DNA of 64,000 nt from the NCBI RefSeq assembly GCF_002847505.1, contig NZ_MXAV01000034.1, forward strand, positions 1-64,000. Direction: 5' to 3'. This DNA comes from Acidithiobacillus marinus (GTDB lineage: Bacteria; Pseudomonadota; Gammaproteobacteria; Acidithiobacillales; Acidithiobacillaceae). Positions within the stretch are counted from its first letter, which is position 1; each line of letters begins with the position of its first letter. Positions 1 to 64,000 of this stretch are shown here, piece by piece. The position numbers and the translations under genes are program-made. The notes below the pieces were generated by a model that did not search any database, was not told the origin of the DNA, and worked only from the letters and a program-made list of their open reading frames with translations.

Positions 1-397
1 GGAGCGTGTCGGTCTCGCCGACTAGGCGGGCTACGGTCAATACCGGCATCTCCCGCACCAGGGTCATGATCAGCGCTTCGAAGAGCAGGGTGAAATGCGA
101 GCCTTCCCGTGCCCAGGGAACAGATATCTGATGCACTCCATGCTCCTGGCACTTCACACGAGGTACGCGGGCATGGAGATAGGCTTCATGCTGGAAGAAA
201 TCCATGTGCCGCCAAGTATGGTCACGGGTATCATGTACCGGACACTCCTCACCACAGACGGAGCAAGCAAAGCGACTACCCTTGGGAAAGTTGATGTGCA
301 GATCCAGGCGTTTCTCCTCCACCGTGAAAGTCACATGATCCACCAACCACGGCGGAACCAATCCTAACGCGAGAGAAAACAGCTCTTCAGGGACCAT
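1..397 (-). CDS. ISL3-family transposase, N-terminal 132 residues (runs off window)
   Basis: N-terminal part of a transposase that cuts and pastes its own insertion sequence. It starts at ATG 397 with GGAG about ten bases upstream and is still open at base 1. Visible features are a zinc-ribbon typical of zf-ISL3 (CSVCG near residue 46, then a downstream Cys-x2-H around residue 92) followed by the beginning of the helix-turn-helix region (LFEALIMTLVREM near residues 110-122). The DDE catalytic domain lies beyond the window. Family assignment rests on the zinc motif plus the GGCTCTTC terminus. Confidence 0.85.
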   Translation of the reverse strand, partial: MVPEELFSLALGLVPPWLVDHVTFTVEEKRLDLHINFPKGSRFACSVCGEECPVHDTRDHTWRHMDFFQHEAYLHARVPRVKCQEHGVHQISVPWAREGSHFTLLFEALIMTLVREMPVLTVARLVGETDTL

Positions 398-470
398 CAG
401 CTAACTCCAATTCAGGGCACGACCGCTCCACAGCATTCTACCCCCTACCCACTCAATCTGACGAAGAGCC
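1..470 (-). mobile_element. ISL3-family insertion sequence, right-hand part
   Basis: The right end of an insertion sequence that runs off the left edge of the window. Its terminus at 470 reads inward GGCTCTTCGTCAG, the start typical of ISL3-family inverted repeats. It carries the 5' part of an ISL3-type transposase gene on the minus strand. The bases just outside, ATTTTTAA at 471-478, are AT-rich and fit the 8-bp target duplication usual for this family; the other copy would lie outside the window. The element interrupts an amine-oxidase-like gene whose reading frame resumes exactly at 471. Confidence 0.85.
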
Positions 471-1205
471 ATTTTTAATCGTCCGCAATGGCGGACGGTG
501 CTGGGCGGGGGGCGTGAATATGTGCAGCGTATCATCCGGGATCTCCCGGATCTGCGTTTGAATACGCCGGTAGAAGCTTTGCGCCCTGATCGTCAGGGCG
601 GAGTGTTGGTCCAGTATGCTGGCGGCCAGGAAGAGCACTTTGATCAGGTCATCTGTGCATTACATGGAGATCAGGCCAGAAAGTTGCTCGGCGAGCACTG
701 GCCTGCCCAGAAGGCGGCGCTGGCGCATTGCCAGTATCAGGACAACTCCGCCTATTTGCACGGGGATGAACGCTTTCTCCCCAAACGTCGTAAGGCCTGG
801 GCAGCCTGGAATTTTCACGAAGAGGGTGCGGCAGATACGCAGCGTTCCGTGGCAGTCACCTACCTGATCAACCAGTTGCAGCCCTTGCCTTTCACTGCAC
901 CGGTCATGGTGACCTTGAATCCGCAACAAGCACCGGCTCCCGAAAAAACCTGGGCACAGTTTCATTATGCCCATCCGGTTTTTGATCACGCTGCCCTGGC
1001 GGGTCAGGAAGCCATCCGTCGTCTGCAGGGAGCCGATGGACTCTGGTTTTGCGGTGCCTGGCTGGGTCATGGTTTTCACGAGGATGGCCTGCGCAGTGCG
1101 GTAGAAGTCGCCAATCGTATGGGTGTTCGTGCTGCCTGGCAGCAACAGGAGAGTTCCGTTTCTGAACCCCGGATGGAAATATGCCCAGAACACGTCCTGC
1201 GTTAA
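471..1205 (+). pseudogene. FAD-dependent amine-oxidase-like protein (COG2907 type), 5' part cut off by insertion sequence
   Basis: The C-terminal about 244 residues of a predicted NAD/FAD-binding oxidoreductase of the COG2907 type. The frame is open right up to the insertion-sequence end, where it reads IFNRPQWRTVLGGGREY, a conserved internal stretch of this family, so the gene was whole before the element landed. The C terminus keeps the FAD-binding signature around LWFCGAWLGHGFHEDGL. The Rossmann N-terminus is missing, so the fragment cannot be active; a GTG at 498 could start a truncated product. Its 3' end overlaps the DUF1365 gene, placing it first in the lipid operon. In other proteobacteria this protein travels with DUF1365 and a cyclopropane synthase homologue and is thought to act on modified fatty acids. 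Confidence 0.85.
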
Positions 1206-1948
1206 CAGGTGGTCTTTTGTTGGGGCGGGTCATGCACCGGCGCCTGCAACCCCCGCGTCCTGCTTTTCATTATCGCACGTTCAGCATTTGCTTCGATCTG
1301 GATGCGCTGCCCCTTTTGCAAAAGGTGCTTTCACGCTTGAGTCCCCTGCGTTTTTATAATCGTGATCACGGTCCCCGTGATGGCTCTGCTTTGTTGCCCT
1401 GGATTCAGGGGTGTTTTGCCGAGCAGCAGATTCCTGCCAGCCGCTATGTGCTGGTTACCTACCCACGTCTTTGGGGCTATGTATTCAATCCAGTCAGTTT
1501 TTGGTTGGGACTGGACGAAAACGACCAGATTCGCGGGGTGTTGGCAGAGGTCAATAATACTTTTGGTGAGCACCATAGTTATCTGCTCGCCCACGCAGAT
1601 CGCCGGATTATTGGGCAGGGAGACTGGTTGACTGCGGACAAAGCTTTTCATGTGTCGCCATTTTTACCTGTAGAAGGGCAATATCGTTTTCGGTTTCGCC
1701 TGCAAGAGCAGAGTTTTCATGCGGATATTCATTATCTGGATGCGGCTGGCGAACCCTGCTTGCTTACCCAGATAGCGGGAAACCGGCAGCCGCTGAGTTT
1801 GCCCAAGGTATGGAGAGCGGTGTTGCAACAGCCCTTCATGACTTTTTCCGTGGTCTTTTTTATTCACTGGCAGGCCTTGAAGCTCTGGCGTGCCCACATC
1901 CCTTTTCACAAAAAACCGGAGCCCCCGCAGCAGGAGATCAGTTTATGA
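1181..1948 (+). CDS. DUF1365 family protein
   Basis: A 255-residue DUF1365 (COG3496) protein of unknown biochemical function. The ATG at 1181 overlaps the preceding pseudogene by 25 bases and gives the family's usual beginning (GRVMHRRL, then FHYRTFS). Conserved family blocks are visible: VTYPRLWGYVFNPVSFW near residue 90 and EVNNTFGEHHSYLL near residue 125, followed by KAFHVSPFLP. Members sit almost always between a COG2907 amine oxidase and a cyclopropane-fatty-acid synthase homologue, as here, and clusters of this type are tied to unusual membrane fatty acids. Its stop overlaps the next start (ATGA), so translation is probably coupled. Because the upstream gene is broken by an insertion sequence, expression of this and the following genes now depends on whatever promoter the element or fragment supplies. 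Confidence 0.9.
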   Translation: MPRTRPALTGGLLLGRVMHRRLQPPRPAFHYRTFSICFDLDALPLLQKVLSRLSPLRFYNRDHGPRDGSALLPWIQGCFAEQQIPASRYVLVTYPRLWGYVFNPVSFWLGLDENDQIRGVLAEVNNTFGEHHSYLLAHADRRIIGQGDWLTADKAFHVSPFLPVEGQYRFRFRLQEQSFHADIHYLDAAGEPCLLTQIAGNRQPLSLPKVWRAVLQQPFMTFSVVFFIHWQALKLWRAHIPFHKKPEPPQQEISL

Positions 1949-3162
1949 GCACTGTATTTGATAACCGTCGCGTTTCTGCGAACAGACTGCCCCGCTCCGC
2001 ACAGGCATTGCTGAAAATGCTGGAAGGCATGGGTTGCGGGCAGTTGACCCTCAAAACGCCGGAGGGAGAAGTCCTGCAGTTTGAAGGTGCAGAATCGGGC
2101 TTGCGTGCGGATTGGGTCATCCATGACTGGCGGATTTTATCCTGGTTGGCTCGGGATGGAGATATCGCCTTTGGACGTGGATACATGGAAGGCTTGTGGG
2201 AGAGCAGTGATCCGGTCGCCTTGCTGCGTCTGGCCATTGCCAATCGGGCTATGGTCGAAAAATATGTGGAGGGTTCGTGGACCCGACGACTGATATTTAC
2301 GCTTTTGAATCGTCTGCTACGCGCCAATACCCGGCGTGGCAGTCGTCGTAACATTGCTTTCCACTATGATCTGGGCAACGATTTTTATCAGCTCTGGCTG
2401 GATAAGAGCATGACCTATTCCAGCGCCCTTTATGACGGAGAAGATACGCTGAGTCTGGAAGCTGCCCAGGAAAGAAAATATGCCCGAGCTCTGGATAATC
2501 TCAATCTGACTCCGGGAGCCCGGATTCTGGAAATTGGCTGTGGTTGGGGTGGTTTTGCCGAATACGCAGCCCGGCGCGGATATCATGTGCATGGCATCAC
2601 CTTGTCCTCCGAGCAGCTGGCTTATGCCCGGGAGCGCTTAAGTCGTCAAGGGCTGGACCATTTCACAGAGTTTTCCCTAACAGATTATCGTGACATGCAG
2701 GGCCATTATGACGGCATTGTCTCCATTGAAATGCTCGAAGCTGTGGGAGCTGAGTGGTGGCCCAGTTATTTCCAGCAAATTCGGCAATTATTGCGGCGCG
2801 GCGGGCGGGCCCTGATTCAGAGTATTACCATTGCTGATGAACGCTTTGCAGCTTACCAGAAAAGCTCCGATTTTATCCGGCATTATGTATTCCCCGGGGG
2901 CATGCTGCCCGCCCCGGCGCGACTTCTGGCAGAAGTCCGTGCTGCAGGTTTGCAGATGCTTGAACGCAAAGACTTTGGTCAGGACTATGCGCGGACCTTG
3001 CACTTATGGCGACAGCAATTTGACACGCAGGAAGAAGCCATTGAGGCGCTAGGTTATGACCAGGTTTTTCGCAGGATGTGGCGTTTTTATCTGATGTACT
3101 GTGAGGCAGGCTTTTCCGAGAAAGAAATTGATCTGACCCAGGTAACTTTGACCCATGGTTAA
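1945..3162 (+). CDS. cfa: Cyclopropane-fatty-acyl-phospholipid synthase family methyltransferase
   Basis: A 405-residue S-adenosylmethionine-dependent enzyme that transfers a methylene or methyl group to the double bond of unsaturated phospholipid acyl chains at the membrane surface. The start at ATG 1945 is preferred over upstream starts because AGGAG lies nine bases ahead and it overlaps the DUF1365 stop. The SAM-binding motif ILEIGCGWGGFAEYAA sits near residue 190, and the family signatures MLEAVG, GGRALIQSIT and FIRHYVFPGGMLP follow. Length is close to E. coli Cfa (about 380). In the company of DUF1365 and the amine oxidase it may belong to the UfaM-like branch, linked to methylated or furan fatty acids and light or singlet-oxygen responses; sequence reading alone cannot separate UfaM from Cfa. 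Confidence 0.92.
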   Translation: MSTVFDNRRVSANRLPRSAQALLKMLEGMGCGQLTLKTPEGEVLQFEGAESGLRADWVIHDWRILSWLARDGDIAFGRGYMEGLWESSDPVALLRLAIANRAMVEKYVEGSWTRRLIFTLLNRLLRANTRRGSRRNIAFHYDLGNDFYQLWLDKSMTYSSALYDGEDTLSLEAAQERKYARALDNLNLTPGARILEIGCGWGGFAEYAARRGYHVHGITLSSEQLAYARERLSRQGLDHFTEFSLTDYRDMQGHYDGIVSIEMLEAVGAEWWPSYFQQIRQLLRRGGRALIQSITIADERFAAYQKSSDFIRHYVFPGGMLPAPARLLAEVRAAGLQMLERKDFGQDYARTLHLWRQQFDTQEEAIEALGYDQVFRRMWRFYLMYCEAGFSEKEIDLTQVTLTHG

Positions 3163-3691
3163 GCTACTCATTTTTTTGTGGATATTACTGCTCAGCCCGT
3201 TGGCCTGGGCAAAGCCGCCCCAGGTATCCTTGCCGACAGCCGTGAAAATGGCCGAGCCGGATTTGCATTTGTTGGGCGCGGGACATCTGAACTGGTTGTT
3301 TTTCAGCGTTTATAATGCGGCACTCTGGGTGAGTGGTAATGATTACACGCCAACCCAGCCCTTTGCATTGGGAATTGATTATGAACGGGACTTCAGCAGC
3401 CACGAACTGGTAAAAACTTCGCTGAAAGAAATGCGTCGGCTGGACGGCCTGAGCCCTGCGCAATTGGTCAAATATCAGCTTGATTTGAAAAACGCCTTTC
3501 CTGACGTGAAATCCGGGGATCAGATTGTTGGTTTGTGTGTGCCCGGAAAATACACTGCCTTCTATTATAATGGCGTATTGCACAGTAAAATTAATGATCC
3601 GCAATTCTGTCCGGACTTTTTTGCCATCTGGCTGAGTCCCAGGACCCAAGTGCCGGGCTTACGGAAAAACCTGCTGGGCAGGCATGAGTAA
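3155..3691 (+). CDS. Chalcone-isomerase-like exported protein
   Basis: A 178-residue protein with a clear signal peptide (hydrophobic stretch LLIFLWILLLSPLAWA, cleavage likely after AWA near residue 19). The rest resembles the chalcone-isomerase-like fold seen in bacterial periplasmic proteins: the stretch GAGHLNWLFFSVYNAALWV and the central KTSLKEMRR fit that family. Bacterial members are not known to be true chalcone isomerases; fatty-acid binding is the more probable role, which suits its place after the cyclopropane synthase homologue. It overlaps its upstream neighbour by eight bases and its downstream neighbour by eight, so it is clearly part of the same operon. Confidence 0.75.
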   Translation: MVKLLIFLWILLLSPLAWAKPPQVSLPTAVKMAEPDLHLLGAGHLNWLFFSVYNAALWVSGNDYTPTQPFALGIDYERDFSSHELVKTSLKEMRRLDGLSPAQLVKYQLDLKNAFPDVKSGDQIVGLCVPGKYTAFYYNGVLHSKINDPQFCPDFFAIWLSPRTQVPGLRKNLLGRHE

Positions 3692-4976
3692 AGGTCGGCA
3701 ACAGGGTATCCCTTCCTATAGAACGCTCCTGTTTTATGCGCCCTTGGGAATGCCTTTGGCTTTTGGGGCTTTGCCCGTCTATTTGCTGATTCCTCATCTG
3801 TATGCCCAGAATTTCGGTATCTCTCTGAGTTTGTTGGGAATCATTTTGCTGGCGGTACGTTTGCTGGATGCCATACAGGACCCGCTGATCGGCCTTTGGA
3901 GTGACCGGTGGGCAGAACAGCATCATGGCCGCCGGGTGCTGATTCTTTTGGGTATCCCAGGCATGATTCTGGGTTTTTACGGGCTTTTCAATCCGTGGCC
4001 GGGCTCGGTCTGGCTCAGCCTGGCTTGCTCACTGATCATTTTTTATCTGTTTTTCAGTGTGACCAGTGTCAACTATCAGGCTTTGGGGGCAGAATTATCC
4101 CGGGATTACAATGGCCGCACCTGGCTCACGACCAGTCGCGAGGCGGGCGCCTTGATAGGTGTACTGCTGGCCGCTGCCTTGCCGGACGTATTGATGCAGC
4201 AATGGGGCAGAGTGCAAGGCCTGGAACTATTTGCGGGTATTTTTGCTCTGTTTTTGATATTGGCTGTATTCCCTTTACTGAAATCCAGCATGCAGCGCCC
4301 GGTCTTTGGCGAAAAGCTCCCTTGGTGGGCCTTTTTTTCAGCCTTGAAGCATAAGCCATTACGACACCTGCTGATTATTTATTTGCTTTCACAATCCGCC
4401 AATACTGTAGCCGGAACACTTTTTTTCTTTTTTGTCGATGAAATTCTCGGGGCACACTCACTGGCGCCTTTGTTTCTGTTGGCCTATTTTCTTTCGGGAG
4501 CATTAGGCATGCCTTTATGGTTATGGCTATCGGGACGTTTCAGTAAAAGTCTGGCCTGGCGTCTGTCCATGTTGGTCGCCATCGTAGCCTTTGCCGGTGC
4601 TTATTTTATTCGCTCGGGGGAGGTCTGGCCCTATGCCCTGATTTGCGTTTTGACGGGGCTGACTCTGGGGGCTGATCAGGCCTTACCGCCCAGCCTTCTG
4701 GCTGATCATAGTGACCGGGACACGCGCAGTCGTCCGGGAAATTATTTCGGTTTATTCAATTGGGTGGGTAAGGCAGCCACGGCTTTGGGTGCCGGCTTGA
4801 TATTGCCGTTATTACAAGGTTTAGGCTATTCAGCCGGACAAAATCTATGGGCCTTATCTTTTTGTTATGCCCTGGTGCCAGCGCTGATCAAAATACTGGC
4901 CGTTGTGCTCATGGGTGTCTGGTCCTTAGAGGGCCGGAATTCTTTGGTTCCATTAATGGGAGGGTATCATGAATAA
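3684..4976 (+). CDS. MFS transporter of the GPH (MelB-like) type
   Basis: A 430-residue inner-membrane transporter with about twelve hydrophobic segments. The conserved cation-symporter-like block DAIQDPLIGLWSDRW near residue 55 is the usual D-x3-DP-x3-G-x2-SDR signature of the glycoside-pentoside-hexuronide/COG2211 branch, and a second copy-like motif SDRDTRSRPGNYFGLFNW appears near residue 345. Substrate is unknown. Members of this branch occur repeatedly in DUF1365/cfa/DUF3833 clusters, where a role in moving a lipid or lipid precursor has been guessed. It overlaps the genes on both sides by eight bases, consistent with a single transcript. Confidence 0.85.
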   Translation: MSKGRQQGIPSYRTLLFYAPLGMPLAFGALPVYLLIPHLYAQNFGISLSLLGIILLAVRLLDAIQDPLIGLWSDRWAEQHHGRRVLILLGIPGMILGFYGLFNPWPGSVWLSLACSLIIFYLFFSVTSVNYQALGAELSRDYNGRTWLTTSREAGALIGVLLAAALPDVLMQQWGRVQGLELFAGIFALFLILAVFPLLKSSMQRPVFGEKLPWWAFFSALKHKPLRHLLIIYLLSQSANTVAGTLFFFFVDEILGAHSLAPLFLLAYFLSGALGMPLWLWLSGRFSKSLAWRLSMLVAIVAFAGAYFIRSGEVWPYALICVLTGLTLGADQALPPSLLADHSDRDTRSRPGNYFGLFNWVGKAATALGAGLILPLLQGLGYSAGQNLWALSFCYALVPALIKILAVVLMGVWSLEGRNSLVPLMGGYHE

Positions 4977-5559
4977 AATACAGCAATTATTGGGTTTGTC
5001 CTTGGTCATGGCTTTGGCAGGTTGTGCGACGCAGCCCCAGGAATATGCGCAAAGCCGGCCAAAGTTCGATCTGAAGACCTTTTTTAATGGCCCCCTGATG
5101 GCCCAAGGCGTGTTTGAAAATCGTTCTGGTAAGGTTGTGAATCGTTTTGTGGTGCGGATGATGGGTACCTGGCAAGGCGATCAGGGCACCCTGGTAGAAA
5201 ACTTCACTTATTTTGATGCTGCAGGTAAAAAAACCTATCAACAACGGGTTTGGCATCTGACCGAAACCAGTAACCATCATTTTGTGGGCAGTGCTGAAGG
5301 ATCAGCCGGGAATGTAGCCAAGGCATCTGGAGATGCCTTTGGTTTTGCTCTGCACTGGTCCTACGACGTGCGTCAACCGGTAGGCAAAACTTTTTATCAT
5401 CTGCATGCCAATGACTGGATGTATATGATTACACCCAATACGTTGATGGATCATACCGATGTGACCTGGTATGGGCTGCATGCCGGTAATATTTTTCTGG
5501 AAATGCATAAACTCCCCGATACCGCCGAAAACCGGGCAAAAGTAGCGGAAGTGAAGTAA
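4969..5559 (+). CDS. DUF3833 family lipoprotein
   Basis: A 196-residue predicted lipoprotein. The N-terminus MNKIQQLLGLSLVMALAGC carries a lipobox (ALAGC) with Cys19 as the lipidation site, so the protein should be anchored to a membrane facing the periplasm. The mature part matches DUF3833: a short FFNGPLMAQGVFENRSGKVV block, then MMGTWQGDQGTL, and a final NDWMYMI-x-TLM-DHTDV segment. Function is unknown. It closes the DUF1365-cfa operon and ends three bases before a convergent permease gene. A second, non-lipoprotein DUF3833 gene lies at 13517-14071. Confidence 0.85.
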   Translation: MNKIQQLLGLSLVMALAGCATQPQEYAQSRPKFDLKTFFNGPLMAQGVFENRSGKVVNRFVVRMMGTWQGDQGTLVENFTYFDAAGKKTYQQRVWHLTETSNHHFVGSAEGSAGNVAKASGDAFGFALHWSYDVRQPVGKTFYHLHANDWMYMITPNTLMDHTDVTWYGLHAGNIFLEMHKLPDTAENRAKVAEVK

Positions 5560-5561
5560 GT

Positions 5562-6938
5562 TTATTCGTCGACCACGTCGATGATTTGATGCAATTTCCG
5601 GGGTTGGTAGCGTGCCCATAGCAAACCCCGGATAAACACGATGATCACCAGCAGCACAAAAAGCACGCTGGCAGCCCCTTCTCCCCCTTTTGGTAAAGGC
5701 CATAAACTCACTTGGAGTACCTTGAGCAAGAGTGGCAGGGAAAGTCCGGCAACTATCAGGCTCATCCAGCGCCAGGGGTGTTGCTGACGAAACAAAAACA
5801 GCGGTGTGGCAATGTTGGCGAGGCTGTAAATCAGCAGAAAAGCCAATCCGGTAAAAGTGCCAAACGTGCCCACAACGGACAATATTGAAAACCGGGCCAT
5901 GCTGACTACTACCGTACTGATCATGACCAGCAGGGCTAACAAGCCCAGGGCGCGGGTCGGTGTATGGTGCAGCGGGTGGCGAAAATGCAGATAGGGACTG
6001 ATGACCTGATGTCCGGCCATACTGAATAAAATCCGAGAGATACTGTTGAGGGTGGCAATAGTTGCGGAAAAAGCGGCGGTAGCCATGGCTAAATCCGAGA
6101 AGATACCCAGCCAGGGTCTGCCAATCGCTTCGGCTATGCGGTTGAGTGGTGCCGGGCTGTTGCCAATGGCCGAAGGAATATGGGAAAAAGCGAGAATTTC
6201 GATATAGGCCATGGCTACAAAAAAGATGCCTACCATGCCCACGGAAAACAGCATGACCTTGGGGATGGCGGTACGAGCCGCCCGGGTTTCTCCGGCGAGA
6301 TTACCCGCTGTTTCAAAACCGCCATAAGCCAAGAGGGACAGAATCAACGCCTGGGTAAACGGGCCTTGCTGCAGCTGCGAAAATTCCCATTGATGGGGAT
6401 CGCGCCAACCATAATATCCCAGAGTGAAGGCGGCGATGAGGATAATACAGGCAATGGAAAAAATCTCGACCCACAACCCCCAACGTGCAGAAATTTCAAT
6501 CCCGCGCCGTGCCAGTCGCCAGGCAACGAGTAGATACAGCAGAGCGATCACCGCAATCCAGCCAATGCCCTGGACCGGCCAGAAAAAGGCCAGCGCCTGC
6601 TCCAGGAACAATCCCCCCAATAGCGGGGCGGCTGCCAGAGCACCGAAATATCCGGTAATCATGACAAAACCCGCCACCATGCCAGCGATGGGGTGCAAAG
6701 CCTTGCCGAGATAAAAAAACAGGGAGCCGGGCGAGGGAAAATGCCGGGCGAGAATGCCAACTTGCACAGCCACCAACATCATTAACAAGCCGATGACACT
6801 ATAGGCCAGCCAGGTAAAATGGCCGCTGTGCATAGCTACCAGTGAGATCGTCACCGCGGGCATGGCTGACGGGGTAATGTTGGCAACGGCGTGGCCCCAT
6901 ATTTCGCTGGGGCTGACAGAGGAGGGGCGGGAGCGCAT
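5562..6938 (-). CDS. APC-family amino acid/polyamine permease
   Basis: A 458-residue integral membrane protein with about twelve transmembrane segments and the APC-superfamily core. The signature YGGFETAGNLAGE near residue 212 followed by IPKVML is the consensus substrate-binding and helix-6 region of amino-acid permeases. The substrate cannot be told from sequence reading. It lies 72 bases downstream of the acyl-ligase gene in the same direction; a TATAAT hexamer on the minus strand at 6975-6980 suggests it may also have its own promoter. It converges on the DUF3833 gene with only two bases between the stops. Confidence 0.85.
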   Translation of the reverse strand: MRSRPSSVSPSEIWGHAVANITPSAMPAVTISLVAMHSGHFTWLAYSVIGLLMMLVAVQVGILARHFPSPGSLFFYLGKALHPIAGMVAGFVMITGYFGALAAAPLLGGLFLEQALAFFWPVQGIGWIAVIALLYLLVAWRLARRGIEISARWGLWVEIFSIACIILIAAFTLGYYGWRDPHQWEFSQLQQGPFTQALILSLLAYGGFETAGNLAGETRAARTAIPKVMLFSVGMVGIFFVAMAYIEILAFSHIPSAIGNSPAPLNRIAEAIGRPWLGIFSDLAMATAAFSATIATLNSISRILFSMAGHQVISPYLHFRHPLHHTPTRALGLLALLVMISTVVVSMARFSILSVVGTFGTFTGLAFLLIYSLANIATPLFLFRQQHPWRWMSLIVAGLSLPLLLKVLQVSLWPLPKGGEGAASVLFVLLVIIVFIRGLLWARYQPRKLHQIIDVVDE

Positions 6939-7010
6939 AGGGCCGATTACTCGCTATTCAGTCAAAAGCGAAAAATTATAAGGGAGTCCGTCAGAAAAGC
7001 GAAAGCCGTT

Positions 7011-8321
7011 TTATTCAGGCCAGTTTTCATACAGCCAGCGTCGGTTGGGTTTGCCCTGAGAGCTGGGTGCCTTCTCCCAGAAGGTCTGTCCGGGAACATG
7101 TAACCGGTATGGTTCGTGCCAATGCCGAATGAAGGCGGCTTTTTGCGCTTCAGACACGTTTGCGACGACGCTCAAATGCCGCGACCCCGGTGCACCAAGG
7201 ACGATGCTGTCTGCTTGAGGATAGACATCCATCAAGCGTGCCTCTTCAGCTTCTGATCGGACACTCTGTCCGTTTGCAAGGCTGAATCCGCCATCATGCC
7301 TTCCCAGCCAATATAGACATCCTTGAGGATTCTGATAGACCTCATCACCACTATTGCGCCAACCCTGTTCCTGAGGCATGTTCTGCCAACCTGATGCATC
7401 CAGGAAGGCATCTGCCTGACCGGGTGATTGATAGCGCAAGGTTCCCCCGGCAATAGTGCATTGCACGAGGGGGAATCCCAGAATAAAGGGATGAAACTCA
7501 CCAGGGAGTCCCAGAGTGATGCCCGGCCCGGCTTCTGTTTGTCCATAACCGACCCGGAGCTTGCTGCCCTGAAGCTGTTCTGCCAATTGGGTTCCTAGCG
7601 GCGCGCCACCAATGATGCCCCCCTCCAGTGCGCCTATTTGTTGCTGATCGAGCAAGCGGGCAATGCGCGGAACCGTGAAAAGATGCGTGCAGTCAGGAGG
7701 TGGGTGACGGGCGCGCTGTGCGTTTACCTGAATGACGCTGCCTGCAATGCCGGCGGTAAGTAACTCCAGCACGCCGGCAAAAACATGCGCCCAGGGCAGT
7801 GTGTTCCAGATGAGGCTGTCGGTACTCAGCTGCAATGCCGGTAGGTGGGCATCCACTTGCCATTGCAAGGCTGAAAAACGCAGACGATACGCATTTCCTG
7901 CCCCCATGCTGCCCGAGCTCCACATAATCAGCGCGGCATCCAGATCCTCCTGCGGAAGACCATTACAGGGGATTTCCTGCAGACGCTGCGCTGAATAATG
8001 GATCCACAAGGCCGGTTGAAGCCGTTGCAGACGTCGCCGGGTTTCCTGGGGGTGCAGGTTGGGTAAGGGACAAAAAGTCCAGCCGCCCATCCAACAGGCC
8101 AGCATGTAAGCCACATAGGCCGGACTATTGGGAATACTGACGACAACCCGTGCACCGGGTAGCAGCTTGCTGCGCCGCCAGCGGGTTTTGATGCGCGCGG
8201 CGCGGGCCCAAAGCGATTGTCCGGGCCAGGCATGGCTGATTCCGTTGTGCTGCCAGTCCAGGGCAAAGCCATGATGCATGCCCGCAGCCAGTCGCTGCAA
8301 AAAAGCATCGCGATCCGCCAC
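7011..8321 (-). CDS. Short AMP-forming acyl ligase, candidate p-coumarate-activating enzyme
   Basis: A 436-residue member of the acyl-adenylate-forming (ANL) superfamily, 80-120 residues shorter than ordinary acyl-CoA synthetases. Core motifs are present: the phosphate loop IMWSSGSMG near residue 132, the YGQTEAGPG motif near residue 262, SGDEVYQNPQG and GRHDG around residues 345-365 (the usual Arg of GRxD is conserved, the next residue differs), and the catalytic-lysine region QGKPNRRW near the C terminus. The short 4-coumarate-CoA ligases that activate chromophore for photoactive yellow protein are also about 390 residues. Its operon position two bases after orf104 and downstream of the PYP-like gene makes p-coumarate activation the leading hypothesis; another aryl or fatty acid remains possible. 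Confidence 0.75.
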   Translation of the reverse strand: MADRDAFLQRLAAGMHHGFALDWQHNGISHAWPGQSLWARAARIKTRWRRSKLLPGARVVVSIPNSPAYVAYMLACWMGGWTFCPLPNLHPQETRRRLQRLQPALWIHYSAQRLQEIPCNGLPQEDLDAALIMWSSGSMGAGNAYRLRFSALQWQVDAHLPALQLSTDSLIWNTLPWAHVFAGVLELLTAGIAGSVIQVNAQRARHPPPDCTHLFTVPRIARLLDQQQIGALEGGIIGGAPLGTQLAEQLQGSKLRVGYGQTEAGPGITLGLPGEFHPFILGFPLVQCTIAGGTLRYQSPGQADAFLDASGWQNMPQEQGWRNSGDEVYQNPQGCLYWLGRHDGGFSLANGQSVRSEAEEARLMDVYPQADSIVLGAPGSRHLSVVANVSEAQKAAFIRHWHEPYRLHVPGQTFWEKAPSSQGKPNRRWLYENWPE

Positions 8322-8323
8322 TG

Positions 8324-8638
8324 TCAGGACACCAAATCCGGAGACATATCTCTCAAAAAGCGACTAATTTGTTGGCGCAAATCTGCGGAGATTTCCTCTT
8401 CGTGGTGGCAAATTTCCTGATCCACCATCTGTAGGAGCTGTACCTGTTCGGCGCTGAGAAATTGTTGTCCATCCTGCTGGAAGGCATTGTTCAGGATCTG
8501 CCAAAGGCTGCTTAAACAAACATGATATAGTTGTTTTTGTTCCTGCTGAATCTCCGGAAGATCAGCCACCGTTTGTATTAACTCATCGGCATATGCCAGA
8601 AAATGGATGATCACATTGCTTTCAACGGGCGCAGACAT
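8324..8638 (-). CDS. Small conserved-looking helical protein of unknown function in pyp operon
   Basis: A 104-residue protein that I do not recognise. It is predicted to be almost wholly alpha-helical, soluble and acidic, with no signal peptide or membrane segment and many Gln and Glu residues (for example EIQQEQKQLYH and ICHHEEEISADLRQQI). Its ATG overlaps the stop of the PYP-like gene (ATGA) and its own stop lies two bases before the ligase start, so it is sandwiched and translationally coupled inside the PYP-like operon. That position suggests a role as a partner of the sensor or a chromophore-loading helper, but nothing in the sequence shows which. Confidence 0.7.
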   Translation of the reverse strand: MSAPVESNVIIHFLAYADELIQTVADLPEIQQEQKQLYHVCLSSLWQILNNAFQQDGQQFLSAEQVQLLQMVDQEICHHEEEISADLRQQISRFLRDMSPDLVS

Positions 8639-9042
8639 CAGCCGAGGTCCTCGTAAAGTTGAATGACACGATCAATGAAAATAAAAAAGAGCGGACTTTT
8701 GCGAATATCGTAAAGCATATGAATATGCGCAGAAATCGGACGAATACGATAAGTAAACGTATAGTAAAAATGCGTATCCATGGTTCCATCCTGAATACCT
8801 TGACGAAACCGGCCACGAAACAATCGGCTGGCAGTACAGGGCGCAACTTCGGTAAAAAAATTCCTACCCAGAACTTCTGAGACGCTGAGTCCGCTGAGAC
8901 GTGATTCTGCAGCATTGAAAATTTTTACCAGAGCATGATTGTCCAGGGCAATAATCCCAAAACCTTGACGATCAGCCATGGTCGCGGTGATTTGTTCAGG
9001 GTGGTTCAGGATCTCGTCGGCAACAAAATTTTTAGCGAACAT
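8638..9042 (-). CDS. pyp: Photoactive-yellow-protein-like PAS protein
   Basis: A 134-residue single PAS domain that aligns with Halorhodospira halophila PYP without gaps over residues 1-113 as I recall that sequence. Kept in register are Phe6, Asn43-Ala44-Ala45-Glu46, Gly51, Asn61-Phe62-Phe63, the chromophore attachment site APC69T, Gly77, Phe79, Gly82, Tyr94-Thr95-Phe96, Tyr98, Pro102 and His108-Met109. Differences at the chromophore pocket are Tyr42 to Phe, Thr50 to Ser and Arg52 to Leu. PYP binds p-coumarate as a thioester on Cys69 and senses blue light; the retained Cys and Glu46 support that here, while Phe42 and Leu52 would change colour or kinetics. The C terminus is about nine residues longer. 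ATG 9042 follows AAGGAAC. It heads an operon with orf104 and an acyl ligase, divergent from a LitR-like regulator. Confidence 0.85.
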   Translation of the reverse strand: MFAKNFVADEILNHPEQITATMADRQGFGIIALDNHALVKIFNAAESRLSGLSVSEVLGRNFFTEVAPCTASRLFRGRFRQGIQDGTMDTHFYYTFTYRIRPISAHIHMLYDIRKSPLFFIFIDRVIQLYEDLG

Positions 9043-9230
9043 TCACGTTCCTTGGACAAAATGAATCTGCCAGGAAGAGCGAATCCTGTACCCCCGTCTT
9101 GCCCTGATAGCGGATTGCCACCAGAATTCATATAAAGCATGGGCATCCCTGACTATTTGTGTGACCATGAAATAAAACAGTAAGCACAGGAATCTCTCTG
9201 GCAATGCTATAGTAGGTTACTGTTCAGGAT

Positions 9231-9257
9231 TCATATGTCAAGAAGACGTCATATACA
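9231..9257 (+). promoter_or_regulatory. Candidate LitR-type operator: direct repeat with 18-bp period
   Basis: TCATAT occurs at 9231-9236 and again at 9249-9254, exactly 18 bases apart, just upstream of the MerR-type gene. The second copy extends to TATACA (9252-9257). The spacing equals that of the PplR1 (class II LitR) box described in Pseudomonas putida, two hexamers of the T(G/A)TACA type separated by 12 bases. The first half (TATGTC) fits only partly. The site lies between the divergent pyp-like operon and the regulator, so it could serve autoregulation. Confidence 0.4.
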
Positions 9258-9271
9258 AAAAGGGAACATTG

Positions 9272-10183
9272 GTGGATATCAGTACGGATGAAGTAGATGC
9301 GCCGCAATTTCCGATCAGTGTGGTCGAGCAGGAAACCGGTATTTCCAAAGAGTTGTTACGGATGTGGGAACGGCGGTATGCCTTTCCGGTGCCTGGTCGT
9401 GATCTGACAGGAAACCGCTTGTACAGCCGTGCCCAGATCGACCGTTTGCACCAGATCAATCGGCTGCTGGCGGCAGGCTATCGGCCGGGGGCTGTAGTGG
9501 GTGCAGATGCCCAGAAAATCGAGAATCTGATTGCCGAAATTCCGGTGCCGTCAGCGGTCCCGCGAGAAGATCCGGAAGCTCTGGCCGAAGCCTTGGCGAT
9601 GCTTGCCTCGGACCGCCCGGAACGATTGTTGACTTACTTGCGTCGTCAGTTGCAGCAGGAAGGTCTTCCACGCTTTGTATTACAGGTTGCTGCGCCGTTG
9701 CTGCAGCGCGTTGCCCGCGCCCGGCTTACGGGAGAAATTCAGCCCTACCGGGAAGCCTGTCTTCAGGAGTTGTTGAGAGAATGTCTTTATGTGGCCACCA
9801 GTCAGCTTCCTGTCGGAGTGGCACGGTTGCGGGTTTTGCTGGCGAGTTTTCCCGGGGAGGGGCGTGCTCTGGAATTACAGATGACCCGGGCCTTGCTGAT
9901 GGGTGAGGGAGTAGATGTTCTGTATATCGGGCCTGAGCCAGAACTGGATGATCTTCTGGCGGCAGCAGAAGCCTGTCATGTGCAGGTCATTCATATGGCG
10001 ATATCGGCGGCGGCGGTCAATTCACAAAATCGTATCTACCTGAAGGAATTGCAAAAACGGATACCGTCTGATATTACCCTCTGGTTGGGAGGGAGTGGTT
10101 GTCTCGAGCTCGGCAGTGGCAGAGATGAATCCTGTTTTGTGCGCTTACAGGATATGTTGGAGGCAATACGGGAATGGTCCTGA
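9272..10183 (+). CDS. LitR/CarH-like MerR-family regulator with degenerate B12 domain
   Basis: A 303-residue transcription factor. GTG 9272 is preferred to TTG 9269 because AGGGA then sits six bases upstream. Residues 12-80 form a MerR winged-helix domain (VEQETGISKELLRMWERRYAFP, then NRLYSRAQIDRL); a four-helix middle and a cobalamin-type C-terminal fold follow (LLASFPGEGRALELQ, VLYIGPEPELDDLL, LWLGGSG). In light-sensing LitR/CarH proteins adenosyl-B12 is held by an Glu-His pair in the helical domain and the His of a GE-x-H motif; here these read Glu-Ala and GEGR, so both histidines are gone. That matches LitR proteins which do not bind B12 and act with a separate photoreceptor (LOV partners in Pseudomonas). 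The divergent PYP-like gene is the obvious candidate partner. Confidence 0.8.
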   Translation: MDISTDEVDAPQFPISVVEQETGISKELLRMWERRYAFPVPGRDLTGNRLYSRAQIDRLHQINRLLAAGYRPGAVVGADAQKIENLIAEIPVPSAVPREDPEALAEALAMLASDRPERLLTYLRRQLQQEGLPRFVLQVAAPLLQRVARARLTGEIQPYREACLQELLRECLYVATSQLPVGVARLRVLLASFPGEGRALELQMTRALLMGEGVDVLYIGPEPELDDLLAAAEACHVQVIHMAISAAAVNSQNRIYLKELQKRIPSDITLWLGGSGCLELGSGRDESCFVRLQDMLEAIREWS

Positions 10184-10221
10184 CCTCTTCACTGTGACCA
10201 GCTTTTGTTTAATACAAATGC

Positions 10222-10250
10222 TTGACAATGTTCAGGGCATGTTCTACATT
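10222..10250 (+). promoter_or_regulatory. Sigma-70 promoter of the orphan shdrA gene
   Basis: A perfect TTGACA at 10222-10227 and a TACATT at 10245-10250 are separated by 17 bases. Transcription would start near 10257, giving a leader of about 25 bases that contains AGGAG at 10271-10275 before the ATG. The good match suggests strong constitutive expression. Confidence 0.7.
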
Positions 10251-10281
10251 TTAACCATCAGTTGAATTTCAGGAGCGTGTC

Positions 10282-11337
10282 ATGGCGAATACCGATTCAG
10301 TACTGGTAGTTGGAGCTGGTCCAGCGGGTCTTTCTGCAGCAGCAACCATTGCATCTATGGGTAAAAAAGCAGTTATCGTCGAAAAAGAAGATGTCTTGGG
10401 CGGGGCACCCATCATATCAGGATATGCCCGCTTGGTGCCTTCCGGCGAATGGGCTAAGGATGCTATCGGCCGTATGGTTAGCAGAGTGACAGGTAACAAA
10501 AATGTTTCTATCCATACCTCTACTAAAGTGACTGATTTCAGTGGAGAACCCGGTCAATTTACTGCAACTTTGAGTTCTGGCGAAAAAGTGGAAACCGGCG
10601 CCGTGGTTCTCGCCACAGGGTTTACGCACTTTGATTCCATCAATAAACCCGAATGGGGATTTGGCACTTACGAAGACGTATTGACCACAACCCAAATGGA
10701 GCAAATGGTGGCCACCGGGCAAATTCGTTGTCCATCAGATGGACGCGTCCCTGAAAGAGTCGCCATTTTGTTGTGCGTGGGTTCTCGTGATCGACAAATC
10801 GGCAGAGAGTGGTGTTCCAAGATCTGTTGTACGGTTTCCACCAACTTAGCAATGGAAATCAAGGAAATATCACCTACTACCGATGTATTCATTTATTACA
10901 TGGATATTCGTACCTTTGGATTGTACGAAGACAAGTTTTACTGGAAGAGCCAAGAAGAGTTCAAAACCAAATTTGTGAAAGCGCGCATTGCTGAAGTAAC
11001 CAAATCTCCTGATGGTCGTTTGTTGGTTAAGGGCGAAGATACACTGGTCAAAAGACCCATTGTTATTCCCATGGATCTGGTGGTGCATGCCATTGGTATG
11101 GATCCCAATGCACTGAATCCAGAAATTTCCAAGGTTTTTGGTGTTGCTCTAGAAAAACACGGGTTCATTGATCGAGCAGAACAATACACCAATACCCAGG
11201 GAACAACACGAAGAGGCATTTATGTCTGTGGTGCGGCAACGGGTCCGGAGACTATTGATGACTCCATGGCTCAAGGACAATCAGCTGGAGCTCGCTCAGT
11301 GGCCGATCTTTATCAGCTTTTATCTGCCTCTGCTTGA
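10282..11337 (+). CDS. sHdrA-type FAD oxidoreductase (orphan copy)
   Basis: A 351-residue flavoprotein closely resembling HdrA of the sulfur-oxidising heterodisulfide-reductase-like (sHdr) pathway, which oxidises sulfane sulfur in the cytoplasm of Acidithiobacillus and relatives. Residues 7-40 form the FAD-binding Rossmann motif (VLVVGAGPAGLSAAAT, then VEKEDVLGGA). The cysteine cluster REWCSKICC near residue 177 and the second dinucleotide motif YVCGAATGPETIDDSMAQG near residue 315 are typical. Length matches sHdrA (about 350), so it is complete. The usual partners hdrC1, hdrB1, hyp, hdrC2, hdrB2 are absent on both sides. AT-rich codon use differs from the GC-rich flanking genes, hinting at separate acquisition or a different expression class. 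It is monocistronic with its own promoter. Confidence 0.85.
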   Translation: MANTDSVLVVGAGPAGLSAAATIASMGKKAVIVEKEDVLGGAPIISGYARLVPSGEWAKDAIGRMVSRVTGNKNVSIHTSTKVTDFSGEPGQFTATLSSGEKVETGAVVLATGFTHFDSINKPEWGFGTYEDVLTTTQMEQMVATGQIRCPSDGRVPERVAILLCVGSRDRQIGREWCSKICCTVSTNLAMEIKEISPTTDVFIYYMDIRTFGLYEDKFYWKSQEEFKTKFVKARIAEVTKSPDGRLLVKGEDTLVKRPIVIPMDLVVHAIGMDPNALNPEISKVFGVALEKHGFIDRAEQYTNTQGTTRRGIYVCGAATGPETIDDSMAQGQSAGARSVADLYQLLSASA

Positions 11338-11375
11338 TCCATTGATTATGAAGTACGTATTGTAGTTTCTGGTGG

Positions 11376-11385
11376 CCTTGAGGGA
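11376..11385. repeat. Target-site duplication, left of IS copy 1
   Basis: CCTTGAGGGA, repeated exactly at 13432-13441 on the other side of the insertion sequence. The 10-bp length fits the ISAs1 family. Confidence 0.9.
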
Positions 11386-13431
11386 CAGGGCTCCGTCAAG
11401 CTCGCCAGATATAGTAGCAGAGGTTTTCGCCACTGATTTTAATGGTGGTTTGAAGGGGCTATAGTTGGTGGAAATGCGGCATTTTCAGGCGATTTTGGGT
11501 GCAGAATCGTGAATGGGGTGGCTGACGGACGCAGCTCGCCCTCCGGAGCTATTCTCGGATAGGTAAACCCCGTGGTGGCGCCTCAGTATCCGAGTTGGCG
11601 GAGCGTTTTGTGCGCGCTGGCGGCGAAATCCCGGCACGCTTTGGCGATATTCTTGACGCCAGTGAGACGCATAATGCTCATGGCCAGTTCGCGCAAGGTC
11701 GCCATCATATGGGGACCGTTCTGGGTACGGACTTGGGAGAGGTCCTCGTGGAAAGTCACATCGCGGACATGATGGTTCCGGTTTTCAATTTCCCAGTGAC
11801 CACGGGCCAAGCCCAACAGATTTTCGGGCGTGGCACGATCCGGGGTCAGGCTGGTGAGTCCGAAGGCATAATCATCCCGAATCGTGCCCTCTTTGCTGTT
11901 GATGGTGGAGCGTTGGATCAGGAAAGCTTGTCCGACATGCGGAAAATGGAGGCCGGTTGCCCGGGTGGCGACGATGATTTTGCGGTATTCAAAGCGGCCA
12001 TGCCCGACCTCTGTGGTTTCAGCGTTGAGGGGGAAAATCGCCCCAAGGGAGGCACGTCAGACGGTCGCGGAGTTTTCGTTGATTGCCTTTGACGGCGGTG
12101 AAGAGATAATCGGCTTTCTTGTCTTCGACGAGGAAGCGGGCGGTCTCCCGCTGGGTATGCAGGGCATCGGCGGTGACGACCTTGCCCGCGATGTTGACGT
12201 CCTGGAGCAGGTTGCGCAGTTCTGGAATTTCGTTGGTTTTCCGGGCGATTTCTTTTTGCGCGATGGTGGCCCCCTGTCCATGCAGGAACGCGCTGAGCAG
12301 ATGCACCTGAGCGCCGTCTGCGCGTGCGGCCCCTTTGAGGACTTTGCCATCGACGGCCACCGCTTCAAAGCCCGCCGTACCCAGTAGCCAGGCGCCGATC
12401 GCCGCATCCAGCGCCTCCACATCGGCCCCTTGCAAGACGCGCCGGATGGTCGGTTCGGAGGGGGCGAGGTAGCGCTTGGTTTTGGGATCGAATCGGGCGC
12501 GGATGCGCTTCAATTGAGCCTGGGTCAAGCGACCGCCCCACTCGGCGATGGCGGCATAACTTTCGGCCCGCGTCAGGACAGCGGCCACGGCCACCGTCAG
12601 GATGGCCGGGAGGGGATGCTGCTTGCCTAGTTTGCTGCGGGTATCGGGAAGGCGGAAAAAGATTTGGCGCAAGCCTTCCATTTGCGCGTCGCTCAACGTC
12701 ACGGTTTGCATGGGGGTATGGGTCCATTCGAGTTGGGGCTGCGGCTGGGCCAACCAGGCCCGCGCCTGTGGATGGAGAGGAAAGAGCAGAAGACGTTTAG
12801 GTTGGCCGTGGTGGACATAGCCACCACCGGGACGGCGGGCGAAGCCCTTGGTTCCGCCGACATCCACCCAGTTGGCGGCCCGGTAGCAGGCACCGGTAAA
12901 ACGGGGGGATTCCACAAAGGTCTCAGCCAGCACGATGGGATGCCCATAGACGGATTGCCAGTCCGCAGAGAGCCTGTGCAGGTTCAGCGCCAGAATACGG
13001 GACGCCAGATTCGGGAAGGATTCTCCGGGCAGGATCAGAAAACGGGCATTGTTGGCGATGAGATGCAAGCGCTGGCGGCGCAAGATCCAGGACCAGCCGA
13101 TCCACCGATCCCGCGCCTGGCATTGAAAAGCGGCGGCATGCCAGCCCAGTAACGCTACCCAGCGACCATCGAGCGTAGCCACATAGCGCAGGTTACGGCC
13201 CGCCAAGGTGCGAAAGCCCCGGTAGTGATACGTTTGCATCAGCGTATTCCAGCGTTCCCGCTCCGTGGGCAGGATGGGTCGCACCTGAACACGGTGCAGG
13301 CTGGCTTGCTGGTTTTCGGTGAGAGTTGGGACTTCCATGCGGCAAAAGTTACCGCATTCATCCTGAGAAGTCCAGAAAAACCCTTTGTGCTACTCCATCA
13401 GCAGCTTAGATGGAAGGTTGACAGGGCCCTG
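11386..13431 (-). mobile_element. ISAs1-family insertion sequence with DUF4338 domain, copy 1 (2046 bp)
   Basis: A complete insertion sequence bounded by imperfect inverted repeats (CAGGGCTCCGTCAAG at the left end in this orientation, CAGGGCCCTGTCAACC reading inward from 13431) and flanked by a 10-bp direct duplication. It encodes one frameshifted transposase on the minus strand. The element landed between shdrA and the hairpin that must have been its terminator (13436-13462). The second copy at 36209-38255 is 2047 bp and lies in the opposite orientation; the single extra base there is a C near 36952. At 2.05 kb the element is longer than usual ISAs1 members (about 1.2-1.5 kb) because of the extra N-terminal domain. 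Confidence 0.93.
11583..13338 (-). pseudogene. DUF4338 (DruA-like)-ISAs1 transposase fusion, frameshifted, copy 1
   Basis: A transposase of about 585 residues in two frames. Residues 1-230 match DUF4338, the domain of Druantia protein DruA (YHYRGFRTLAGRNLRYV, RDRWIGW, NARFLILP, ANWVDVGGTKGFARR). From about residue 245 it is an ISAs1-type DDE transposase (KLGKQHPLPAILTVAVAAVL, VAVDGKVLKGAARADG, HLLSAF, VTADALHTQ, KGNQRKL). The first frame stops at 12019; a +1 shift at the five-base run 12029-12033 (CCCCC on the coding strand) leads into the second frame ending at 11583, which contains GHWEIENRNHHVRDV, the block with the catalytic Glu. The same run is found in copy 2, so it is either an ancestral mutation or a programmed +1 frameshift at a CCC-C site. 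I list it as a broken gene because the single frame lacks the last catalytic residue. Confidence 0.85.
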
Positions 13432-13441
13432 CCTTGAGGGA
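13432..13441. repeat. Target-site duplication, right of IS copy 1
   Basis: CCTTGAGGGA, the partner of 11376-11385. Part of it forms the first arm of the terminator hairpin that follows. Confidence 0.9.
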
Positions 13442-13462
13442 TGCTATGCATCCCTCTTTTTT
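13436..13462 (+). terminator. Intrinsic terminator, originally that of shdrA
   Basis: A perfect nine-base stem (GAGGGATGC / GCATCCCTC) with a TAT loop and six T residues. Insertion-sequence copy 1 landed at its foot and now separates it by 2 kb from the shdrA gene it presumably served. Confidence 0.85.
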
Positions 13463-13466
13463 GCTG

Positions 13467-13481
13467 TATAACGGTTATAAT
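13467..13481 (+). promoter_or_regulatory. Palindrome overlapping a TATAAT box ahead of the second DUF3833 gene
   Basis: TATAAC-g-GTTATA (13467-13479) is a perfect inverted repeat that overlaps a consensus -10 hexamer TATAAT at 13476-13481. No good -35 is seen 17 bases upstream, where the terminator tail lies, so the promoter may need an activator or be repressed from this site. TGTATA at 13465-13470 also resembles a LitR half site, but no partner hexamer stands 18 bases away. Confidence 0.4.
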
Positions 13482-13516
13482 TTTGTGGGCACTCTTATTC
13501 GATAGACAGGCGCGTC

Positions 13517-14071
13517 ATGAAAAAATACGCATCAACCCTACCCGTGTTTCAGCTCCATCAATTTTTTAATGGCCCTTCTGTAGCAACGGGCATATTCCAG
13601 GATCGCTCCGGTAAGGTGGTCAACCGCTTTATCATGCACTTGCTGGGCACCTGGCAGAGCGAATCGGTTGGCTCACTCAGTGAAAAATTTCTATTTCTGG
13701 ATAATAACGGTAAAGCGACACATGCAGACCGTCTGTGGCAGTTGCAAGTCACGGGAGGGCATACCTTTGCCGCTACGGCACAAGGTTCTGCGGGTGATAT
13801 TGTGGGTGTTGCCCAAGGGGAAGCCGAGGGATTTGCCATGCGCTGGCGTTATACGTTGCGTCAGCCTGTGGGGAAGCGTTTTTTTAACTTGCGTGTGGAT
13901 GACTGGATGTATCTGATTGATAAAGATCACGTCATTAATCGTAGTAAAATGCGGTTTTGGGGGTTTTTCGTAGGAGATGTCAGTATTGAAATTCATCGTT
14001 TGGCAGATACAGCGGAAAATCGCGAGGCTATGATGCAGCTGCCCCGCCTGGGCGATCCGGTACCCGTATGA
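13517..14071 (+). CDS. DUF3833 family protein, soluble paralogue
   Basis: A 184-residue second DUF3833 protein. It shares the blocks of the lipoprotein at 4969-5559 (HQFFNGPSVATGIFQDRSGKVVNRF, LLGTWQ, RWRYTLRQPVGK, VDDWMYLIDKD) but has neither signal peptide nor lipobox, beginning MKKYASTLPVFQLHQFF, so it should stay in the cytoplasm. The stop overlaps the following SDR gene by four bases (ATGA). DUF3833-SDR pairs recur in DUF1365/cfa clusters of other proteobacteria, suggesting that this pair and the operon at 471-5559 form one functional set now split by other genes. Function unknown. Confidence 0.82.
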   Translation: MKKYASTLPVFQLHQFFNGPSVATGIFQDRSGKVVNRFIMHLLGTWQSESVGSLSEKFLFLDNNGKATHADRLWQLQVTGGHTFAATAQGSAGDIVGVAQGEAEGFAMRWRYTLRQPVGKRFFNLRVDDWMYLIDKDHVINRSKMRFWGFFVGDVSIEIHRLADTAENREAMMQLPRLGDPVPV

Positions 14072-14829
14072 GTAGCTACTGGCAAGGAAAACGTTGTTGG
14101 CTCATCGGTGCCAGTACCGGTATTGGCGCGGCTTGTGCAAAGGCCCTAGATGACCAGGGAGCAAAAATTGCTCTGACGGCGCGTAATCCCGACAAACTCG
14201 AACAACTCGCCAGCCAGCTGGGCAATGAGCCCCTGATCTGCCCCGCTGATGTGACCCAAACAGAGCAGCTACAAAAAGCCTATACAGTCATTAAACAGCA
14301 CTGGGGCGGCCTGGATCTCCTGCTGTTTCTGGCTGGGACTTATCAGGCAGCACGGAGCTGGGATCTGGATCCGACCTTGGCAAGACAGGCTATGACGACC
14401 AATTATCTGGGGGCCGTGGACGCGGTGCACGCAGTGCTTGGGGATTTACTGACAGCAGGGCAGGGGCAGATTGTCCTGACTTCCAGTGTTGCCGGTCTGC
14501 GGGGGCTGCCACAGTCTCTTTACTACGGACCGAGCAAGGCCGCATTGACCCATCTTGCCGAAGTGCTCCATCTTGACCTTGAAGACAAAGGTATCAAGGT
14601 TCAGGTGATTCACCCCGGTTTTGTCGCCACCCCGCTGACAGCCCATAATGATTTTCCTATGCCCAATCTGATCAGCCCCGAGCAAGCGGCCAGGGAAATT
14701 TTGCGAGGAATGCAAGGGAATCATTTTGAAATACATTTTCCCCGCGCTTTTACCCGTAAACTTAAATTGCTGCGTTGTCTGCCCTATCGTTGGTATTTTT
14801 CTTTGGTGCATCGTTCCACAGGTTTATAA
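14068..14829 (+). CDS. Short-chain dehydrogenase/reductase
   Basis: A 253-residue classical SDR. The NAD(P)-binding motif GASTGIGAA lies near residue 15, the NAG-equivalent reads LAGTY near residue 90, and the catalytic Ser-Tyr-Lys are present (LTSSVAGL, then YYGPSKAAL near residue 150). ARNPDK near residue 40 suggests NADPH preference. The C-terminal tail is basic and aromatic (PRAFTRKLKLLRCLPYRWYF), as in SDRs that sit on membranes and handle lipid substrates. It is translationally coupled to the upstream DUF3833 gene, and its stop faces the convergent SDR gene one base away. Confidence 0.85.
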   Translation: MSSYWQGKRCWLIGASTGIGAACAKALDDQGAKIALTARNPDKLEQLASQLGNEPLICPADVTQTEQLQKAYTVIKQHWGGLDLLLFLAGTYQAARSWDLDPTLARQAMTTNYLGAVDAVHAVLGDLLTAGQGQIVLTSSVAGLRGLPQSLYYGPSKAALTHLAEVLHLDLEDKGIKVQVIHPGFVATPLTAHNDFPMPNLISPEQAAREILRGMQGNHFEIHFPRAFTRKLKLLRCLPYRWYFSLVHRSTGL

Positions 14830-14830
14830 C

Positions 14831-15565
14831 TCAGCTCGTCACCAAAGGACGAATAGCAGTAAAGCCCGCATCCACAGATAATATTTGTCCGGTCATTTGG
14901 CGCTGCTGCAGTAAAAAAATAATCGCTTCAGCCACCAGGGCCGGATCAATTAATTCCCCGAGAGGATATTGTCGTTGCGCCATTTCCCGGGCCTGAGTGT
15001 TTCTTAAAATATGGCTTGCTGCCGGGCTATCCATCAGTCCGGAACGCACCGCATTAATACGAATAGCGTCGCGGGCATGGGTGGCTGCAGCTGCCATAAC
15101 CAGAGATTCAAGCCCGCCTTTGGCGGCAGCTACCGCCTCATGAAAAGCAACGCCAATATCGGCTACTACAGAAGATACGAAAACGGCATTACCTGCCGTA
15201 TGATTTTTCCGCAGGATAGCCACGAAAGCCTTGAGCATAAAAAAAGCAGAATCCAGATTCGCCGCCAGGCAATGTCGATATTGGGTCTCAGAAGTCTGGC
15301 CCAGACCAGCCAGTAGAAATGAGCCAGCAAGATGCACAAGGCACTCCGGCACTTCGTTTCGCTCCTTGAAAAACTGCATGACCGTATCTACTCCGGCCAT
15401 ACTTGAAACATCGGCCTGGAGTCGGGTGATGTCTGCGGTTTCTGGCGGGATGAAATCTTCTTTGCGGCTCACCGCCAATATTCGCCATTCATGTTTTGCT
15501 GCTAACGGTATGAACACATTAGCCAAGGCGCCGGAAGCACCTGTCACGATCATCCAGGGTTGCAT
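14831..15565 (-). CDS. SDR-family protein with altered catalytic tyrosine
   Basis: A 244-residue protein with SDR fold features: an N-terminal VTGASGALA nucleotide motif, an LAGSF block near residue 82, a Ser block VFVSSVVAD near residue 137, and a typical C-terminal GQILSVDAGF. At the active site the usual Tyr-x3-Lys reads V-A-A-A-K (HEAVAAAKGG), so the catalytic Tyr appears to be replaced by Val while Lys is kept. It may be non-enzymatic, use another residue, or act on an unusual substrate. GGAGG lies eight bases before ATG 15565. The leader contains a palindrome at 15580-15595. Confidence 0.75.
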   Translation of the reverse strand: MQPWMIVTGASGALANVFIPLAAKHEWRILAVSRKEDFIPPETADITRLQADVSSMAGVDTVMQFFKERNEVPECLVHLAGSFLLAGLGQTSETQYRHCLAANLDSAFFMLKAFVAILRKNHTAGNAVFVSSVVADIGVAFHEAVAAAKGGLESLVMAAAATHARDAIRINAVRSGLMDSPAASHILRNTQAREMAQRQYPLGELIDPALVAEAIIFLLQQRQMTGQILSVDAGFTAIRPLVTS

Positions 15566-15579
15566 GGACTCCTCCCATC

Positions 15580-15595
15580 ATTAATGGTCATTAAT
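15580..15595. promoter_or_regulatory. Palindromic candidate operator upstream of the SDR gene
   Basis: ATTAATG-GT-CATTAAT is a perfect 7-2-7 inverted repeat only 15 bases upstream of the SDR start on the minus strand, where a repressor would block early transcription or initiation. The cognate regulator is unknown. Confidence 0.45.
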
Positions 15596-15618
15596 TTCTG
15601 GCGAAAAAGTCATTTAGT

Positions 15619-15637
15619 TATAATGATAATCAGAAGT
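15619..15637. promoter_or_regulatory. Weak Fur-box-like sequence between SDR and CDF genes
   Basis: Thirteen consecutive bases, ATAATGATAATCA (15620-15632), equal the core of the classical Fur consensus; over the 19-bp frame the match is 14 of 19. It lies about 55 bases ahead of the SDR start and 200 ahead of the cation exporter gene, so iron control of either is conceivable but unproven. Confidence 0.35.
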
Positions 15638-15833
15638 ATATAGGGGATTCGTTGATTACGTAAGGTGCTGGGCCATCTTGCTGGAAAATTTCCGGGGCAT
15701 TTTTTTATAGTGATTAGGATTGCCCCGAGAAGGGGGTGGTGGCGGTGATCACTTATATCCCGGAGCATTTTGCCGTTATCATAGGCAAGATTGGAGAGAA
15801 GCACACTCCAGACCACACAGAGGACACCAGAGC

Positions 15834-16985
15834 GTGACAGAAACCATCAGCCGCAGTGATCGCGGAAAAAAGAACATGCGGGTGACCCTGATGGGGGCGG
15901 GCACCAACATGGTGCTTTTTTTCACCAAGCTGGCGGGCGGAATATTGGGCCATTCGGACGCCTTGGTGGCGGATGCGGTGCATTCCCTGTCTGATCTGCT
16001 CTCGGATCTGGGCTTGATTCTGGCCATGCATTTCAGCAGCCAGCCTCCGGACCATGAGCATCCCTACGGGCACGAGCGTTTTGAAACCCTGGCAGCGTTG
16101 GGTACCGGCACGCTGTTGGCGGCCAATGGTGCGGGCATTGGCTATGAGGCGGTGCAACGGCTGGTCATCGGGCATTATGGCATGCCCGCTGTCTGGACCC
16201 TGTATATTGCCGCATTTGCCATCGTGGCCAAGGAATCCCTGTATCAGATCACCATTCGCGTGGCCCGCAAAACCCGCTCTGCCGCACTCCGGGCGAATGC
16301 CTGGGATCATCGTACCGACGCGATTTCCAGCGTGATCGTGTTGATTGGTATCGGCGGAAGTCTTCTGGGCGCTCCTTATCTGGATTCGGTGGTTGCCCTC
16401 ATTGTCGCGCTGATGGTGCTGCGTATCGGTGTCGTGACGGCCTGGGAGGCACTCCAGGAGCTGGCTGACCGGGGTCTGGATGATGTCACTCTGACGCAAA
16501 TCCGTGAAATCATTCTGGGTTGTGAGGGCGTACGCGACCTGCATCTGCTGAAGACCCGCAAAATAGGACATCAAGCGCTGGCCGAAGTGCACTTACAGGT
16601 GACCAATCCCTTGCTCAGCGTTTCCGAGGGACACCAGATTGCCGAGCGCGTACGGATTTGTTTGCTTCAAGCCGTGGATGATCTAGTGGATGCCACCATT
16701 CATATTGACAGCGAAAATGATGAAGAGGGCGGTGCGGTATTGCCGCCCCGTAGTGAGATTGAAAAAGCAGTGGCATCCGGGCTGCTCGCCCGAAACTTGC
16801 CCCATCCACAACAGATGACCCTGCATTATCTGAAAGAAGGCGTAGTAGTTTGCCTGCGCTATCCATTTCCGGTAGGAGCAACTCTGCAAACACTGGAGGC
16901 TGAGGAAAAGCAGATTCAGGACGCCTTGCAAGGTAAGATCGTCGGCTTGCAGAGAGTGGATGTGGCCTGGCAGACATCCGGGTAG
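15834..16985 (+). CDS. Cation diffusion facilitator (CDF) metal exporter
   Basis: A 383-residue inner-membrane cation/proton antiporter of the CDF family. GTG 15834 is chosen because AGAGGA lies nine bases upstream and the protein then begins a few residues before the first membrane segment. Metal-site motifs in helices 2 and 5 are visible: DALVADAVHSLSD near residue 43 and DHRTDAISS near residue 160, the HxxxD/DxxxD pattern of Zn/Fe exporters. A cytoplasmic ferredoxin-like domain (GVRDLHLLKTRKIGHQALAEVHL) follows, with a further about 80-residue C-terminal extension beyond typical FieF length. The metal is not determinable by reading; iron, zinc, cobalt or cadmium are candidates, and a Fur-like site lies upstream. 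Confidence 0.88.
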   Translation: MTETISRSDRGKKNMRVTLMGAGTNMVLFFTKLAGGILGHSDALVADAVHSLSDLLSDLGLILAMHFSSQPPDHEHPYGHERFETLAALGTGTLLAANGAGIGYEAVQRLVIGHYGMPAVWTLYIAAFAIVAKESLYQITIRVARKTRSAALRANAWDHRTDAISSVIVLIGIGGSLLGAPYLDSVVALIVALMVLRIGVVTAWEALQELADRGLDDVTLTQIREIILGCEGVRDLHLLKTRKIGHQALAEVHLQVTNPLLSVSEGHQIAERVRICLLQAVDDLVDATIHIDSENDEEGGAVLPPRSEIEKAVASGLLARNLPHPQQMTLHYLKEGVVVCLRYPFPVGATLQTLEAEEKQIQDALQGKIVGLQRVDVAWQTSG

Positions 16986-17004
16986 CCAAGATCAGGGGGC
17001 GTAG

Positions 17005-17062
17005 TGCACAAATTTGGTGCAAAGCGTTTGATTGCACTGTTATGGGGTGTTAGTTTGGTGCA
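17005..17062 (+). promoter_or_regulatory. NtrC-type enhancer sites upstream of glnA
   Basis: TGCACAAATTTGGTGCA at 17005-17021 is a perfect 5-7-5 NtrC site. Two further partial copies follow: TGCAC at 17033-17037 with a weak right arm, and GTGCA at 17058-17062 with a weak left arm. They stand 40-100 bases upstream of the sigma-54 promoter, as expected for enhancer binding. Confidence 0.75.
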
Positions 17063-17100
17063 ATAATCGGCCAGAACTTTGTGAGTACTCGCTTGGAGGG

Positions 17101-17116
17101 TGGTATCAGTTTTGCT
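17101..17116 (+). promoter_or_regulatory. Sigma-54 promoter of glnA
   Basis: TGGTATCAGTTTTGCT fits the -24/-12 consensus with GG and GC ten bases apart (GG 17102-17103, GC 17114-17115). Transcription would begin near 17127, leaving a leader of about 39 bases. With the NtrC sites just upstream it argues for nitrogen-regulated glnA expression. Confidence 0.75.
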
Positions 17117-17165
17117 AGTTACCTGGCTTCAGGTGGTAAATATTTCTTGATTGGAGGAAATGCAG

Positions 17166-18581
17166 ATGGGTCATAGCCCGAAAGATGTACTGAAGTTGAT
17201 CAAAGAAAAAGATGTCAAGTTCATTGATTTCCGCTTTACCGACACCAAGGGCAAGGAACAGCATGTATCCGTCCCTTCCCACACCATGGAAGAAGATACC
17301 TTCGTGGAAGGTAAAGCATTTGATGGTTCCTCCATTGCGGGTTGGAAGGGCATCAATGAATCCGACATGATTCTGCTTCCCGATCCTGATTCCGCCGTGC
17401 TGGATCCCTTCACCGATGAAGCGACCATGAATATCCGTTGTGATGTTGTAGAACCCGCTACAGGTCAGGGTTATGAACGCGATCCCCGTTCGCTGGCCAA
17501 ACGTGCCGAAGCCTATCTGAAAAGTACGGGCATTGCCGATACCGCCTATTTTGGTCCGGAAAACGAATTTTTCGTCTTTGATTCGGTAACCTGGAACATC
17601 GACATGAGTGGCTGCGGATACAAGGTGGATGCCGAGGAAGCCGCCTGGAATTCCGGCAAGGAATATGAGTCCGGCAATATGGGGCACCGTCCCGGTGTGA
17701 AGGGCGGATATTTTCCGGTCCCCCCGGTGGACTCTGCCCAGGATCTGCGTTCAGCCATGTGTCTGGCGCTGGAAGAAATGGGTTTGAAAGTGGAGGTGCA
17801 TCACCACGAAGTGGCGACTGCCGGTCAGCATGAAATCGGTGTGGGCTTCAGCACCCTGACCCGTAAGGCGGATGAAGTACAGATTCTGAAATATGTCATC
17901 CACAATGTGGCGGCGGCTTATGGTCAGACGGCCACTTTCATGCCCAAGCCCATTGTCGGGGATAATGGCAGTGGCATGCATGTTCACCAGTCTCTGGCCA
18001 AGGACGGCAAGAATCTGTTTGCTGGCGACCTCTATGGCGGTCTGTCAGAGCTGGCGCTCTACTACATTGGCGGTATCATCAAGCACGCCAAGGCTATCAA
18101 TGCCCTGACCAATCCCAGCACCAACAGCTACAAGCGTCTGGTCCCCCACTATGAAGCCCCGGTGTTGCTGGCCTATTCGGCCAAAAACCGCTCCGCTTCC
18201 ATCCGTATTCCCTTCGTCAACAGCCCCAAGGCCCGGCGTATTGAAGTCCGTTTCCCGGACTCCACCGCCAACCCCTATCTGGCTTTTGCCGCCATGATGA
18301 TGGCCGGACTTGACGGTATCCAGAACAAGATTCATCCCGGCGATGCCATGGACAAAAATCTCTATGATCTGCCCGCCGAAGAACAGGCCAACATTCCGGG
18401 CGTCGCTGCTTCATTGGAAGAAGCCTTGCGGGCTCTGGAAGCGGATCACGAGTTCCTGATGAAGGGTAACGTGTTCTCCCAAAGCTGGCTGGAAGGCTAT
18501 CTCGATGTGAAATGGGCGGAAGTGCAAGCCCTGCGGATTACTACTCACCCAGTAGAATTCCAGATGTACTATAGCCTCTGA
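17166..18581 (+). CDS. glnA: Glutamine synthetase, type I
   Basis: A 471-residue glutamine synthetase making glutamine from glutamate, ammonia and ATP, normally as a cytoplasmic dodecamer. ATG 17166 is preferred to ATG 17160 because GGAGG then stands eight bases upstream and the protein begins [15 protein letters not shown] as in the family. Visible are [16 protein letters not shown] near residue 50, the ENEFF metal ligand block, the [15 protein letters not shown] block, [13 protein letters not shown], the ATP loop [16 protein letters not shown], and NRSASIRIP. The tyrosine in NLYDLP is the adenylylation site of type I enzymes, so GlnE-mediated control is likely. It is monocistronic with an NtrC/sigma-54 promoter upstream and a terminator downstream. 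Confidence 0.97.
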
Positions 18582-18620
18582 CCGGAAAGCGGACGATTCA
18601 GTCTGCCGGTGTCAGAGGTG

Positions 18621-18653
18621 AAAGGCTCCGCATTGTGCGGGGCCTTTTTCTTT
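18621..18653 (+). terminator. Intrinsic terminator of glnA
   Basis: AAAGGCTCCGCA pairs with TGCGGGGCCTTT across a TTG loop and is followed by a T-rich tail, 40 bases after the glnA stop. Confidence 0.85.
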
Positions 18654-18718
18654 GGCGCCTTGACAAGGACTTGCGGGACGACCATATAAGTTTCGCGGAG
18701 AGCTATTGAGAAGGCGTG

Positions 18719-19279
18719 ATGAAAATGGCAATAGGCAAAAATGCAATACATAGGTTTATGGCCCGCTGCGTGCTGCCGGGTTTGTTCCTGATCGGACTGT
18801 TCAGTGTGCAGGTGACTGCGGAAACCATTTATCGCTGGGTAGGAAATAATGGAGTCGTGAGTTACGGAGAGAATCCGCCTGCCGGGGCAAGGGGGGTTGA
18901 GCAGATTGCGGGAGCTCCGCAGCAATCTGTGAGCACACCGGCAGCTTCCGATGAGCAAAGACCGGTGCTCATGCCAAGGTCAGATCAGTCCGCGCCCGCA
19001 AAGTCAGCAGGCAACCAGACCAGCCCTGCGCGTAAGAGCCTGGAAGCCGAATTGGCTGCTGCCCGTGCGCAGTTGCTGCAGGCTACCCATAATTATGAAC
19101 ATGGCAAGGCTGTCCGCACGGGTAATGAACGGAATTACGCCCGTTACTTGCAGCGGGTGAATGCGTTGAAGCAAGCCATGGATAGCGCCCAGTTGCGGGT
19201 TTTATTGCTGCAGCATCAACTGGAGCAGCTATCGGAGCATCCTGTACCGGATGCTCCCCGGGCCAATCTGGCGCATTGA
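18719..19279 (+). CDS. DUF4124 domain exported protein with coiled coil
   Basis: A 186-residue protein. ATG 18719 with AAGG four bases upstream is taken; a GTG at 18716 is in frame. An N-terminal hydrophobic segment (CVLPGLFLIGLFSVQVTAE) acts as signal peptide or anchor. Residues 38-60 are the DUF4124 module (IYRWVGNNGVVSYGENPP), a short beta unit common in proteobacterial periplasmic proteins. A Pro/Ser/Gln-rich linker leads to a C-terminal coiled coil from about residue 105 (LEAELAAARAQLLQA, then LQRVNALKQAM). Function is unknown; an envelope structural role is plausible. Confidence 0.8.
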   Translation: MKMAIGKNAIHRFMARCVLPGLFLIGLFSVQVTAETIYRWVGNNGVVSYGENPPAGARGVEQIAGAPQQSVSTPAASDEQRPVLMPRSDQSAPAKSAGNQTSPARKSLEAELAAARAQLLQATHNYEHGKAVRTGNERNYARYLQRVNALKQAMDSAQLRVLLLQHQLEQLSEHPVPDAPRANLAH

Positions 19280-19407
19280 CAATGGCCAAGACGGCTTTAC
19301 CGGAGCCTGAAGCGATTCAACGAAACTTGAGCAGAAATCGGGATAGACCTGCCCTGTCTTCGTGGCTTACTATAGCAGGCTGAATGAAAGACTTTCAGGG
19401 AGATCAG

Positions 19408-20166
19408 ATGCCACGTTTCTTGCTCAGTAACGATGACGGATATCTGGCACCGGGACTGGCAGCGCTGGCTCAAGCAATCACCCCCCTGGGCGAAGTGGAA
19501 GTTCTGGCTCCCGAACAGGATCGCAGCGGCGCCAGTAATTCCCTGACTCTCGACCGCCCCTTGCGGATGCGCACCGGCCTCAACGGTTTTCACTATCTGG
19601 TAGGTGGTACGCCTACGGATTGCGTGCATCTGGCAGTCACCGGTGTTTTTGCCGAATCGCCGGACATGGTGGTTTCGGGTATCAACCGGGGTGCCAATAT
19701 GGGGGATGACGTGCTCTATTCAGGGACGGTGGCGGCAGCCACCGAAGGGCGTTTTCTCGGATTGCCGGCGATTGCCGTGTCTCTGGCCGGGCGGGATTGC
19801 AGTCATTTTGAAACCGCTGCCCAAGTTGCGGCGCGTCTGGTGACCGGTGTGCTCAGTCATGCCTTGCCTGCCGATACCATCCTCAATGTGAATGTGCCCG
19901 ATCTGCCCTATGAGCAATTACGCGGGTTCGAGGTCACTCGTCTAGGGCGACGGCATAAAAGTGATATGGTGATACCGGCTGCGGATCCACGGGGCGATCC
20001 GGTCTACTGGATTGGTCCTTCGGGTCGGGAAGCCGATGCCGGACCAGGTACGGATTTTGATGCGGTCCGCAGAGGCTATGTCTCCATCACTCCCCTGGAC
20101 CTGGACATGACCCGCTACAATTTTTTGGAGGGTTTGAGTCAGTGGCTGCGCACCTGCCAGTCCTGA
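19408..20166 (+). CDS. surE: 5'-nucleotidase / survival protein SurE
   Basis: A 252-residue metal-dependent nucleotidase acting on 5'- and 3'-nucleoside monophosphates and short polyphosphates. ATG 19408 is chosen over 19384 because AGGGAGA lies upstream and the protein then begins [12 protein letters not shown], with the metal-binding Asp pair of the family. Further signatures are [25 protein letters not shown], and [19 protein letters not shown]. Length agrees with E. coli SurE (253). It overlaps pcm by 25 bases and starts the conserved surE-pcm-rpoS stationary-phase cluster. Confidence 0.96.
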
Positions 20167-20837
20167 GCCCCGAAGTCGGTATGATTTCTCCTCGCACCCG
20201 GGGGAAAATGGTGCTGCGCCTGCGGGCGGCGGGTATTCGCGATGAGCGGGTGCTGGATGTGATGAATCAGGTGCCGCGCCATCACTTTGTTGCCCAGGCG
20301 CTGGCGGGCAGGGCTTACGAATTGGTTTCCCTGCCTATTGGCTATGGTCAGACCATTTCTCAGCCTTGGACGGTAGCGCGGATGATGGAGGCCATTCTCG
20401 AAAACAGCCCGACTCCCCGACGGATTCTGGAAATCGGTACCGGATCTGCCTACCAGACGGCCCTCTTGGCGGAACTGGGCGCCGAAGTGTTCAGTGTGGA
20501 ACGGATTGGTCCACTACATCACCACGCCGAGAAACTGCTGACACGAATGGGATACACCCGGGTCCATTTATTGCATGGTGACGGGAGTGAAGGTTGGTCG
20601 AGTCAAGCCCCCTATGATGCCATTGTGATTACAGCGGCTGTTCCTTGTGCCTTGGCGCCATTGTATCGCCAGCTACGACCCGGTGGCCGCCTGGTGATGC
20701 CGGTGGATGAAGATGGCAAGCAGCATTTGCAGGTCAGTCATTGGGATGGCCAGGAAGCCAGGATCAGTCCTCTGGGTGATTGTTTTTTTGTGCCCTTGCT
20801 GACGGGCACCGTTTCATTGGCCTCTGGAGAGTGTTAA
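20142..20837 (+). CDS. pcm: Protein-L-isoaspartate O-methyltransferase
   Basis: A 231-residue repair enzyme that methylates isoaspartyl residues in aged proteins with S-adenosylmethionine. GTG 20142 has GGAGG about ten bases upstream; ATG 20181 ([11 protein letters not shown]) is the alternative and matches the usual family beginning, but lacks a ribosome site. Signatures are RHHFV, the substrate loop [15 protein letters not shown] near residue 65, the SAM motif [18 protein letters not shown] near residue 95, and GGRLVMPV. The gene lies between surE and rpoS and ends two bases before the rpoS ATG. Confidence 0.95.
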
Positions 20838-20839
20838 TC

Positions 20840-21772
20840 ATGAACGACGCAATCAGAGTCGCAGAAGAGGACGTATCCCTGGAAGTCGAGGGTAGCGAAG
20901 AAGTTCAGGAAAATCCGGAGGAAGATTATGGCGAAGCGCCTGACTGGGACGCCACCCGCTGTTATCTCAAGGAAATTGGTCATAACCCGCTACTGACGGC
21001 AGAACAGGAAATTTCACTGGGGCGGCTGGTGCAGGCAGGAGATCCAGCGGCACGCAGCACCATGATCGAGTGCAATTTGCGCCTGGTGGTCAAGCTGGCG
21101 CGGCGTTACATTCACCGCGGGCTGCCGCTGCTGGACCTTATCGAAGAAGGGAATCTGGGTCTGATTCGCGCTGTAGAAAAATTCGATCCGGAAAAGGGCT
21201 TCCGCTTTTCGACTTATGCGACCTGGTGGATTCGCCAGAATATAGAACGCGCCCTGATGAATCAGACCCGCACCATCCGCCTGCCCATTCATGTGATGAA
21301 AGAACTCAGTACAGTTCTGCGTGCCGCACGATGTCTGGGTCAGACCCTGCAGCGTGATCCCACCCCCGAAGAAGTGGCTGCCGCCCTGGATCGACCGGTA
21401 GAAGAAATTCGCGGGTGCCTGGAAAATGACGGCAGGGTCAGCAGCCTCGATATTCCCCACGGTCGCGAGTCAGATCGTCCTCTTTCCGATGTGATTGCTG
21501 ATGCCGCCATGCCGGGTGTCGAAACCGCCTTCGCGGATCGTGATTTATCCCGACAGATTCATCAATGGATCGGCAGTATGTCCGAAAAGCATCGACAGGT
21601 ACTGTTCTGGCGTTTTGGCCTGGACGGCACCGACGGCGCTACTTTGGAAGAGGTGGGCCAACGTCTGGGCATTACCCGGGAACGCGTGCGGCAAATTCAG
21701 GTAGAGGCTTTACTGACGCTACGCTTGCGCATTGAAGAAGAAGGATTGACCACAGAATCCTTGTTTGGCTGA
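20840..21772 (+). CDS. rpoS: RNA polymerase sigma factor RpoS
   Basis: A 310-residue group 2 sigma-70 protein that directs stationary-phase and stress transcription. ATG 20840 follows GGAGAG with nine bases between. Region 1.2 ([21 protein letters not shown]), region 2 ([27 protein letters not shown] and [19 protein letters not shown]), region 3 ([12 protein letters not shown]) and region 4.2 ([19 protein letters not shown]) are all present. It is slightly shorter than E. coli RpoS (330). The surE-pcm-rpoS order supports RpoS rather than RpoD or RpoH. The nlpD gene, usually between pcm and rpoS, is missing, so the rpoS promoter normally found inside nlpD must be elsewhere, perhaps within pcm. 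Confidence 0.93.
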
Positions 21773-21778
21773 AAGCGC

Positions 21779-22153
21779 TCAGGCTTCGGGGTGCAGCAGG
21801 GCGGCGAGTACGACGCGGTCTTCTGCCAAGAGAATATTGTAGGTACGACAGGCGGCACTGGTGTCCATGACTTCCACCGGAATGTTGGCCTCACGCAAGG
21901 CTACCATGAGTTTCAAGGGAAAAAACTGTTTTCTGCCCGTGCCCAGCAGCAGAACATCGGGTTTGCGCGCAAGTACCTCATGAAAATGCTCCAGAGTTAG
22001 GGCGGTGGCGCTGGGTGGCCCCCAAGGGCTATGTAGCCAGTCTGTGCTTACCAGTACGCCTTGGGTATAACGCTGGCCGCGAATGACTACGCCCTCCGGC
22101 CCATAGCTGTTGATGAGGTTGGCTTGGGTGTCCAGTTGCCGGTGTAATTTCAT
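21779..22153 (-). CDS. Mth938-like domain protein
   Basis: A 124-residue soluble protein of the Mth938/NDUFAF3 (DUF498) family. The pattern INSYGPEGVVIRGQRYTQGVLV, then PDVLLLGTGRKQFFP and the C-terminal VEVMDTSAACRTYNILLAEDR, is characteristic. Mitochondrial relatives help assemble complex I; the bacterial role is not known. It converges on rpoS with six bases between stops and is divergent from alaC. Confidence 0.85.
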   Translation of the reverse strand: MKLHRQLDTQANLINSYGPEGVVIRGQRYTQGVLVSTDWLHSPWGPPSATALTLEHFHEVLARKPDVLLLGTGRKQFFPLKLMVALREANIPVEVMDTSAACRTYNILLAEDRVVLAALLHPEA

Positions 22154-22248
22154 GACTTTCCTCCGTGATGCAGATTGACAGGCCCGCGTAGCCTCTCTAT
22201 TGTTCTTCGATTTCGGTATTCACGACAACCCTTGAAGGTCTGTGCTCC

Positions 22249-23430
22249 ATGAACAGTGATTTTGAACGTATCCGTCGTTTGCCTCCCTACGTGTTTAATA
22301 TTGTGACCGACCTGAAAAACCAGGCCCGTAAGCGGGGTGAGGATATTATCGACTTCGGAATGGGAAATCCTGATCAGCCCACACCGCAACATATTGTCGA
22401 CAAACTCTGTGAAACGGCCCAGCGTGGGGATACTCATCGCTATAGCGTCTCCCGGGGTATTCCCCGCCTGCGCCGGTCCATTACCACCTGGTATGAACAG
22501 CGCTTCGGGGTTGCCCTGGATCCTGAATCGGAAGCCATCGTCACCATTGGTTCCAAGGAAGGCATCGCCCATCTGGCCCTGGCGACCATGGGGCCTGGTG
22601 ATACGGTGCTGGTGCCCAGCCCAACCTATCCCATTCATCCCTATGGTTTTGTGATTGCGGGTGCGGATGTGCGCCATGTGCCCATGCTTCCCGGAGTGGA
22701 TTTCTTTGAAGAGCTGGAAAAAGCGGTCAAGGCTGCCTGGCCGAAACCCAAGATGCTCGTCATCAATTTTCCCCATAATCCCACGGCGGCAGTGGTAGAT
22801 CTGGATTTTTTCAAAAGAATCGTCGAGTTTGCCAAGGAGCACCGCATCTGGGTGGTCCATGATCTGGCCTATGCCGACATCGTTTTTGACGGTTACAAGG
22901 CGCCCAGTTTTCTGCAGGTGCCGGGGGCCAAGGATGTGGGAGTGGAATTTTTTACCCTTTCCAAAAGCTACAACATGCCCGGCTGGCGGGTCGGTTTTGC
23001 GGTAGGTAACCCCAAGCTGGTGGGCGCGCTGGCACGCATGAAAAGCTATCTGGATTACGGCACCTTCACCCCTATCCAGGTGGCGGCCATCACCGCTCTC
23101 GAAGGGCCGCAGGATTGTGTGGAAGACATCCGCCTGATGTACGAACAGCGCCGCGACGTACTCTGCGAAGGCCTGGAAGCCGCTGGCTGGGCGGTGGATA
23201 AACCCAAGGCCACCATGTTTGTCTGGGCGCGCATTCCGGAAAACCTGCGCAAGATGGGATCTCTGGAGTTTTCCAAGCTGGTGCTCGACCGTGCCAAAGT
23301 GGCCGTAAGCCCGGGCATAGGCTTTGGCGAACTGGGTGATGAGTATGTGCGCTTCGGTCTGGTGGAAAATGAGCATCGGACCCGGCAGGCGATTCGTGGC
23401 ATCAAACAGATGTTTCGTGAGGATTTGTGA
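22249..23430 (+). CDS. alaC: Alanine transaminase AlaC-type aminotransferase
   Basis: A 393-residue pyridoxal-phosphate enzyme of fold type I that interconverts pyruvate/glutamate and alanine/2-oxoglutarate. The N-terminal [19 protein letters not shown] and the stretch [14 protein letters not shown] are typical for AlaC. The cofactor lysine lies in [11 protein letters not shown] near residue 245; [19 protein letters not shown] and the C-terminal arginine region [13 protein letters not shown] complete the active site. The gene stops in an overlap with hom, forming an alaC-hom-thrC amino-acid operon. Confidence 0.9.
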
Positions 23431-24752
23431 TGAGCGAGGGTATGGATCCGGTACGCATTGGCATTCTCGGGATGGGTACCGTCGGCCAGGGGACGGTGCG
23501 GGTGTTGGCTCGCAATGCCGAAGAAATCACCCGCCGGGTGGGGCGGGATTTGCGGGTGGTGCATGCTGCCGTTCGCAATCCTGCCCGCCTGGAAGGGCTG
23601 CACCTGGATGCGCGGATCAGTGCTGATCCCTGGGCAGTGGTGCGTGATCCGGAAGTGGATGTGCTGGTGGAAGTCATGGGCGGCACTGGCCTTCCCCGGG
23701 AACTGATTCTGGCGGCCATTGCGGCAGGCAAGCATGTGGTGACAGCCAACAAGGCCCTGCTGGCGGAGCATGGCAATGAGATATTCGCGGCGGCTCAGCA
23801 ACAGGGCGTGATGGTGGCCTTTGAGGCTGCGGTGGCCGGAGCGATTCCAATCATCAAGGCGATTCGCGAGGGCCTGGCGGGTAATCGCATTCACTGGCTG
23901 GCAGGCATCATCAACGGCACGAGTAACTATATTCTGACCCAGATGTTTCGTGAGGGCTGGGATTTTCAGCAGGCTTTGGGTGAAGCCCAGCGCCTCGGTT
24001 ATGCCGAAGCCGATCCGGGACTGGATGTGGATGGCGGCGATGCCGCGCACAAAATCACCCTGATGGCTTCCATTGCTTTCGGTATTCCAGTGGATTTCGC
24101 CCATTGCCATGTGGAGGGTATTCGCGCTCTGGAGCGGGATGATGTGGTCTATGCAGCGGAGCTCGGTTATCGTATCAAGTTGCTGGGTATTGCACGGCGC
24201 CGCGCGGATGGCGTCGAGTTGCGGGTGCATCCCACCCTGATTCCGGAAAGTCACCTGCTCGCCAATGTCGAGGGGCCGTTTAATGCCATTCTGGTGGAGA
24301 GCGATGCCGCCGGACAGAGCCTCTATTACGGTCGGGGTGCTGGCGGTGATCCGACCGCCAGTGCCGTGGTTGCCGATCTGGTGGATGTGGCCCGGACCAT
24401 GACGGCGGATCCCAGTAATCGGGTACCTCATCTGGCCTTCCAGGCCGATGCCCTGAGTGCTTTGCCCTTGTTGCCCATGGCCGAGGTGGAAAGTGCCTAC
24501 TATCTGCGCATTCATGCCCATAACCGCGCCGGCGTGCTTGCCCAGGTGGCGACCATGCTGGCCGAGCATGAAATTTCCATTGAGGCCCTGGTGCAAAAGG
24601 AAACTCCGGAAGCCGATACAGTACCTATTGTGTTGTTGCTGCACCGCTGCCGCGAGGGTGATCTGGAGCAGGCCATCCGCCGCATCGAGGCCCTGCCGGT
24701 GGTAGCCCGGCCGGTATTGCGGCTGCGCGTTGAAAGTCTGGCCGAGCAGTGA
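23430..24752 (+). CDS. hom: Homoserine dehydrogenase
   Basis: A 440-residue NAD(P)-dependent enzyme reducing aspartate semialdehyde to homoserine, the branch point to threonine and methionine. ATG 23430 overlaps the alaC stop and has GAGG seven bases upstream. Domains in order: nucleotide-binding (IGILGMGTVGQGTV near residue 10), catalytic with GIINGTSNYILTQM near residue 165 and AEADPGLDVDGGDAAHKI near residue 195, and a C-terminal ACT domain (YYLRIHAHNRAGVLAQVATML near residue 355) for allosteric feedback, probably by threonine. It is a single-function enzyme, not fused to aspartokinase. Confidence 0.95.
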   Translation: MSEGMDPVRIGILGMGTVGQGTVRVLARNAEEITRRVGRDLRVVHAAVRNPARLEGLHLDARISADPWAVVRDPEVDVLVEVMGGTGLPRELILAAIAAGKHVVTANKALLAEHGNEIFAAAQQQGVMVAFEAAVAGAIPIIKAIREGLAGNRIHWLAGIINGTSNYILTQMFREGWDFQQALGEAQRLGYAEADPGLDVDGGDAAHKITLMASIAFGIPVDFAHCHVEGIRALERDDVVYAAELGYRIKLLGIARRRADGVELRVHPTLIPESHLLANVEGPFNAILVESDAAGQSLYYGRGAGGDPTASAVVADLVDVARTMTADPSNRVPHLAFQADALSALPLLPMAEVESAYYLRIHAHNRAGVLAQVATMLAEHEISIEALVQKETPEADTVPIVLLLHRCREGDLEQAIRRIEALPVVARPVLRLRVESLAEQ

Positions 24753-24789
24753 ACTATTTTCCGAATCCCCTTTGTTGCAGGAACCTTCC

Positions 24790-25920
24790 ATGACTCGTTA
24801 TACCGGCATTATTGATCGTTACCGTGCTTTTCTGCCTTTGGCCCCGGATACTCAGGCGGTCAGCCTGGGTGAGGGGAATACCCCACTCATCGAATGCGTC
24901 AACCTGCCCCGCCAGCTGGGGGTGGATATGCGTCTGTTTCTGAAATTTGAAGGTTTGAACCCTACCGGCTCTTTCAAGGATCGGGGCATGACCATGGCGG
25001 TGACCAAAGCCAAGGAGGAGGGCAGCGAGATGGTCATCTGCGCTTCTACCGGCAATACTTCTGCGGCAGCGGCGGCCTATGCAGCCCGGGCCGGGATGCA
25101 GGCTTTTGTGGTCATTCCCGAAGGGAAAATTGCCCTGGGAAAACTCTCCCAGGCCATGATGCACGGGGCACTGGTCCTGCAGATTCGCGGTAATTTCGAT
25201 GAAGGCATGCAAATTGTCCAGGAAGTGGCCGCCAATGCCCCCATTACCCTGGTCAATTCGGTCAATCCCTATCGTCTCCAGGGTCAGAAAACGGCGGCCT
25301 TCGAAATTATCGAGGCCTTGGGCGAGGCGCCGGATTATCATGCCCTGCCGGTGGGAAATGCTGGCAATATCACCGCGCACTGGATGGGCTACTGTGAAGC
25401 CACCGATGGCCGGAAAGAAGCTTCGCAGGTGCTGACCAATGCCTGCAAATTCTGTAATGGCATCTGTACTTATGGCCATGGCAAAGCCGGAAAACGCCCG
25501 AAAATGCTGGGCTTCCAGGCAGCGGGCAGCGCCCCGTTCATGGCGGGCGATTTTGTGAAAAATCCGGAAACCATCGCGACGGCCATTCGTATCGGTCACC
25601 CCATGTCCTGGGATCAGGCCCATCGTGTGCAGGAGGAAAGTGGTGGCTGGTTTGGCAGCCATAGTGATGCAGACATTCTCGAAGCCCAGCGCTGGCTGGC
25701 CAAATTTGAGGGGGTGTTTTGTGAACCGGCTTCGGCTACTTCGGTGGCGGGTGTGGTGGCGGCGGCCCGTGCCGGCAAAATCGAGGCCGGGGCCACGGTG
25801 GTCTGCACCTTGACCGGGCATGGCCTCAAAGATCCCGATACGGCCATTTCCCAGGGCGGTGAGGTGGTGACCGTCAATGCCACCCTGGATGCGGTACAGC
25901 GCGCTATCCTGGAGCGCTGA
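24790..25920 (+). CDS. thrC: Threonine synthase with cysteine-rich insertion
   Basis: A 376-residue pyridoxal-phosphate enzyme that converts O-phosphohomoserine to threonine. ATG 24790 is preferred since family members begin RYTGIIDRYRAFLP; upstream starts lie inside hom. The cofactor lysine is in PTGSFKDRGMTMA near residue 62, the phosphate loop in GNAGNITAHW near residue 195. After HWMGYCEATDGRKEA there is an insertion rich in Cys, Gly and Lys (ACKFCNGICTYGHGKAGK, near residues 219-236) where most short-form enzymes have a brief loop. Its C-x2-C-x3-C pattern could bind a metal, but this is only a pattern. The stop overlaps the next start (TGATG). Confidence 0.93.
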   Translation: MTRYTGIIDRYRAFLPLAPDTQAVSLGEGNTPLIECVNLPRQLGVDMRLFLKFEGLNPTGSFKDRGMTMAVTKAKEEGSEMVICASTGNTSAAAAAYAARAGMQAFVVIPEGKIALGKLSQAMMHGALVLQIRGNFDEGMQIVQEVAANAPITLVNSVNPYRLQGQKTAAFEIIEALGEAPDYHALPVGNAGNITAHWMGYCEATDGRKEASQVLTNACKFCNGICTYGHGKAGKRPKMLGFQAAGSAPFMAGDFVKNPETIATAIRIGHPMSWDQAHRVQEESGGWFGSHSDADILEAQRWLAKFEGVFCEPASATSVAGVVAAARAGKIEAGATVVCTLTGHGLKDPDTAISQGGEVVTVNATLDAVQRAILER

Positions 25921-26882
25921 TGGCTGATGCCTGCCTCTGGCTGTCGGGCTTGCACGGCCTGCCGGAGGAGGACCTGGGCAAGGTATTGCCGCGCTATTGG
26001 GGACGGGGGCACCGAGAACACCTAGCGGCACAGTCTTCCCTGGAAGTGGCGGGCCGGTTGCTGGGCTTTGCCGGCGTCCTGCCAGCGGCGGCCTTGTTGG
26101 CAGAGTCAGAAGGGATCGCGACCGCCGGGTACTGGGTGATTGCTCTGGAGCCGGTTGCCTTTCTGGGGCAGGCGGGGCGGGCTGTCGTGCAACCCCTGGC
26201 GGGCCTGGAAGAATCTGCGGCGGCGGCATTATTCAGTGCTGCAGTAGAGTTTTTGGCCGATTCTCCCTGGATTTTGCAGCGCGGTGCCCGGCGCTGGTAT
26301 GTGCTGAGCCAGACCACGCCGGATTTGCATTGTCCTGATCCTGAGCAGGTCTGGGGGCGTGAACCTATCGCGCAGCAAAATACCGGCAGCGACGCCCGGC
26401 GCTGGAATGCCTTTCTCAATGAATTACAGATGTTCCTGGCTGCGCATCCGGTCAATCAGGGTCATGATGGTAGTGAGCCTTGGTGCCTGTTCTGGGCCTG
26501 GGGTGAAGGGCGTTTGCCGGAGCAGCGTCCGGTAAGCAAATGGCAGACGGTGTCCGCAGAAGCAGATTATCTGCAGGCCGCTGCCGCCTGGCTTGAGTTG
26601 CCATTATCCTATTCCAAAGCGTTGCAGGCGGCGGCAAAGCTTCCGGATAATCTCCTCTGGGTCTGGTCCGGAACCTGGCTTTATCCCGATGCAGCCAAAT
26701 CTTTTGCAGCTCTGGAGCCTGCCTTGCAGAGGCTATGGCGCAACGGTGGGCAGCTGCAATGCTGGACTGGCATACTGGCAAATGGTGGCGTGGAGCAAAT
26801 GACGCTCAGTCGTGGTGATCGCTGGCGCTTCTGGCGCAAGGCGCTGCGCCCCGGCCAGGCCAGTCTGCCGGGTGCCTGGTAG
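25920..26882 (+). CDS. COG4255-like protein of unknown function
   Basis: A 320-residue soluble protein. It fits the poorly known COG4255 group, sometimes labelled phosphoglycerate-mutase-like in databases, which sits next to recJ or thrC in beta- and gammaproteobacteria. Consistent are VIALEPVAFLGQAGRAVVQ near residue 75, the RRWYVL block near residue 120, and NAFLNELQMFLAAHPVNQ followed by WCLFWAWGEGRLP near residue 195. No phosphoglycerate-mutase active-site residues are apparent, so I do not assign that activity. It is coupled to thrC by a one-base overlap and precedes recJ by five bases. Confidence 0.7.
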   Translation: MADACLWLSGLHGLPEEDLGKVLPRYWGRGHREHLAAQSSLEVAGRLLGFAGVLPAAALLAESEGIATAGYWVIALEPVAFLGQAGRAVVQPLAGLEESAAAALFSAAVEFLADSPWILQRGARRWYVLSQTTPDLHCPDPEQVWGREPIAQQNTGSDARRWNAFLNELQMFLAAHPVNQGHDGSEPWCLFWAWGEGRLPEQRPVSKWQTVSAEADYLQAAAAWLELPLSYSKALQAAAKLPDNLLWVWSGTWLYPDAAKSFAALEPALQRLWRNGGQLQCWTGILANGGVEQMTLSRGDRWRFWRKALRPGQASLPGAW

Positions 26883-26887
26883 AATTC

Positions 26888-28648
26888 ATGGAAAGCGTGC
26901 GTATTGTGGATCGTCCGGTCTCGGTGAAAATCCGGGATGCGGCCCTGGCCTTGGGCTATACCCCCCTGCAGGCGCGGATCATCGCCGGACGCCTGTGTGA
27001 TGCGGACGTCGGTCAGCTCCCGGCCTTGATGAATCTGCAGATGAGCGGACTCACCCCACCCGACCTGCTTCCCGATATGGCCAATGCTGCGGCAACGGTG
27101 ATCGCGGCTATCCAGCAACAATGGCCGATTATTTTGATTTCTGATTTTGATGCGGACGGCGCATCGGCCCATGCGGTACTGAAAACCGCATTCCGGGATT
27201 ATTTTGGCGTCCCCGAACAGCAGATACACAGTTATATCGGCCATCGGTTGCGTGATGGCTACGGGGTTACCGAAACCCTGACCGACCGGATTATTGCGGA
27301 GGCCCCGAGCCCGGCTCTGATTATTACGGCGGATCAGGGCAGTACCGATCATGAGCGGATTACCCGACTGCGGGATCATGGTTTTACCGTCATCGTCACC
27401 GACCATCATGGCGTGCCCGCTTCCGGGCCACCCCCTGCAGCGGTGGCCTGTGTGAATCCGGTGCGTGCCGATTCCAGCTTTCCCGATCCTTATATTGCTG
27501 GTGTGCATGTGGCCTGGCTGCTCTGCTGTGCTGTGCGCCAGGCACTGATTGCGGCAGGTCTGCTTCCTGCTTCTGCGCCGAAGCTTGGCGGGCTACTGGA
27601 TTATGTGGCGCTGGGTACTATGGCGGATTGTGTGGATCTGGCGCGCTCCTGCAATAACAAGGCGATTATTGCCCGGGGGTTGGCACTTATGAACGCCCCG
27701 GCGCGGCGCCCTGTCTGGCAGGCCCTGCAACTGGCCACCCGAAGTCATGGTCCCATTACCGCAGCCACCCTGGCCTTCAGCTTCGCACCCCTGATCAATG
27801 CCCGGGGGCGTCTGGACTCCGCCCTGGGCAGCGTGGATTTGCTGATGAGTTCGCATCTTCCAGAAGCCGAAGAAATGGCAGAGCATTTTGTTGAGCACAA
27901 CAACGAACGCAAAGTCGTCCAGGCGCAAATGCTGCAGCGCAGCACCTGTCAGGCCCTGCAGCAAGTTCGGGATGGCGCCTCCGCCATCACCATATTTGAT
28001 CCCCAAGGTCATCCGGGGGTGCACGGCATTTGCGCAGCCCGCCTGGTGGAGTCTTGCGGAAGACCGGTCGCTTATTTTTCACCCAAAGCTGAAGGAGGTG
28101 GCATTACGGCCTCATTGCGAACGGTGCCGGGTTTCCATGTCCGCCATGCCCTGGCAAAAATAGCTGAACGTTATCCCGATGATTTTCTAAGTTGGGGCGG
28201 GCATGCCGGGGCAGGTGGAGTGACCCTCAAACAGGAGGCGCTGGCGCGTTTTGCCGAAGCCTGGGCAGCCATTGCCGCAGAAGCCCTGTCTGGTCAGGAG
28301 CTTGGGCCGGAGATTCTGACCGATGGTGTGCTGGAGGATAGTCCCAGCATGGAAGTGGTTGAGGAGCTGATGGTTCTGGAGCCTTATGGCCGGCAATGGG
28401 ATCCGCCTGTATTTCGAGGTGCGGGGCGCATCACCCAACTCCGTCCGGTGGGTGACGGCACGCACCTGAAACTGGTATTGCAGATGGCCGGAGCGGACTA
28501 CGACGCCATCTGGTTCGGCGCCGCAGAAAATGGTCTCAGCCCGGTGGCTGTCGGTGATGACGTCACTTTCGCCTATGGGCTGGAAATCAATACCTTTCGG
28601 GACAAGACCACCCTGCAACTGAGAATAAAGTATGCGGTGATCACTTAA
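26888..28648 (+). CDS. recJ: Single-stranded-DNA exonuclease RecJ
   Basis: A 586-residue 5'-3' exonuclease of the DHH phosphoesterase superfamily, acting in recombination and mismatch repair. The catalytic motifs are visible: ILISDFDADGASAHA near residue 80 (motif I), ITADQGS near residue 143, VIVTDHHGVPASG near residue 167 (motif III, DHH), and SWGGHAGAGGVTL near residue 435 in the DHHA1 domain. The C-terminal OB-like region follows. Length equals E. coli RecJ (577). In many proteobacteria recJ is followed by prfB and lysS; here a 12-kb defence island is set between them. Confidence 0.93.
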   Translation: MESVRIVDRPVSVKIRDAALALGYTPLQARIIAGRLCDADVGQLPALMNLQMSGLTPPDLLPDMANAAATVIAAIQQQWPIILISDFDADGASAHAVLKTAFRDYFGVPEQQIHSYIGHRLRDGYGVTETLTDRIIAEAPSPALIITADQGSTDHERITRLRDHGFTVIVTDHHGVPASGPPPAAVACVNPVRADSSFPDPYIAGVHVAWLLCCAVRQALIAAGLLPASAPKLGGLLDYVALGTMADCVDLARSCNNKAIIARGLALMNAPARRPVWQALQLATRSHGPITAATLAFSFAPLINARGRLDSALGSVDLLMSSHLPEAEEMAEHFVEHNNERKVVQAQMLQRSTCQALQQVRDGASAITIFDPQGHPGVHGICAARLVESCGRPVAYFSPKAEGGGITASLRTVPGFHVRHALAKIAERYPDDFLSWGGHAGAGGVTLKQEALARFAEAWAAIAAEALSGQELGPEILTDGVLEDSPSMEVVEELMVLEPYGRQWDPPVFRGAGRITQLRPVGDGTHLKLVLQMAGADYDAIWFGAAENGLSPVAVGDDVTFAYGLEINTFRDKTTLQLRIKYAVIT

Positions 28649-28770
28649 AATATTCTGGCACATATTATATAGATGGCTGTAGGCTATGGAGAGTATGCTG
28701 AATTTGTTCACGGCGGGTGAATTATTATGACTTTTGTGTGCGGAAGTTAAAGAACATGAGAAGTTGAAGC

Positions 28771-31581
28771 ATGACCAGGACTGAGGCCCAGACCCGCTCT
28801 GAACTGATTGACAGCCAGCTCACTCAGTCTGGCTGGAACGTCAAAGACCCCACCCAGGTCATCGAGGAGTTCGACATCCTGACTCCACTGCCCCTGGGTG
28901 TTGCCGAACCGCGCACCCCATACGAAGGTCATCAATTCAGCGACTATGTATTGCTTGGCAAGGATCGCAAGCCCCTGGCCGTGGTCGAAGCCAAGAAAAC
29001 GAGCAAAGACGCCGCGCTGGGGCGAGAGCAGGCCAAGCAATACTGTTACAACATCCAGAAACAACTGGGTGGCGAGCTGCCGTTCTGCTTTTACACCAAC
29101 GGGCACGAGATTTATTTCTGGGATCTGGACAACTACCCGCCGCGCAAGATCGTCGGCTTCCCGACCCGAGATGACCTTGAGCGGTTTCAATATATTCGCC
29201 GCAACCGCAAGCCCCTGACCCAGGAGCTGATCAACACATCCATCGCGGGCCGCGACTATCAGATCCGGGCCATTCGCGCCGTGTTGGAAGGCATCGAACA
29301 GAAAAAACGCGATTTCCTTTTGGTGATGGCCACCGGCACCGGCAAGACCCGCACCTGTATCGCCATGGTCGATGCCCTGATGCGTGCCGGACACGCCGAA
29401 AAGGTCCTGTTTCTGGTCGACCGCATCGCGTTGCGCGAGCAGGCCCTGGCCGCCTTCAAGGAGCATCTGCCCCACGAACCTCGATGGCCGAATGTCGGCG
29501 AGAAGCTCATCGCCAAGGACCGCCGCATCTACGTCTCTACTTATCCCACCATGCTCAACATCATCCGGGACGAGTCGCAGCAGCTTTCGCCGCACTTTTT
29601 CGATTTCATCGTGGTCGATGAAAGCCACCGCTCCATCTACAACACCTACAAAGAGGTGCTGGACTATTTCAAAACCATCACCCTGGGGCTCACCGCCACG
29701 CCCACCGACATCATCGACCACAACACCTTCCAGCTTTTCCACTGCGAAGACGGCCTTCCCACCTTTGCCTATACCTTCGAGGAGGCGGTCAACAATGTGC
29801 CGCCCTACCTGTGCAGCTTTCAGGTGATGAAGATCCAGACCCGCTTTCAGATGGAGGGGATCAGCAAGCGCACCATCTCGTTGGAAGACCAGAAAAAGCT
29901 GCTGCTGGAAGGCAAGGAGATCGAAGAGATCAACTTCGAGGGTTCACAGCTCGAAAAGCAGGTGATCAACAAGGGAACCAATGCCCTCATCGTCAAGGAG
30001 TTCATGGAGGAGTGCATCAAGGACGGCAGCGGTGTGCTGCCCGGCAAGACCATCTTCTTCTGCTCCTCCAAGGCCCATGCCCGGCGCATCGAAGAGATCT
30101 TCGACAAGCTCTTCCCCCAATACAAAGGCGAGCTGGCCAAGGTGCTGGTCTCCGATGACCCGCGCGTCTACGGCAAGGGCGGCCTGCTCGACCAGTTCAC
30201 CAACAACGACATGCCCCGCGTCGCCATCAGCGTCGACATGCTCGATACCGGCATCGACGTGCGCGAGATCGTCAATCTGGTCTTCGCCAAGCCGGTCTAT
30301 TCCTACACCAAGTTCTGGCAAATGATCGGGCGCGGCACCCGGCTGCTTGAAGCAGCCAAGCCCAAGCCCTGGTGTACCGAAAAGGATGTGTTCCTTATCC
30401 TCGATTGCTGGGACAACTTCGAATACTTCAAGCTGCAACCCAAGGGCAAGGAACTCAAACCCCAGCTCCCGCTGCCGGTGCGGCTGGTCGGCTTGCGGCT
30501 GGATAAAATCGAAAAGGCCATCGACCTTGCGCAGGCGCAGGTTGGCGAGCGTGAAATCGTCAAATTGCGTCGGCAGATCAGCCAGCTGCCGCATAGCTCC
30601 GTCATCATCAAGGAGGCAGCCGCCGCGCTGGCCCGGCTCGAAGAGGAAAACTTCTGGATCACCCTGAATCACCAGCGGCTGGAATTTTTGCGCGGCGAGA
30701 TCAAGCCGCTGTTCCGCACCGTCTCCGAGGCCGACTTCAAGGCCATGCGCTTCGAGCGCGACCTGTTAGAATTTTCACTCGCCCGGATCAGCGAAGAGAA
30801 GGAAAAAGCCGAAACCATCAAGGAAGGCATCGTCGAGCAGATCAGTGAACTACCGCTGTCGGTCAGTTTCGTCAAAGCCGAGGAATCGTTGATCCGCGCC
30901 GCCCAGAGCAACCACTACTGGGCCAAAACGGATGCCAGTGAGCTGGAGGACGCCCTCGACGACCTGAACAGTCGCCTCGGCCCGCTGATGAAATTCCGCG
31001 AGCAACAGACCGGCCCCGGTCCGACACACCTTGACCTGAAAGATGAAATCCACCGCAAGGAAATGGTCGAGTTCGGCCCCCAGTACGAATCGGTCAGCAT
31101 CAGCCGCTACCGCGAGATGGTCGAGGCCATGATCGCGGAGCTGACCGCGCACAACCCCATCCTGCAAAAACTCAAGAATGGTCAGGATGTCTCGGCTGAC
31201 GAGGCCCTTGAACTGGCCGAGCTGCTCCATGCCGAGCACCCCCACATCACCGAAGATCTTCTGCGCCAGGTCTACAAGAACCGCAAGGCGCGCTTCATCC
31301 AGTTCATCCGCCACATCCTCGGTATCGAGATCCTGAAGAGCTTCCCGGAAACGGTCAGCGAAGCCTTCGATCAGTTCATCGAGCAGCACACGAGCCTTTC
31401 CAGCCGTCAGTTGGAGTTCCTGAACCTGCTCAAGGGCTTCATCATCGAGCGCGAGAAGGTCGAGAAGAAAGACCTCATCAACGCACCGTTCACAGTCATC
31501 CACCCGCAGGGGATTCGCGGTGTGTTCAGCCCGGCCGAGATCAACGAAATACTACAGCTCACCGAGCGGTTGGCGGCTTGA
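28771..31581 (+). CDS. hsdR: Type I restriction enzyme, R subunit
   Basis: A 936-residue motor and nuclease subunit that translocates DNA and cuts it after HsdS recognises unmodified sites. The N-terminal PD-(D/E)xK nuclease shows Asp58 in FSDYVL and EAK at residues 73-75. The superfamily 2 helicase has Walker A ATGTGKT at 187-193, DESH at 283-286, GLTATPTD, and QMIGRGTRLLE for motif VI. The C-terminal part is helical and should contact HsdM. The ATG at 28771 is preceded by GAGAAG. High GC, unlike the AT-richer KilA-N and hsdS variable regions. All catalytic motifs are intact. Confidence 0.95.
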   Translation: MTRTEAQTRSELIDSQLTQSGWNVKDPTQVIEEFDILTPLPLGVAEPRTPYEGHQFSDYVLLGKDRKPLAVVEAKKTSKDAALGREQAKQYCYNIQKQLGGELPFCFYTNGHEIYFWDLDNYPPRKIVGFPTRDDLERFQYIRRNRKPLTQELINTSIAGRDYQIRAIRAVLEGIEQKKRDFLLVMATGTGKTRTCIAMVDALMRAGHAEKVLFLVDRIALREQALAAFKEHLPHEPRWPNVGEKLIAKDRRIYVSTYPTMLNIIRDESQQLSPHFFDFIVVDESHRSIYNTYKEVLDYFKTITLGLTATPTDIIDHNTFQLFHCEDGLPTFAYTFEEAVNNVPPYLCSFQVMKIQTRFQMEGISKRTISLEDQKKLLLEGKEIEEINFEGSQLEKQVINKGTNALIVKEFMEECIKDGSGVLPGKTIFFCSSKAHARRIEEIFDKLFPQYKGELAKVLVSDDPRVYGKGGLLDQFTNNDMPRVAISVDMLDTGIDVREIVNLVFAKPVYSYTKFWQMIGRGTRLLEAAKPKPWCTEKDVFLILDCWDNFEYFKLQPKGKELKPQLPLPVRLVGLRLDKIEKAIDLAQAQVGEREIVKLRRQISQLPHSSVIIKEAAAALARLEEENFWITLNHQRLEFLRGEIKPLFRTVSEADFKAMRFERDLLEFSLARISEEKEKAETIKEGIVEQISELPLSVSFVKAEESLIRAAQSNHYWAKTDASELEDALDDLNSRLGPLMKFREQQTGPGPTHLDLKDEIHRKEMVEFGPQYESVSISRYREMVEAMIAELTAHNPILQKLKNGQDVSADEALELAELLHAEHPHITEDLLRQVYKNRKARFIQFIRHILGIEILKSFPETVSEAFDQFIEQHTSLSSRQLEFLNLLKGFIIEREKVEKKDLINAPFTVIHPQGIRGVFSPAEINEILQLTERLAA

Positions 31582-31716
31582 TGGATATGAATCGAGAAAG
31601 ACACGAAAAAGGGTCGAAATCGACCCGTTTGGAAATATGGGGAAATCTGCAGTTTAAGCGCCTTAGAGCGGATTTTAACTATAGCGAATTCGCCTCAATT
31701 AAACTGGAGAAATAGT

Positions 31717-32538
31717 ATGGCTAAGAACAGAAAAATTGAAGTTCGAGGCGCCGAGATAACCGTTGTTGATAATCAAGAGCAGGATTTTATTTCTCTGACA
31801 GATATTGCAAGATACAAAACAGATGAAACCAGCGCTGTTATAGGCAACTGGATGCGCAACCGGAATACGATTGAGTTTTTAGGGATTTGGGAGTCGCTCT
31901 ATAATCCCAATTTCAAACCCCTCGAATTCGAGGGGTTTAGAAAACAGGCGGGGCTCAATGCCTTTACCCTTTCTCCTCAGAAATGGGTAACGACCACAAA
32001 TGCCATAGGTTTTATCGTTAAATCAGGTAGATATGGCGGCACATACGCCCATAAGGACATTGCTTTCAAATTTGCCAGTTGGATCTCTGTCGAATTTGAA
32101 CTCTACATTGTTAAGGAATTTCAACGCTTAAAGGAAGAAGAACAAAAGCAGCTTGGATGGTCAGCCAAGCGAGAATTGGCCAAAATCAATTACCGCATCC
32201 ACACCGACGCCATCAAGACGAACCTGATCCCGCCCGAACTGTCGCCTCAGCAGATCAATTTCATCTATGCCAGCGAGGGGGATCTGCTGAATATGGCCCT
32301 GTTCGGCAAAACGGCAAAGCAATGGCGGGATGAAAACCCGGACCACAAAGGCAATATCCGCGACGAAGCCAATGTCTCCCAGCTTGTCTGTCTGGCCAAT
32401 CTCGAAACCCTGAACGCCCATTTCATACACCAGGGGCTCCCACAGGCCGAGCGCCTAAAAATCCTGAACCAGACCGCCATTCACCAGATGAAACTCCTGC
32501 TTGCCGACAGAAACGTCAAGCAGTTGGAGGAGAAATAA
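31717..32538 (+). CDS. KilA-N domain protein of type I restriction locus
   Basis: A 273-residue protein with an N-terminal KilA-N DNA-binding domain (DFISLTDIARYKTDETSAVIGNWMRNRNTIEFLGIWE near residues 28-65, then SGRYGGTYAHKDIAFKFASWI near residue 100). The C-terminal half is a helical module containing QQINFIYASEGDLLNMALFGKTA, often found attached to KilA-N in restriction loci. GGAGA lies seven bases before the ATG. The 5' half is AT-richer than the rest, hinting at a mosaic origin. Such genes recur between hsdR and hsdM; a regulatory or anti-phage role is suspected but not shown. Confidence 0.85.
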   Translation: MAKNRKIEVRGAEITVVDNQEQDFISLTDIARYKTDETSAVIGNWMRNRNTIEFLGIWESLYNPNFKPLEFEGFRKQAGLNAFTLSPQKWVTTTNAIGFIVKSGRYGGTYAHKDIAFKFASWISVEFELYIVKEFQRLKEEEQKQLGWSAKRELAKINYRIHTDAIKTNLIPPELSPQQINFIYASEGDLLNMALFGKTAKQWRDENPDHKGNIRDEANVSQLVCLANLETLNAHFIHQGLPQAERLKILNQTAIHQMKLLLADRNVKQLEEK

Positions 32539-32540
32539 CC

Positions 32541-34226
32541 ATGCTTCAGAACAACCCCGAACTCAAAAGCAAGATCGACCAGCTCTGGAACAAATTCTGG
32601 TCCGGCGGCATCAGCAATCCGCTCACCGCCATCGAGCAGATCACCTACCTGCTGTTCATGAAGCGGCTCGACGAGCTGGACCAGAAAAAGCAGGCCGATG
32701 CCGAATGGACCAGCGAGTCCTATATCTCCAAGTTTGCGGGCCAGTGGATTCCGCCCGAATACCGCGACAAGGACGGCGCAGAGAACTACGCTATTGACAA
32801 GCACACCCTGCGCTGGAGCGAGTTCAAGCGCATGCAGGCCGAGGAGATGTTGCAGCACGTCCAGACCAAGGTCTTCCCCTTCCTCAAGGACATGAACGGG
32901 ACCGAGAGCAACTTCACCCACCACATGAAGAACGCCGTGTTCATCATCCCCAAACCGGCGCTGCTGGTCGAGGCTGTGAAAACCATCGACGAGATCTTCG
33001 AGATCATGGAGAGGGACTCGCAGGAAAAGGGCCAGGCCTTTCAGGACATCCAGGGCGATGTCTACGAGATGCTGCTCTCCGAGATCGCCACGGCGGGCAA
33101 GAATGGCCAGTTCCGCACCCCGCGCCACATCATTAAATTAATGGCCGACCTGGTGCAGCCGCAGCTTGGCCACCGCATCGCCGACCCGGCTTGCGGTTCC
33201 GGCGGCTTTCTGCTCGGGGCCTATCAGTACATCGTCACGGAATTGGCAAAGAAAGCGGGCAATACAGACTTTCCGCCCGATGAAGACGGCTTTGTCCGCA
33301 CCTCGGTAGCGGCCGGCCTCACCGAAAAGGCCCGGGCCATCCTGCAGGCCTCACTCTTCGGCTACGACATCGACGCCACCATGGTGCGCCTGGGGCTGAT
33401 GAACCTGATGATGCACGGCATCGACGAGCCCAACATCGACTACAAGGACACACTCTCCAAGAGCTACCTGGAAGAGGCCGAATACGACATCGTCATGGCC
33501 AACCCGCCCTTTACCGGCAGCATCGACAAGGGCGACATCAACGAAAACTTAAGCCTCTCCACCACCAAGACCGAACTGCTCTTTGTCGAGAACATCTACC
33601 GCCTGCTCAAGAAAGGCGGCACCGCCTGCGTCATCGTGCCGCAAGGCGTGCTGTTCGGCTCCGGCGGTGCATTCAAGACCCTGCGCCAAATGCTGGTGGA
33701 GCGCTGCGACCTCAAGGCCGTGGTCACCATGCCCAGCGGCGTGTTCAAGCCCTATGCCGGGGTCAGCACCGCCATTCTGCTCTTCACCAAGGTCTGGGGG
33801 CCGAAGGACAAGGTGACGCAACCGGCCACGGAACATGTCTGGTTCTACGAGATGCAGGCCGACGGCTATTCGCTGGATGACAAGCGCAGCAAGCAGGAAG
33901 GGCATGGGGATTTGCAAGATATCGTTGCCCGGTTCCATGCCCGCAATCCGGAAGTCGATGCTGATCGCACCGCGAAATGGTTTTGTGTGGCGCGGGGGGA
34001 GATCGAGGCGGAGGGGTATGACCTGTCGCTGAGTCGATATAAGGAGGATGTGTTTGAAGAGGTGGTGTATGAAGCGCCTGCGGTGATATTGGAGCGGTTG
34101 CTGGTGGCGGAGTTGGGGGAAGAGTTTTTTAACCACGAAAAACACGAAAGGCGCGAAAAGGTTTTGGAGGGGGTTGAGAGTGGGATTGTGCGGGAGTTGT
34201 TGGAATTGAGGGGGATGGTTGGATGA
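32541..34226 (+). CDS. hsdM: Type I DNA methyltransferase, M subunit
   Basis: A 561-residue N6-adenine methyltransferase subunit that protects host DNA together with HsdS. The N-terminal helical HsdM domain (ELKSKIDQLWNKFWSGG) precedes the catalytic core: SAM-binding DPACGSGGF at 215-223 and the catalytic NPPF at 321-324. ATG lies two bases after the KilA-N stop. The last about 60 residues change composition, with G- and T-rich codons and an in-frame run NHEKHERREK encoded by CACGAAA-type repeat units at 34133-34155. The stop overlaps the hsdS start (ATGA). Confidence 0.95.
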   Translation: MLQNNPELKSKIDQLWNKFWSGGISNPLTAIEQITYLLFMKRLDELDQKKQADAEWTSESYISKFAGQWIPPEYRDKDGAENYAIDKHTLRWSEFKRMQAEEMLQHVQTKVFPFLKDMNGTESNFTHHMKNAVFIIPKPALLVEAVKTIDEIFEIMERDSQEKGQAFQDIQGDVYEMLLSEIATAGKNGQFRTPRHIIKLMADLVQPQLGHRIADPACGSGGFLLGAYQYIVTELAKKAGNTDFPPDEDGFVRTSVAAGLTEKARAILQASLFGYDIDATMVRLGLMNLMMHGIDEPNIDYKDTLSKSYLEEAEYDIVMANPPFTGSIDKGDINENLSLSTTKTELLFVENIYRLLKKGGTACVIVPQGVLFGSGGAFKTLRQMLVERCDLKAVVTMPSGVFKPYAGVSTAILLFTKVWGPKDKVTQPATEHVWFYEMQADGYSLDDKRSKQEGHGDLQDIVARFHARNPEVDADRTAKWFCVARGEIEAEGYDLSLSRYKEDVFEEVVYEAPAVILERLLVAELGEEFFNHEKHERREKVLEGVESGIVRELLELRGMVG

Positions 34227-35791
34227 AAACCGTCAAGCTGTCTGATGTATGCGACATTTCAAGCGGCGGGACTCCCTCGCGAAACAATCCAGAATTCTTC
34301 AAAGGGGATATCCCTTGGGCGAAAATTTCGGATATTGAAGCCGCATATAACGGTTTTATCTACACGACTGATGAATGTATTACTGCTGATGGCTTAAAGA
34401 ACATAAGAGGCAAACTTTTCCCAAAAGGCACCCTGTTGTTTGCGATGTATGGGTCAATCGGGAAAGTTGCCTTTGCTGGAACCGAGTTATCTGCAAACCA
34501 AGCAATTCTGGGGATCAGACCCAAGGTTGATGCTCAAATCGATTTGAAATATCTAAAATGCTGGTTCGAAAGCAATAAGCAGCGACTTATAAATCAAGGT
34601 CAAGGTGTTGCCCTAAAGAATCTCTCGGCAACAATTGTTCGAAATCTCGAAATTGAACTCCCGCCGCTCGACGACCAAAAGCGCATTGCCCATCTGCTCG
34701 GCAAGGTGGAAGGGCTGATCGCCCGGCGCAAACAACACCTGCAACAACTCGACGACCTGCTCAAAAGCGTCTTTCTGGAGATGTTCGGCGACCATACGGC
34801 AATGAAACAGCAACAGCATTTTCTGCTGGGCGATTTTATAGACTTTCTTACAAGCGGCTCTCGTGGATGGGCAAAATATTATTCCGATACTGGGGATATT
34901 TTTCTACGCATAAACAATGTGAAAGATGGGCGTTTAAAACTTGATGACGTTGTTTACGTTAATGCACCAGCCTCTGCCGAGGCTAATCGTACTAGAGTAC
35001 GATCTGGTGATTTGCTCCTATCAATTACAGCTGACCTTGGAAGAACTGCTGTCATACCGAAAGAATTAGATGGCTCGTACATTAACCAGCACTTGGCATT
35101 GATTCGCATCAAAGAGGAAGCAGGCTTTAATCCAATCTTCCTGGCCTGGTACTTTTCCCTGCCTTACGGCAAATCATTTATCCAAAAGAAGAATCGCGAG
35201 GGGGTTAAGGCTGGGCTTAACTTTGATGATATTCGTAGCTTTCAAGTTGTTAAGCCATCCATCGCTCACCAAAACCAATTCGCCGCCATCATCAAAAAAG
35301 TCGACGCCCTCAAATCCCGCTACCAGCAAAGCCTGACCGATCTGGAAAGCCTCTATGGCGCGTTGAGCCAGAAGGCCTTCAAGGGCGAGCTGGATCTGTC
35401 GCGGGTGGTGCTGCCAGCGGAAGAGCCTGAGATTGCCGAGGGAGAAACGACCGATATTGAGGAAAAACAACCCATGGAGCCATTGTTCGAGTTGCCTGCA
35501 CCCGAAGAACTTGCCCTATTGCGTACCTCCGAAGGCCGCAAAGCCCTGCTGGGTGAGTGGCTGAATGCCTGGCTGGAGCAACTGAGCGATGCGCCCTTTG
35601 CCACGCAGGCTTTTATGGATGCCGCCCGGCAACGGCTGTGGGAGCTGGCGGAAGACGACGCACCGGAATGGGGCGCAGCGGAATACGACGAACTCAAGAC
35701 TCAAGTGTTCGAAGCGCTGGAACAGGGCCGTCTGATTCAAGGTTATGACGATGACAACAACCGTGTGCAGATTATAGCAGCAAAGGGATAA
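34223..35791 (+). CDS. hsdS: Type I specificity subunit with C-terminal extension
   Basis: A 522-residue subunit that determines the bipartite recognition sequence. First target-recognition domain at about residues 1-145 (VCDISSGGTPSRNNPEF), conserved spacer helix LPPLDDQKRIAHLLGKVEG near residue 148, second recognition domain at about 200-345 (DFIDFLTSGSRGWAKYY), second spacer helix near 355. The recognition domains are AT-rich while spacers are GC-rich, as expected for domain exchange. A further acidic tail of about 115 residues (from EPEIAEGETTDIEEK) is not part of a normal HsdS, which ends near 400-420; it has helical segments such as RKALLGEWLNAWLEQL and its role is unknown. Confidence 0.93.
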   Translation: MKTVKLSDVCDISSGGTPSRNNPEFFKGDIPWAKISDIEAAYNGFIYTTDECITADGLKNIRGKLFPKGTLLFAMYGSIGKVAFAGTELSANQAILGIRPKVDAQIDLKYLKCWFESNKQRLINQGQGVALKNLSATIVRNLEIELPPLDDQKRIAHLLGKVEGLIARRKQHLQQLDDLLKSVFLEMFGDHTAMKQQQHFLLGDFIDFLTSGSRGWAKYYSDTGDIFLRINNVKDGRLKLDDVVYVNAPASAEANRTRVRSGDLLLSITADLGRTAVIPKELDGSYINQHLALIRIKEEAGFNPIFLAWYFSLPYGKSFIQKKNREGVKAGLNFDDIRSFQVVKPSIAHQNQFAAIIKKVDALKSRYQQSLTDLESLYGALSQKAFKGELDLSRVVLPAEEPEIAEGETTDIEEKQPMEPLFELPAPEELALLRTSEGRKALLGEWLNAWLEQLSDAPFATQAFMDAARQRLWELAEDDAPEWGAAEYDELKTQVFEALEQGRLIQGYDDDNNRVQIIAAKG

Positions 35792-35797
35792 CGCCAG

Positions 35798-36208
35798 ATG
35801 AAGCTGCTGCGACTCAAAATCACCGACCCGAAGGGCTTTCGCAGCCTGCAAGCGGGTTTTGAGCACCGCTTCCGCAGCGAGTGGGACTTGCAGGAAGAGC
35901 AGGGCTTTGCACCCTTCGTCTGCGCGGGACCCAATGGCAGTGGCAAGTCGAACCTGCTGGAGGCGCTGGCGGCGATTTTCTTTCAGTTGGAAATCTTACG
36001 TGTGCAACGCAGTTTTCTGCCCGAAGTGCTGCAAGATGATCATTTGCAAACCTCGCCAACCGGTTTTGAGCTAGAGTATTTAATTAAGGTTCCGGCCGAA
36101 TATTCTCCCATAGGATCCGCCCCGTGGTTCAGGGTGAAAATATATAAAATACCAGGTAAAAATGAAATTACATGGTGGGTTTTTGATTCAAATGATCAGC
36201 CCTATGAT
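35798..36208 (+). pseudogene. Septu-like AAA ATPase, 5' part (split by insertion sequence)
   Basis: First 137 codons of a restriction-associated AAA ATPase. Starts six bases after hsdS. The Walker A motif GPNGSGKS lies at residues 44-51 after a typical SMC/ABC-like N-terminus (MKLLRLKITDPKGFRSL). The frame runs into the target duplication CCCTATGAT and then the insertion sequence, where it would stop at 36250. It resumes in frame at 38265, so loss of the element with one duplication would give a 645-residue protein. As it stands the ATPase should be inactive. Confidence 0.88.
36200..36208. repeat. Target-site duplication, left of IS copy 2
   Basis: CCCTATGAT, repeated at 38256-38264. Nine bases, within the 8-10 range of ISAs1 elements. 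Confidence 0.9.
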
Positions 36209-38255
36209 CAGGGCCCTGTCAACCTTCCATCTAAGCTGCTGATGGAGTAGCACAAAGGGTTTTTCTGGACTTCTCAGGATGAATGCGGTAACTTTTGCCG
36301 CATGGAAGTCCCAACTCTCACCGAAAACCAGCAAGCCAGCCTGCACCGTGTTCAGGTGCGACCCATCCTGCCCACGGAGCGGGAACGCTGGAATACGCTG
36401 ATGCAAACGTATCACTACCGGGGCTTTCGCACCTTGGCGGGCCGTAACCTGCGCTATGTGGCTACGCTCGATGGTCGCTGGGTAGCGTTACTGGGCTGGC
36501 ATGCCGCCGCTTTTCAATGCCAGGCGCGGGATCGGTGGATCGGCTGGTCCTGGATCTTGCGCCGCCAGCGCTTGCATCTCATCGCCAACAATGCCCGTTT
36601 TCTGATCCTGCCCGGAGAATCCTTCCCGAATCTGGCGTCCCGTATTCTGGCGCTGAACCTGCACAGGCTCTCTGCGGACTGGCAATCCGTCTATGGGCAT
36701 CCCATCGTGCTGGCTGAGACCTTTGTGGAATCCCCCCGTTTTACCGGTGCCTGCTACCGGGCCGCCAACTGGGTGGATGTCGGCGGAACCAAGGGCTTCG
36801 CCCGCCGTCCCGGTGGTGGCTATGTCCACCACGGCCAACCTAAACGTCTTCTGCTCTTTCCTCTCCATCCACAGGCGCGGGCCTGGTTGGCCCAGCCGCA
36901 GCCCCAACTCGAATGGACCCATACCCCCATGCAAACCGTGACGTTGAGCGACCGCGCAAATGGAAGGCTTGCGCCAAATCTTTTTCCGCCTTCCCGATAC
37001 CCGCAGCAAACTAGGCAAGCAGCATCCCCTCCCGGCCATCCTGACGGTGGCCGTGGCCGCTGTCCTGACGCGGGCCGAAAGTTATGCCGCCATCGCCGAG
37101 TGGGGCGGTCGCTTGACCCAGGCTCAATTGAAGCGCATCCGCGCCCGATTCGATCCCAAAACCAAGCGCTACCTCGCCCCCTCCGAACCGACCATCCGGC
37201 GCGTCTTGCAAGGGGCCGATGTGGAGGCGCTGGATGCGGCGATCGGCGCCTGGCTACTGGGTACGGCGGGCTTTGAAGCGGTGGCCGTCGATGGCAAAGT
37301 CCTCAAAGGGGCCGCACGCGCAGACGGCGCTCAGGTGCATCTGCTCAGCGCGTTCCTGCATGGACAGGGGGCCACCATCGCGCAAAAAGAAATCGCCCGG
37401 AAAACCAACGAAATTCCAGAACTGCGCAACCTGCTCCAGGACGTCAACATCGCGGGCAAGGTCGTCACCGCCGATGCCCTGCATACCCAGCGGGAGACCG
37501 CCCGCTTCCTCGTCGAAGACAAGAAAGCCGATTATCTCTTCACCGCCGTCAAAGGCAATCAACGAAAACTCCGCGACCGTCTGACGTGCCTCCCTTGGGG
37601 CGATTTTCCCCCTCAACGCTGAAACCACAGAGGTCGGGCATGGCCGCTTTGAATACCGCAAAATCATCGTCGCCACCCGGGCAACCGGCCTCCATTTTCC
37701 GCATGTCGGACAAGCTTTCCTGATCCAACGCTCCACCATCAACAGCAAAGAGGGCACGATTCGGGATGATTATGCCTTCGGACTCACCAGCCTGACCCCG
37801 GATCGTGCCACGCCCGAAAATCTGTTGGGCTTGGCCCGTGGTCACTGGGAAATTGAAAACCGGAACCATCATGTCCGCGATGTGACTTTCCACGAGGACC
37901 TCTCCCAAGTCCGTACCCAGAACGGTCCCCATATGATGGCGACCTTGCGCGAACTGGCCATGAGCATTATGCGTCTCACTGGCGTCAAGAATATCGCCAA
38001 AGCGTGCCGGGATTTCGCCGCCAGCGCGCACAAAACGCTCCGCCAACTCGGATACTGAGGCGCCACCACGGGGTTTACCTATCCGAGAATAGCTCCGGAG
38101 GGCGAGCTGCGTCCGTCAGCCACCCCATTCACGATTCTGCACCCAAAATCGCCTGAAAATGCCGCATTTCCACCAACTATAGCCCCTTCAAACCACCATT
38201 AAAATCAGTGGCGAAAACCTCTGCTACTATATCTGGCGAGCTTGACGGAGCCCTG
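36209..38255 (+). mobile_element. ISAs1-family insertion sequence with DUF4338 domain, copy 2 (2047 bp)
   Basis: Second copy of the element at 11386-13431, in inverse orientation and differing visibly by a single added C near 36952. Ends are CAGGGCCCTGTCAACC at left and the complement of CAGGGCTCCGTCAAG at right. It is flanked by its own nine-base duplication, showing simple transposition into the ATPase gene. Near-identity of the copies implies recent movement. Confidence 0.93.
36302..38058 (+). pseudogene. DUF4338-ISAs1 transposase fusion, two frameshifts, copy 2
   Basis: Same protein as in copy 1, beginning MEVPTLTENQQ. An extra C in the run at 36952-36953 breaks the frame at the joint between the DUF4338 part and the DDE transposase part; an ATG at 36960 reopens the transposase frame (MEGLRQIFFRLPD) to 37622. 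The CCCCC run at 37608-37612 causes the second shift, shared with copy 1, after which the frame to 38058 carries the catalytic-Glu block HWEIENRNHH. Unless both shifts are bypassed this copy cannot make the full protein, although the 36960 start could still give a transposase without DUF4338 if the shared +1 shift is programmed. Confidence 0.85.
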
Positions 38256-38264
38256 CCCTATGAT
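38256..38264. repeat. Target-site duplication, right of IS copy 2
   Basis: CCCTATGAT, partner of 36200-36208 and in the same reading frame of the ATPase gene. Confidence 0.9.
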
Positions 38265-39791
38265 GCTCTTAATACAATAGTTAAAGACTATTTAATTCCA
38301 CAGGTGCTAGGCTACTCCTCTGGAGAAAATCAAATACTTAGCCTGCCCTTCCTCAAGATGCGCTTCGTGCAGTTCGACGAATACTCGAATGCACTGGCAA
38401 AGCAACTAAACTACCCTGGTCATCCAGAAACCAGACTCGCCTATTTGGACAGTGGCTTTAGCCAAGCCATACTGTTATGCAACCTGCTATTTCAGAATGA
38501 AGGCACACTCAAGCCTTTCCGCGAGGATGTGGGTATTGAGGCCTTGCAAGAGTTCCGCGTCATCATCCGTAGAAGCATTCCTATTTCGAAAGAACAAGTT
38601 AATGCATTCGATCTGTTAGATGACGACCAGCGCCGCGAACGGCAGCATCGTATCGTAGCAGAAGCTAAGAAGCGAGGTGAGTCTGATTCTGAAATTCGCC
38701 AGTCAATGGATGAGTGGATTCGCAGTGAGATTATCAAAGGCAATCCCGCACTTTCTGAAACCGATGAGATTGGCGGCGGCCGTTACCGCTTGAACCTAAC
38801 GAAGCTGTTGGAGGGCGATGAAAGGTCTTTTCTAGCGGTGAGCGCTCTCACTCGCTGTGCCACCTTGCATTATGTGGAGGAGGCTACGGATACGCTTGTG
38901 CTCGATTACTGGGTGAATGACGCAACCAAACAAGCGTTCCTCGAAAATTTCGATCACGATCCACTGGTGCTATTTCAAGCGTTACAGGTGCTATTGACGT
39001 TAAATCAATTTGCCGTCAGCGATTCATTGAAGGCAGATCTGTATCAGTCTGACAGTCTCTATGCCAGCGAGACGGTGCCGATCTTGGCTTCAGATGAACG
39101 CATCATGCGTTTCAAACACTTCTGGGTGAAAAAGGCCAATGTGGCCAAGTCCGTCTTGCTCAAAAGTTTCTCCGACGGCGAACATCAATTGCTGCACACC
39201 CTGGGCCTCTGCCTGCTGTTCAAGAACACCCAGAGCCTGTTTCTGCTCGACGAGCCGGAGACCCATTTCAACCCCGACTGGCGCGCCAACTTCGTCACCC
39301 GCCTACATCAGAGTTTCAACGGCAGCGACGGCCAGGAGATGCTGATCACCACCCACAACCCGTTTCTGATCTCCGACAGCCGACCCGAAAAGGTGCTGGT
39401 GTTCAACAAGTCCAATGGCGTGGTCTCAGTCGGTTACCCTGACTACAACACCATGGGCGCGTCCATCAACAAGATCACCATGGCCACCTTCGGCAAGCGC
39501 GAGACCATCGGGCTCCGTGCGCAGGGAATGCTTGATGATTTTCGAGAACGTTCAAAGGATGCCAATGAGAATCAGGAGCAGCTTATTGCCGAGATCAACC
39601 ACCAGCTTGGTGACTCGGTGGAAAAGGTCCTACTCATCAAGACCATCCTCGACGTTGGCGCAGATAATGGGCACCGCGAAAAACCCCGACAGAATAAAAT
39701 ATTACATAATATAATCAAATTGATGAAGCGTTTTATTCCGCAAAAAAGAGGGGTTTTCGAGGTGCCCAATGGCGGGGAGGGACAGGACTGA
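38256..39791 (+). pseudogene. Septu-like AAA ATPase, 3' part (split by insertion sequence)
   Basis: The remaining 508 codons of the ATPase begun at 35798. Frame is open from the insertion-sequence edge. It holds the ABC-like signature region LLKSFSDGEHQLLHTLG, Walker B with its glutamates LFLLDEPETHFNPDW, and the His switch LITTHNPFLISDS. A long middle domain rich in charged helices (DDDQRRERQHRIVAEAKK) lies between the halves of the ATP site, as in PtuA/RloA-type OLD-like ATPases. The stop overlaps the HNH gene start (TGATG). Without the Walker A half this fragment cannot bind ATP normally. Confidence 0.87.
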
Positions 39792-41053
39792 TGCTGTTCG
39801 CTTACACCTATGTCTCCCACGCAATGGAGAAGATGCAGGCGTTCATCAATTTCATCTTTTTTGAGGTGTGGTGTAATGCGCCTATCGGATTGCCTTTCAG
39901 TCTCGATCTGTTTGAAACCGAGCCAGACCTAAGAGAAGTTCTTTCAGCTTTCGGGTTTGCGGCGAATGCCCCCAAGCTTGGCAAGCAGTTTTACAAAGAC
40001 ATCAAAGCGATCTATGAGCTCTTTGCCCCATTAACCCCGGAGCAGGTCGACCAACTCAAACAGTGGTACCAGGCCAACAATGAGATCGAAAAGGTCTGCG
40101 CCAATGACCCGAAAGTCAAAATCGCCCGCTATGTCGATATCGCCGACATCCATCCTGATCTGAGCGAGCAACTGGCGTCATTTTTCAAGGGACTCTATTC
40201 CCAGCAACTGCTCGACCTTGCGGCGCTGCGGGAAAAGATCGGCCAGCTTGATAAGCACTATGAGGAATTCATGCGGGCGAACACCACCGGCAAATGTCCG
40301 TTCTGCGGCCTCGGCGACATCAAGGGGGTGCATCACACTAGGCGCGAGGCTTATGACCATTATCTGCCCAAGGCGCTCTATCCCTTCAATTCGATCAATT
40401 TCCGCAACCTCGCCCCGGCCTGCCATGAGTGCAACAGCACCTACAAACACAGCAAAGACCCGGCACGCAATAAGGCCGGACGGCGCAAGGCTTTCTACCC
40501 CTATACGACCGATTTCCCCGGTATCGAAATTACAATCGACCTCAACAATCCAGATATTGATCGCCTGACACCCGCCGACATTCAACTCACCTTCGGTCCA
40601 GCTGCCGTCCATGAGGAGATCGAGACCTGGAAAGAGGTGTACGGTATTGATGAGCGCTACAAGGCGAAATGCTGCGATGGTGACGCCAAGGACTGGCTGG
40701 AGCAGTTTCGTATTTTACGCGATGCCTCTGGCTTTACACCGAACAACTACCTTGACACCATTCAACAACAGACCGCAAAAGCGCCGGTTGCCAACAGCAA
40801 CTTTTTGAAACTGGCCTTCCTCAAAGGCTGCCAGCGAGCCGGTCTGCTTGATGCCATTGCAAAAGAAGGGGGGCTCGTCATGACTCTTTGTCCCCGTCTT
40901 TACGAACGATATGTGAAGTATGAGCAAAGCCACTGGAGATCGGCCTCAAAACTGCGCATAATTGCGAGCTTTATGTGCGGGATAAGCGTGCCGGCGCGGA
41001 CCGGGTCCGGGCACGCTAACTGGAAAAGGAAAAATCATGAGAGAAGTGAATGA
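39791..41053 (+). CDS. HNH endonuclease, PtuB-like partner of the split ATPase
   Basis: A 420-residue nuclease. The HNH zinc-finger core is clear: CPFC at residues 169-172, DHYLPKALYP at 189-198 with the catalytic His, NLAPACHECNSTYK at 206-219. This order (Cys pair, DH-x-LPK, NL-x-P-x-C-x2-CN) is that of PtuB of the Septu anti-phage system, where an ATPase and HNH nuclease form a complex. It is coupled to the ATPase stop by TGATG. The long N-terminal half (1-160) is helical and may contact the ATPase. The last about 25 residues (from about GISVPARTGS) look unrelated, read into the region upstream of prfB and overlap its start by 17 bases, so the native stop may have been lost at the island edge. 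Confidence 0.85.
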   Translation: MLFAYTYVSHAMEKMQAFINFIFFEVWCNAPIGLPFSLDLFETEPDLREVLSAFGFAANAPKLGKQFYKDIKAIYELFAPLTPEQVDQLKQWYQANNEIEKVCANDPKVKIARYVDIADIHPDLSEQLASFFKGLYSQQLLDLAALREKIGQLDKHYEEFMRANTTGKCPFCGLGDIKGVHHTRREAYDHYLPKALYPFNSINFRNLAPACHECNSTYKHSKDPARNKAGRRKAFYPYTTDFPGIEITIDLNNPDIDRLTPADIQLTFGPAAVHEEIETWKEVYGIDERYKAKCCDGDAKDWLEQFRILRDASGFTPNNYLDTIQQQTAKAPVANSNFLKLAFLKGCQRAGLLDAIAKEGGLVMTLCPRLYERYVKYEQSHWRSASKLRIIASFMCGISVPARTGSGHANWKRKNHERSE

Positions 41054-42135
41054 GATGCGTGCCTTGCACGAGGATCTCCAGGCCCGGGTGAGCGGCCTGA
41101 GGGGGTATCTTTGACCTCGAAGAAAAGCGCGGCCGCCTAGAAGAAGTTCAGCGCGAGCTGGAAGACCCGGCCATCTGGAACAACGCCGAAAAAGCCCAGG
41201 AATTGGGCCGTGAGCGCGCTGCCCTGGAAGCTGTTGTTACTCCCATGGACAAGCTCAGCGCCAGTCTGGCAGACGGGGAGGAAATGCTCCAACTCGCCCT
41301 GAGTGAGCAGGACCAGGATCTGCTGGCCGCCGTCGATGCGGATCTGGATATGGCGCTGACCATGGTCGAAAAACTCGAATTTCAGCGCATGTTCTCCGGT
41401 GACCACGATGCTTCCGATTGCTTTGTCGATATTCAGGCAGGGGCGGGGGGTACCGAAGCCCAGGACTGGGCGGAAATGATCTTGCGCATGTACCTGCGCT
41501 GGGCGGAGCAGCACGGTTTTGCCGCCGAGCTGGTGGAAGTTTCGGAAGGCGAGGTGGCGGGTATCAAGTCCGCCAGTATCCACGTCAAGGGCGATCATGC
41601 CTTTGGCTGGCTGCGCACCGAAACCGGGGTGCATCGCCTTGTCCGCAAGTCACCCTTCGATTCGGGCAACCGTCGCCATACCAGTTTTGCCAGCGTGTTC
41701 ATCTACCCGGAAATTGACGACAGCTTTGAAATCGAAATCAATCCGGCCGACCTCAAGGTGGATACCTATCGGGCCAGTGGTGCCGGCGGGCAGCACGTCA
41801 ACAAGACCGATTCGGCCATTCGCATTACCCATGTCCCCTCGGGCATCATTGTCGCCTGTCAGACCGACCGTTCGCAGCATAAAAATCGCGCCGAAGCCAT
41901 GCGTATGCTGCGTTCCAAGCTTTTCGAAATGGAAATGCAAAAGCGCGATGCCGAAAAACAGGCGCTGGAAGACAGCAAAAGTGATATCGGCTGGGGACAC
42001 CAGATTCGCTCTTACGTCCTCGATCAGTCACGGATCAAAGACCTGCGTACCGGGGTCGAAGTGGGGGATACCCAGAAGGTGCTGGATGGCGCTCTGGATG
42101 GATTTATTGAAGCGGCACTGAAAGCCGGCCTGTAA
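41037..42135 (+). CDS. prfB: Peptide chain release factor 2 (programmed frameshift)
   Basis: A 365-residue release factor recognising UGA and UAA. Translation begins at ATG 41037, reads 25 codons to CTT TGA at 41109-41114, and shifts +1 to continue at GAC 41113 through to the stop at 42135, so the coding parts are 41037-41111 and 41113-42135. The stop-codon anticodon-like motif SPFDSGNRR near residue 205 and the catalytic [14 protein letters not shown] near residue 245 are intact. The frameshift gives autoregulation: low RF2 slows UGA recognition and promotes the shift. lysS follows, as in E. coli. Confidence 0.97.
41100..41115 (+). promoter_or_regulatory. prfB programmed +1 frameshift site
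   Basis: AGGGGGTATCTTTGAC matches the E. coli prfB site base for base: a Shine-Dalgarno-like AGGGGG three bases before CTT, an in-frame TGA and a following C. The release factor protein level sets how often ribosomes slip here. Confidence 0.95.
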
Positions 42136-42174
42136 TAAGATGCAGTCACACACAATCTGCGCGAGGAGAGGAAA

Positions 42175-43656
42175 GTGGATCAGGAACTGAATGACCAGAT
42201 GCAGGTACGCCAGGACAAGCTGACCCAGTGGCGGCACGAGGGGCAGGCCTACCCCAACCACTTTCGCCGTGATGCCCTGGCCGGTGATCTGCACGGTCGC
42301 TACGGCGATATGGGTGCTCCGGCCCTGGAACAGGAGCCCATTCTGGCCCGCCTGGGTGGTCGTCTGATGACCCGGCGGGTCATGGGCAAGGCCAGTTTTG
42401 CCGATATTCAGGACCAGTCCGGGCGCATTCAGCTTTTTGTCAGCCGCGATAATCTCGGTGAAGAAGCCTATGCGCGCTTCAAGGCTCTGGATTTCGGGGA
42501 CATCATCGGCGTGGAAGGCAGCCTCTTTCGCACCAAAACCGGTGAATTGTCCCTGAAGGTGCATAGCCTGCAATTATTGAGCAAGGCCCTGCGTCCCCTC
42601 CCGGAAAAATGGCATGGTCTGAGCGATGCGGAAACCCGTTTCCGCCAGCGTTATGTGGATCTCATTGTCACCGAATCGGCCCGACGGACTTTTCAAATCC
42701 GCGCGGAAACCGTGGCGGCACTGCGCGAAGGCTTGCGCCAACGCGGGTTTTTTGAAGCCGAAACGCCGATGATGCATGTCATTCCCGGTGGCGCCACCGC
42801 ACGTCCCTTCATGACCCATCATCATGCTCTGGATATGACCCTGTATTTGCGCATTGCTCCGGAACTGTATTTGAAGCGGCTGGTGGTGGGCGGGATCGAA
42901 CAGGTTTTCGAAATCAACCGCAATTTCCGCAACGAGGGAGTTTCGACCCGGCATAATCCTGAATTCACCATGCTCGAATGGTATCAAGCCTATGCGGACT
43001 ACCGTGACGCCATGGATTTGACCGAAACGCTGATTCGCGCTGCCGCCGAAGCATCTCTCGGTACGACCCTGATTCAGTACCAGGGTCAGGAGATTGATCT
43101 GGGCAAGGCGTTTGTGCGCATGAGCGTGGCAGAGTCAGTGCGCGCCTACAATCCGGATCTGGCCGATGCCGATTTGCGCGATCCGCAAGTGCTGGCAGAC
43201 AAGCTGGCGCAGTTGCGGATGCCCTGTGAGGCTTCCTGGGGTTGGGGCAAGCGGCTGATCGAGATTTTTGAAAAAACCGTGGAAGGCAATCTCCAGCAGC
43301 CGACATTCATCACGGAGTATCCCTTGGAGGTCAGCCCCCTGGCACGCCGCAATGATCTGGATGAGGAAGTGACCGATCGCTTCGAGTTGATGATTGCCGG
43401 ACGGGAGCTGGCCAATGGGTTTTCGGAGCTCAATGATCCTGAAGATCAGGCGGCCCGCTTCCGCGCCCAGGTCGAGGCCAAGGATGCCGGTGATGAAGAA
43501 GCCATGTTTTATGACGCCGATTATATCCGCGCCCTGGAGTATGGCATGCCCCCCACGGCGGGGGTGGGACTCGGCATCGATCGTCTGGTGATGTTGCTGG
43601 CGGACCAGCCCAGTATTCGCGAAGTCATTCTTTTCCCCCATCTGCGACCGGAATAA
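42175..43656 (+). CDS. lysS: Lysyl-tRNA synthetase, class II
   Basis: A 493-residue class IIb aminoacyl-tRNA synthetase. GTG 42175 has GAGGAGAGG just upstream. An N-terminal OB-fold ([20 protein letters not shown] near residue 65) binds the anticodon. Motif 1 lies in [11 protein letters not shown], motif 2 in [20 protein letters not shown] near residue 255, and motif 3 in [18 protein letters not shown] near the C terminus. Length fits the family (about 500). Gene follows prfB by 39 bases. Confidence 0.96.
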
Positions 43657-43658
43657 AC

Positions 43659-44903
43659 ATGCGCCCTTATGAGTTGTGGATCGGACTGCGCTATACCCGG
43701 GCAAAACGCAATAATCATTTCATTTCCTTCATTACCGGCACCGCCATTCTCGGGATGGTGATCGGAGTGGCGGCGCTGATTGCCGTCATGGCGGTTATGA
43801 ACGGTTTTGATCACACCCTGCGCTCACGGATTCTGGCGGTGACTTCGGATGTTATCGTCCAGGGTAACGGGGTACCGGTGCTCAACTGGCAGACCGCCAC
43901 CCGGCGCTTGTCGCGGGTACCCGATGTGACGGGCGTGGCCCCCTACGTGCAGGCCCAGGCCCTGGTTTCCCACGACGGTCTGGTGAGTGGTGCCATGATC
44001 CAGGGCATTGATCCCGCCCTGGAAGGCAAGGTCGACAAGCTGGCCAAGGACATGAAGGTCGGCAAGTTGCAAAGTTTGCAAACTCAGCCCTGGAGTATTG
44101 TTCTGGGCACGGCTCTGGCCCGGCAACTGGGGGTGACGGTGGGGGACAAGGTCACCCTGATTTCACCCCAGGGGGGCGTCACGCCTCTCGGTGTGAGTCC
44201 TTCCTTGCGACAGTTTACGGTGGTGGGGCTGTTTTCGGTGGGTATTTACGCCTATGACAGTGGCATGGCGTACATCAATCTGGGGGATGCCCAGCGCCTC
44301 TATGGCCTGGATCAAGGGGTGACGGGTTTGCGTATGCAGATCAAAAATCCCTTTGATGCTCCGGCATTTGCGGCCCATCTTCAGAAGCAGCTTGGACCCG
44401 CGTTTTACATTCAGGACTGGACCCAGACCCATGAAAACTTTTTCAAGGCCCTGAGTATGGAAAAACTGGTCATGTTTGTGATTCTTTCCCTGATTATTGC
44501 CGTGGCGGCCTTCAATATTGTGGCCACCCTGGTCATGGTGGTGACCGATAAGGAAACCGATATTGCGATTTTACGCACCTTGGGGGTGACCCCACGCAGT
44601 ATCATGCTGATTTTCATGGTCCAGGGGGCGGTGATCGGCCTGTTTGGCACTCTCCTGGGCGTGCTTTTCGGTGTCTTGCTGGCCCTGAATATCCCGACCC
44701 TGGTCCCCGCGCTCGAACAACTGCTGCATACCCAGTTCATTTCTCCGCAGGTATATTCCATCAGTCAGCTTCCTTCCAAACTCGAGCCCTGGGACGTGGT
44801 GCATGTGGCGGTGGCAGCATTGATCATGAGCTGGGTTGCCACTTTGTATCCGTCCTGGCGGGCATCCCGGGTGGCCCCGGCGGAGGCTTTGCGCTATGAG
44901 TGA
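43659..44903 (+). CDS. lolC: Lipoprotein-releasing ABC transporter permease LolC/LolE
   Basis: A 414-residue inner-membrane permease that works with LolD to extract lipoproteins destined for the outer membrane. The N-terminal ELWIGLRYTRAKRNNHFISFIT motif precedes the first membrane helix, a large periplasmic domain spans about residues 45-265, and three C-terminal helices follow, with the coupling segment ILRTLGVTPRSIMLIF near residue 305 and the terminal ASRVAPAEALRYE. Only one permease gene is present next to lolD, so the transporter may be a LolF-like homodimer, or a second gene lies elsewhere. Confidence 0.92.
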   Translation: MRPYELWIGLRYTRAKRNNHFISFITGTAILGMVIGVAALIAVMAVMNGFDHTLRSRILAVTSDVIVQGNGVPVLNWQTATRRLSRVPDVTGVAPYVQAQALVSHDGLVSGAMIQGIDPALEGKVDKLAKDMKVGKLQSLQTQPWSIVLGTALARQLGVTVGDKVTLISPQGGVTPLGVSPSLRQFTVVGLFSVGIYAYDSGMAYINLGDAQRLYGLDQGVTGLRMQIKNPFDAPAFAAHLQKQLGPAFYIQDWTQTHENFFKALSMEKLVMFVILSLIIAVAAFNIVATLVMVVTDKETDIAILRTLGVTPRSIMLIFMVQGAVIGLFGTLLGVLFGVLLALNIPTLVPALEQLLHTQFISPQVYSISQLPSKLEPWDVVHVAVAALIMSWVATLYPSWRASRVAPAEALRYE

Positions 44904-45585
44904 TGATCTGATTCTGTCTGTGGAACACTTGCGCCAGAGCTTTGCCATTGGCAGAGACAAGCTGGATGTCATTCGTGACGTCAACCTGCAAATTCACCAG
45001 GGCGAAAGTCTGGCGATTGTCGGCGCTTCCGGTCAGGGTAAAAGTACCCTGATGCACCTCATGGGCGGGCTGGAAAAACCGACGGGGGGTGTGGTGCGCA
45101 TTCTCGGCCAGGAAATTTACAAGCTCAGAGAATCCGCCCGCAGTCGTCTGCGCAACCAGAGTGTGGGGTTCGTGTATCAGTTGCATCGCCTGCTGCCGGA
45201 GTTTACGGCCCTGGAAAATGTCCTGTTGCCATTGCTGATTCGCCGGGTTCCCCGTCATTCTGTGCAGGCCTGGGGCGAAGAAATCCTGGCACGGGTCGGG
45301 CTGGGTGAACGTCTGCAACACAAACCGGGCATGCTCTCGGGCGGGGAAAGGCAGCGCGTGGCTCTGGCCCGGGCGCTGGTTACCCGGCCCGCCCTGCTGC
45401 TGGCCGATGAACCCACGGGAAATCTGGATAGTGATTCGGCCGAAAGTGTCCACGATTTGATGCTCAGCCTGAACCGGGAACTGGGCACGGCCCTGGTTAT
45501 CGTGACCCACGAACCGGCGCTGGCAGCCCATATGGGGCGGGTGTTGCGCTTGCAGAACGGGATTTTGCAGGCTCTGGAAGGCTGA
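44896..45585 (+). CDS. lolD: Lipoprotein-releasing ABC ATPase LolD
   Basis: A 229-residue ATP-binding subunit of the Lol transporter. ATG 44896 overlaps the lolC stop. Walker A reads GASGQGKST near residue 42 (Gln in the place of the more usual Ser/Gly), the Q-loop YQLHRLLPEFTALENV near residue 95, the signature LSGGERQRVALARAL near residue 150, Walker B LLLADEPTGNLD, and the His loop VTHEP. The LLPEFTALENV block is typical for LolD and MacB relatives. Translation coupled to lolC. Confidence 0.94.
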   Translation: MSDDLILSVEHLRQSFAIGRDKLDVIRDVNLQIHQGESLAIVGASGQGKSTLMHLMGGLEKPTGGVVRILGQEIYKLRESARSRLRNQSVGFVYQLHRLLPEFTALENVLLPLLIRRVPRHSVQAWGEEILARVGLGERLQHKPGMLSGGERQRVALARALVTRPALLLADEPTGNLDSDSAESVHDLMLSLNRELGTALVIVTHEPALAAHMGRVLRLQNGILQALEG

Positions 45586-45595
45586 TATTGCTGAC

Positions 45596-46159
45596 TTAGC
45601 GAATCCTTGACTGACGCAGGCGGCGGCGATATAGGCGCCAAATGACCCAGATACGCCAACCCTGCATGATGCTGGTGTAAACCAGCAGAGCGAGAGCGGT
45701 ACCCAATATCAGGCTCCCTATCCAGGTCACCAGATAGGCGTGCCAGAGCCGGTCGCCCATCGCAAGAATACCTATATCTCCATGAAAAATTTCATGAATA
45801 TCTTCGTAATGAACGGTGATGGCCGGAGCAATTCCCAACTGGCTGAGTAACCAGAAACCCAATTCATAAGACGCAAAGAAAAAAGGTATGATGGTCAGGG
45901 GGCCTGTGACCACCCAGGGCATAACCCATCCGATGGGAATGTAAGCTCTCCGCCAGAGGCAGAGCAAAGTGATGCTGAGTAAATGTCCGAAAAATGGCAG
46001 ACTGCCGATGAACGTGCCGATGGCGGCCGCCCGGGCGACGCTATGGCGGTGCGGACGCCAGAGCACTGGACGCGCTAGATAATGGGTAAAACGCCCGAGG
46101 GGACGCTTTTTGAGGATTTCCTCGCGGGTGGGAAAGCGGATAAAAGCGGGTAGGCGCAA
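45596..46159 (-). CDS. DUF2062 family membrane protein
   Basis: A 187-residue inner-membrane protein. The DUF2062 signature spans residues 38-100 (SVARAAAIGTFIGSLPFFGHLLSI, IPIGWVMPWVVTGPLTIIPFF). Three or four membrane segments are expected. Its genes are commonly found beside comEC and exbB-exbD, as here, but the function is unknown. It is divergent from comEC with a one-base overlap of start codons (46159), so the two promoters must lie inside each other's coding region. Confidence 0.85.
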   Translation of the reverse strand: MRLPAFIRFPTREEILKKRPLGRFTHYLARPVLWRPHRHSVARAAAIGTFIGSLPFFGHLLSITLLCLWRRAYIPIGWVMPWVVTGPLTIIPFFFASYELGFWLLSQLGIAPAITVHYEDIHEIFHGDIGILAMGDRLWHAYLVTWIGSLILGTALALLVYTSIMQGWRIWVIWRLYRRRLRQSRIR

Positions 46160-48357
46160 TGGGATTTTTCCACAACAATATTCGCCCTAGTGTAGCCAAG
46201 CTCTGGTCCGGAACCAAATCCTGGCCTTCCTTGCCTTTGGTTGTTCTGGCGGTAGGCTTGGGAATGGGGCTCTTTCACTGTTTCCGGCAATTACCGCCCC
46301 TGTGGATTCCGCTTTCCCTCGGTTTCATGTTTTTAGCGCTGGTCTGGAAATGGCGACCAGCAATACTCGTGGTACTGGCGGCGGGAGCTTTTTCCTGGGG
46401 GATCTGGCAGGCAGAACTGCGCCTCGCTGTGCATTGGCCCTTAGCCCAGCATCTCAGCGTGGAGGGGCGGATAGTTTCCATTCCCCAATTGGGTGGACGG
46501 GAATATCGTTTTCAGATGGCTCCCGAACATTGGCTGAAGGATGCGCCCGGCGGAGCCCGCCCGGCCATTTTGCAGGTGCATGGATCCCTCCCTGAAGTGC
46601 CCGTAGTCGGACAACGCTGGCATCTGCAACTGCGCAGTGAGGCACTGAGCAGCTTACCCGTCAGCCCTTTTGCAGACCTTGCCCGACAGCGTTTCTGGGA
46701 GGGCATCGGCGGCGTGGCACGTATTGAAAATGGGCATCTGCTGAAACCATTCTTCTGGAGTCTCGGCGATCACATTGCGAAGGCCCGGCAGGCGGTTTTG
46801 CAGGCGACCAACATGGCTCTGGATCGGGAATCCGCCGGATTTGTCCAGGCCCTCAGTGTAGGTGTGGGCAATCAGCTTCCTCCCGAAATCTGGCGTATTT
46901 ACCGGGATACGGGGACGGCCCATCTACTGGTTATCTCCGGCTCCCATGTGGCCGTCGTGGCAGGACTGTTCGGCTGGTTGCTGCAATGGCTCTGGCGGCG
47001 GATACCCTGGCTGGTGATGCGCTGGCCAGCACAAACCGCCGGAGTGCTGGCCAGTATTCCGGCAGCCTGGTTTTACGCCAGTTTTGCCGGCATGCAGATT
47101 CCTGGAGAGCGGGCGGCTTGGATGATTACTGCCGCCGCTGTGTCCTGGCTGCTGGGACGCTCCCACCGCGCCTGGCAGGGACTGGCTTTGGCGGGCCTGC
47201 TCATTGTGTGCTTCAACCCCGGCGCCATGGTGGATGTGGGGTTTTGGCTGTCGCTGGGTGCGGTGGCCGCGCTAATAGCCGTCGGCTACGGTGAAGGCGG
47301 CTGGCGCACTTTACTGCGCAGCCAGTGGGCCGTATTTATTGCGCTGTTGCCGCTTCTCGCGGTCTGGTTCGGACAAATCTCCCTGGTTTCCCCCCTCGCG
47401 AATATGCTGGTTATCCCGCTGGTGGAATTGCTGGCAGTACCTGTGGCCTTGCTGGGCACCCTGCTTGCTCTGCTCGATCTGGAATTGCTCAGTCGCGTGT
47501 TGTTTCGTGTGGTTGCTCTGCAGATGGACGGAATTACTCTATTGCTCAGAGCCTTGCTGGAGATCCCTTATGCACAGTTGCATACCGGTACGGATCGGAT
47601 CTGGGCGGTACTGGCCGCCGCCTTCGGACTGAGCATTTTCTTCCTGCCGTCCGGTTGGCCGGGGCGATCCCTGGCCTTTCTCGGGCTGGTGCCGTTGTTG
47701 GTGCCAGCGGCGGGGGGCGCAGATTTTGAGCTGCGCGATTTATCGGCGCAGTCCGGCATGGTCCTCTTTTGGCAAGAAAAGCAATATAGTGGCGTATGGA
47801 CCGCCAATCTCTGGAAATCTGGAGCCCGTCGCGAAGCGGGTCTGGCCTTGGTCGCTGTGCTCCAGAAGAAAGGTCTGGACAAGGTTTCGGACTGGGTGCG
47901 GACAGATACTTCCACGCCTTTACCCATTCTGGCAGCAGCGCGGCAGTGGGCCCCACCAGGGGCCCGTCATTATCTGCACAGCTCAAATCCCCTGGGCGTC
48001 TGTCGTGGTGAAGCCGGTCATGCGCCGCCAGGCAGCGTTTTTGTAAATCTGGGTAAGACCTTCCAGCCCTGCATGCTGTTGTGGGGGCAGGGGCCGGATT
48101 TGCTGATTCTCGGCGATATGGATGTCAATACTCTACAGCGGCTTGCGAGCACCCGGTCGAGCAGCTTGCAGCGAGTACAGCTGGTATTGGCCCCTGACAG
48201 TCTGGCTGAGGCAGAGCGGAAATTTCTGGCCAGCCGCATGCCCCATGCGGTCATTCATTATGCAGGGAAGAATCCTGCTGAAGTTTGGACATGGCAAAAC
48301 GGGCATTTTCGCTCTGCAGCTGTTTCATCGCCAGCCTACTGGCAGGCTCGGGATTGA
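46159..48357 (+). CDS. comEC: ComEC/Rec2-type DNA-uptake channel with degenerate C-terminal domain
   Basis: A 732-residue polytopic inner-membrane protein. The competence core includes LSVGVGNQLPPEIWRIYRDTGTAHLLVISGSHVAV near residues 233-267, the classical RDTGT-x-HLL-x-ISG block, and GMQIPGERAAWMI near residue 315. It forms the channel for single-stranded DNA entry during transformation. The C-terminal about 200 residues occupy the position of the metallo-beta-lactamase-like nuclease domain, but no HxHxDH motif is present, so this domain appears catalytically dead. Either another nuclease converts the DNA or the protein has lost uptake function. No other com genes are in the window. Confidence 0.87.
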   Translation: MGFFHNNIRPSVAKLWSGTKSWPSLPLVVLAVGLGMGLFHCFRQLPPLWIPLSLGFMFLALVWKWRPAILVVLAAGAFSWGIWQAELRLAVHWPLAQHLSVEGRIVSIPQLGGREYRFQMAPEHWLKDAPGGARPAILQVHGSLPEVPVVGQRWHLQLRSEALSSLPVSPFADLARQRFWEGIGGVARIENGHLLKPFFWSLGDHIAKARQAVLQATNMALDRESAGFVQALSVGVGNQLPPEIWRIYRDTGTAHLLVISGSHVAVVAGLFGWLLQWLWRRIPWLVMRWPAQTAGVLASIPAAWFYASFAGMQIPGERAAWMITAAAVSWLLGRSHRAWQGLALAGLLIVCFNPGAMVDVGFWLSLGAVAALIAVGYGEGGWRTLLRSQWAVFIALLPLLAVWFGQISLVSPLANMLVIPLVELLAVPVALLGTLLALLDLELLSRVLFRVVALQMDGITLLLRALLEIPYAQLHTGTDRIWAVLAAAFGLSIFFLPSGWPGRSLAFLGLVPLLVPAAGGADFELRDLSAQSGMVLFWQEKQYSGVWTANLWKSGARREAGLALVAVLQKKGLDKVSDWVRTDTSTPLPILAAARQWAPPGARHYLHSSNPLGVCRGEAGHAPPGSVFVNLGKTFQPCMLLWGQGPDLLILGDMDVNTLQRLASTRSSSLQRVQLVLAPDSLAEAERKFLASRMPHAVIHYAGKNPAEVWTWQNGHFRSAAVSSPAYWQARD

Positions 48358-48446
48358 TCCTTTTGATTCATTTTATCGCGCTGCCGTTTTTCAGCTCTTG
48401 TGCTATATTCCTGCTTCGTCCAATTTAATAGAAAGCTGGAGGCGAT

Positions 48447-49067
48447 GTGCAGGAGTTGCTGCAGTTATTTAAACTGGGTGGTTTTGTCCTCCCCCTTCTG
48501 ATTCTCCTGGCCGTCATCGCTCTGGCGATTATTGGCAACCGTTTCTGGGTGCTGCGCAAGACCCGTATTGCGCCCCGGGATTTGGCTCCCCGGGTCACTG
48601 ATCTGGTCGAAGCCGGAAAAGTCCAGCAGGCGGTCAAGCTGCTCTACGAAAACGACACACCCCTGGCGCGGCTGATGCTGGTGGCCTTGCAGCAGGCCGG
48701 TCAGCCCCGGGATGTCATCAAGGAATCCATAGAAGAAAGTGGCCGGCAAGAAGTGGCGCATCTGGATCGTTTTTTGAACTTTCTCGGCAGTATCGCCGGC
48801 GTGTCCCCTCTGCTGGGTTTGCTGGGAACGGTGTTCGGAATCATGCACGCCTTTGCGGCCATCGGCATGGTGGGAGCCGGCGATCCCAAGGCTTTGGCCA
48901 GTGGTATTGCCGAAGCACTGATTACCACCGCCAGCGGTCTGATTGTTGCCATTCCCAGCCTGATATTTTATCGATATTTCAAGGGGCAGGTGGATGGTCT
49001 GGTGTTGGCCATTGAAAAAGAAGCCTTGAAAGTGGTGAATACGCTTTCCGGAGGTTCGGGAAGATGA
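48447..49067 (+). CDS. exbB: MotA/TolQ/ExbB proton channel protein
   Basis: A 206-residue inner-membrane proton-channel component. GTG 48447 is preceded by GGAGG. Three membrane helices: residues 10-30 (GFVLPLLILLAVIALAIIG), about 115-140 in the block GVSPLLGLLGTVFGIMHAF, and about 150-175 (GIAEALITTASGLIVAIPSLIFY), which holds the conserved Thr and Pro residues of the channel. It powers an unknown TonB- or Tol-like partner together with the following exbD gene, which it overlaps by four bases. Confidence 0.92.
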   Translation: MQELLQLFKLGGFVLPLLILLAVIALAIIGNRFWVLRKTRIAPRDLAPRVTDLVEAGKVQQAVKLLYENDTPLARLMLVALQQAGQPRDVIKESIEESGRQEVAHLDRFLNFLGSIAGVSPLLGLLGTVFGIMHAFAAIGMVGAGDPKALASGIAEALITTASGLIVAIPSLIFYRYFKGQVDGLVLAIEKEALKVVNTLSGGSGR

Positions 49068-49468
49068 ACCTGCGCCCTCGCGTCAACGAAGAGCCAGACA
49101 TCAATGTGGTGTCCATGGTGGATATTGTGCTGGTGCTGCTCCTTTTTTTCATGGTGACCAGCAGTTTTGAGCATCAATCCCATCTCTCCATGCAATTACC
49201 CAAGGCCCAGCAGGCTGCTGCGGGGCTGCCCAAGACGCCCATCACCATTGATCTGAGTGCCAGTGGACAGGTGCAGATGGATAAGGTCGTTGTGCCCATG
49301 GCGGATTTGCTGGGACGCCTGAAAGCATTGGCAGCCAAGGATCCGCAACGCGTGATCGTGTTGCGTGCCGATAAAAACACCACGCAGCAGTATGTGATTG
49401 ACGTGCTGGATGCCGCCCAGCAAGCTGGGTTGACCCGCATCAGTTTCGCCACCTTGAGTAATCGCTGA
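49064..49468 (+). CDS. exbD: Biopolymer transporter ExbD/TolR
   Basis: A 134-residue single-span inner-membrane protein. The membrane helix MVDIVLVLLLFFMVTSSF near residues 17-35 contains the essential Asp, followed by a periplasmic domain ending in VIVLRADKNTTQQYVIDVLDAAQQAGL, the typical ExbD fold. Works with ExbB to couple the proton gradient to a partner at the outer membrane. Which TonB it serves is not visible here. Confidence 0.93.
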   Translation: MNLRPRVNEEPDINVVSMVDIVLVLLLFFMVTSSFEHQSHLSMQLPKAQQAAAGLPKTPITIDLSASGQVQMDKVVVPMADLLGRLKALAAKDPQRVIVLRADKNTTQQYVIDVLDAAQQAGLTRISFATLSNR

Positions 49469-49471
49469 ACG

Positions 49472-50143
49472 GTGCGACTGGAAGGACGTTCCCAGCGTCT
49501 GACGGCTCGGCTGGCAGCTATTATGATCAAAGGCATAGCCTTGACCTTGCGCTGGAAAGAAGTGGGCGACGCCCCGGTTCGGCAACAGATTGCAGCGGGA
49601 CAGCCTTTTATTCTGGCATTCTGGCATGGACGCGGAGTAATGATCACCGAAGCCTATCGGCGCGTCGGCGGTCGTGATATTCATGTGCTCATCAGTGAAC
49701 ATCGGGATGGAGAGTTGATTGCCATGACTCTGGCCTATTGGGGCTATTCCGCCGTGCGCGGCTCATCGCGACGGGGTGCAGTGAAAGGGGGCAGAGGGAT
49801 GCTCAAGATGGCTCTGAGCGGGCACACCCTGGCCATTACCCCAGATGGACCCAGAGGCCCCCGTGAGGTCTTGCAAAAAGGGGTGATTGATCTCGCTCGT
49901 ATTTCCGGCCTGCCCATTATTCCGGTGAGCTATTCGGCCCGGCGGGCCAAATGTTTTTCCAGCTGGGATAGATTTTTGTTGCCTTATCCGGGAACACGCA
50001 TAGTCATTACCTGGGGAGAAGCTTTGCAGATTCCCCGGGATGCAGACTCCGTCATGCAGGCCACACTGCAGCAGCAATTGGAAACAACCATGATTGATTT
50101 ACGCAAACAGGCGGACAATTTAGTAAGCCGCCAGTATGATTAG
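49472..50143 (+). CDS. DUF374 lysophospholipid-acyltransferase-like protein
   Basis: A 223-residue protein with the LPLAT-like DUF374 fold. GTG 49472 lies three bases after exbD. Motifs are ILAFWHGRGVMI near residue 47 (a variant of the HxxxD block with Trp-His), LISEHRDGELIA near residue 74, GYSAVRGSSRRGAVKGGRGML near residue 92, and ITPDGPRGPREVLQKG near residue 122. These match DUF374 proteins, which may transfer acyl chains to lipid A or related lipids. It sits inside an LPS and envelope gene run. Substrate unknown. Confidence 0.82.
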   Translation: MRLEGRSQRLTARLAAIMIKGIALTLRWKEVGDAPVRQQIAAGQPFILAFWHGRGVMITEAYRRVGGRDIHVLISEHRDGELIAMTLAYWGYSAVRGSSRRGAVKGGRGMLKMALSGHTLAITPDGPRGPREVLQKGVIDLARISGLPIIPVSYSARRAKCFSSWDRFLLPYPGTRIVITWGEALQIPRDADSVMQATLQQQLETTMIDLRKQADNLVSRQYD

Positions 50144-50149
50144 TCCTCT

Positions 50150-51295
50150 ATGAGCTATTACGAAAATCAATGGTTGCGCGGACGCTGGGCCAGTTGGCAG
50201 GATGCGCGCGCGGGTCGCCAGGGGCAGGCCAATGCCCGCTGGGGATGGATCAAGGCGCCGGGTGAGCGGGGACCGATCCTTTGGATGCAGAGTTTTACAG
50301 CTGCCGACGAACAGCGACTAGGTGTAGAACTCGCCAGGGCCATTGCCGAAAAGCGTCGGGATCTCCGTATGGTCATGACCTTTGAGCAAGAGTATCCGCA
50401 GATGTTGCAACAGCATACGGAAGGCATTGAGCGTCTGGGCTACGGCTTTGGTCCCTGTGATCATCCCCAGGCGGTGGAGCGCACCCTCGATAAACTCAGC
50501 CCACTGCGTTATCTGGCACTGGGTCGTGCGCCGCGTCAGGTTTTGTCGGCAGCGCTGGAACGCCGGAAAGTCCCCAGTATCCTGATGGCGGCCGATCCCG
50601 GAAACTCCCGACCAACCCTGCTGGAAGCTATTTATCCTCGCGATTCAGCACAGGCGGAATTATGGCAGGGTAAAATCGCTGCATCGCTATTGCAGGAGCC
50701 GGTGGATTTCGCGACCCTTTTTACCATCGCCCAAGTGGATCCCAATTTTCGCAGCATGATCAGTGGCACCGAAGAAGGACTCCTCTGGTGGGTCCAGGGC
50801 CTGAGTGGTACACAATGGCAGGTCTGGCGACAAGCCTGGTTGGCATCCTCCTTGTCGCGCCGAGGCATTCTGTTTTTGGGCGGACAGGAAACTCCCCAAG
50901 ACTTGCCGAAGCTATCACGCTGGCAGCGCCAACCCCTGCCCGCTGGTTCGCTGTTGGCCGTCGATGAAGAACGCTGGTATCCCGCCCTGGCCGCAGCCGC
51001 TCAGGCCGTCCATCTGCAATCTGCATCCTCTTTTTTGCAATGGCAGGTTTATGCCGGATCACGACCGGTGAGTGTGCATCCGGGCGTGATCGTGAATGCT
51101 ATCAGCCATCTGGACGCCGGTGCAGTGGAGGTTCTGGATCAACCGGCACAAGTGTTGCAGCATTGGCAGGATCTGTCTGCAGATGTGATGACGGCGCGGC
51201 AGCGCGGCGATGCGACGCGGCGGGTTTTCTGGCAGGAACGACGCCTGGCCGGGGAGCGTCTTCCCGAGTTTTTGCAGCGGGTTTTTGACTGGTGA
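50150..51295 (+). CDS. KdtA-like (3-deoxy-manno-octulosonate transferase-like) divergent protein
   Basis: A 381-residue protein I recognise only weakly. The beginning ([30 protein letters not shown], then [24 protein letters not shown]) follows the pattern of the N-terminal domain of Kdo transferase WaaA, where a catalytic Glu stands in the W-x-HA-x-SVGE block. Here that stretch reads [10 protein letters not shown]. The C-terminal glycosyltransferase-B half is also divergent. It overlaps lpxK by four bases and lies where waaA or msbA is common. A role in LPS core assembly is plausible; an inactive or altered-specificity homologue is equally so. Confidence 0.55.
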
Positions 51296-52302
51296 CCCTG
51301 CGCCGGACCCTCGAAGCACAATGGCAGGAGGGCGGCTGGCTCGCCACGAGTTTACGCCCTCTGGGTGCTCTGACTGGGAGTGTAGCGGCCTGGCGGCGGC
51401 GGCATATTCATGGACGGCCAGCGGCCATCCCGAGCATCGTGGTGGGAAATCTCAGTGTCGGCGGTAGTGGTAAAACGCCGCTGGTGGCGGCTCTGGCAAG
51501 ATTGCTCAACACTGCGGGCTGGCGGGTGGCTATCATCAGTCGCGGCTATGGGGCGCAGCCTCCCCATTGGCCCTATCGGGTGCAGGCGGGCGACTCAGCG
51601 CAGCAGGCCGGAGATGAGCCGCTATTACTGGCGCAGTTCCAGACGCAAGCTGACCAGGCCGTCTTCATCTGCCCTGACCGTCACCGTGCCATTGCGGCGG
51701 CAGCCGCAGAGGGCTTTGATCTGGCCTTGCTGGATGATGGTTTCCAGCACCTTGCTCTGCGCCCGACCTTGCGTTTTCTGGTCATGTCCGGAGCTCAACC
51801 CCTGGGAAACGGTCACTGCCTGCCGGCGGGCCCGCTGCGCGAATCTCCTGCCGCCCTCGCAGAGGCCGATGCCTTGTTGCTGGATGCAGCGGCGGCGGCC
51901 AGTCTGGCGCCTGGCGAATCGCCGCCGCGTTTTCAATTTCAGGTCCGGCCCCGGGATTTGCAGGCCCTCGCCGACCCTCAGCGGACCCGCAGTCTGGAAA
52001 GCCTGACTGGCCAACACTGGACTGCCGTGACCGGTATCGCCCGTCCGCAACGCTTTGTCGATACCTTGCAGGCATTGGGAGCTATAGTGGATGCCCGGTT
52101 TTTTCCGGACCATCATGTTTTTCGTCGGGAGGATATTGAGCATTTGCCACGGCCACTCGTCATGACCGAAAAAGATGCCGTAAAATGTCGAGGGTTCGCC
52201 CATGCGGATGACTGGGTGTTGCGCATAGAAGCGCAACTTGTGGCAGATTTCATGCCCTGGCTGGAAAGGGCGCTTTCAACCCGGAGGAATCATGAGCATT
52301 GA
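51292..52302 (+). CDS. lpxK: Tetraacyldisaccharide 4'-kinase
   Basis: A 336-residue inner-membrane-associated kinase that phosphorylates the lipid A disaccharide. GTG 51292 overlaps the upstream stop. Walker A is unusual, as in all Lpx[15 protein letters not shown] near residue 50. ISRGYGAQ near residue 80, GDEPLLLA near residue 105, and [11 protein letters not shown] near residue 145 are conserved; PDHHVF and the terminal MTEKDAVKC complete the family pattern. The absence of msbA next to it is unusual but not rare. Confidence 0.95.
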
Positions 52303-52474
52303 TCGTCGCTTGTTGGATTTGTTGGCCTGTCCCCAATGCAAAGGAGGACTGCAACCCTGCGCACAACGGCAGGCCCTCTGTTGTCCGCGCTGTCACCTGC
52401 AATATCCCATCCGCGATGACATTCCGGTGCTGTTGCTGGATGAGGCCAAGCCCTATACGGACAACTCCGCATGA
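52292..52474 (+). CDS. Trm112-like zinc-ribbon protein
   Basis: A 60-residue Trm112/YcaR-type protein. ATG 52292 is preceded by CGGAGGA. Two Cys-x2-Cys knuckles (CPQC near residue 13, CCPRC near residue 30) form the zinc ribbon; LLDLLACP and [11 protein letters not shown] are the conserved blocks. Bacterial members sit between lpxK and kdsB almost universally. Overlaps both neighbours. Function unclear. Confidence 0.93.
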
Positions 52475-53229
52475 GTTTTTGTGTGCTCATTCCGGCCCGC
52501 CTGGCCTCTACCCGCCTGCCCCGCAAGGTGCTGCTGGAAGTGGGCGGTTTACCCATGATTGAACAGGTGCGTCGTCGCGCCGTGGAAAGCGGCGCATCCC
52601 GGGTCGTGGTGGCCGCCGATCACCCGGAAATTGTCGCCTGCATTGAAGCGCATGGCGGAGAAGCCTTGCTGACCTCACCTGACCATGTCTGCGGGACGGA
52701 AAGACTCGCCGAAGCCGCCCGGTTACTGGACTTACCTGCCGATACGGTAATCGTCAACCTGCAGGGCGATGAACCCGGAATGCCTCCTGCTCTTTTGCAG
52801 GCCACGGCAAAACTGTTGCTGGAAAATGCGGCCTTGAAAATGGCGACGGCCGCTGTCCCCATCCATCATTGGGGGGAACTGGCAGACCCTCATGCCGTAA
52901 AGCTGATCTGTAACGACCAGGGGCATGCCCGGTATTTTTCCCGTGCCCCTATTCCCTGGTATCGCCAGTATTTCCCCATGCAGTCACAGGACCCTTTGCC
53001 GGATGGCGGGCACTGGTGGCGTCATATCGGACTTTATGCCTATCGCCACCAGTTTCTGCAGGATTATGCCCGCTGGCCAACCAGTCCTCTGGAACAGATC
53101 GAATCGCTGGAGCAAATGCGCGCATTGGAGCGTGGCGTGCAAATTGCGGTATATTGCTCTGCGGAAGTGCCCCTGGCCGGCGTGGATACGCTGGCTGATC
53201 TGGAGCGGGTACGTTGTCTTTTTCCCTGA
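52471..53229 (+). CDS. kdsB: 3-deoxy-manno-octulosonate cytidylyltransferase
   Basis: A 252-residue cytoplasmic enzyme that makes CMP-Kdo from Kdo and CTP for LPS core synthesis. The nucleotide-binding start IPARLASTRLPRKVLLEVGGLPMI, the loop VVVAADHPEI, SPDHVCGTERLAEA near residue 70, and VIVNLQGDEPGMPP near residue 92 are all diagnostic. Length equals E. coli KdsB (248). It closes the lpxK-Trm112-kdsB operon. Confidence 0.97.
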   Translation: MSFCVLIPARLASTRLPRKVLLEVGGLPMIEQVRRRAVESGASRVVVAADHPEIVACIEAHGGEALLTSPDHVCGTERLAEAARLLDLPADTVIVNLQGDEPGMPPALLQATAKLLLENAALKMATAAVPIHHWGELADPHAVKLICNDQGHARYFSRAPIPWYRQYFPMQSQDPLPDGGHWWRHIGLYAYRHQFLQDYARWPTSPLEQIESLEQMRALERGVQIAVYCSAEVPLAGVDTLADLERVRCLFP

Positions 53230-53250
53230 ACCACCATCAAGGAGTGATCT

Positions 53251-53772
53251 ATGGACCTGAAAAAAATACCGGCGGGTAAATCCTTACCGGACGATATCAA
53301 TGTGGTGATCGAAGTGCCCCAGGGTTCTTCCGTCAAATATGAAATGGACAAGGAAGCCGGTGCGGTATTCGTCGACCGTTTTCTGTTCACGGCCATGCAT
53401 TATCCCCTCAACTACGGATTTATTCCCAACACCCTCTCCGATGATGGCGATCCCACCGATTGTCTGGTCTGGTCTCCCCAGCCGGTAGCTCCCGGTACGG
53501 TCATTCGTGCCCGTCCTGTCGGTGTCCTGATGATGGAAGATGAGCATGGAATTGATGCGAAAATTGTTGCCGTTCCCCACGAAAAAGTCGCAGCGGGTTA
53601 TGCCGACATTCGCGATGTCGAGGATTTACCGGAACACATCCGCCAGCAGATTCGCCACTTTTTTGAGCATTACAAGGATCTTGAGCCCGGTAAGTGGGTG
53701 AAGATGAAAGACTGGGCCAATCTCGCTGAAGCGCGCAAAATTATCGAAGCGGACGTCAAGCGCCACGGATAA
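53251..53772 (+). CDS. ppa: Inorganic pyrophosphatase
   Basis: A 173-residue soluble family I pyrophosphatase that hydrolyses PPi made in biosynthesis. Metal-binding residues lie in [20 protein letters not shown] (residues 51-71 region; D-x-D-P-x-D), and substrate-binding Lys and Tyr residues in [10 protein letters not shown] and [22 protein letters not shown] near residue 140 is conserved. Ribosome site AAGGAG precedes the ATG. It follows kdsB by 21 bases. A hairpin lies after the stop. Confidence 0.96.
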
Positions 53773-53785
53773 AACTTCACCGCTT

Positions 53786-53810
53786 GCTGCGGGGCTTGCC
53801 GCCCCGCAGC
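53786..53810 (+). terminator. Strong hairpin after ppa, without T-tract
   Basis: GCTGCGGGGC and GCCCCGCAGC form a perfect ten-base stem around TTGCC, 14 bases after the ppa stop. No run of T follows, so it may protect or attenuate the transcript rather than terminate it by itself. Confidence 0.5.
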
Positions 53811-53856
53811 GGAGCAGGCAGACTGTGGGGGTGACTTGCACATGCAGGAGACTCCC

Positions 53857-54240
53857 ATGTCTGCAGCACCATCATTACGGAAGCATCCTGATTCCAGCGT
53901 ACTGAAGAAGGCCTCTCAAGCTTTTTTCCACCCCGATGAACCCCTCTGGCGTCGGGTTCCCAGTCGTGATGAAAACGGTCATCTACTCTCCGACTTCCGT
54001 ATGCTGATTCCCGGGTTACGGGATAAAAGCGGCCTGTGTCAGCAGCATACCTTGCGTATTATCAATGCCGTACTCAAACATTATGACAGCTGGGTCGTGT
54101 TTGCCGACCTGAACCTGCGCACTAACCTGCTCTGGGTGAGTATCCGTCCGCGCCCCGGTCTGACCCTGGAAATTCCTGCAGCGATCAAAACCCTGGTGCC
54201 AGAAGCCTTGTTGCTGGCGCCCTACTGGCGCTCTCCCTGA
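53857..54240 (+). CDS. Hypothetical protein
   Basis: A 127-residue protein that I do not recognise. ATG 53857 is chosen because GGAG lies six bases ahead; an earlier ATG at 53842 overlaps that site. It is soluble, without signal peptide, and has a mixed alpha/beta look: a Ser/Lys-rich N-terminus, then RRVPSRDENGHLLSDFRML, a central helix HTLRIINAVLKHYDSW, and strands VVFADLNLRTNLLWVSIRPRP. The last part resembles small domains of sulfur- and iron-oxidiser genomes that remain unnamed. It stands alone between ppa and the peroxiredoxin gene. Confidence 0.65.
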   Translation: MSAAPSLRKHPDSSVLKKASQAFFHPDEPLWRRVPSRDENGHLLSDFRMLIPGLRDKSGLCQQHTLRIINAVLKHYDSWVVFADLNLRTNLLWVSIRPRPGLTLEIPAAIKTLVPEALLLAPYWRSP

Positions 54241-54312
54241 AGCTGGTCAATAAGAACAACACCTGTGAACTACTATTTAAAACTAGTCTAATTTTTATTA
54301 AAAAAATATCTG

Positions 54313-54341
54313 TTGATATTCTAAATCAGCTTTGGTATAGT
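54313..54341 (+). promoter_or_regulatory. Sigma-70 promoter of the peroxiredoxin gene
   Basis: TTGATA at 54313-54318 and TATAGT at 54336-54341 are spaced by 17 bases. A very AT-rich stretch just upstream (54284-54308) could act as an UP element. Transcription should begin near 54348, about 55 bases before the start codon. Confidence 0.7.
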
Positions 54342-54402
54342 GATTGTGTAGTGAAGATGCGTAGTACCTGACCTTAACCTGAATAGATAGAGGATGAATC
54401 AT

Positions 54403-55059
54403 ATGACCGTTCGTATTAATGATGTTGCTCCGGACTTTACCGTAGATTCCACGGCAGGGAAGCTCAATCTCCATGAATGGATTGGTGATAGTTATGCCAT
54501 TCTTTTCTCTCATCCCCGCGATTTTACCCCGGTCTGTACAACGGAATTTGGTGCGGTAGCTAAACTGGCCCCTGAATTTGCCAAACGCAACACCAAGGTG
54601 ATGGGCGTTTCCGTGGACAGTGTGGAAGAGCACAAAAAATGGAAGCGGGATATTGAAGCCTTCGCGGGCGCGCCGGCGGATTTCCCGATCATTGACGATA
54701 CTTCCCTGGAAGTATCCAAGCTCTACGACATGCTGCCGGCTGATGCTTATCTTCCCGATAGTCGAACTGCAGCCAATACAGCGACGGTGCGTTCCGTGTT
54801 CATTATCGGTCCTGACAAGAAAATACGCCTCACCATGCTGTACCCCATGTCTGTAGGCCGCAATTTTGCGGAAATTCTGCGTGCTCTGGATGCCATTCAG
54901 GCGACGGATGGCGTGCCGATCGCTACTCCCGCCAACTGGGTTCCCGGCGAAGATGTCATCGTGGCCCTGTCCCTGAATGATGATCAGGCCAAGGAAAAGT
55001 TTGGCAATATCGATATCAAACTGCCCTACTTGCGGATGGCCAAGGCCCCAAAAAAGTAA
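54403..55059 (+). CDS. 1-Cys peroxiredoxin (Prx6 type)
   Basis: A 218-residue peroxidase that reduces hydrogen peroxide and organic peroxides. ATG 54403 is used because AGAGG then lies nine bases upstream; ATG 54394 directly abuts that site. The peroxidatic Cys45 is in HPRDFTPVCTTE; it is the only cysteine in the protein, so the 1-Cys mechanism applies and an outside reductant is needed. The Prx6 C-terminal domain is present (MLYPMSVGRNFAEILRALDAIQ and PANWVPGEDVIV). The gene has a strong promoter and its own terminator, suggesting high monocistronic expression. Confidence 0.94.
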   Translation: MTVRINDVAPDFTVDSTAGKLNLHEWIGDSYAILFSHPRDFTPVCTTEFGAVAKLAPEFAKRNTKVMGVSVDSVEEHKKWKRDIEAFAGAPADFPIIDDTSLEVSKLYDMLPADAYLPDSRTAANTATVRSVFIIGPDKKIRLTMLYPMSVGRNFAEILRALDAIQATDGVPIATPANWVPGEDVIVALSLNDDQAKEKFGNIDIKLPYLRMAKAPKK

Positions 55060-55087
55060 GCAATTGATGCCGGATCGTTGATCCAAA

Positions 55088-55125
55088 CCCGTCAGATCTG
55101 AAAGGGCTGACGGGCTTGTTATTTT
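55088..55125 (+). terminator. Intrinsic terminator of the peroxiredoxin gene
   Basis: CCCGTCAG pairs with CTGACGGG across an 11-base loop and is followed by the T-rich tail CTTGTTATTTT. Confidence 0.75.
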
Positions 55126-55178
55126 GGGAGTAGCCTTGCATTTTGATAGGTTTTGTCAGCAGAGGGAGGGTTTCCGTC

Positions 55179-55889
55179 ATGCGTGTTCATGTGTTACAGC
55201 ATGTACCTTTTGAAGGATTGGGAAGCATGGCAACCTGGTTACAGGATCGCAAGGCCCAGGTGACCTGGACGCGCTTTCATGCCGATGAGCGGTTGCCAGC
55301 AGATCCCTCCGCCTTTGATCTGCTCATCATTCTCGGCGGCCCCATGAGTGTGCATGATGCAGTGGACTGCCCCTGGTTGTCTGCGGAAAAGCGCTTCATT
55401 GCCGAAGCCATCCAGGCCGATTTGTCGATTCTCGGCATTTGTCTGGGTGCCCAACTAATTGCCCATGTGTGCGGGGCGCGGGTGTATCCGGCCAGGCAGC
55501 AGGAAATCGGCTGGTTTCCCGTACAGGCAGACAAGAGCGATGCGGATCATTTTCAGTTTCCCAAGCAATTTCTGGCCTTTCATTGGCATGGGGAGACTTT
55601 TGATTTGCCGGCCGGCGCAACCCGATTGGCCCATAGTGCTGCCTGTGAAAATCAGGCCTTTCAGATCGGTAGTCAGGTGATCGGCTTGCAATTTCATCTG
55701 GAAAGTACGGCCACTACCATTGCCGCCCTGATCCAGCATGCTGCCGACGAAATCATCCCGAATCAACCGGGTATTCAAAGCCCTGCAGAGATGCTGGAGG
55801 CAGTGGCTGACGCCTATGCGGACATCCATGCCCAAGTGCAGCGTGTGCTGGATTTTCTCAGCACTCAGGTACCACAGAAGGTCTTGTAA
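55179..55889 (+). CDS. Class I glutamine amidotransferase-like protein
   Basis: A 236-residue protein of the GMP-synthase-like amidotransferase family. ATG 55179 is chosen because GGGAGGG stands upstream and the family begins MRVHVLQHVPFEGLGSM. The nucleophile elbow LGICLGAQLIA near residue 88 holds the active Cys, and the His-Glu pair lies in GLQFHLES near residue 172. GGPMSVHD supplies the oxyanion loop. It has no synthetase domain; such free-standing proteins may hydrolyse gamma-glutamyl compounds. Its 3' end overlaps the convergent selO gene by 25 bases. Confidence 0.88.
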   Translation: MRVHVLQHVPFEGLGSMATWLQDRKAQVTWTRFHADERLPADPSAFDLLIILGGPMSVHDAVDCPWLSAEKRFIAEAIQADLSILGICLGAQLIAHVCGARVYPARQQEIGWFPVQADKSDADHFQFPKQFLAFHWHGETFDLPAGATRLAHSAACENQAFQIGSQVIGLQFHLESTATTIAALIQHAADEIIPNQPGIQSPAEMLEAVADAYADIHAQVQRVLDFLSTQVPQKVL

Positions 55890-57340
55890 ACCCCGAAGCT
55901 TTCGGGCGCTGGCTGGGCGTAGCTTTCCAGTCCCGGGCGTTCATTGAAGGGTTCGGCAAGCACGTCCAGAAGGCGCTGAAAGAGACCCAGATCGCCTTGC
56001 TGGGTGGCCGCTTGCAGGGCTTCCTCGACTTTATGATTGCGCGGGATATATACGGGATTCACCTGATCCATGCGAGCGGCCCGTTCGGTGGCTGGCATGG
56101 GCTCACGAGCTAGTCGTTCCTGCCAGCGTTGCAACCAAGGGTCAGCCGCAGCGGGTACATCAAACTGACTGCGCAGGGCCGCAGGATTACCCAGAACGAC
56201 TGTCGAGAGACTGCGGAAAGCCCGGGTGAAATCCACCGAGTTCTCTTCCAGGGCCGTCAGCCATTGCTGGGCCAGATCCTGATCCTGGTCTTCGTTTGTG
56301 ATCAAGCCCAGTTTGGTACGCATGCCCTGTAGCCAATACGCGGTATATTGCCGGGGAAATTGGTTGATGGCTTCGGTCAGCAGGGCAATGGCTGTTTCAC
56401 TGTCTGGATCCACCAGTTCCACCAGTGTTTCGGCAAAGCGGGTCAGGTTCCATTGCGCAATCAGCGGCTGATTACCGTAGGCGTAGCGCCCCTGACTGTC
56501 AATGGAACTGAATACGGTGGCAGGATCATAGCGATCCATGAACGCGCAGGGACCATAGTCGATGGTTTCTCCGGCAATGCTCATGTTATCGGTGTTCATC
56601 ACCCCATGAATGAAACCTGCCAGCATCCAGCGCGCCAGTAACGCCGCCTGGCGTTCCGCTACCGCCTGAAAGAGCGCAAGATAGGGATTGCTGGTGTGCT
56701 GAGCGTCCGGGTAGTGACGGGCAAGGGTATAGTCGGTCAGTTTGCGGACCTTGTCCCGATCATCGCGCAGGGCAAAAAACTGGAAAGTACCGACGCGGAT
56801 ATGGCTGGCGGCTATTCTGGTCAAAATAGCGCCAGGCTGGGGTGTGTCGCGGTGAATGATCTCCCCGGTACTGACCGCAGCCAGGGCGCGGGTGGTGGGG
56901 ATACCGAGGGCGTGCATGGCTTCCCCCAGCAGATATTCTCGCAACACGGGTCCGAGGGCTGCCTTGCCGTCGCCGCCTCGGGAAAAGGGGGTACGTCCCG
57001 AACCCTTGAGTTGCAGATCCCAGCGCTTCCCGTCGGGAGCCAGAATTTCGCCCAGCAGCAAGGCCCGACCATCTCCCAGTTGCGGAGACAAATGACCGAA
57101 TTGATGACCCGCATAGGCCTGGGCCAGGGGTTCCGCGCCTTCGGGAAGGATGTTACCGGAAAAAATGGCCGCACCCCGCTCCGTTTCCAATGCAGCAATA
57201 TCTAGTCCCAGCGCCGTGGCCAGAGGATGATTGAGCATCAATAAGCGGGGGGAGGGTACAGTTGCCGCTTGCCAGGGGGCGAAAAAGCCCTCCAGCTTGC
57301 GGACGTAGCTGTTGTCAAAATGAAACCCGCAAGCGTCCAT
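55865..57340 (-). CDS. selO: Protein adenylyltransferase SelO (YdiU)
   Basis: A 491-residue pseudokinase-fold enzyme that transfers AMP from ATP to protein Ser, Thr or Tyr residues, linked to redox stress. Family blocks are AQAYAGHQFGHLSPQLGDGRALLLGE near residue 75, the nucleotide loop LKGSGRTPFSRGGDGKAALGPVLREYLLGEAMHALG near residues 110-146, and the metal-site segment HGVMNTDNMSIAGETIDYGPCAFMD near residue 240. Bacterial SelO is about 480 residues. The C terminus ends CGT; no selenocysteine signal. It lies two bases downstream of clpA in the same direction. Confidence 0.94.
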   Translation of the reverse strand: MDACGFHFDNSYVRKLEGFFAPWQAATVPSPRLLMLNHPLATALGLDIAALETERGAAIFSGNILPEGAEPLAQAYAGHQFGHLSPQLGDGRALLLGEILAPDGKRWDLQLKGSGRTPFSRGGDGKAALGPVLREYLLGEAMHALGIPTTRALAAVSTGEIIHRDTPQPGAILTRIAASHIRVGTFQFFALRDDRDKVRKLTDYTLARHYPDAQHTSNPYLALFQAVAERQAALLARWMLAGFIHGVMNTDNMSIAGETIDYGPCAFMDRYDPATVFSSIDSQGRYAYGNQPLIAQWNLTRFAETLVELVDPDSETAIALLTEAINQFPRQYTAYWLQGMRTKLGLITNEDQDQDLAQQWLTALEENSVDFTRAFRSLSTVVLGNPAALRSQFDVPAAADPWLQRWQERLAREPMPATERAARMDQVNPVYIPRNHKVEEALQAATQQGDLGLFQRLLDVLAEPFNERPGLESYAQPAPESFGVYKTFCGT

Positions 57341-57342
57341 AC

Positions 57343-59601
57343 TTATTCCGCAGACACTGCTTCGGGGATCTGCAGTGTGACTGCACCCTCTTCCAGGGTG
57401 GCGGTAATCCGTGTGCCTTTGGGCAGATCCCCGAAAAGAATATGTTCCGCCAGGGGTTTTTTGAGATGTTCCTGAATGACCCGGGCCATGGGCCGGGCTC
57501 CCATCTGCGGATCATAGCCCTTGTCAGCCAGCCACTGGCGGAGTTCGGGGCTGATTTCGAGGCTGTAGCCCTTGCCGAGTAACTGTTCATCCAGCTCCAT
57601 GATGAACTTGTCGACTACATGCAGGATGTTTTCCCGGGACAAGGCGCTGAAGGGAACGACGGCATCCAGACGGTTGCGAAATTCCGGTGAGAATATCCGC
57701 CGGATGGTTTCCATTTCCTGACCGCCTTCCTTTTCAGCGGGTTTCATGAAGCCAATACTGGCCTTGTTCCGGGATTCCGCGCCGGCATTGGTGGTCATAA
57801 TCAGCACGACATGGCGGAAATCCACGGAGCGGCCCCCGGCATCGGTCAGTTTGCCGTGATCCATGACCTGCAGCAGGACATTGAAAATATCCGGGTGGGC
57901 TTTTTCGATTTCATCGAGGAGCAGCACCGAATGGGGATTACGGCTGACGGCCTCGGTCAGCTGTCCGGCCTGATCATGTCCTACATAGCCGGGAGGAGCG
58001 CCAATCAGGCGGGATACCGTATGGCGTTCCATGTATTCGCTCATATCGAAGCGTAACAGGGGTATCCCCAGCAAGCTGGCCAATTGCCGGCTGAGTTCGG
58101 TTTTGCCGACACCGGTGGGTCCGGAAAACAGGAAGGTCCCCACCGGCTTTTCATGATGGCGGAGTCCGGCCCGAGCCATTTTGATGGCGGAGGAAAGCTC
58201 CTGAATGGCCTTCTCCTGGCCATAAATCACCAGACCCAAATCTCTTTCCAGATTTTTCAGGGCCTGCCGGTCATCCAGGGAGACTTTTTTGCCGGGAATT
58301 CGGACAACTCTCGCCACCATTTCTTCAATGTCATGAATGCCAATACTTTTTTTCCGCTTGGAGGGCGGTAGCAAAGCCTGGGCTGCACCTACCTCGTCAA
58401 TAAGATCAATGGCCTTGTCCGGCAGGTGGCGGTCATGAATATGTTTCACCGAAAGTTCCACGGCGGCGCGCAGGGCGGTGTCGGTGTAACGCAAATGGTG
58501 ATGCTGCTCAAATTGACTTTTCAGACCGCGCAGAATCTGCACCGATTCTTCCTGGGAAGGTTCAGGAACATCTATTTTCTGGAAGCGCCGGGTGAGGGCG
58601 CGATCTTTTTCGAAATACTGGCGAAATTCCTGGTAGGTGGTAGCGCCAATACACTTGAGTTCGCCAGAGGCCAGCGCCGGTTTAAGCAGATTGGAGGCAT
58701 CCATGGCACCGCCGGAGGCAGCACCAGCACCAATCAGGGTATGGATTTCGTCAATGAAAAGAATGCTGCCCGGCTGCTTGCGCAGGGCTTTCAAGACGGC
58801 CTTGAGGCGCTCCTCAAAGTCGCCACGATAGCGTGAACCGGCTATCAGGGCACCCAGATCGAGGGCGTAAATGGTCACGTCTTCCAGCAACTCCGGAACT
58901 TTTCCGGCGACAATGGCGCGGGCAATACCTTCGACGATGGCGGTTTTACCCACTCCGGGTTCGCCGACAAACAAGGGATTATTTTTGCGACGCCGTGCCA
59001 GTACCTGCAAAGCCCGGATGACTTCATCCTGGCGCCCGATCAGCGGGTCAAGACGTCCGGCTCTGGCCATGGCATTCAGGTTGCGGGCATAGGCTTGCAG
59101 GGGATCCTTGCTGTTTCCCTTTTTTTCGGTGTTGCCTTCGATTTCCTCTTCTTCCTCGTCCATGGCTTCATCCTTGCGCAGGCCGTGCGCCAGATAGTTG
59201 ACAACGTCCAGTCGGGTCACATGTTCTTTCTGCAGGAAGTACACCGCATGGGATTCGCGCTCGGCAAACATGGCAACAATCACATTGGCACCGGATACGG
59301 CTTCTTTGCCCGCAGACTGAACGTGATAAAGCGCGCGCTGAATGACGCGCTGAAAGCCTACCGAGGGTTGAGTGTTGACGGTGCCAGCGGGACCCATGGC
59401 CGGTACCTTGCGCTCCAGAAAATTCTGCAATTCCATGGAAAGATGGACGGTATTTCCGCCACACGCCCGCAGAACCTCCTGGCCTTCCGGATTGTCGAGC
59501 AGAGCCAGCAGCAAATGTTCTACCGATGCATATTCATGGCCGTACTGTCGGGCAATCTGAAATGCCTGATTGATGGATTTTTCCAACGCCTTGTCGATCA
59601 T
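57343..59601 (-). CDS. clpA: ATP-dependent Clp protease, ATPase subunit ClpA
   Basis: A 752-residue AAA+ unfoldase feeding proteins to ClpP. N-terminal ClpN repeat domain at residues 1-145, first ATPase with [13 protein letters not shown] near residue 215 and Walker [11 protein letters not shown] near 285, second ATPase with [10 protein letters not shown] near residue 495 and [11 protein letters not shown] near 565. The ClpP-binding IGF/L loop region is near residue 615 (SIGFM). The acidic linker after residue 145 is typical for ClpA rather than ClpB or ClpC. clpS lies five bases upstream. Confidence 0.96.
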
Positions 59602-59606
59602 CGGTA

Positions 59607-59915
59607 TTACTCCTTTTCCATGACACAGCGGAGTGGATGCTGGTGCTGTCGGGCATCTGCGGTCACCAGCGCGACCTTGGTCTCAGCCAGGTCGTAGGGG
59701 AAAACTCCGCAGAGTCCTTTACCTTGATGATGAACAGACATCATCACCGCAACCGCTTCAGAGTGGGGCTTGTGAAAGTAGGTTTCGAGAATATGAACGA
59801 CGTAATCCATAGGTGTGAAATCGTCATTCATCAGCAAGACCTTGTACATTCTTGGCTCTTCCGTTTTCGGCTCTCGCTCCAGAATGGTACTGCGGCGTTG
59901 CTGCGTTTTACTCAT
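59607..59915 (-). CDS. clpS: ClpA adaptor protein ClpS
   Basis: A 102-residue adaptor that delivers N-end-rule substrates to ClpA. ATG 59915 is chosen over further upstream starts since GGGGA precedes it and the family length is about 105. Signatures are MYKVLLMNDDFTPMDYVVHIL near residue 23, with the Asn-Asp pair that binds the N-degron, and the conserved GKGLCGVFPYDLAETK near residue 65. The pairing with clpA is the standard arrangement. Confidence 0.95.
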   Translation of the reverse strand: MSKTQQRRSTILEREPKTEEPRMYKVLLMNDDFTPMDYVVHILETYFHKPHSEAVAVMMSVHHQGKGLCGVFPYDLAETKVALVTADARQHQHPLRCVMEKE

Positions 59916-60038
59916 TTCCCCAGGCCCCCTGATCTCTGTGTACCCTGCTTCCCATTGTGGCGTCTGCCCCGACTGCTGGCAAGGCGCAGATCGCCCGGAA
60001 AGCTCCGACACCTATCAGCATATGGGGATACATTAGGA

Positions 60039-60070
60039 CAAAAAAAAGCGCCGGGAATGACCCCGGCGCT
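60039..60070 (-). terminator. Intrinsic terminator of the parvulin gene
   Basis: On the minus strand AGCGCCGGGG and its complement CCCGGCGCT enclose a short loop and are followed by eight T residues, 20 bases after the stop. Confidence 0.9.
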
Positions 60071-60089
60071 GGATGGGTTGATAACGCTT

Positions 60090-60866
60090 TTATTTGGTGA
60101 TGTCGATTTTTGCCTTGCTACGCAAATTTGACACGAACTTGGCGGCTTCCTGCTGCGAAAGCTGCGCCTTGATACGATCTTTCATAGCGCTGAGAGGGGG
60201 AGGGGTCAAAGCCTTGGTCTTCTGGACTTCGATAATATGATAGCCAAACTGGGTTTGTACCGGGCCTATGGGCTTGCCAATGGGGGCCGTTTCAATGGCC
60301 TGGGCAAAGGGCGGCACCACCATTCCGGGCACAATCCAGCCAAGCTCGCCACCATGGGCAGCGCTGGCCTTGTCGATGGAGTCTTTTTCCGCCAAGGTGG
60401 AGAATTTCTTGCCGGCCTTGAGTTCTGCCAGAATTTTTTCGGCCTCAGGCTTGGTTTTCACCAGAATGTGGCGAACCTCATATTCTTTTTTACCCATGGC
60501 CGCAACAAACTTGTTATAAGCCGCCTGGATATCTGATTCGGGAACCGGATGCTCCTGCACATATTGGTCCACTGCCGCATCGGCGAGAATCTGGCGCTTG
60601 GCCATGGCCAGACGTTCCTTGACATCAGGAGACTGGCCCAGATTGTGGCTGGTCGCATACTGAGACAGTACTTCCATATTGACCAGATTCTGCACGACCT
60701 GCTCGTGGGCATTGGGCTCTTTGGCCAAGGCTGGACTCATGGACATGATAGCCTGGACTTCACTATTGTCGATGGGAGTCCCATTGACCGTGGCTACGGG
60801 AGCAGCAAAAGCAGGGATGGCAAAGGCGCTGACAGTGGCAGCAAGAATGACCGCACGAAGTTTCAT
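60090..60866 (-). CDS. Parvulin-type peptidyl-prolyl isomerase, exported
   Basis: A 258-residue periplasmic folding catalyst. The signal peptide MKLRAVILAATVSAFAIPAFA is followed by Ala-Ala cleavage near residue 22. A SurA/PrsA-like helical chaperone segment spans residues 30-125, and the parvulin domain lies at about 128-220 (EVRHILVKTKPEAEKILAEL, then GGELGWIVPGMVVPPFAQAI and QFGYHIIEVQ). It resembles PpiD/PrsA-like lone isomerases rather than full SurA. It is monocistronic, with a strong terminator. Confidence 0.93.
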   Translation of the reverse strand: MKLRAVILAATVSAFAIPAFAAPVATVNGTPIDNSEVQAIMSMSPALAKEPNAHEQVVQNLVNMEVLSQYATSHNLGQSPDVKERLAMAKRQILADAAVDQYVQEHPVPESDIQAAYNKFVAAMGKKEYEVRHILVKTKPEAEKILAELKAGKKFSTLAEKDSIDKASAAHGGELGWIVPGMVVPPFAQAIETAPIGKPIGPVQTQFGYHIIEVQKTKALTPPPLSAMKDRIKAQLSQQEAAKFVSNLRSKAKIDITK

Positions 60867-60929
60867 AAATATTCCTTCAGGTTAAGTGATGCTCCCCTAT
60901 TATCCATAGTCACAGAAAAAGGGAAAGTC

Positions 60930-61493
60930 TCAGTAGGTACTGCGTTGCAGTGGAATTTCTGTTTCCTGTCTTTTTTCAGGTCCCAGAAGGATCTCCACCA
61001 GGGTAAGCGCAAAATCCATAGCCGTGCCGGGTCCACGTGAGGTGATCAGGGGACCATCGACGACTACGGCGGAGTTTTCATAGTGATACTGGCGGCTAAG
61101 CGGGTCCAGTACGCCGGGGTAGGCCGTCACATGCCGGTTGTCCAGCAGCTGCTGGCGGGCCAGAAGGCCCGGTGCAGCACAAAGAGCAGCAATCAGGGCA
61201 CCTCGCCGGGTTCGTTGTTGCAGTGAGGCTAACAAGGGTGCATGCTTTTCCAGATTTTCCACACCCCCCATGCCCCCCGGCAAGATAATCAAATCGTAAT
61301 CTGTTTCATGGATATTCTCCCAGGTCTGATCCGGGAGCAGGGACAGTCCCCGCCCGCCGGTAACCGGCCCGGGAGCAAGGCCAGCAAGCACCACCTGACA
61401 GCCAGCGCGGCGCAGAATATCGCTACAAATGACCACTTCCATGTCTTCAAAACCCGCTGCTACGGGGATGAGTATCTGCTTGGCTGAAGACAT
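60930..61493 (-). CDS. DJ-1/PfpI family protein (YajL-like)
   Basis: A 187-residue protein of the DJ-1 superfamily. The conserved Glu near residue 17 is in GFEDMEVV, the nucleophile elbow ALCAAPGLL near residue 104 contains the redox-active Cys, and the block LPGGMGGVENL near residue 72 and VDGPLITSRGPGTAMDFAL near residue 147 define the YajL/ThiJ group. Members act as protein deglycases or chaperones against carbonyl and oxidative stress; which activity applies is debated. Alone between two exported-protein genes. Confidence 0.92.
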   Translation of the reverse strand: MSSAKQILIPVAAGFEDMEVVICSDILRRAGCQVVLAGLAPGPVTGGRGLSLLPDQTWENIHETDYDLIILPGGMGGVENLEKHAPLLASLQQRTRRGALIAALCAAPGLLARQQLLDNRHVTAYPGVLDPLSRQYHYENSAVVVDGPLITSRGPGTAMDFALTLVEILLGPEKRQETEIPLQRSTY

Positions 61494-61596
61494 TAGCGGA
61501 TTACCCCGTGAATCTCTGTGCTAACCATCTGTCACCACTTCCATTGCAAAATTTCCGAAAACTTTGACCCGTTTTTCACGAGATTTATCCCGGGCA

Positions 61597-63042
61597 CTAC
61601 TGACTCGCCGCCAAGGCCAAGGGAATGACTTCCTGGGCACTATGACCATGCACATCCACCGGAACCGCTTTATTTTCGAGAATGCGCAATGCCTCACGCA
61701 ATACCGTATCTTTTTCCAGATTCGGTTTGCGAATACTGGACGCGGCTATGGCATCCTCCTGGCTTGTGGCGCTGCTGGTCTGGGCCGTGGCAAGAGCCGG
61801 TTTGGCAGGTGCTGTGCTGATGATGTACTGGGGTTTTACCTGACTGCAGGCATCCGGAGCCTTGAGTACGCCTTTTAATTCTGATTCCTTGAGGAGGTCT
61901 TCATCCAGTGCCCGTAATTGCGGATTGGCTGGCTGAATTTCCACATTGGGAACAATCCCCTGGCTTTGAATGGAGCAACCTGCCGGGGTGTAATAAAGGG
62001 CCGTCGTGAGCTTCAGTGCTCCGCCATTGCTCAGAGGAATAACGGTCTGCACGGAACCCTTGCCAAAACTGCGTTGGCCCATGATGAGGGCACGATGATC
62101 GTCCTTGAGCGCACCAGTCACAATTTCGGCGGCAGAGGCCGAGCCGCCGTTGATGAGCACGATCATGGGTGCACCGTGCAGATAATCGGGACCATGGGCG
62201 CTAAAGCGCATATCACTGTCGGGAGTCCGGCCCTTGGTATAGACAATCAGGCCCTTGTTCAGGAAGGTATCGGCGGTTTCGACACCGGCGCCCAAAACGC
62301 CCCCCGGATTGTTGCGTAAATCCAGAATCAGACCCTTCAGATGCCCCTGGGCTTCCTTCTCGAGTTTTTCCACGGCCTTGCGGGTTTCCCGGCCGGTATT
62401 TTCCTGGAACTGGCTGATGCGAATATAGCCATAGCCCGGAGCCAGCATGGCGGAACGGACACTTTGCACCTTGATGATGGCCCGGGTGAGGGTCAGATGG
62501 AGAGGCTGGTTCTGGTGGGGACGCAGAATGGTCAGAGTCACTTGGGTACCCGGTTTGCCCCGCATCATGTCGACGGTTTTCTGCAAGCCAATGCCTTGTA
62601 GGGCTTTACCATCGATTTTGATAATCAGATCCCCGGGTTCTATGCCGGCCTTGGCAGCCGGAGTGCCATCAATGGGTGCTACGACCTTGAGAATCCCGTG
62701 ATCTCCCGTGACTTCAATTCCCAGACCACCGAACTTACCATCAGTGATTACCTGCATTTCCTTGAATTCCTTGGGCGTCAGGTAAGCTGAGTGGGGATCC
62801 AGCGCACTGACCATACCACTGATGGCACCGTCCATAAGTTTTTTGTCTGAAGTCGTGTCCACATAATTGGATTTGACGATGGCAAAAACCTGACTGAGGG
62901 TCTGGATTTGTTGCAGGGGGACTGGGCTCTGCTCTGTAGCCGCCAGCGTATTTCCCGCATAGATACAACCCAGTACCAACAGAACGCTGAATCTGAGCCA
63001 GTGACCAGAGGGGCGGGATAAAATGTGGCGCAGCGGGATCAT
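61597..63042 (-). CDS. C-terminal processing protease CtpA (S41)
   Basis: A 481-residue exported serine protease. ATG 63042 is chosen because the signal peptide then begins MIPLRHILSRPSGHWLRFS with a hydrophobic core SVLLVLGCIYAG and cleavage at LAA. A PDZ domain lies at about residues 100-185 (GGLGIEVTGDHGILKVVAPIDG). The catalytic Ser is in NGGSASAAEIVTGAL near residue 300 and the Lys in SFGKGSVQT near residue 325. It degrades or trims envelope proteins, commonly peptidoglycan hydrolases; the neighbouring envC-type gene fits that. C-terminal Ala/Ser-rich tail is longer than usual. Confidence 0.94.
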   Translation of the reverse strand: MIPLRHILSRPSGHWLRFSVLLVLGCIYAGNTLAATEQSPVPLQQIQTLSQVFAIVKSNYVDTTSDKKLMDGAISGMVSALDPHSAYLTPKEFKEMQVITDGKFGGLGIEVTGDHGILKVVAPIDGTPAAKAGIEPGDLIIKIDGKALQGIGLQKTVDMMRGKPGTQVTLTILRPHQNQPLHLTLTRAIIKVQSVRSAMLAPGYGYIRISQFQENTGRETRKAVEKLEKEAQGHLKGLILDLRNNPGGVLGAGVETADTFLNKGLIVYTKGRTPDSDMRFSAHGPDYLHGAPMIVLINGGSASAAEIVTGALKDDHRALIMGQRSFGKGSVQTVIPLSNGGALKLTTALYYTPAGCSIQSQGIVPNVEIQPANPQLRALDEDLLKESELKGVLKAPDACSQVKPQYIISTAPAKPALATAQTSSATSQEDAIAASSIRKPNLEKDTVLREALRILENKAVPVDVHGHSAQEVIPLALAASQ

Positions 63043-63100
63043 GATGATTGTCTCCAGAAAACAGGCTGTCGGTTTCCGAAACGGCGTGGCCAGGTCGGAA

Positions 63101-64000
63101 TCAATTGTGAATGTAGTCCAAAGGATTGACGGGGTGCCCGCCATTGCGGATCTCGAAGTACAGGCCATCATTCCCCAGTTCGCCGCCACTACCTACAGTA
63201 CCAACCTGATGCCCAGCCGCGATTTGTTCGCCGACGTGGGCATCGGTAGAACCCAGATGCCCATAAATACTGAGCAGGCTATGACCAATCTGGACGATCA
63301 CAATCTGTCCATAACCTCTGAGGGGCCCTGCATACAGTACCATGCCCGGGGCGATGGCACGAACCGGCGTGCCTTGTGCAGCCTGAAAAGTAATGCCCTG
63401 CCAGTCCAGCCCACCGCTTACGCGCGGACTGCCATAGCGGGCGGTAATGGGACCGTTGACGGGGGCGGGATAGCGGCCATGACCGATGATCGGGGTGCTC
63501 GGAGGAGGCTGGCCCGCACTGGGGGCGGGGCTTGGTACAGGGGGCGCTGGCACGGTGCTGATCTTCGGAGGGCGCACGATCGTGGTCGGGGGAGCCGCAT
63601 TTTCGGCTGCGCGCTGGACTTGCTCGGCGCGCTTTTCTTCCTGGGCTTTTTGTGCGGCCGCACGTCGTTCTGCCGCCAGGCGGCGCTGCTTTGCGGCGCG
63701 TGCTTCGGCGGCTGCCCGGGCTCTGGCGGCAGCCGCCCGTGCCGCCGCTTCAGCAGCCGCCTTGCGCTGGGCTTCGGCAACTGCTTCCTGATGCCGGAAT
63801 TGGACCACCAGCCGACTTACCAGGCCATTGAGTATGTTGGCATTGGCCTGTAACTCGGCAATTTTGGCCTTATCCCTGGCGATCCGATCCGACAGTTGAT
63901 TTTCCAGGGTGGCATGTTGCTGGCGCTGCTGGTTCAGAGTGTTTTCCTGGGCCTGGATTTGTGCGGCGAGTTTGACCAGACCCGCTTCGCGTTGTTCTAC
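63101..64000 (-). CDS. envC: Murein hydrolase activator EnvC-like protein, 5' end outside window
   Basis: The C-terminal 299 residues of an exported coiled-coil protein with a LytM (M23) domain; the frame is open at the right edge. The visible N-terminal part is a coiled coil (QRQQHATLENQLSDRIARD, later an Ala/Arg-rich run AEAQRKAAAEAAARAAAARA), followed by a Pro-rich linker and the LytM domain from about 95 residues before the end (ITARYGSPRVSGGLDWQG). The metal-binding His of the first motif is missing (GGLDWQG in place of H-x-G-x-D) and the last HxH reads YFEIRN, so the domain is not a hydrolase itself and should activate amidases, as EnvC does. It lies upstream of ctpA, as in many proteobacteria. 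Confidence 0.88.
   Translation of the reverse strand, partial: VEQREAGLVKLAAQIQAQENTLNQQRQQHATLENQLSDRIARDKAKIAELQANANILNGLVSRLVVQFRHQEAVAEAQRKAAAEAAARAAAARARAAAEARAAKQRRLAAERRAAAQKAQEEKRAEQVQRAAENAAPPTTIVRPPKISTVPAPPVPSPAPSAGQPPPSTPIIGHGRYPAPVNGPITARYGSPRVSGGLDWQGITFQAAQGTPVRAIAPGMVLYAGPLRGYGQIVIVQIGHSLLSIYGHLGSTDAHVGEQIAAGHQVGTVGSGGELGNDGLYFEIRNGGHPVNPLDYIHN

Follow-up and report, generated by a model that had tools for sequence, protein, structure and literature searches.

A photoactive yellow protein homologue beside a LitR/CarH-type regulator without B12 contacts in Acidithiobacillus marinus: a candidate exchange of light sensors

What would a sulfur-oxidising, acid-loving bacterium do with a photoactive yellow protein (PYP), and through which partner would such a protein signal? 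The stretch of Acidithiobacillus marinus DNA analysed here (64,000 nucleotides from contig NZ_MXAV01000034.1; hereafter referred to as the window) encodes a homologue of PYP, and we found no paper on PYP in Acidithiobacillus. In a 2025 census of 984 PYPs (PMC12826048), which describes the signal output of single-domain PYPs as an open question, the partners listed are kinases, chemotaxis receptors and c-di-GMP enzymes; transcription factors are not among them. Seen with its surroundings, the pyp gene is no longer just a curiosity but leads to a hypothesis that is specific and can be tested. We propose, with moderate confidence, that the locus is a light switch, in which PYP has replaced B12 as the light input to a MerR-type repressor of a photo-oxidative-stress regulon.

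The PYP homologue and its operon

The operon has the gene order pyp, orf104 and AMP-forming ligase:

8638..9042, minus strand: PYP homologue, 134 amino acids, with C69, E46, F42, S50, Y94 and F96 and a C-terminal extension ending in EDLG
8324..8638, minus strand: orf104, a small all-helical protein; 5' end overlapping the 3' end of pyp; absent from A. concretivorus
7011..8321, minus strand: ANL-superfamily AMP-forming acyl ligase, 436 amino acids, GTG start; A10 lysine K424 invariant; not a member of TIGR02372

The homology of the 8638-9042 product to PYP is well supported by both sequence and fold. In a profile search, the protein scored 97.8 bits against the PYP model TIGR02373, compared to 40.6 bits against the Pfam PAS family and 19.9 bits against the generic PAS S-box. 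As the first of these scores does not reach the curated TIGR02373 cut-off of 143.05 bits, the protein is properly named a PYP homologue and not a TIGR02373 equivalog. The best sequence matches among solved structures were H. halophila PYP (1otd, E 8e-23) and R. centenum Ppr, followed by a steep drop. The AlphaFold2 model (pLDDT 85) superimposes on PYP crystal structures with a Z score of 18.6 over 121 residues (rmsd 1.9), whereas the best non-PYP PAS domain reaches a Z score of 12.6, and the predicted fold is hence that of PYP as opposed to a generic PAS domain. Both the profile comparison and the modelling had been suggested as checks in the initial annotation, and both place the protein nearest to PYP. 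The gap-free alignment with H. halophila PYP described there holds to approximately residue 112, and residues F6, E46, C69, Y94, F96, Y98 and H108 are retained as listed; the list passed over two replacements, Tyr42 by phenylalanine and Arg52 by leucine, which are found in every member of the family Acidithiobacillaceae that has the protein.

Cys69 and Glu46, together with an F62-F63-x-x-V66-A67-P68-C69 pocket in a protein of approximately 125 residues, define membership of the PYP family (PMC12826048), and all of these features are present. The chromophore-pocket residues E46, P68, C69, Y94 and F96 are invariant among the Acidithiobacillaceae PYPs. Phenylalanine at position 42 is found in 8.9% of PYPs, and the Y42F variant of H. 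halophila PYP occurs as a 446 nm and a 400 nm form side by side (PMC12826048). F42 in place of Y42 makes for a weaker classical pocket and counts against reading this PYP as a light sensor. All Acidithiobacillaceae PYPs also continue past the end of the H. halophila protein with a conserved C-terminal extension that ends in EDL(G/A) (window 8638-8661), and this tail is a candidate for partner binding.

The coupling of pyp to orf104 and an AMP-forming ligase, recognised in the initial annotation, is a conserved arrangement. The operon is present in 13 of 29 Acidithiobacillaceae genomes and in three genera, with Acidithiobacillus montserratensis, A. sulfurivorans, A. concretivorus and Igneacidithiobacillus among the relatives that carry it, and its genes are under purifying selection (dN/dS 0.04-0.14). 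In A. concretivorus (L038 10402-10476), pyp, the ligase gene and the regulator gene described below are kept and orf104 is gone from between pyp and the ligase gene, so that the module can do without orf104. The orf104 product matched no protein family, PDB sequence or fold significantly; a weak match to Cut8 (E 2e-4) lay under the cut-off and was not used. In the genus of the window, the ligase gene is followed by an amino-acid permease gene (window 5562-6938); no permease gene was found after the ligase gene in the other two genera, where a short-chain dehydrogenase (SDR) gene takes that place.

The locus resembles the H. halophila pyp-pcl-tal operon in that a single-domain PYP fold with C69, E46, Y94 and F96 is encoded ahead of an AMP-forming ligase gene. 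However, the PYP differs from that of H. halophila by F42, L52 and the conserved C-terminal extension, and the operon differs by the inserted orf104, a ligase of another family, the lack of an ammonia-lyase gene and a divergent LitR/CarH-type regulator gene.

The divergent regulator, its gene cluster and operator-like dyads

The initial annotation recognised the operon but mentioned neither the CarH-like regulator encoded divergently from it nor the lipid/photo-oxidative genes that flank it:

9269..10183 (TTG start at 9269, or GTG start at 9272), plus strand: LitR/CarH-type MerR regulator; W131, H132, H142 and H177 replaced
10282..11337, plus strand: HdrA-like flavoprotein gene, behind a dyad; adjoins the regulator gene in 13 of 13 loci; inferred regulon member

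The regulator joins a MerR helix-turn-helix to CarH-like C-terminal domains and is thus a LitR/CarH protein in the wide sense (PDB 5c8d, E 3e-16; 93 bits against NF052513, short of the cut-off of 400). It shares its domain order and helix-turn-helix with class I LitR/CarH proteins, the AdoB12 photoreceptor repressors to which Thermus thermophilus CarH belongs. In contrast to these, it does not keep the B12-contact set W131, H132, E141, H142 and H177: in all 12 aligned Acidithiobacillaceae regulators, W131 is replaced by R or E, H132 by L, H142 by A, R or Q, and H177 by R, and the protein could thus probably not hold AdoB12. The helix-turn-helix is nearly invariant among the same 12 proteins, and the dN/dS of the regulator gene lies within the same range of 0.04-0.14. 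W131, E141, H142 and H177 are intact in all nine outgroup regulators, which come from unrelated Gammaproteobacteria. The Acidithiobacillaceae regulators form one clade on a long branch of the regulator tree; as this tree is unrooted and leaves the order of the outgroups unresolved, the tree alone is no proof that B12 was lost rather than gained. Cobalamin adenosyltransferases (PF02572 or PF01923) were found in none of the 12 PYP-bearing Acidithiobacillaceae genomes searched, and at least one of the two families in seven of the eight outgroup genomes. PYP-bearing cells are therefore probably unable to make the AdoB12 that a CarH sensor requires. No LOV motif was found within approximately 7 kb of the outgroup regulators. 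From the gene order, we infer that PYP is the partner of the regulator as a blue-light PAS sensor.

The genes on the two flanks of the operon and regulator are the following, in addition to the HdrA-like gene:

417..1205, plus strand: FAD amine-oxidase-like (AmOx) gene, C-terminal part; the N-terminal part and the promoter with its dyad are at the end of contig C27
1181..1948, plus strand: DUF1365 protein, cluster member
1810..3162, plus strand: cyclopropane/UfaM-type fatty-acid synthase family protein (CMAS; CFA in the text); true start probably later than 1810
3155..3691, plus strand: Chalcone_3 (chalcone isomerase-like) protein, cluster member
3684..4976, plus strand: MFS_2 transporter, cluster member
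4969..5559, plus strand: DUF3833 protein, cluster member
13517..14071, plus strand: second DUF3833 gene; beside the HdrA-like gene in relatives, with a transposase-like ORF between them here
14068..14829, plus strand: SDR; follows DUF3833 in the outgroup clusters L070 and L078

One flank thus carries AmOx-DUF1365-CFA-Chalcone_3-MFS_2-DUF3833 and the other the HdrA-like, second DUF3833 and SDR genes. The genes for PYP, the ligase, the regulator and the DUF1365 protein are confined to an identical set of 13 of the 29 genomes; as they are linked, this co-occurrence represents one module and not independent associations or functional evidence. The whole cluster or parts of it adjoin CarH-like regulators in five other gammaproteobacterial loci (L070, L073, L075, L076 and L078), which belong to different families. 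In Vibrio cholerae, blue light induces the CFA synthase gene VC1122, in a response carried by ChrR and a MerR-like protein (PMC5241685). The R. sphaeroides UfaM protein belongs to the photo-oxidative and light response (PMC7380195), and ufaM is located in the pmlR1 region of P. mendocina (PMC9758184). The neighbouring regulator and the putative regulon are of a light or photo-oxidative type, and the view that PYP acts as a photoreceptor gains support from them.

Operator-like dyads are present on both sides of the regulator gene:

9246..9258, no strand: operator-like dyad ACGTCATATACAA, degenerate with one mismatch; located between pyp and the regulator gene, immediately ahead of the latter
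10205..10217, no strand: operator-like dyad TTGTTTAATACAA, in the gap between the regulator and HdrA-like genes

A 13-bp WTGT-N5-ACAW dyad is found in the regulator-HdrA gap of all 13 Acidithiobacillaceae loci, as an exact match in 11 and with one mismatch in two, and approximately 1% of random windows of the size of this gap contain an exact match. The same dyad recurs in eight of nine outgroup loci, none of which had been used to derive it, and is located there at or next to the promoter of the regulator gene or of AmOx. The one-mismatch dyad at 9246-9258 is weak, being expected by chance in 17% of random 180-bp windows, and autoregulation in the genus of the window is therefore unproven. 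At the AmOx promoter, which for the source genome is located on contig C27, two T(A/G)TAC(A/T)-N11-(A/T)GTA(C/T)A dyads are present in two loci of the same genus (L035 and L037), versus 0.01-0.03 expected in 20 kb. The sequence TTGTASTATAC occurs once or twice per genome in most of the 13 genomes, and 16 of its 20 sites fall at the PYP/regulator locus, an enrichment that taken alone is partly circular since the motif was read off some of the counted sites. At the locus, the sites precede AmOx, and one genus has them in the pyp-regulator gap as well; the site in genome G004 was placed by its coordinates beside DUF1365, and the four matches elsewhere look like background. Neither the outgroup loci nor the two remaining genera gave any dyad in a looser scan with N9-N13 spacing, and only the 13-bp form is shared between the groups. 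Row L093 of the promoter alignment had the wrong orientation and was disregarded. When up to three mismatches to the P. putida PplR1 operator TRTACA-N12-TRTAYA were allowed, the window contained 78 matches, close to the 72 expected by chance, and we make no claim for this spacing.

A functional PYP could also signal via a different partner, and the MerR protein would then merely be its transcriptional regulator or neighbour. The candidates would be orf104 and, at some other place in the genome, a histidine kinase or a c-di-GMP enzyme. Such a route would fit the known PYP outputs, which are MCPs, histidine kinases and GGDEF/EAL proteins (PMC12826048), yet kinase, GGDEF and MCP genes are absent from the operon and its neighbours, even if a PYP-MCP fusion is encoded near a CFA cluster in the gammaproteobacterial locus L082. 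As for orf104, it is coupled to pyp in most species, but A. concretivorus does without it while retaining pyp, ligase and regulator, and it is the regulator gene from which pyp diverges in 13 of 13 loci. We consider signalling through another partner unlikely.

The ligase and the source of the chromophore

If it is a photoreceptor, the PYP homologue must obtain a chromophore without the known lyase and ligase. The 7011-8321 product, likened in size and motifs to the p-coumarate ligase of PYP in the initial annotation, does not belong to the known family of that enzyme: no match to TIGR02372, the PYP-associated 4-coumarate--CoA ligase, was obtained at E<=1 (cut-off 334.7 bits), nor was this gene the one that the model picked out in a search of the genome, whereas the ligase that adjoins PYP in locus L080, used as a positive control, scored 335.9 bits. 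The A10 lysine K424 and the GYGQ(T/S)EAGPG and SGD motifs are kept in 13 of 13 sequences, and the usual A3 lysine is missing from these Acidithiobacillaceae ligases. The solved structures nearest to the ligase of the window include a feruloyl-CoA synthetase, along with further ligases for aryl and acyl substrates, which makes a hydroxycinnamate a possible substrate. A search for the ligase on plasmids returned just one weak match (25%).

That the window contains no tyrosine ammonia-lyase gene was already noted in the initial annotation, and our survey extends this to the aromatic ammonia-lyase family PF00221 in all 29 Acidithiobacillaceae genomes, those of A. marinus and 28 relatives. The same search was positive in five of 14 control genomes, and in control locus L083 the lyase gene adjoins pyp. 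With no PF00221 member in either operon or genome, the locus is not a canonical pyp operon with a tyrosine ammonia-lyase. According to the published census, a lyase is encoded in 5% and a ligase in 32% of pyp operons (PMC12826048), so that it is common for either gene to be missing from the operon. The harder puzzle is the lack of the lyase family from the entire genome. Together with a ligase outside TIGR02372, it makes the source of the chromophore a point against the light-sensor reading.

One might speculate that the protein is not a photoreceptor, that it carries a ligase-loaded acyl group on Cys69 or senses a thiol or acyl ligand, and that its role is to inform the regulator of damaged lipids or of an aromatic acid. 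The missing ammonia-lyase, the unusual ligase, F42, the TIGR02373 score under its curated cut-off, a presumably dark habitat and the lipid-modifying neighbours would all agree with such a function. What it does not account for is the invariance of E46, C69, Y94, F96 and P68 throughout the family, nor the intact B12 photosensor site in the ancestral-type regulator of the same cluster, and we regard a function unrelated to light as quite improbable.

The proposed sensor exchange

We return to the light switch proposed above, in which PYP takes the place of B12. The regulator would derive from, or share a common ancestor with, B12-based LitR/CarH light regulators, and would then have lost the residues that hold adenosylcobalamin in this family. 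The operon's own AMP-forming ligase would charge Cys69 of PYP with a hydroxycinnamate-like acid. The charged protein would go through a photocycle and supply the light signal, light being the presumed physiological stimulus, and would relieve repression by the MerR protein, which sets the sign that we assume for the regulation. Targets of such a de-repression would be a membrane-lipid/photo-oxidative-stress regulon made up of AmOx-DUF1365-CFA-Chalcone_3-MFS-DUF3833-SDR and the HdrA-like flavoprotein. By analogy with the LOV/LitR pair of P. mendocina, PYP could act as an anti-repressor in direct contact with the regulator.

In P. mendocina, a short LOV protein binds directly and in a light-dependent manner to PmlR2, a class II LitR protein that works without B12, and thereby relieves the repression exerted by it (PMC9758184). 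The PmlR2/PmSB-LOV system resembles the locus described here in having a MerR/LitR-type regulator without a working B12 site near the gene for a small PAS-fold blue-light sensor, light-stress genes that include a CFA/UfaM-type enzyme, and TGTACA-type operators. However, the sensor here is a PYP and not a LOV protein, and its contact with the regulator is a proposed one. Unlike in PmlR2, the B12-type domain is still recognisable with its ligands gone, and the dyads are of the 13-bp WTGT-N5-ACAW and N11-spaced forms and not TGTACA-N12-TGTACA. There is also a likeness to the singlet-oxygen/furan-fatty-acid regulon of R. sphaeroides (ChrR/SigmaE; UfaM, UfaD, UfaO; PMC7380195), which shares a gene of the CFA/UfaM-type methylase family and the light/photo-oxidative setting, but the control here is of MerR type, and the likeness is drawn at the level of the gene family rather than gene by gene with RSP1087-1091.

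Tentatively, the locus may represent a further, fourth type of MerR light switch. A CarH-type repressor would have lost its B12 sensor in a lineage unable to make AdoB12, and its light-dependent, directly binding anti-repressor would now be a PYP, loaded by a ligase outside the known family and supplied with chromophore independently of tyrosine ammonia-lyase. In the titles and opening parts of the abstracts searched, we found no PYP coupled to a MerR or LitR protein. The locus points to a specific PYP partner protein, to target promoters and to an operator-like sequence, all of which can be tested in vitro. It would also provide a natural example of one regulator family swapping its light sensor, in bacteria that are not regarded as light-responsive. 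That the locus is instead the remnant of a light response once gained by horizontal transfer, now decaying and with hardly any function left, is very improbable, given the dN/dS values of pyp, ligase and regulator and the synteny and dyads preserved across three genera, although the module is missing in 16 of the 29 genomes and this genome has a split amine-oxidase gene and a transposase-like ORF inside the cluster.

Of the split AmOx protein, the end of contig C27 (L084 3109-3711) encodes residues 1-201 and the start of the window residues 178-439, so that an insertion probably disrupts the gene in this genome. The transposase-like ORF (window 12019-13338) separates the HdrA-like gene from the second DUF3833 gene, which are adjacent in relatives. 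A 24-base stretch that is identical at 12794 and 36823 points to another copy of the transposase-like element at approximately 36300-37600. In the L082 locus (34-7317), which belongs to another gammaproteobacterium, the PYP-MCP fusion is encoded a few genes from a DUF1365-CFA pair, and this arrangement is a second link between PYP and CFA-type clusters. Finally, the stand-alone HdrA-like gene is 88-98% conserved and always follows the regulator gene behind the dyad; a heterodisulfide-reductase-related flavoprotein may thus be under light control.
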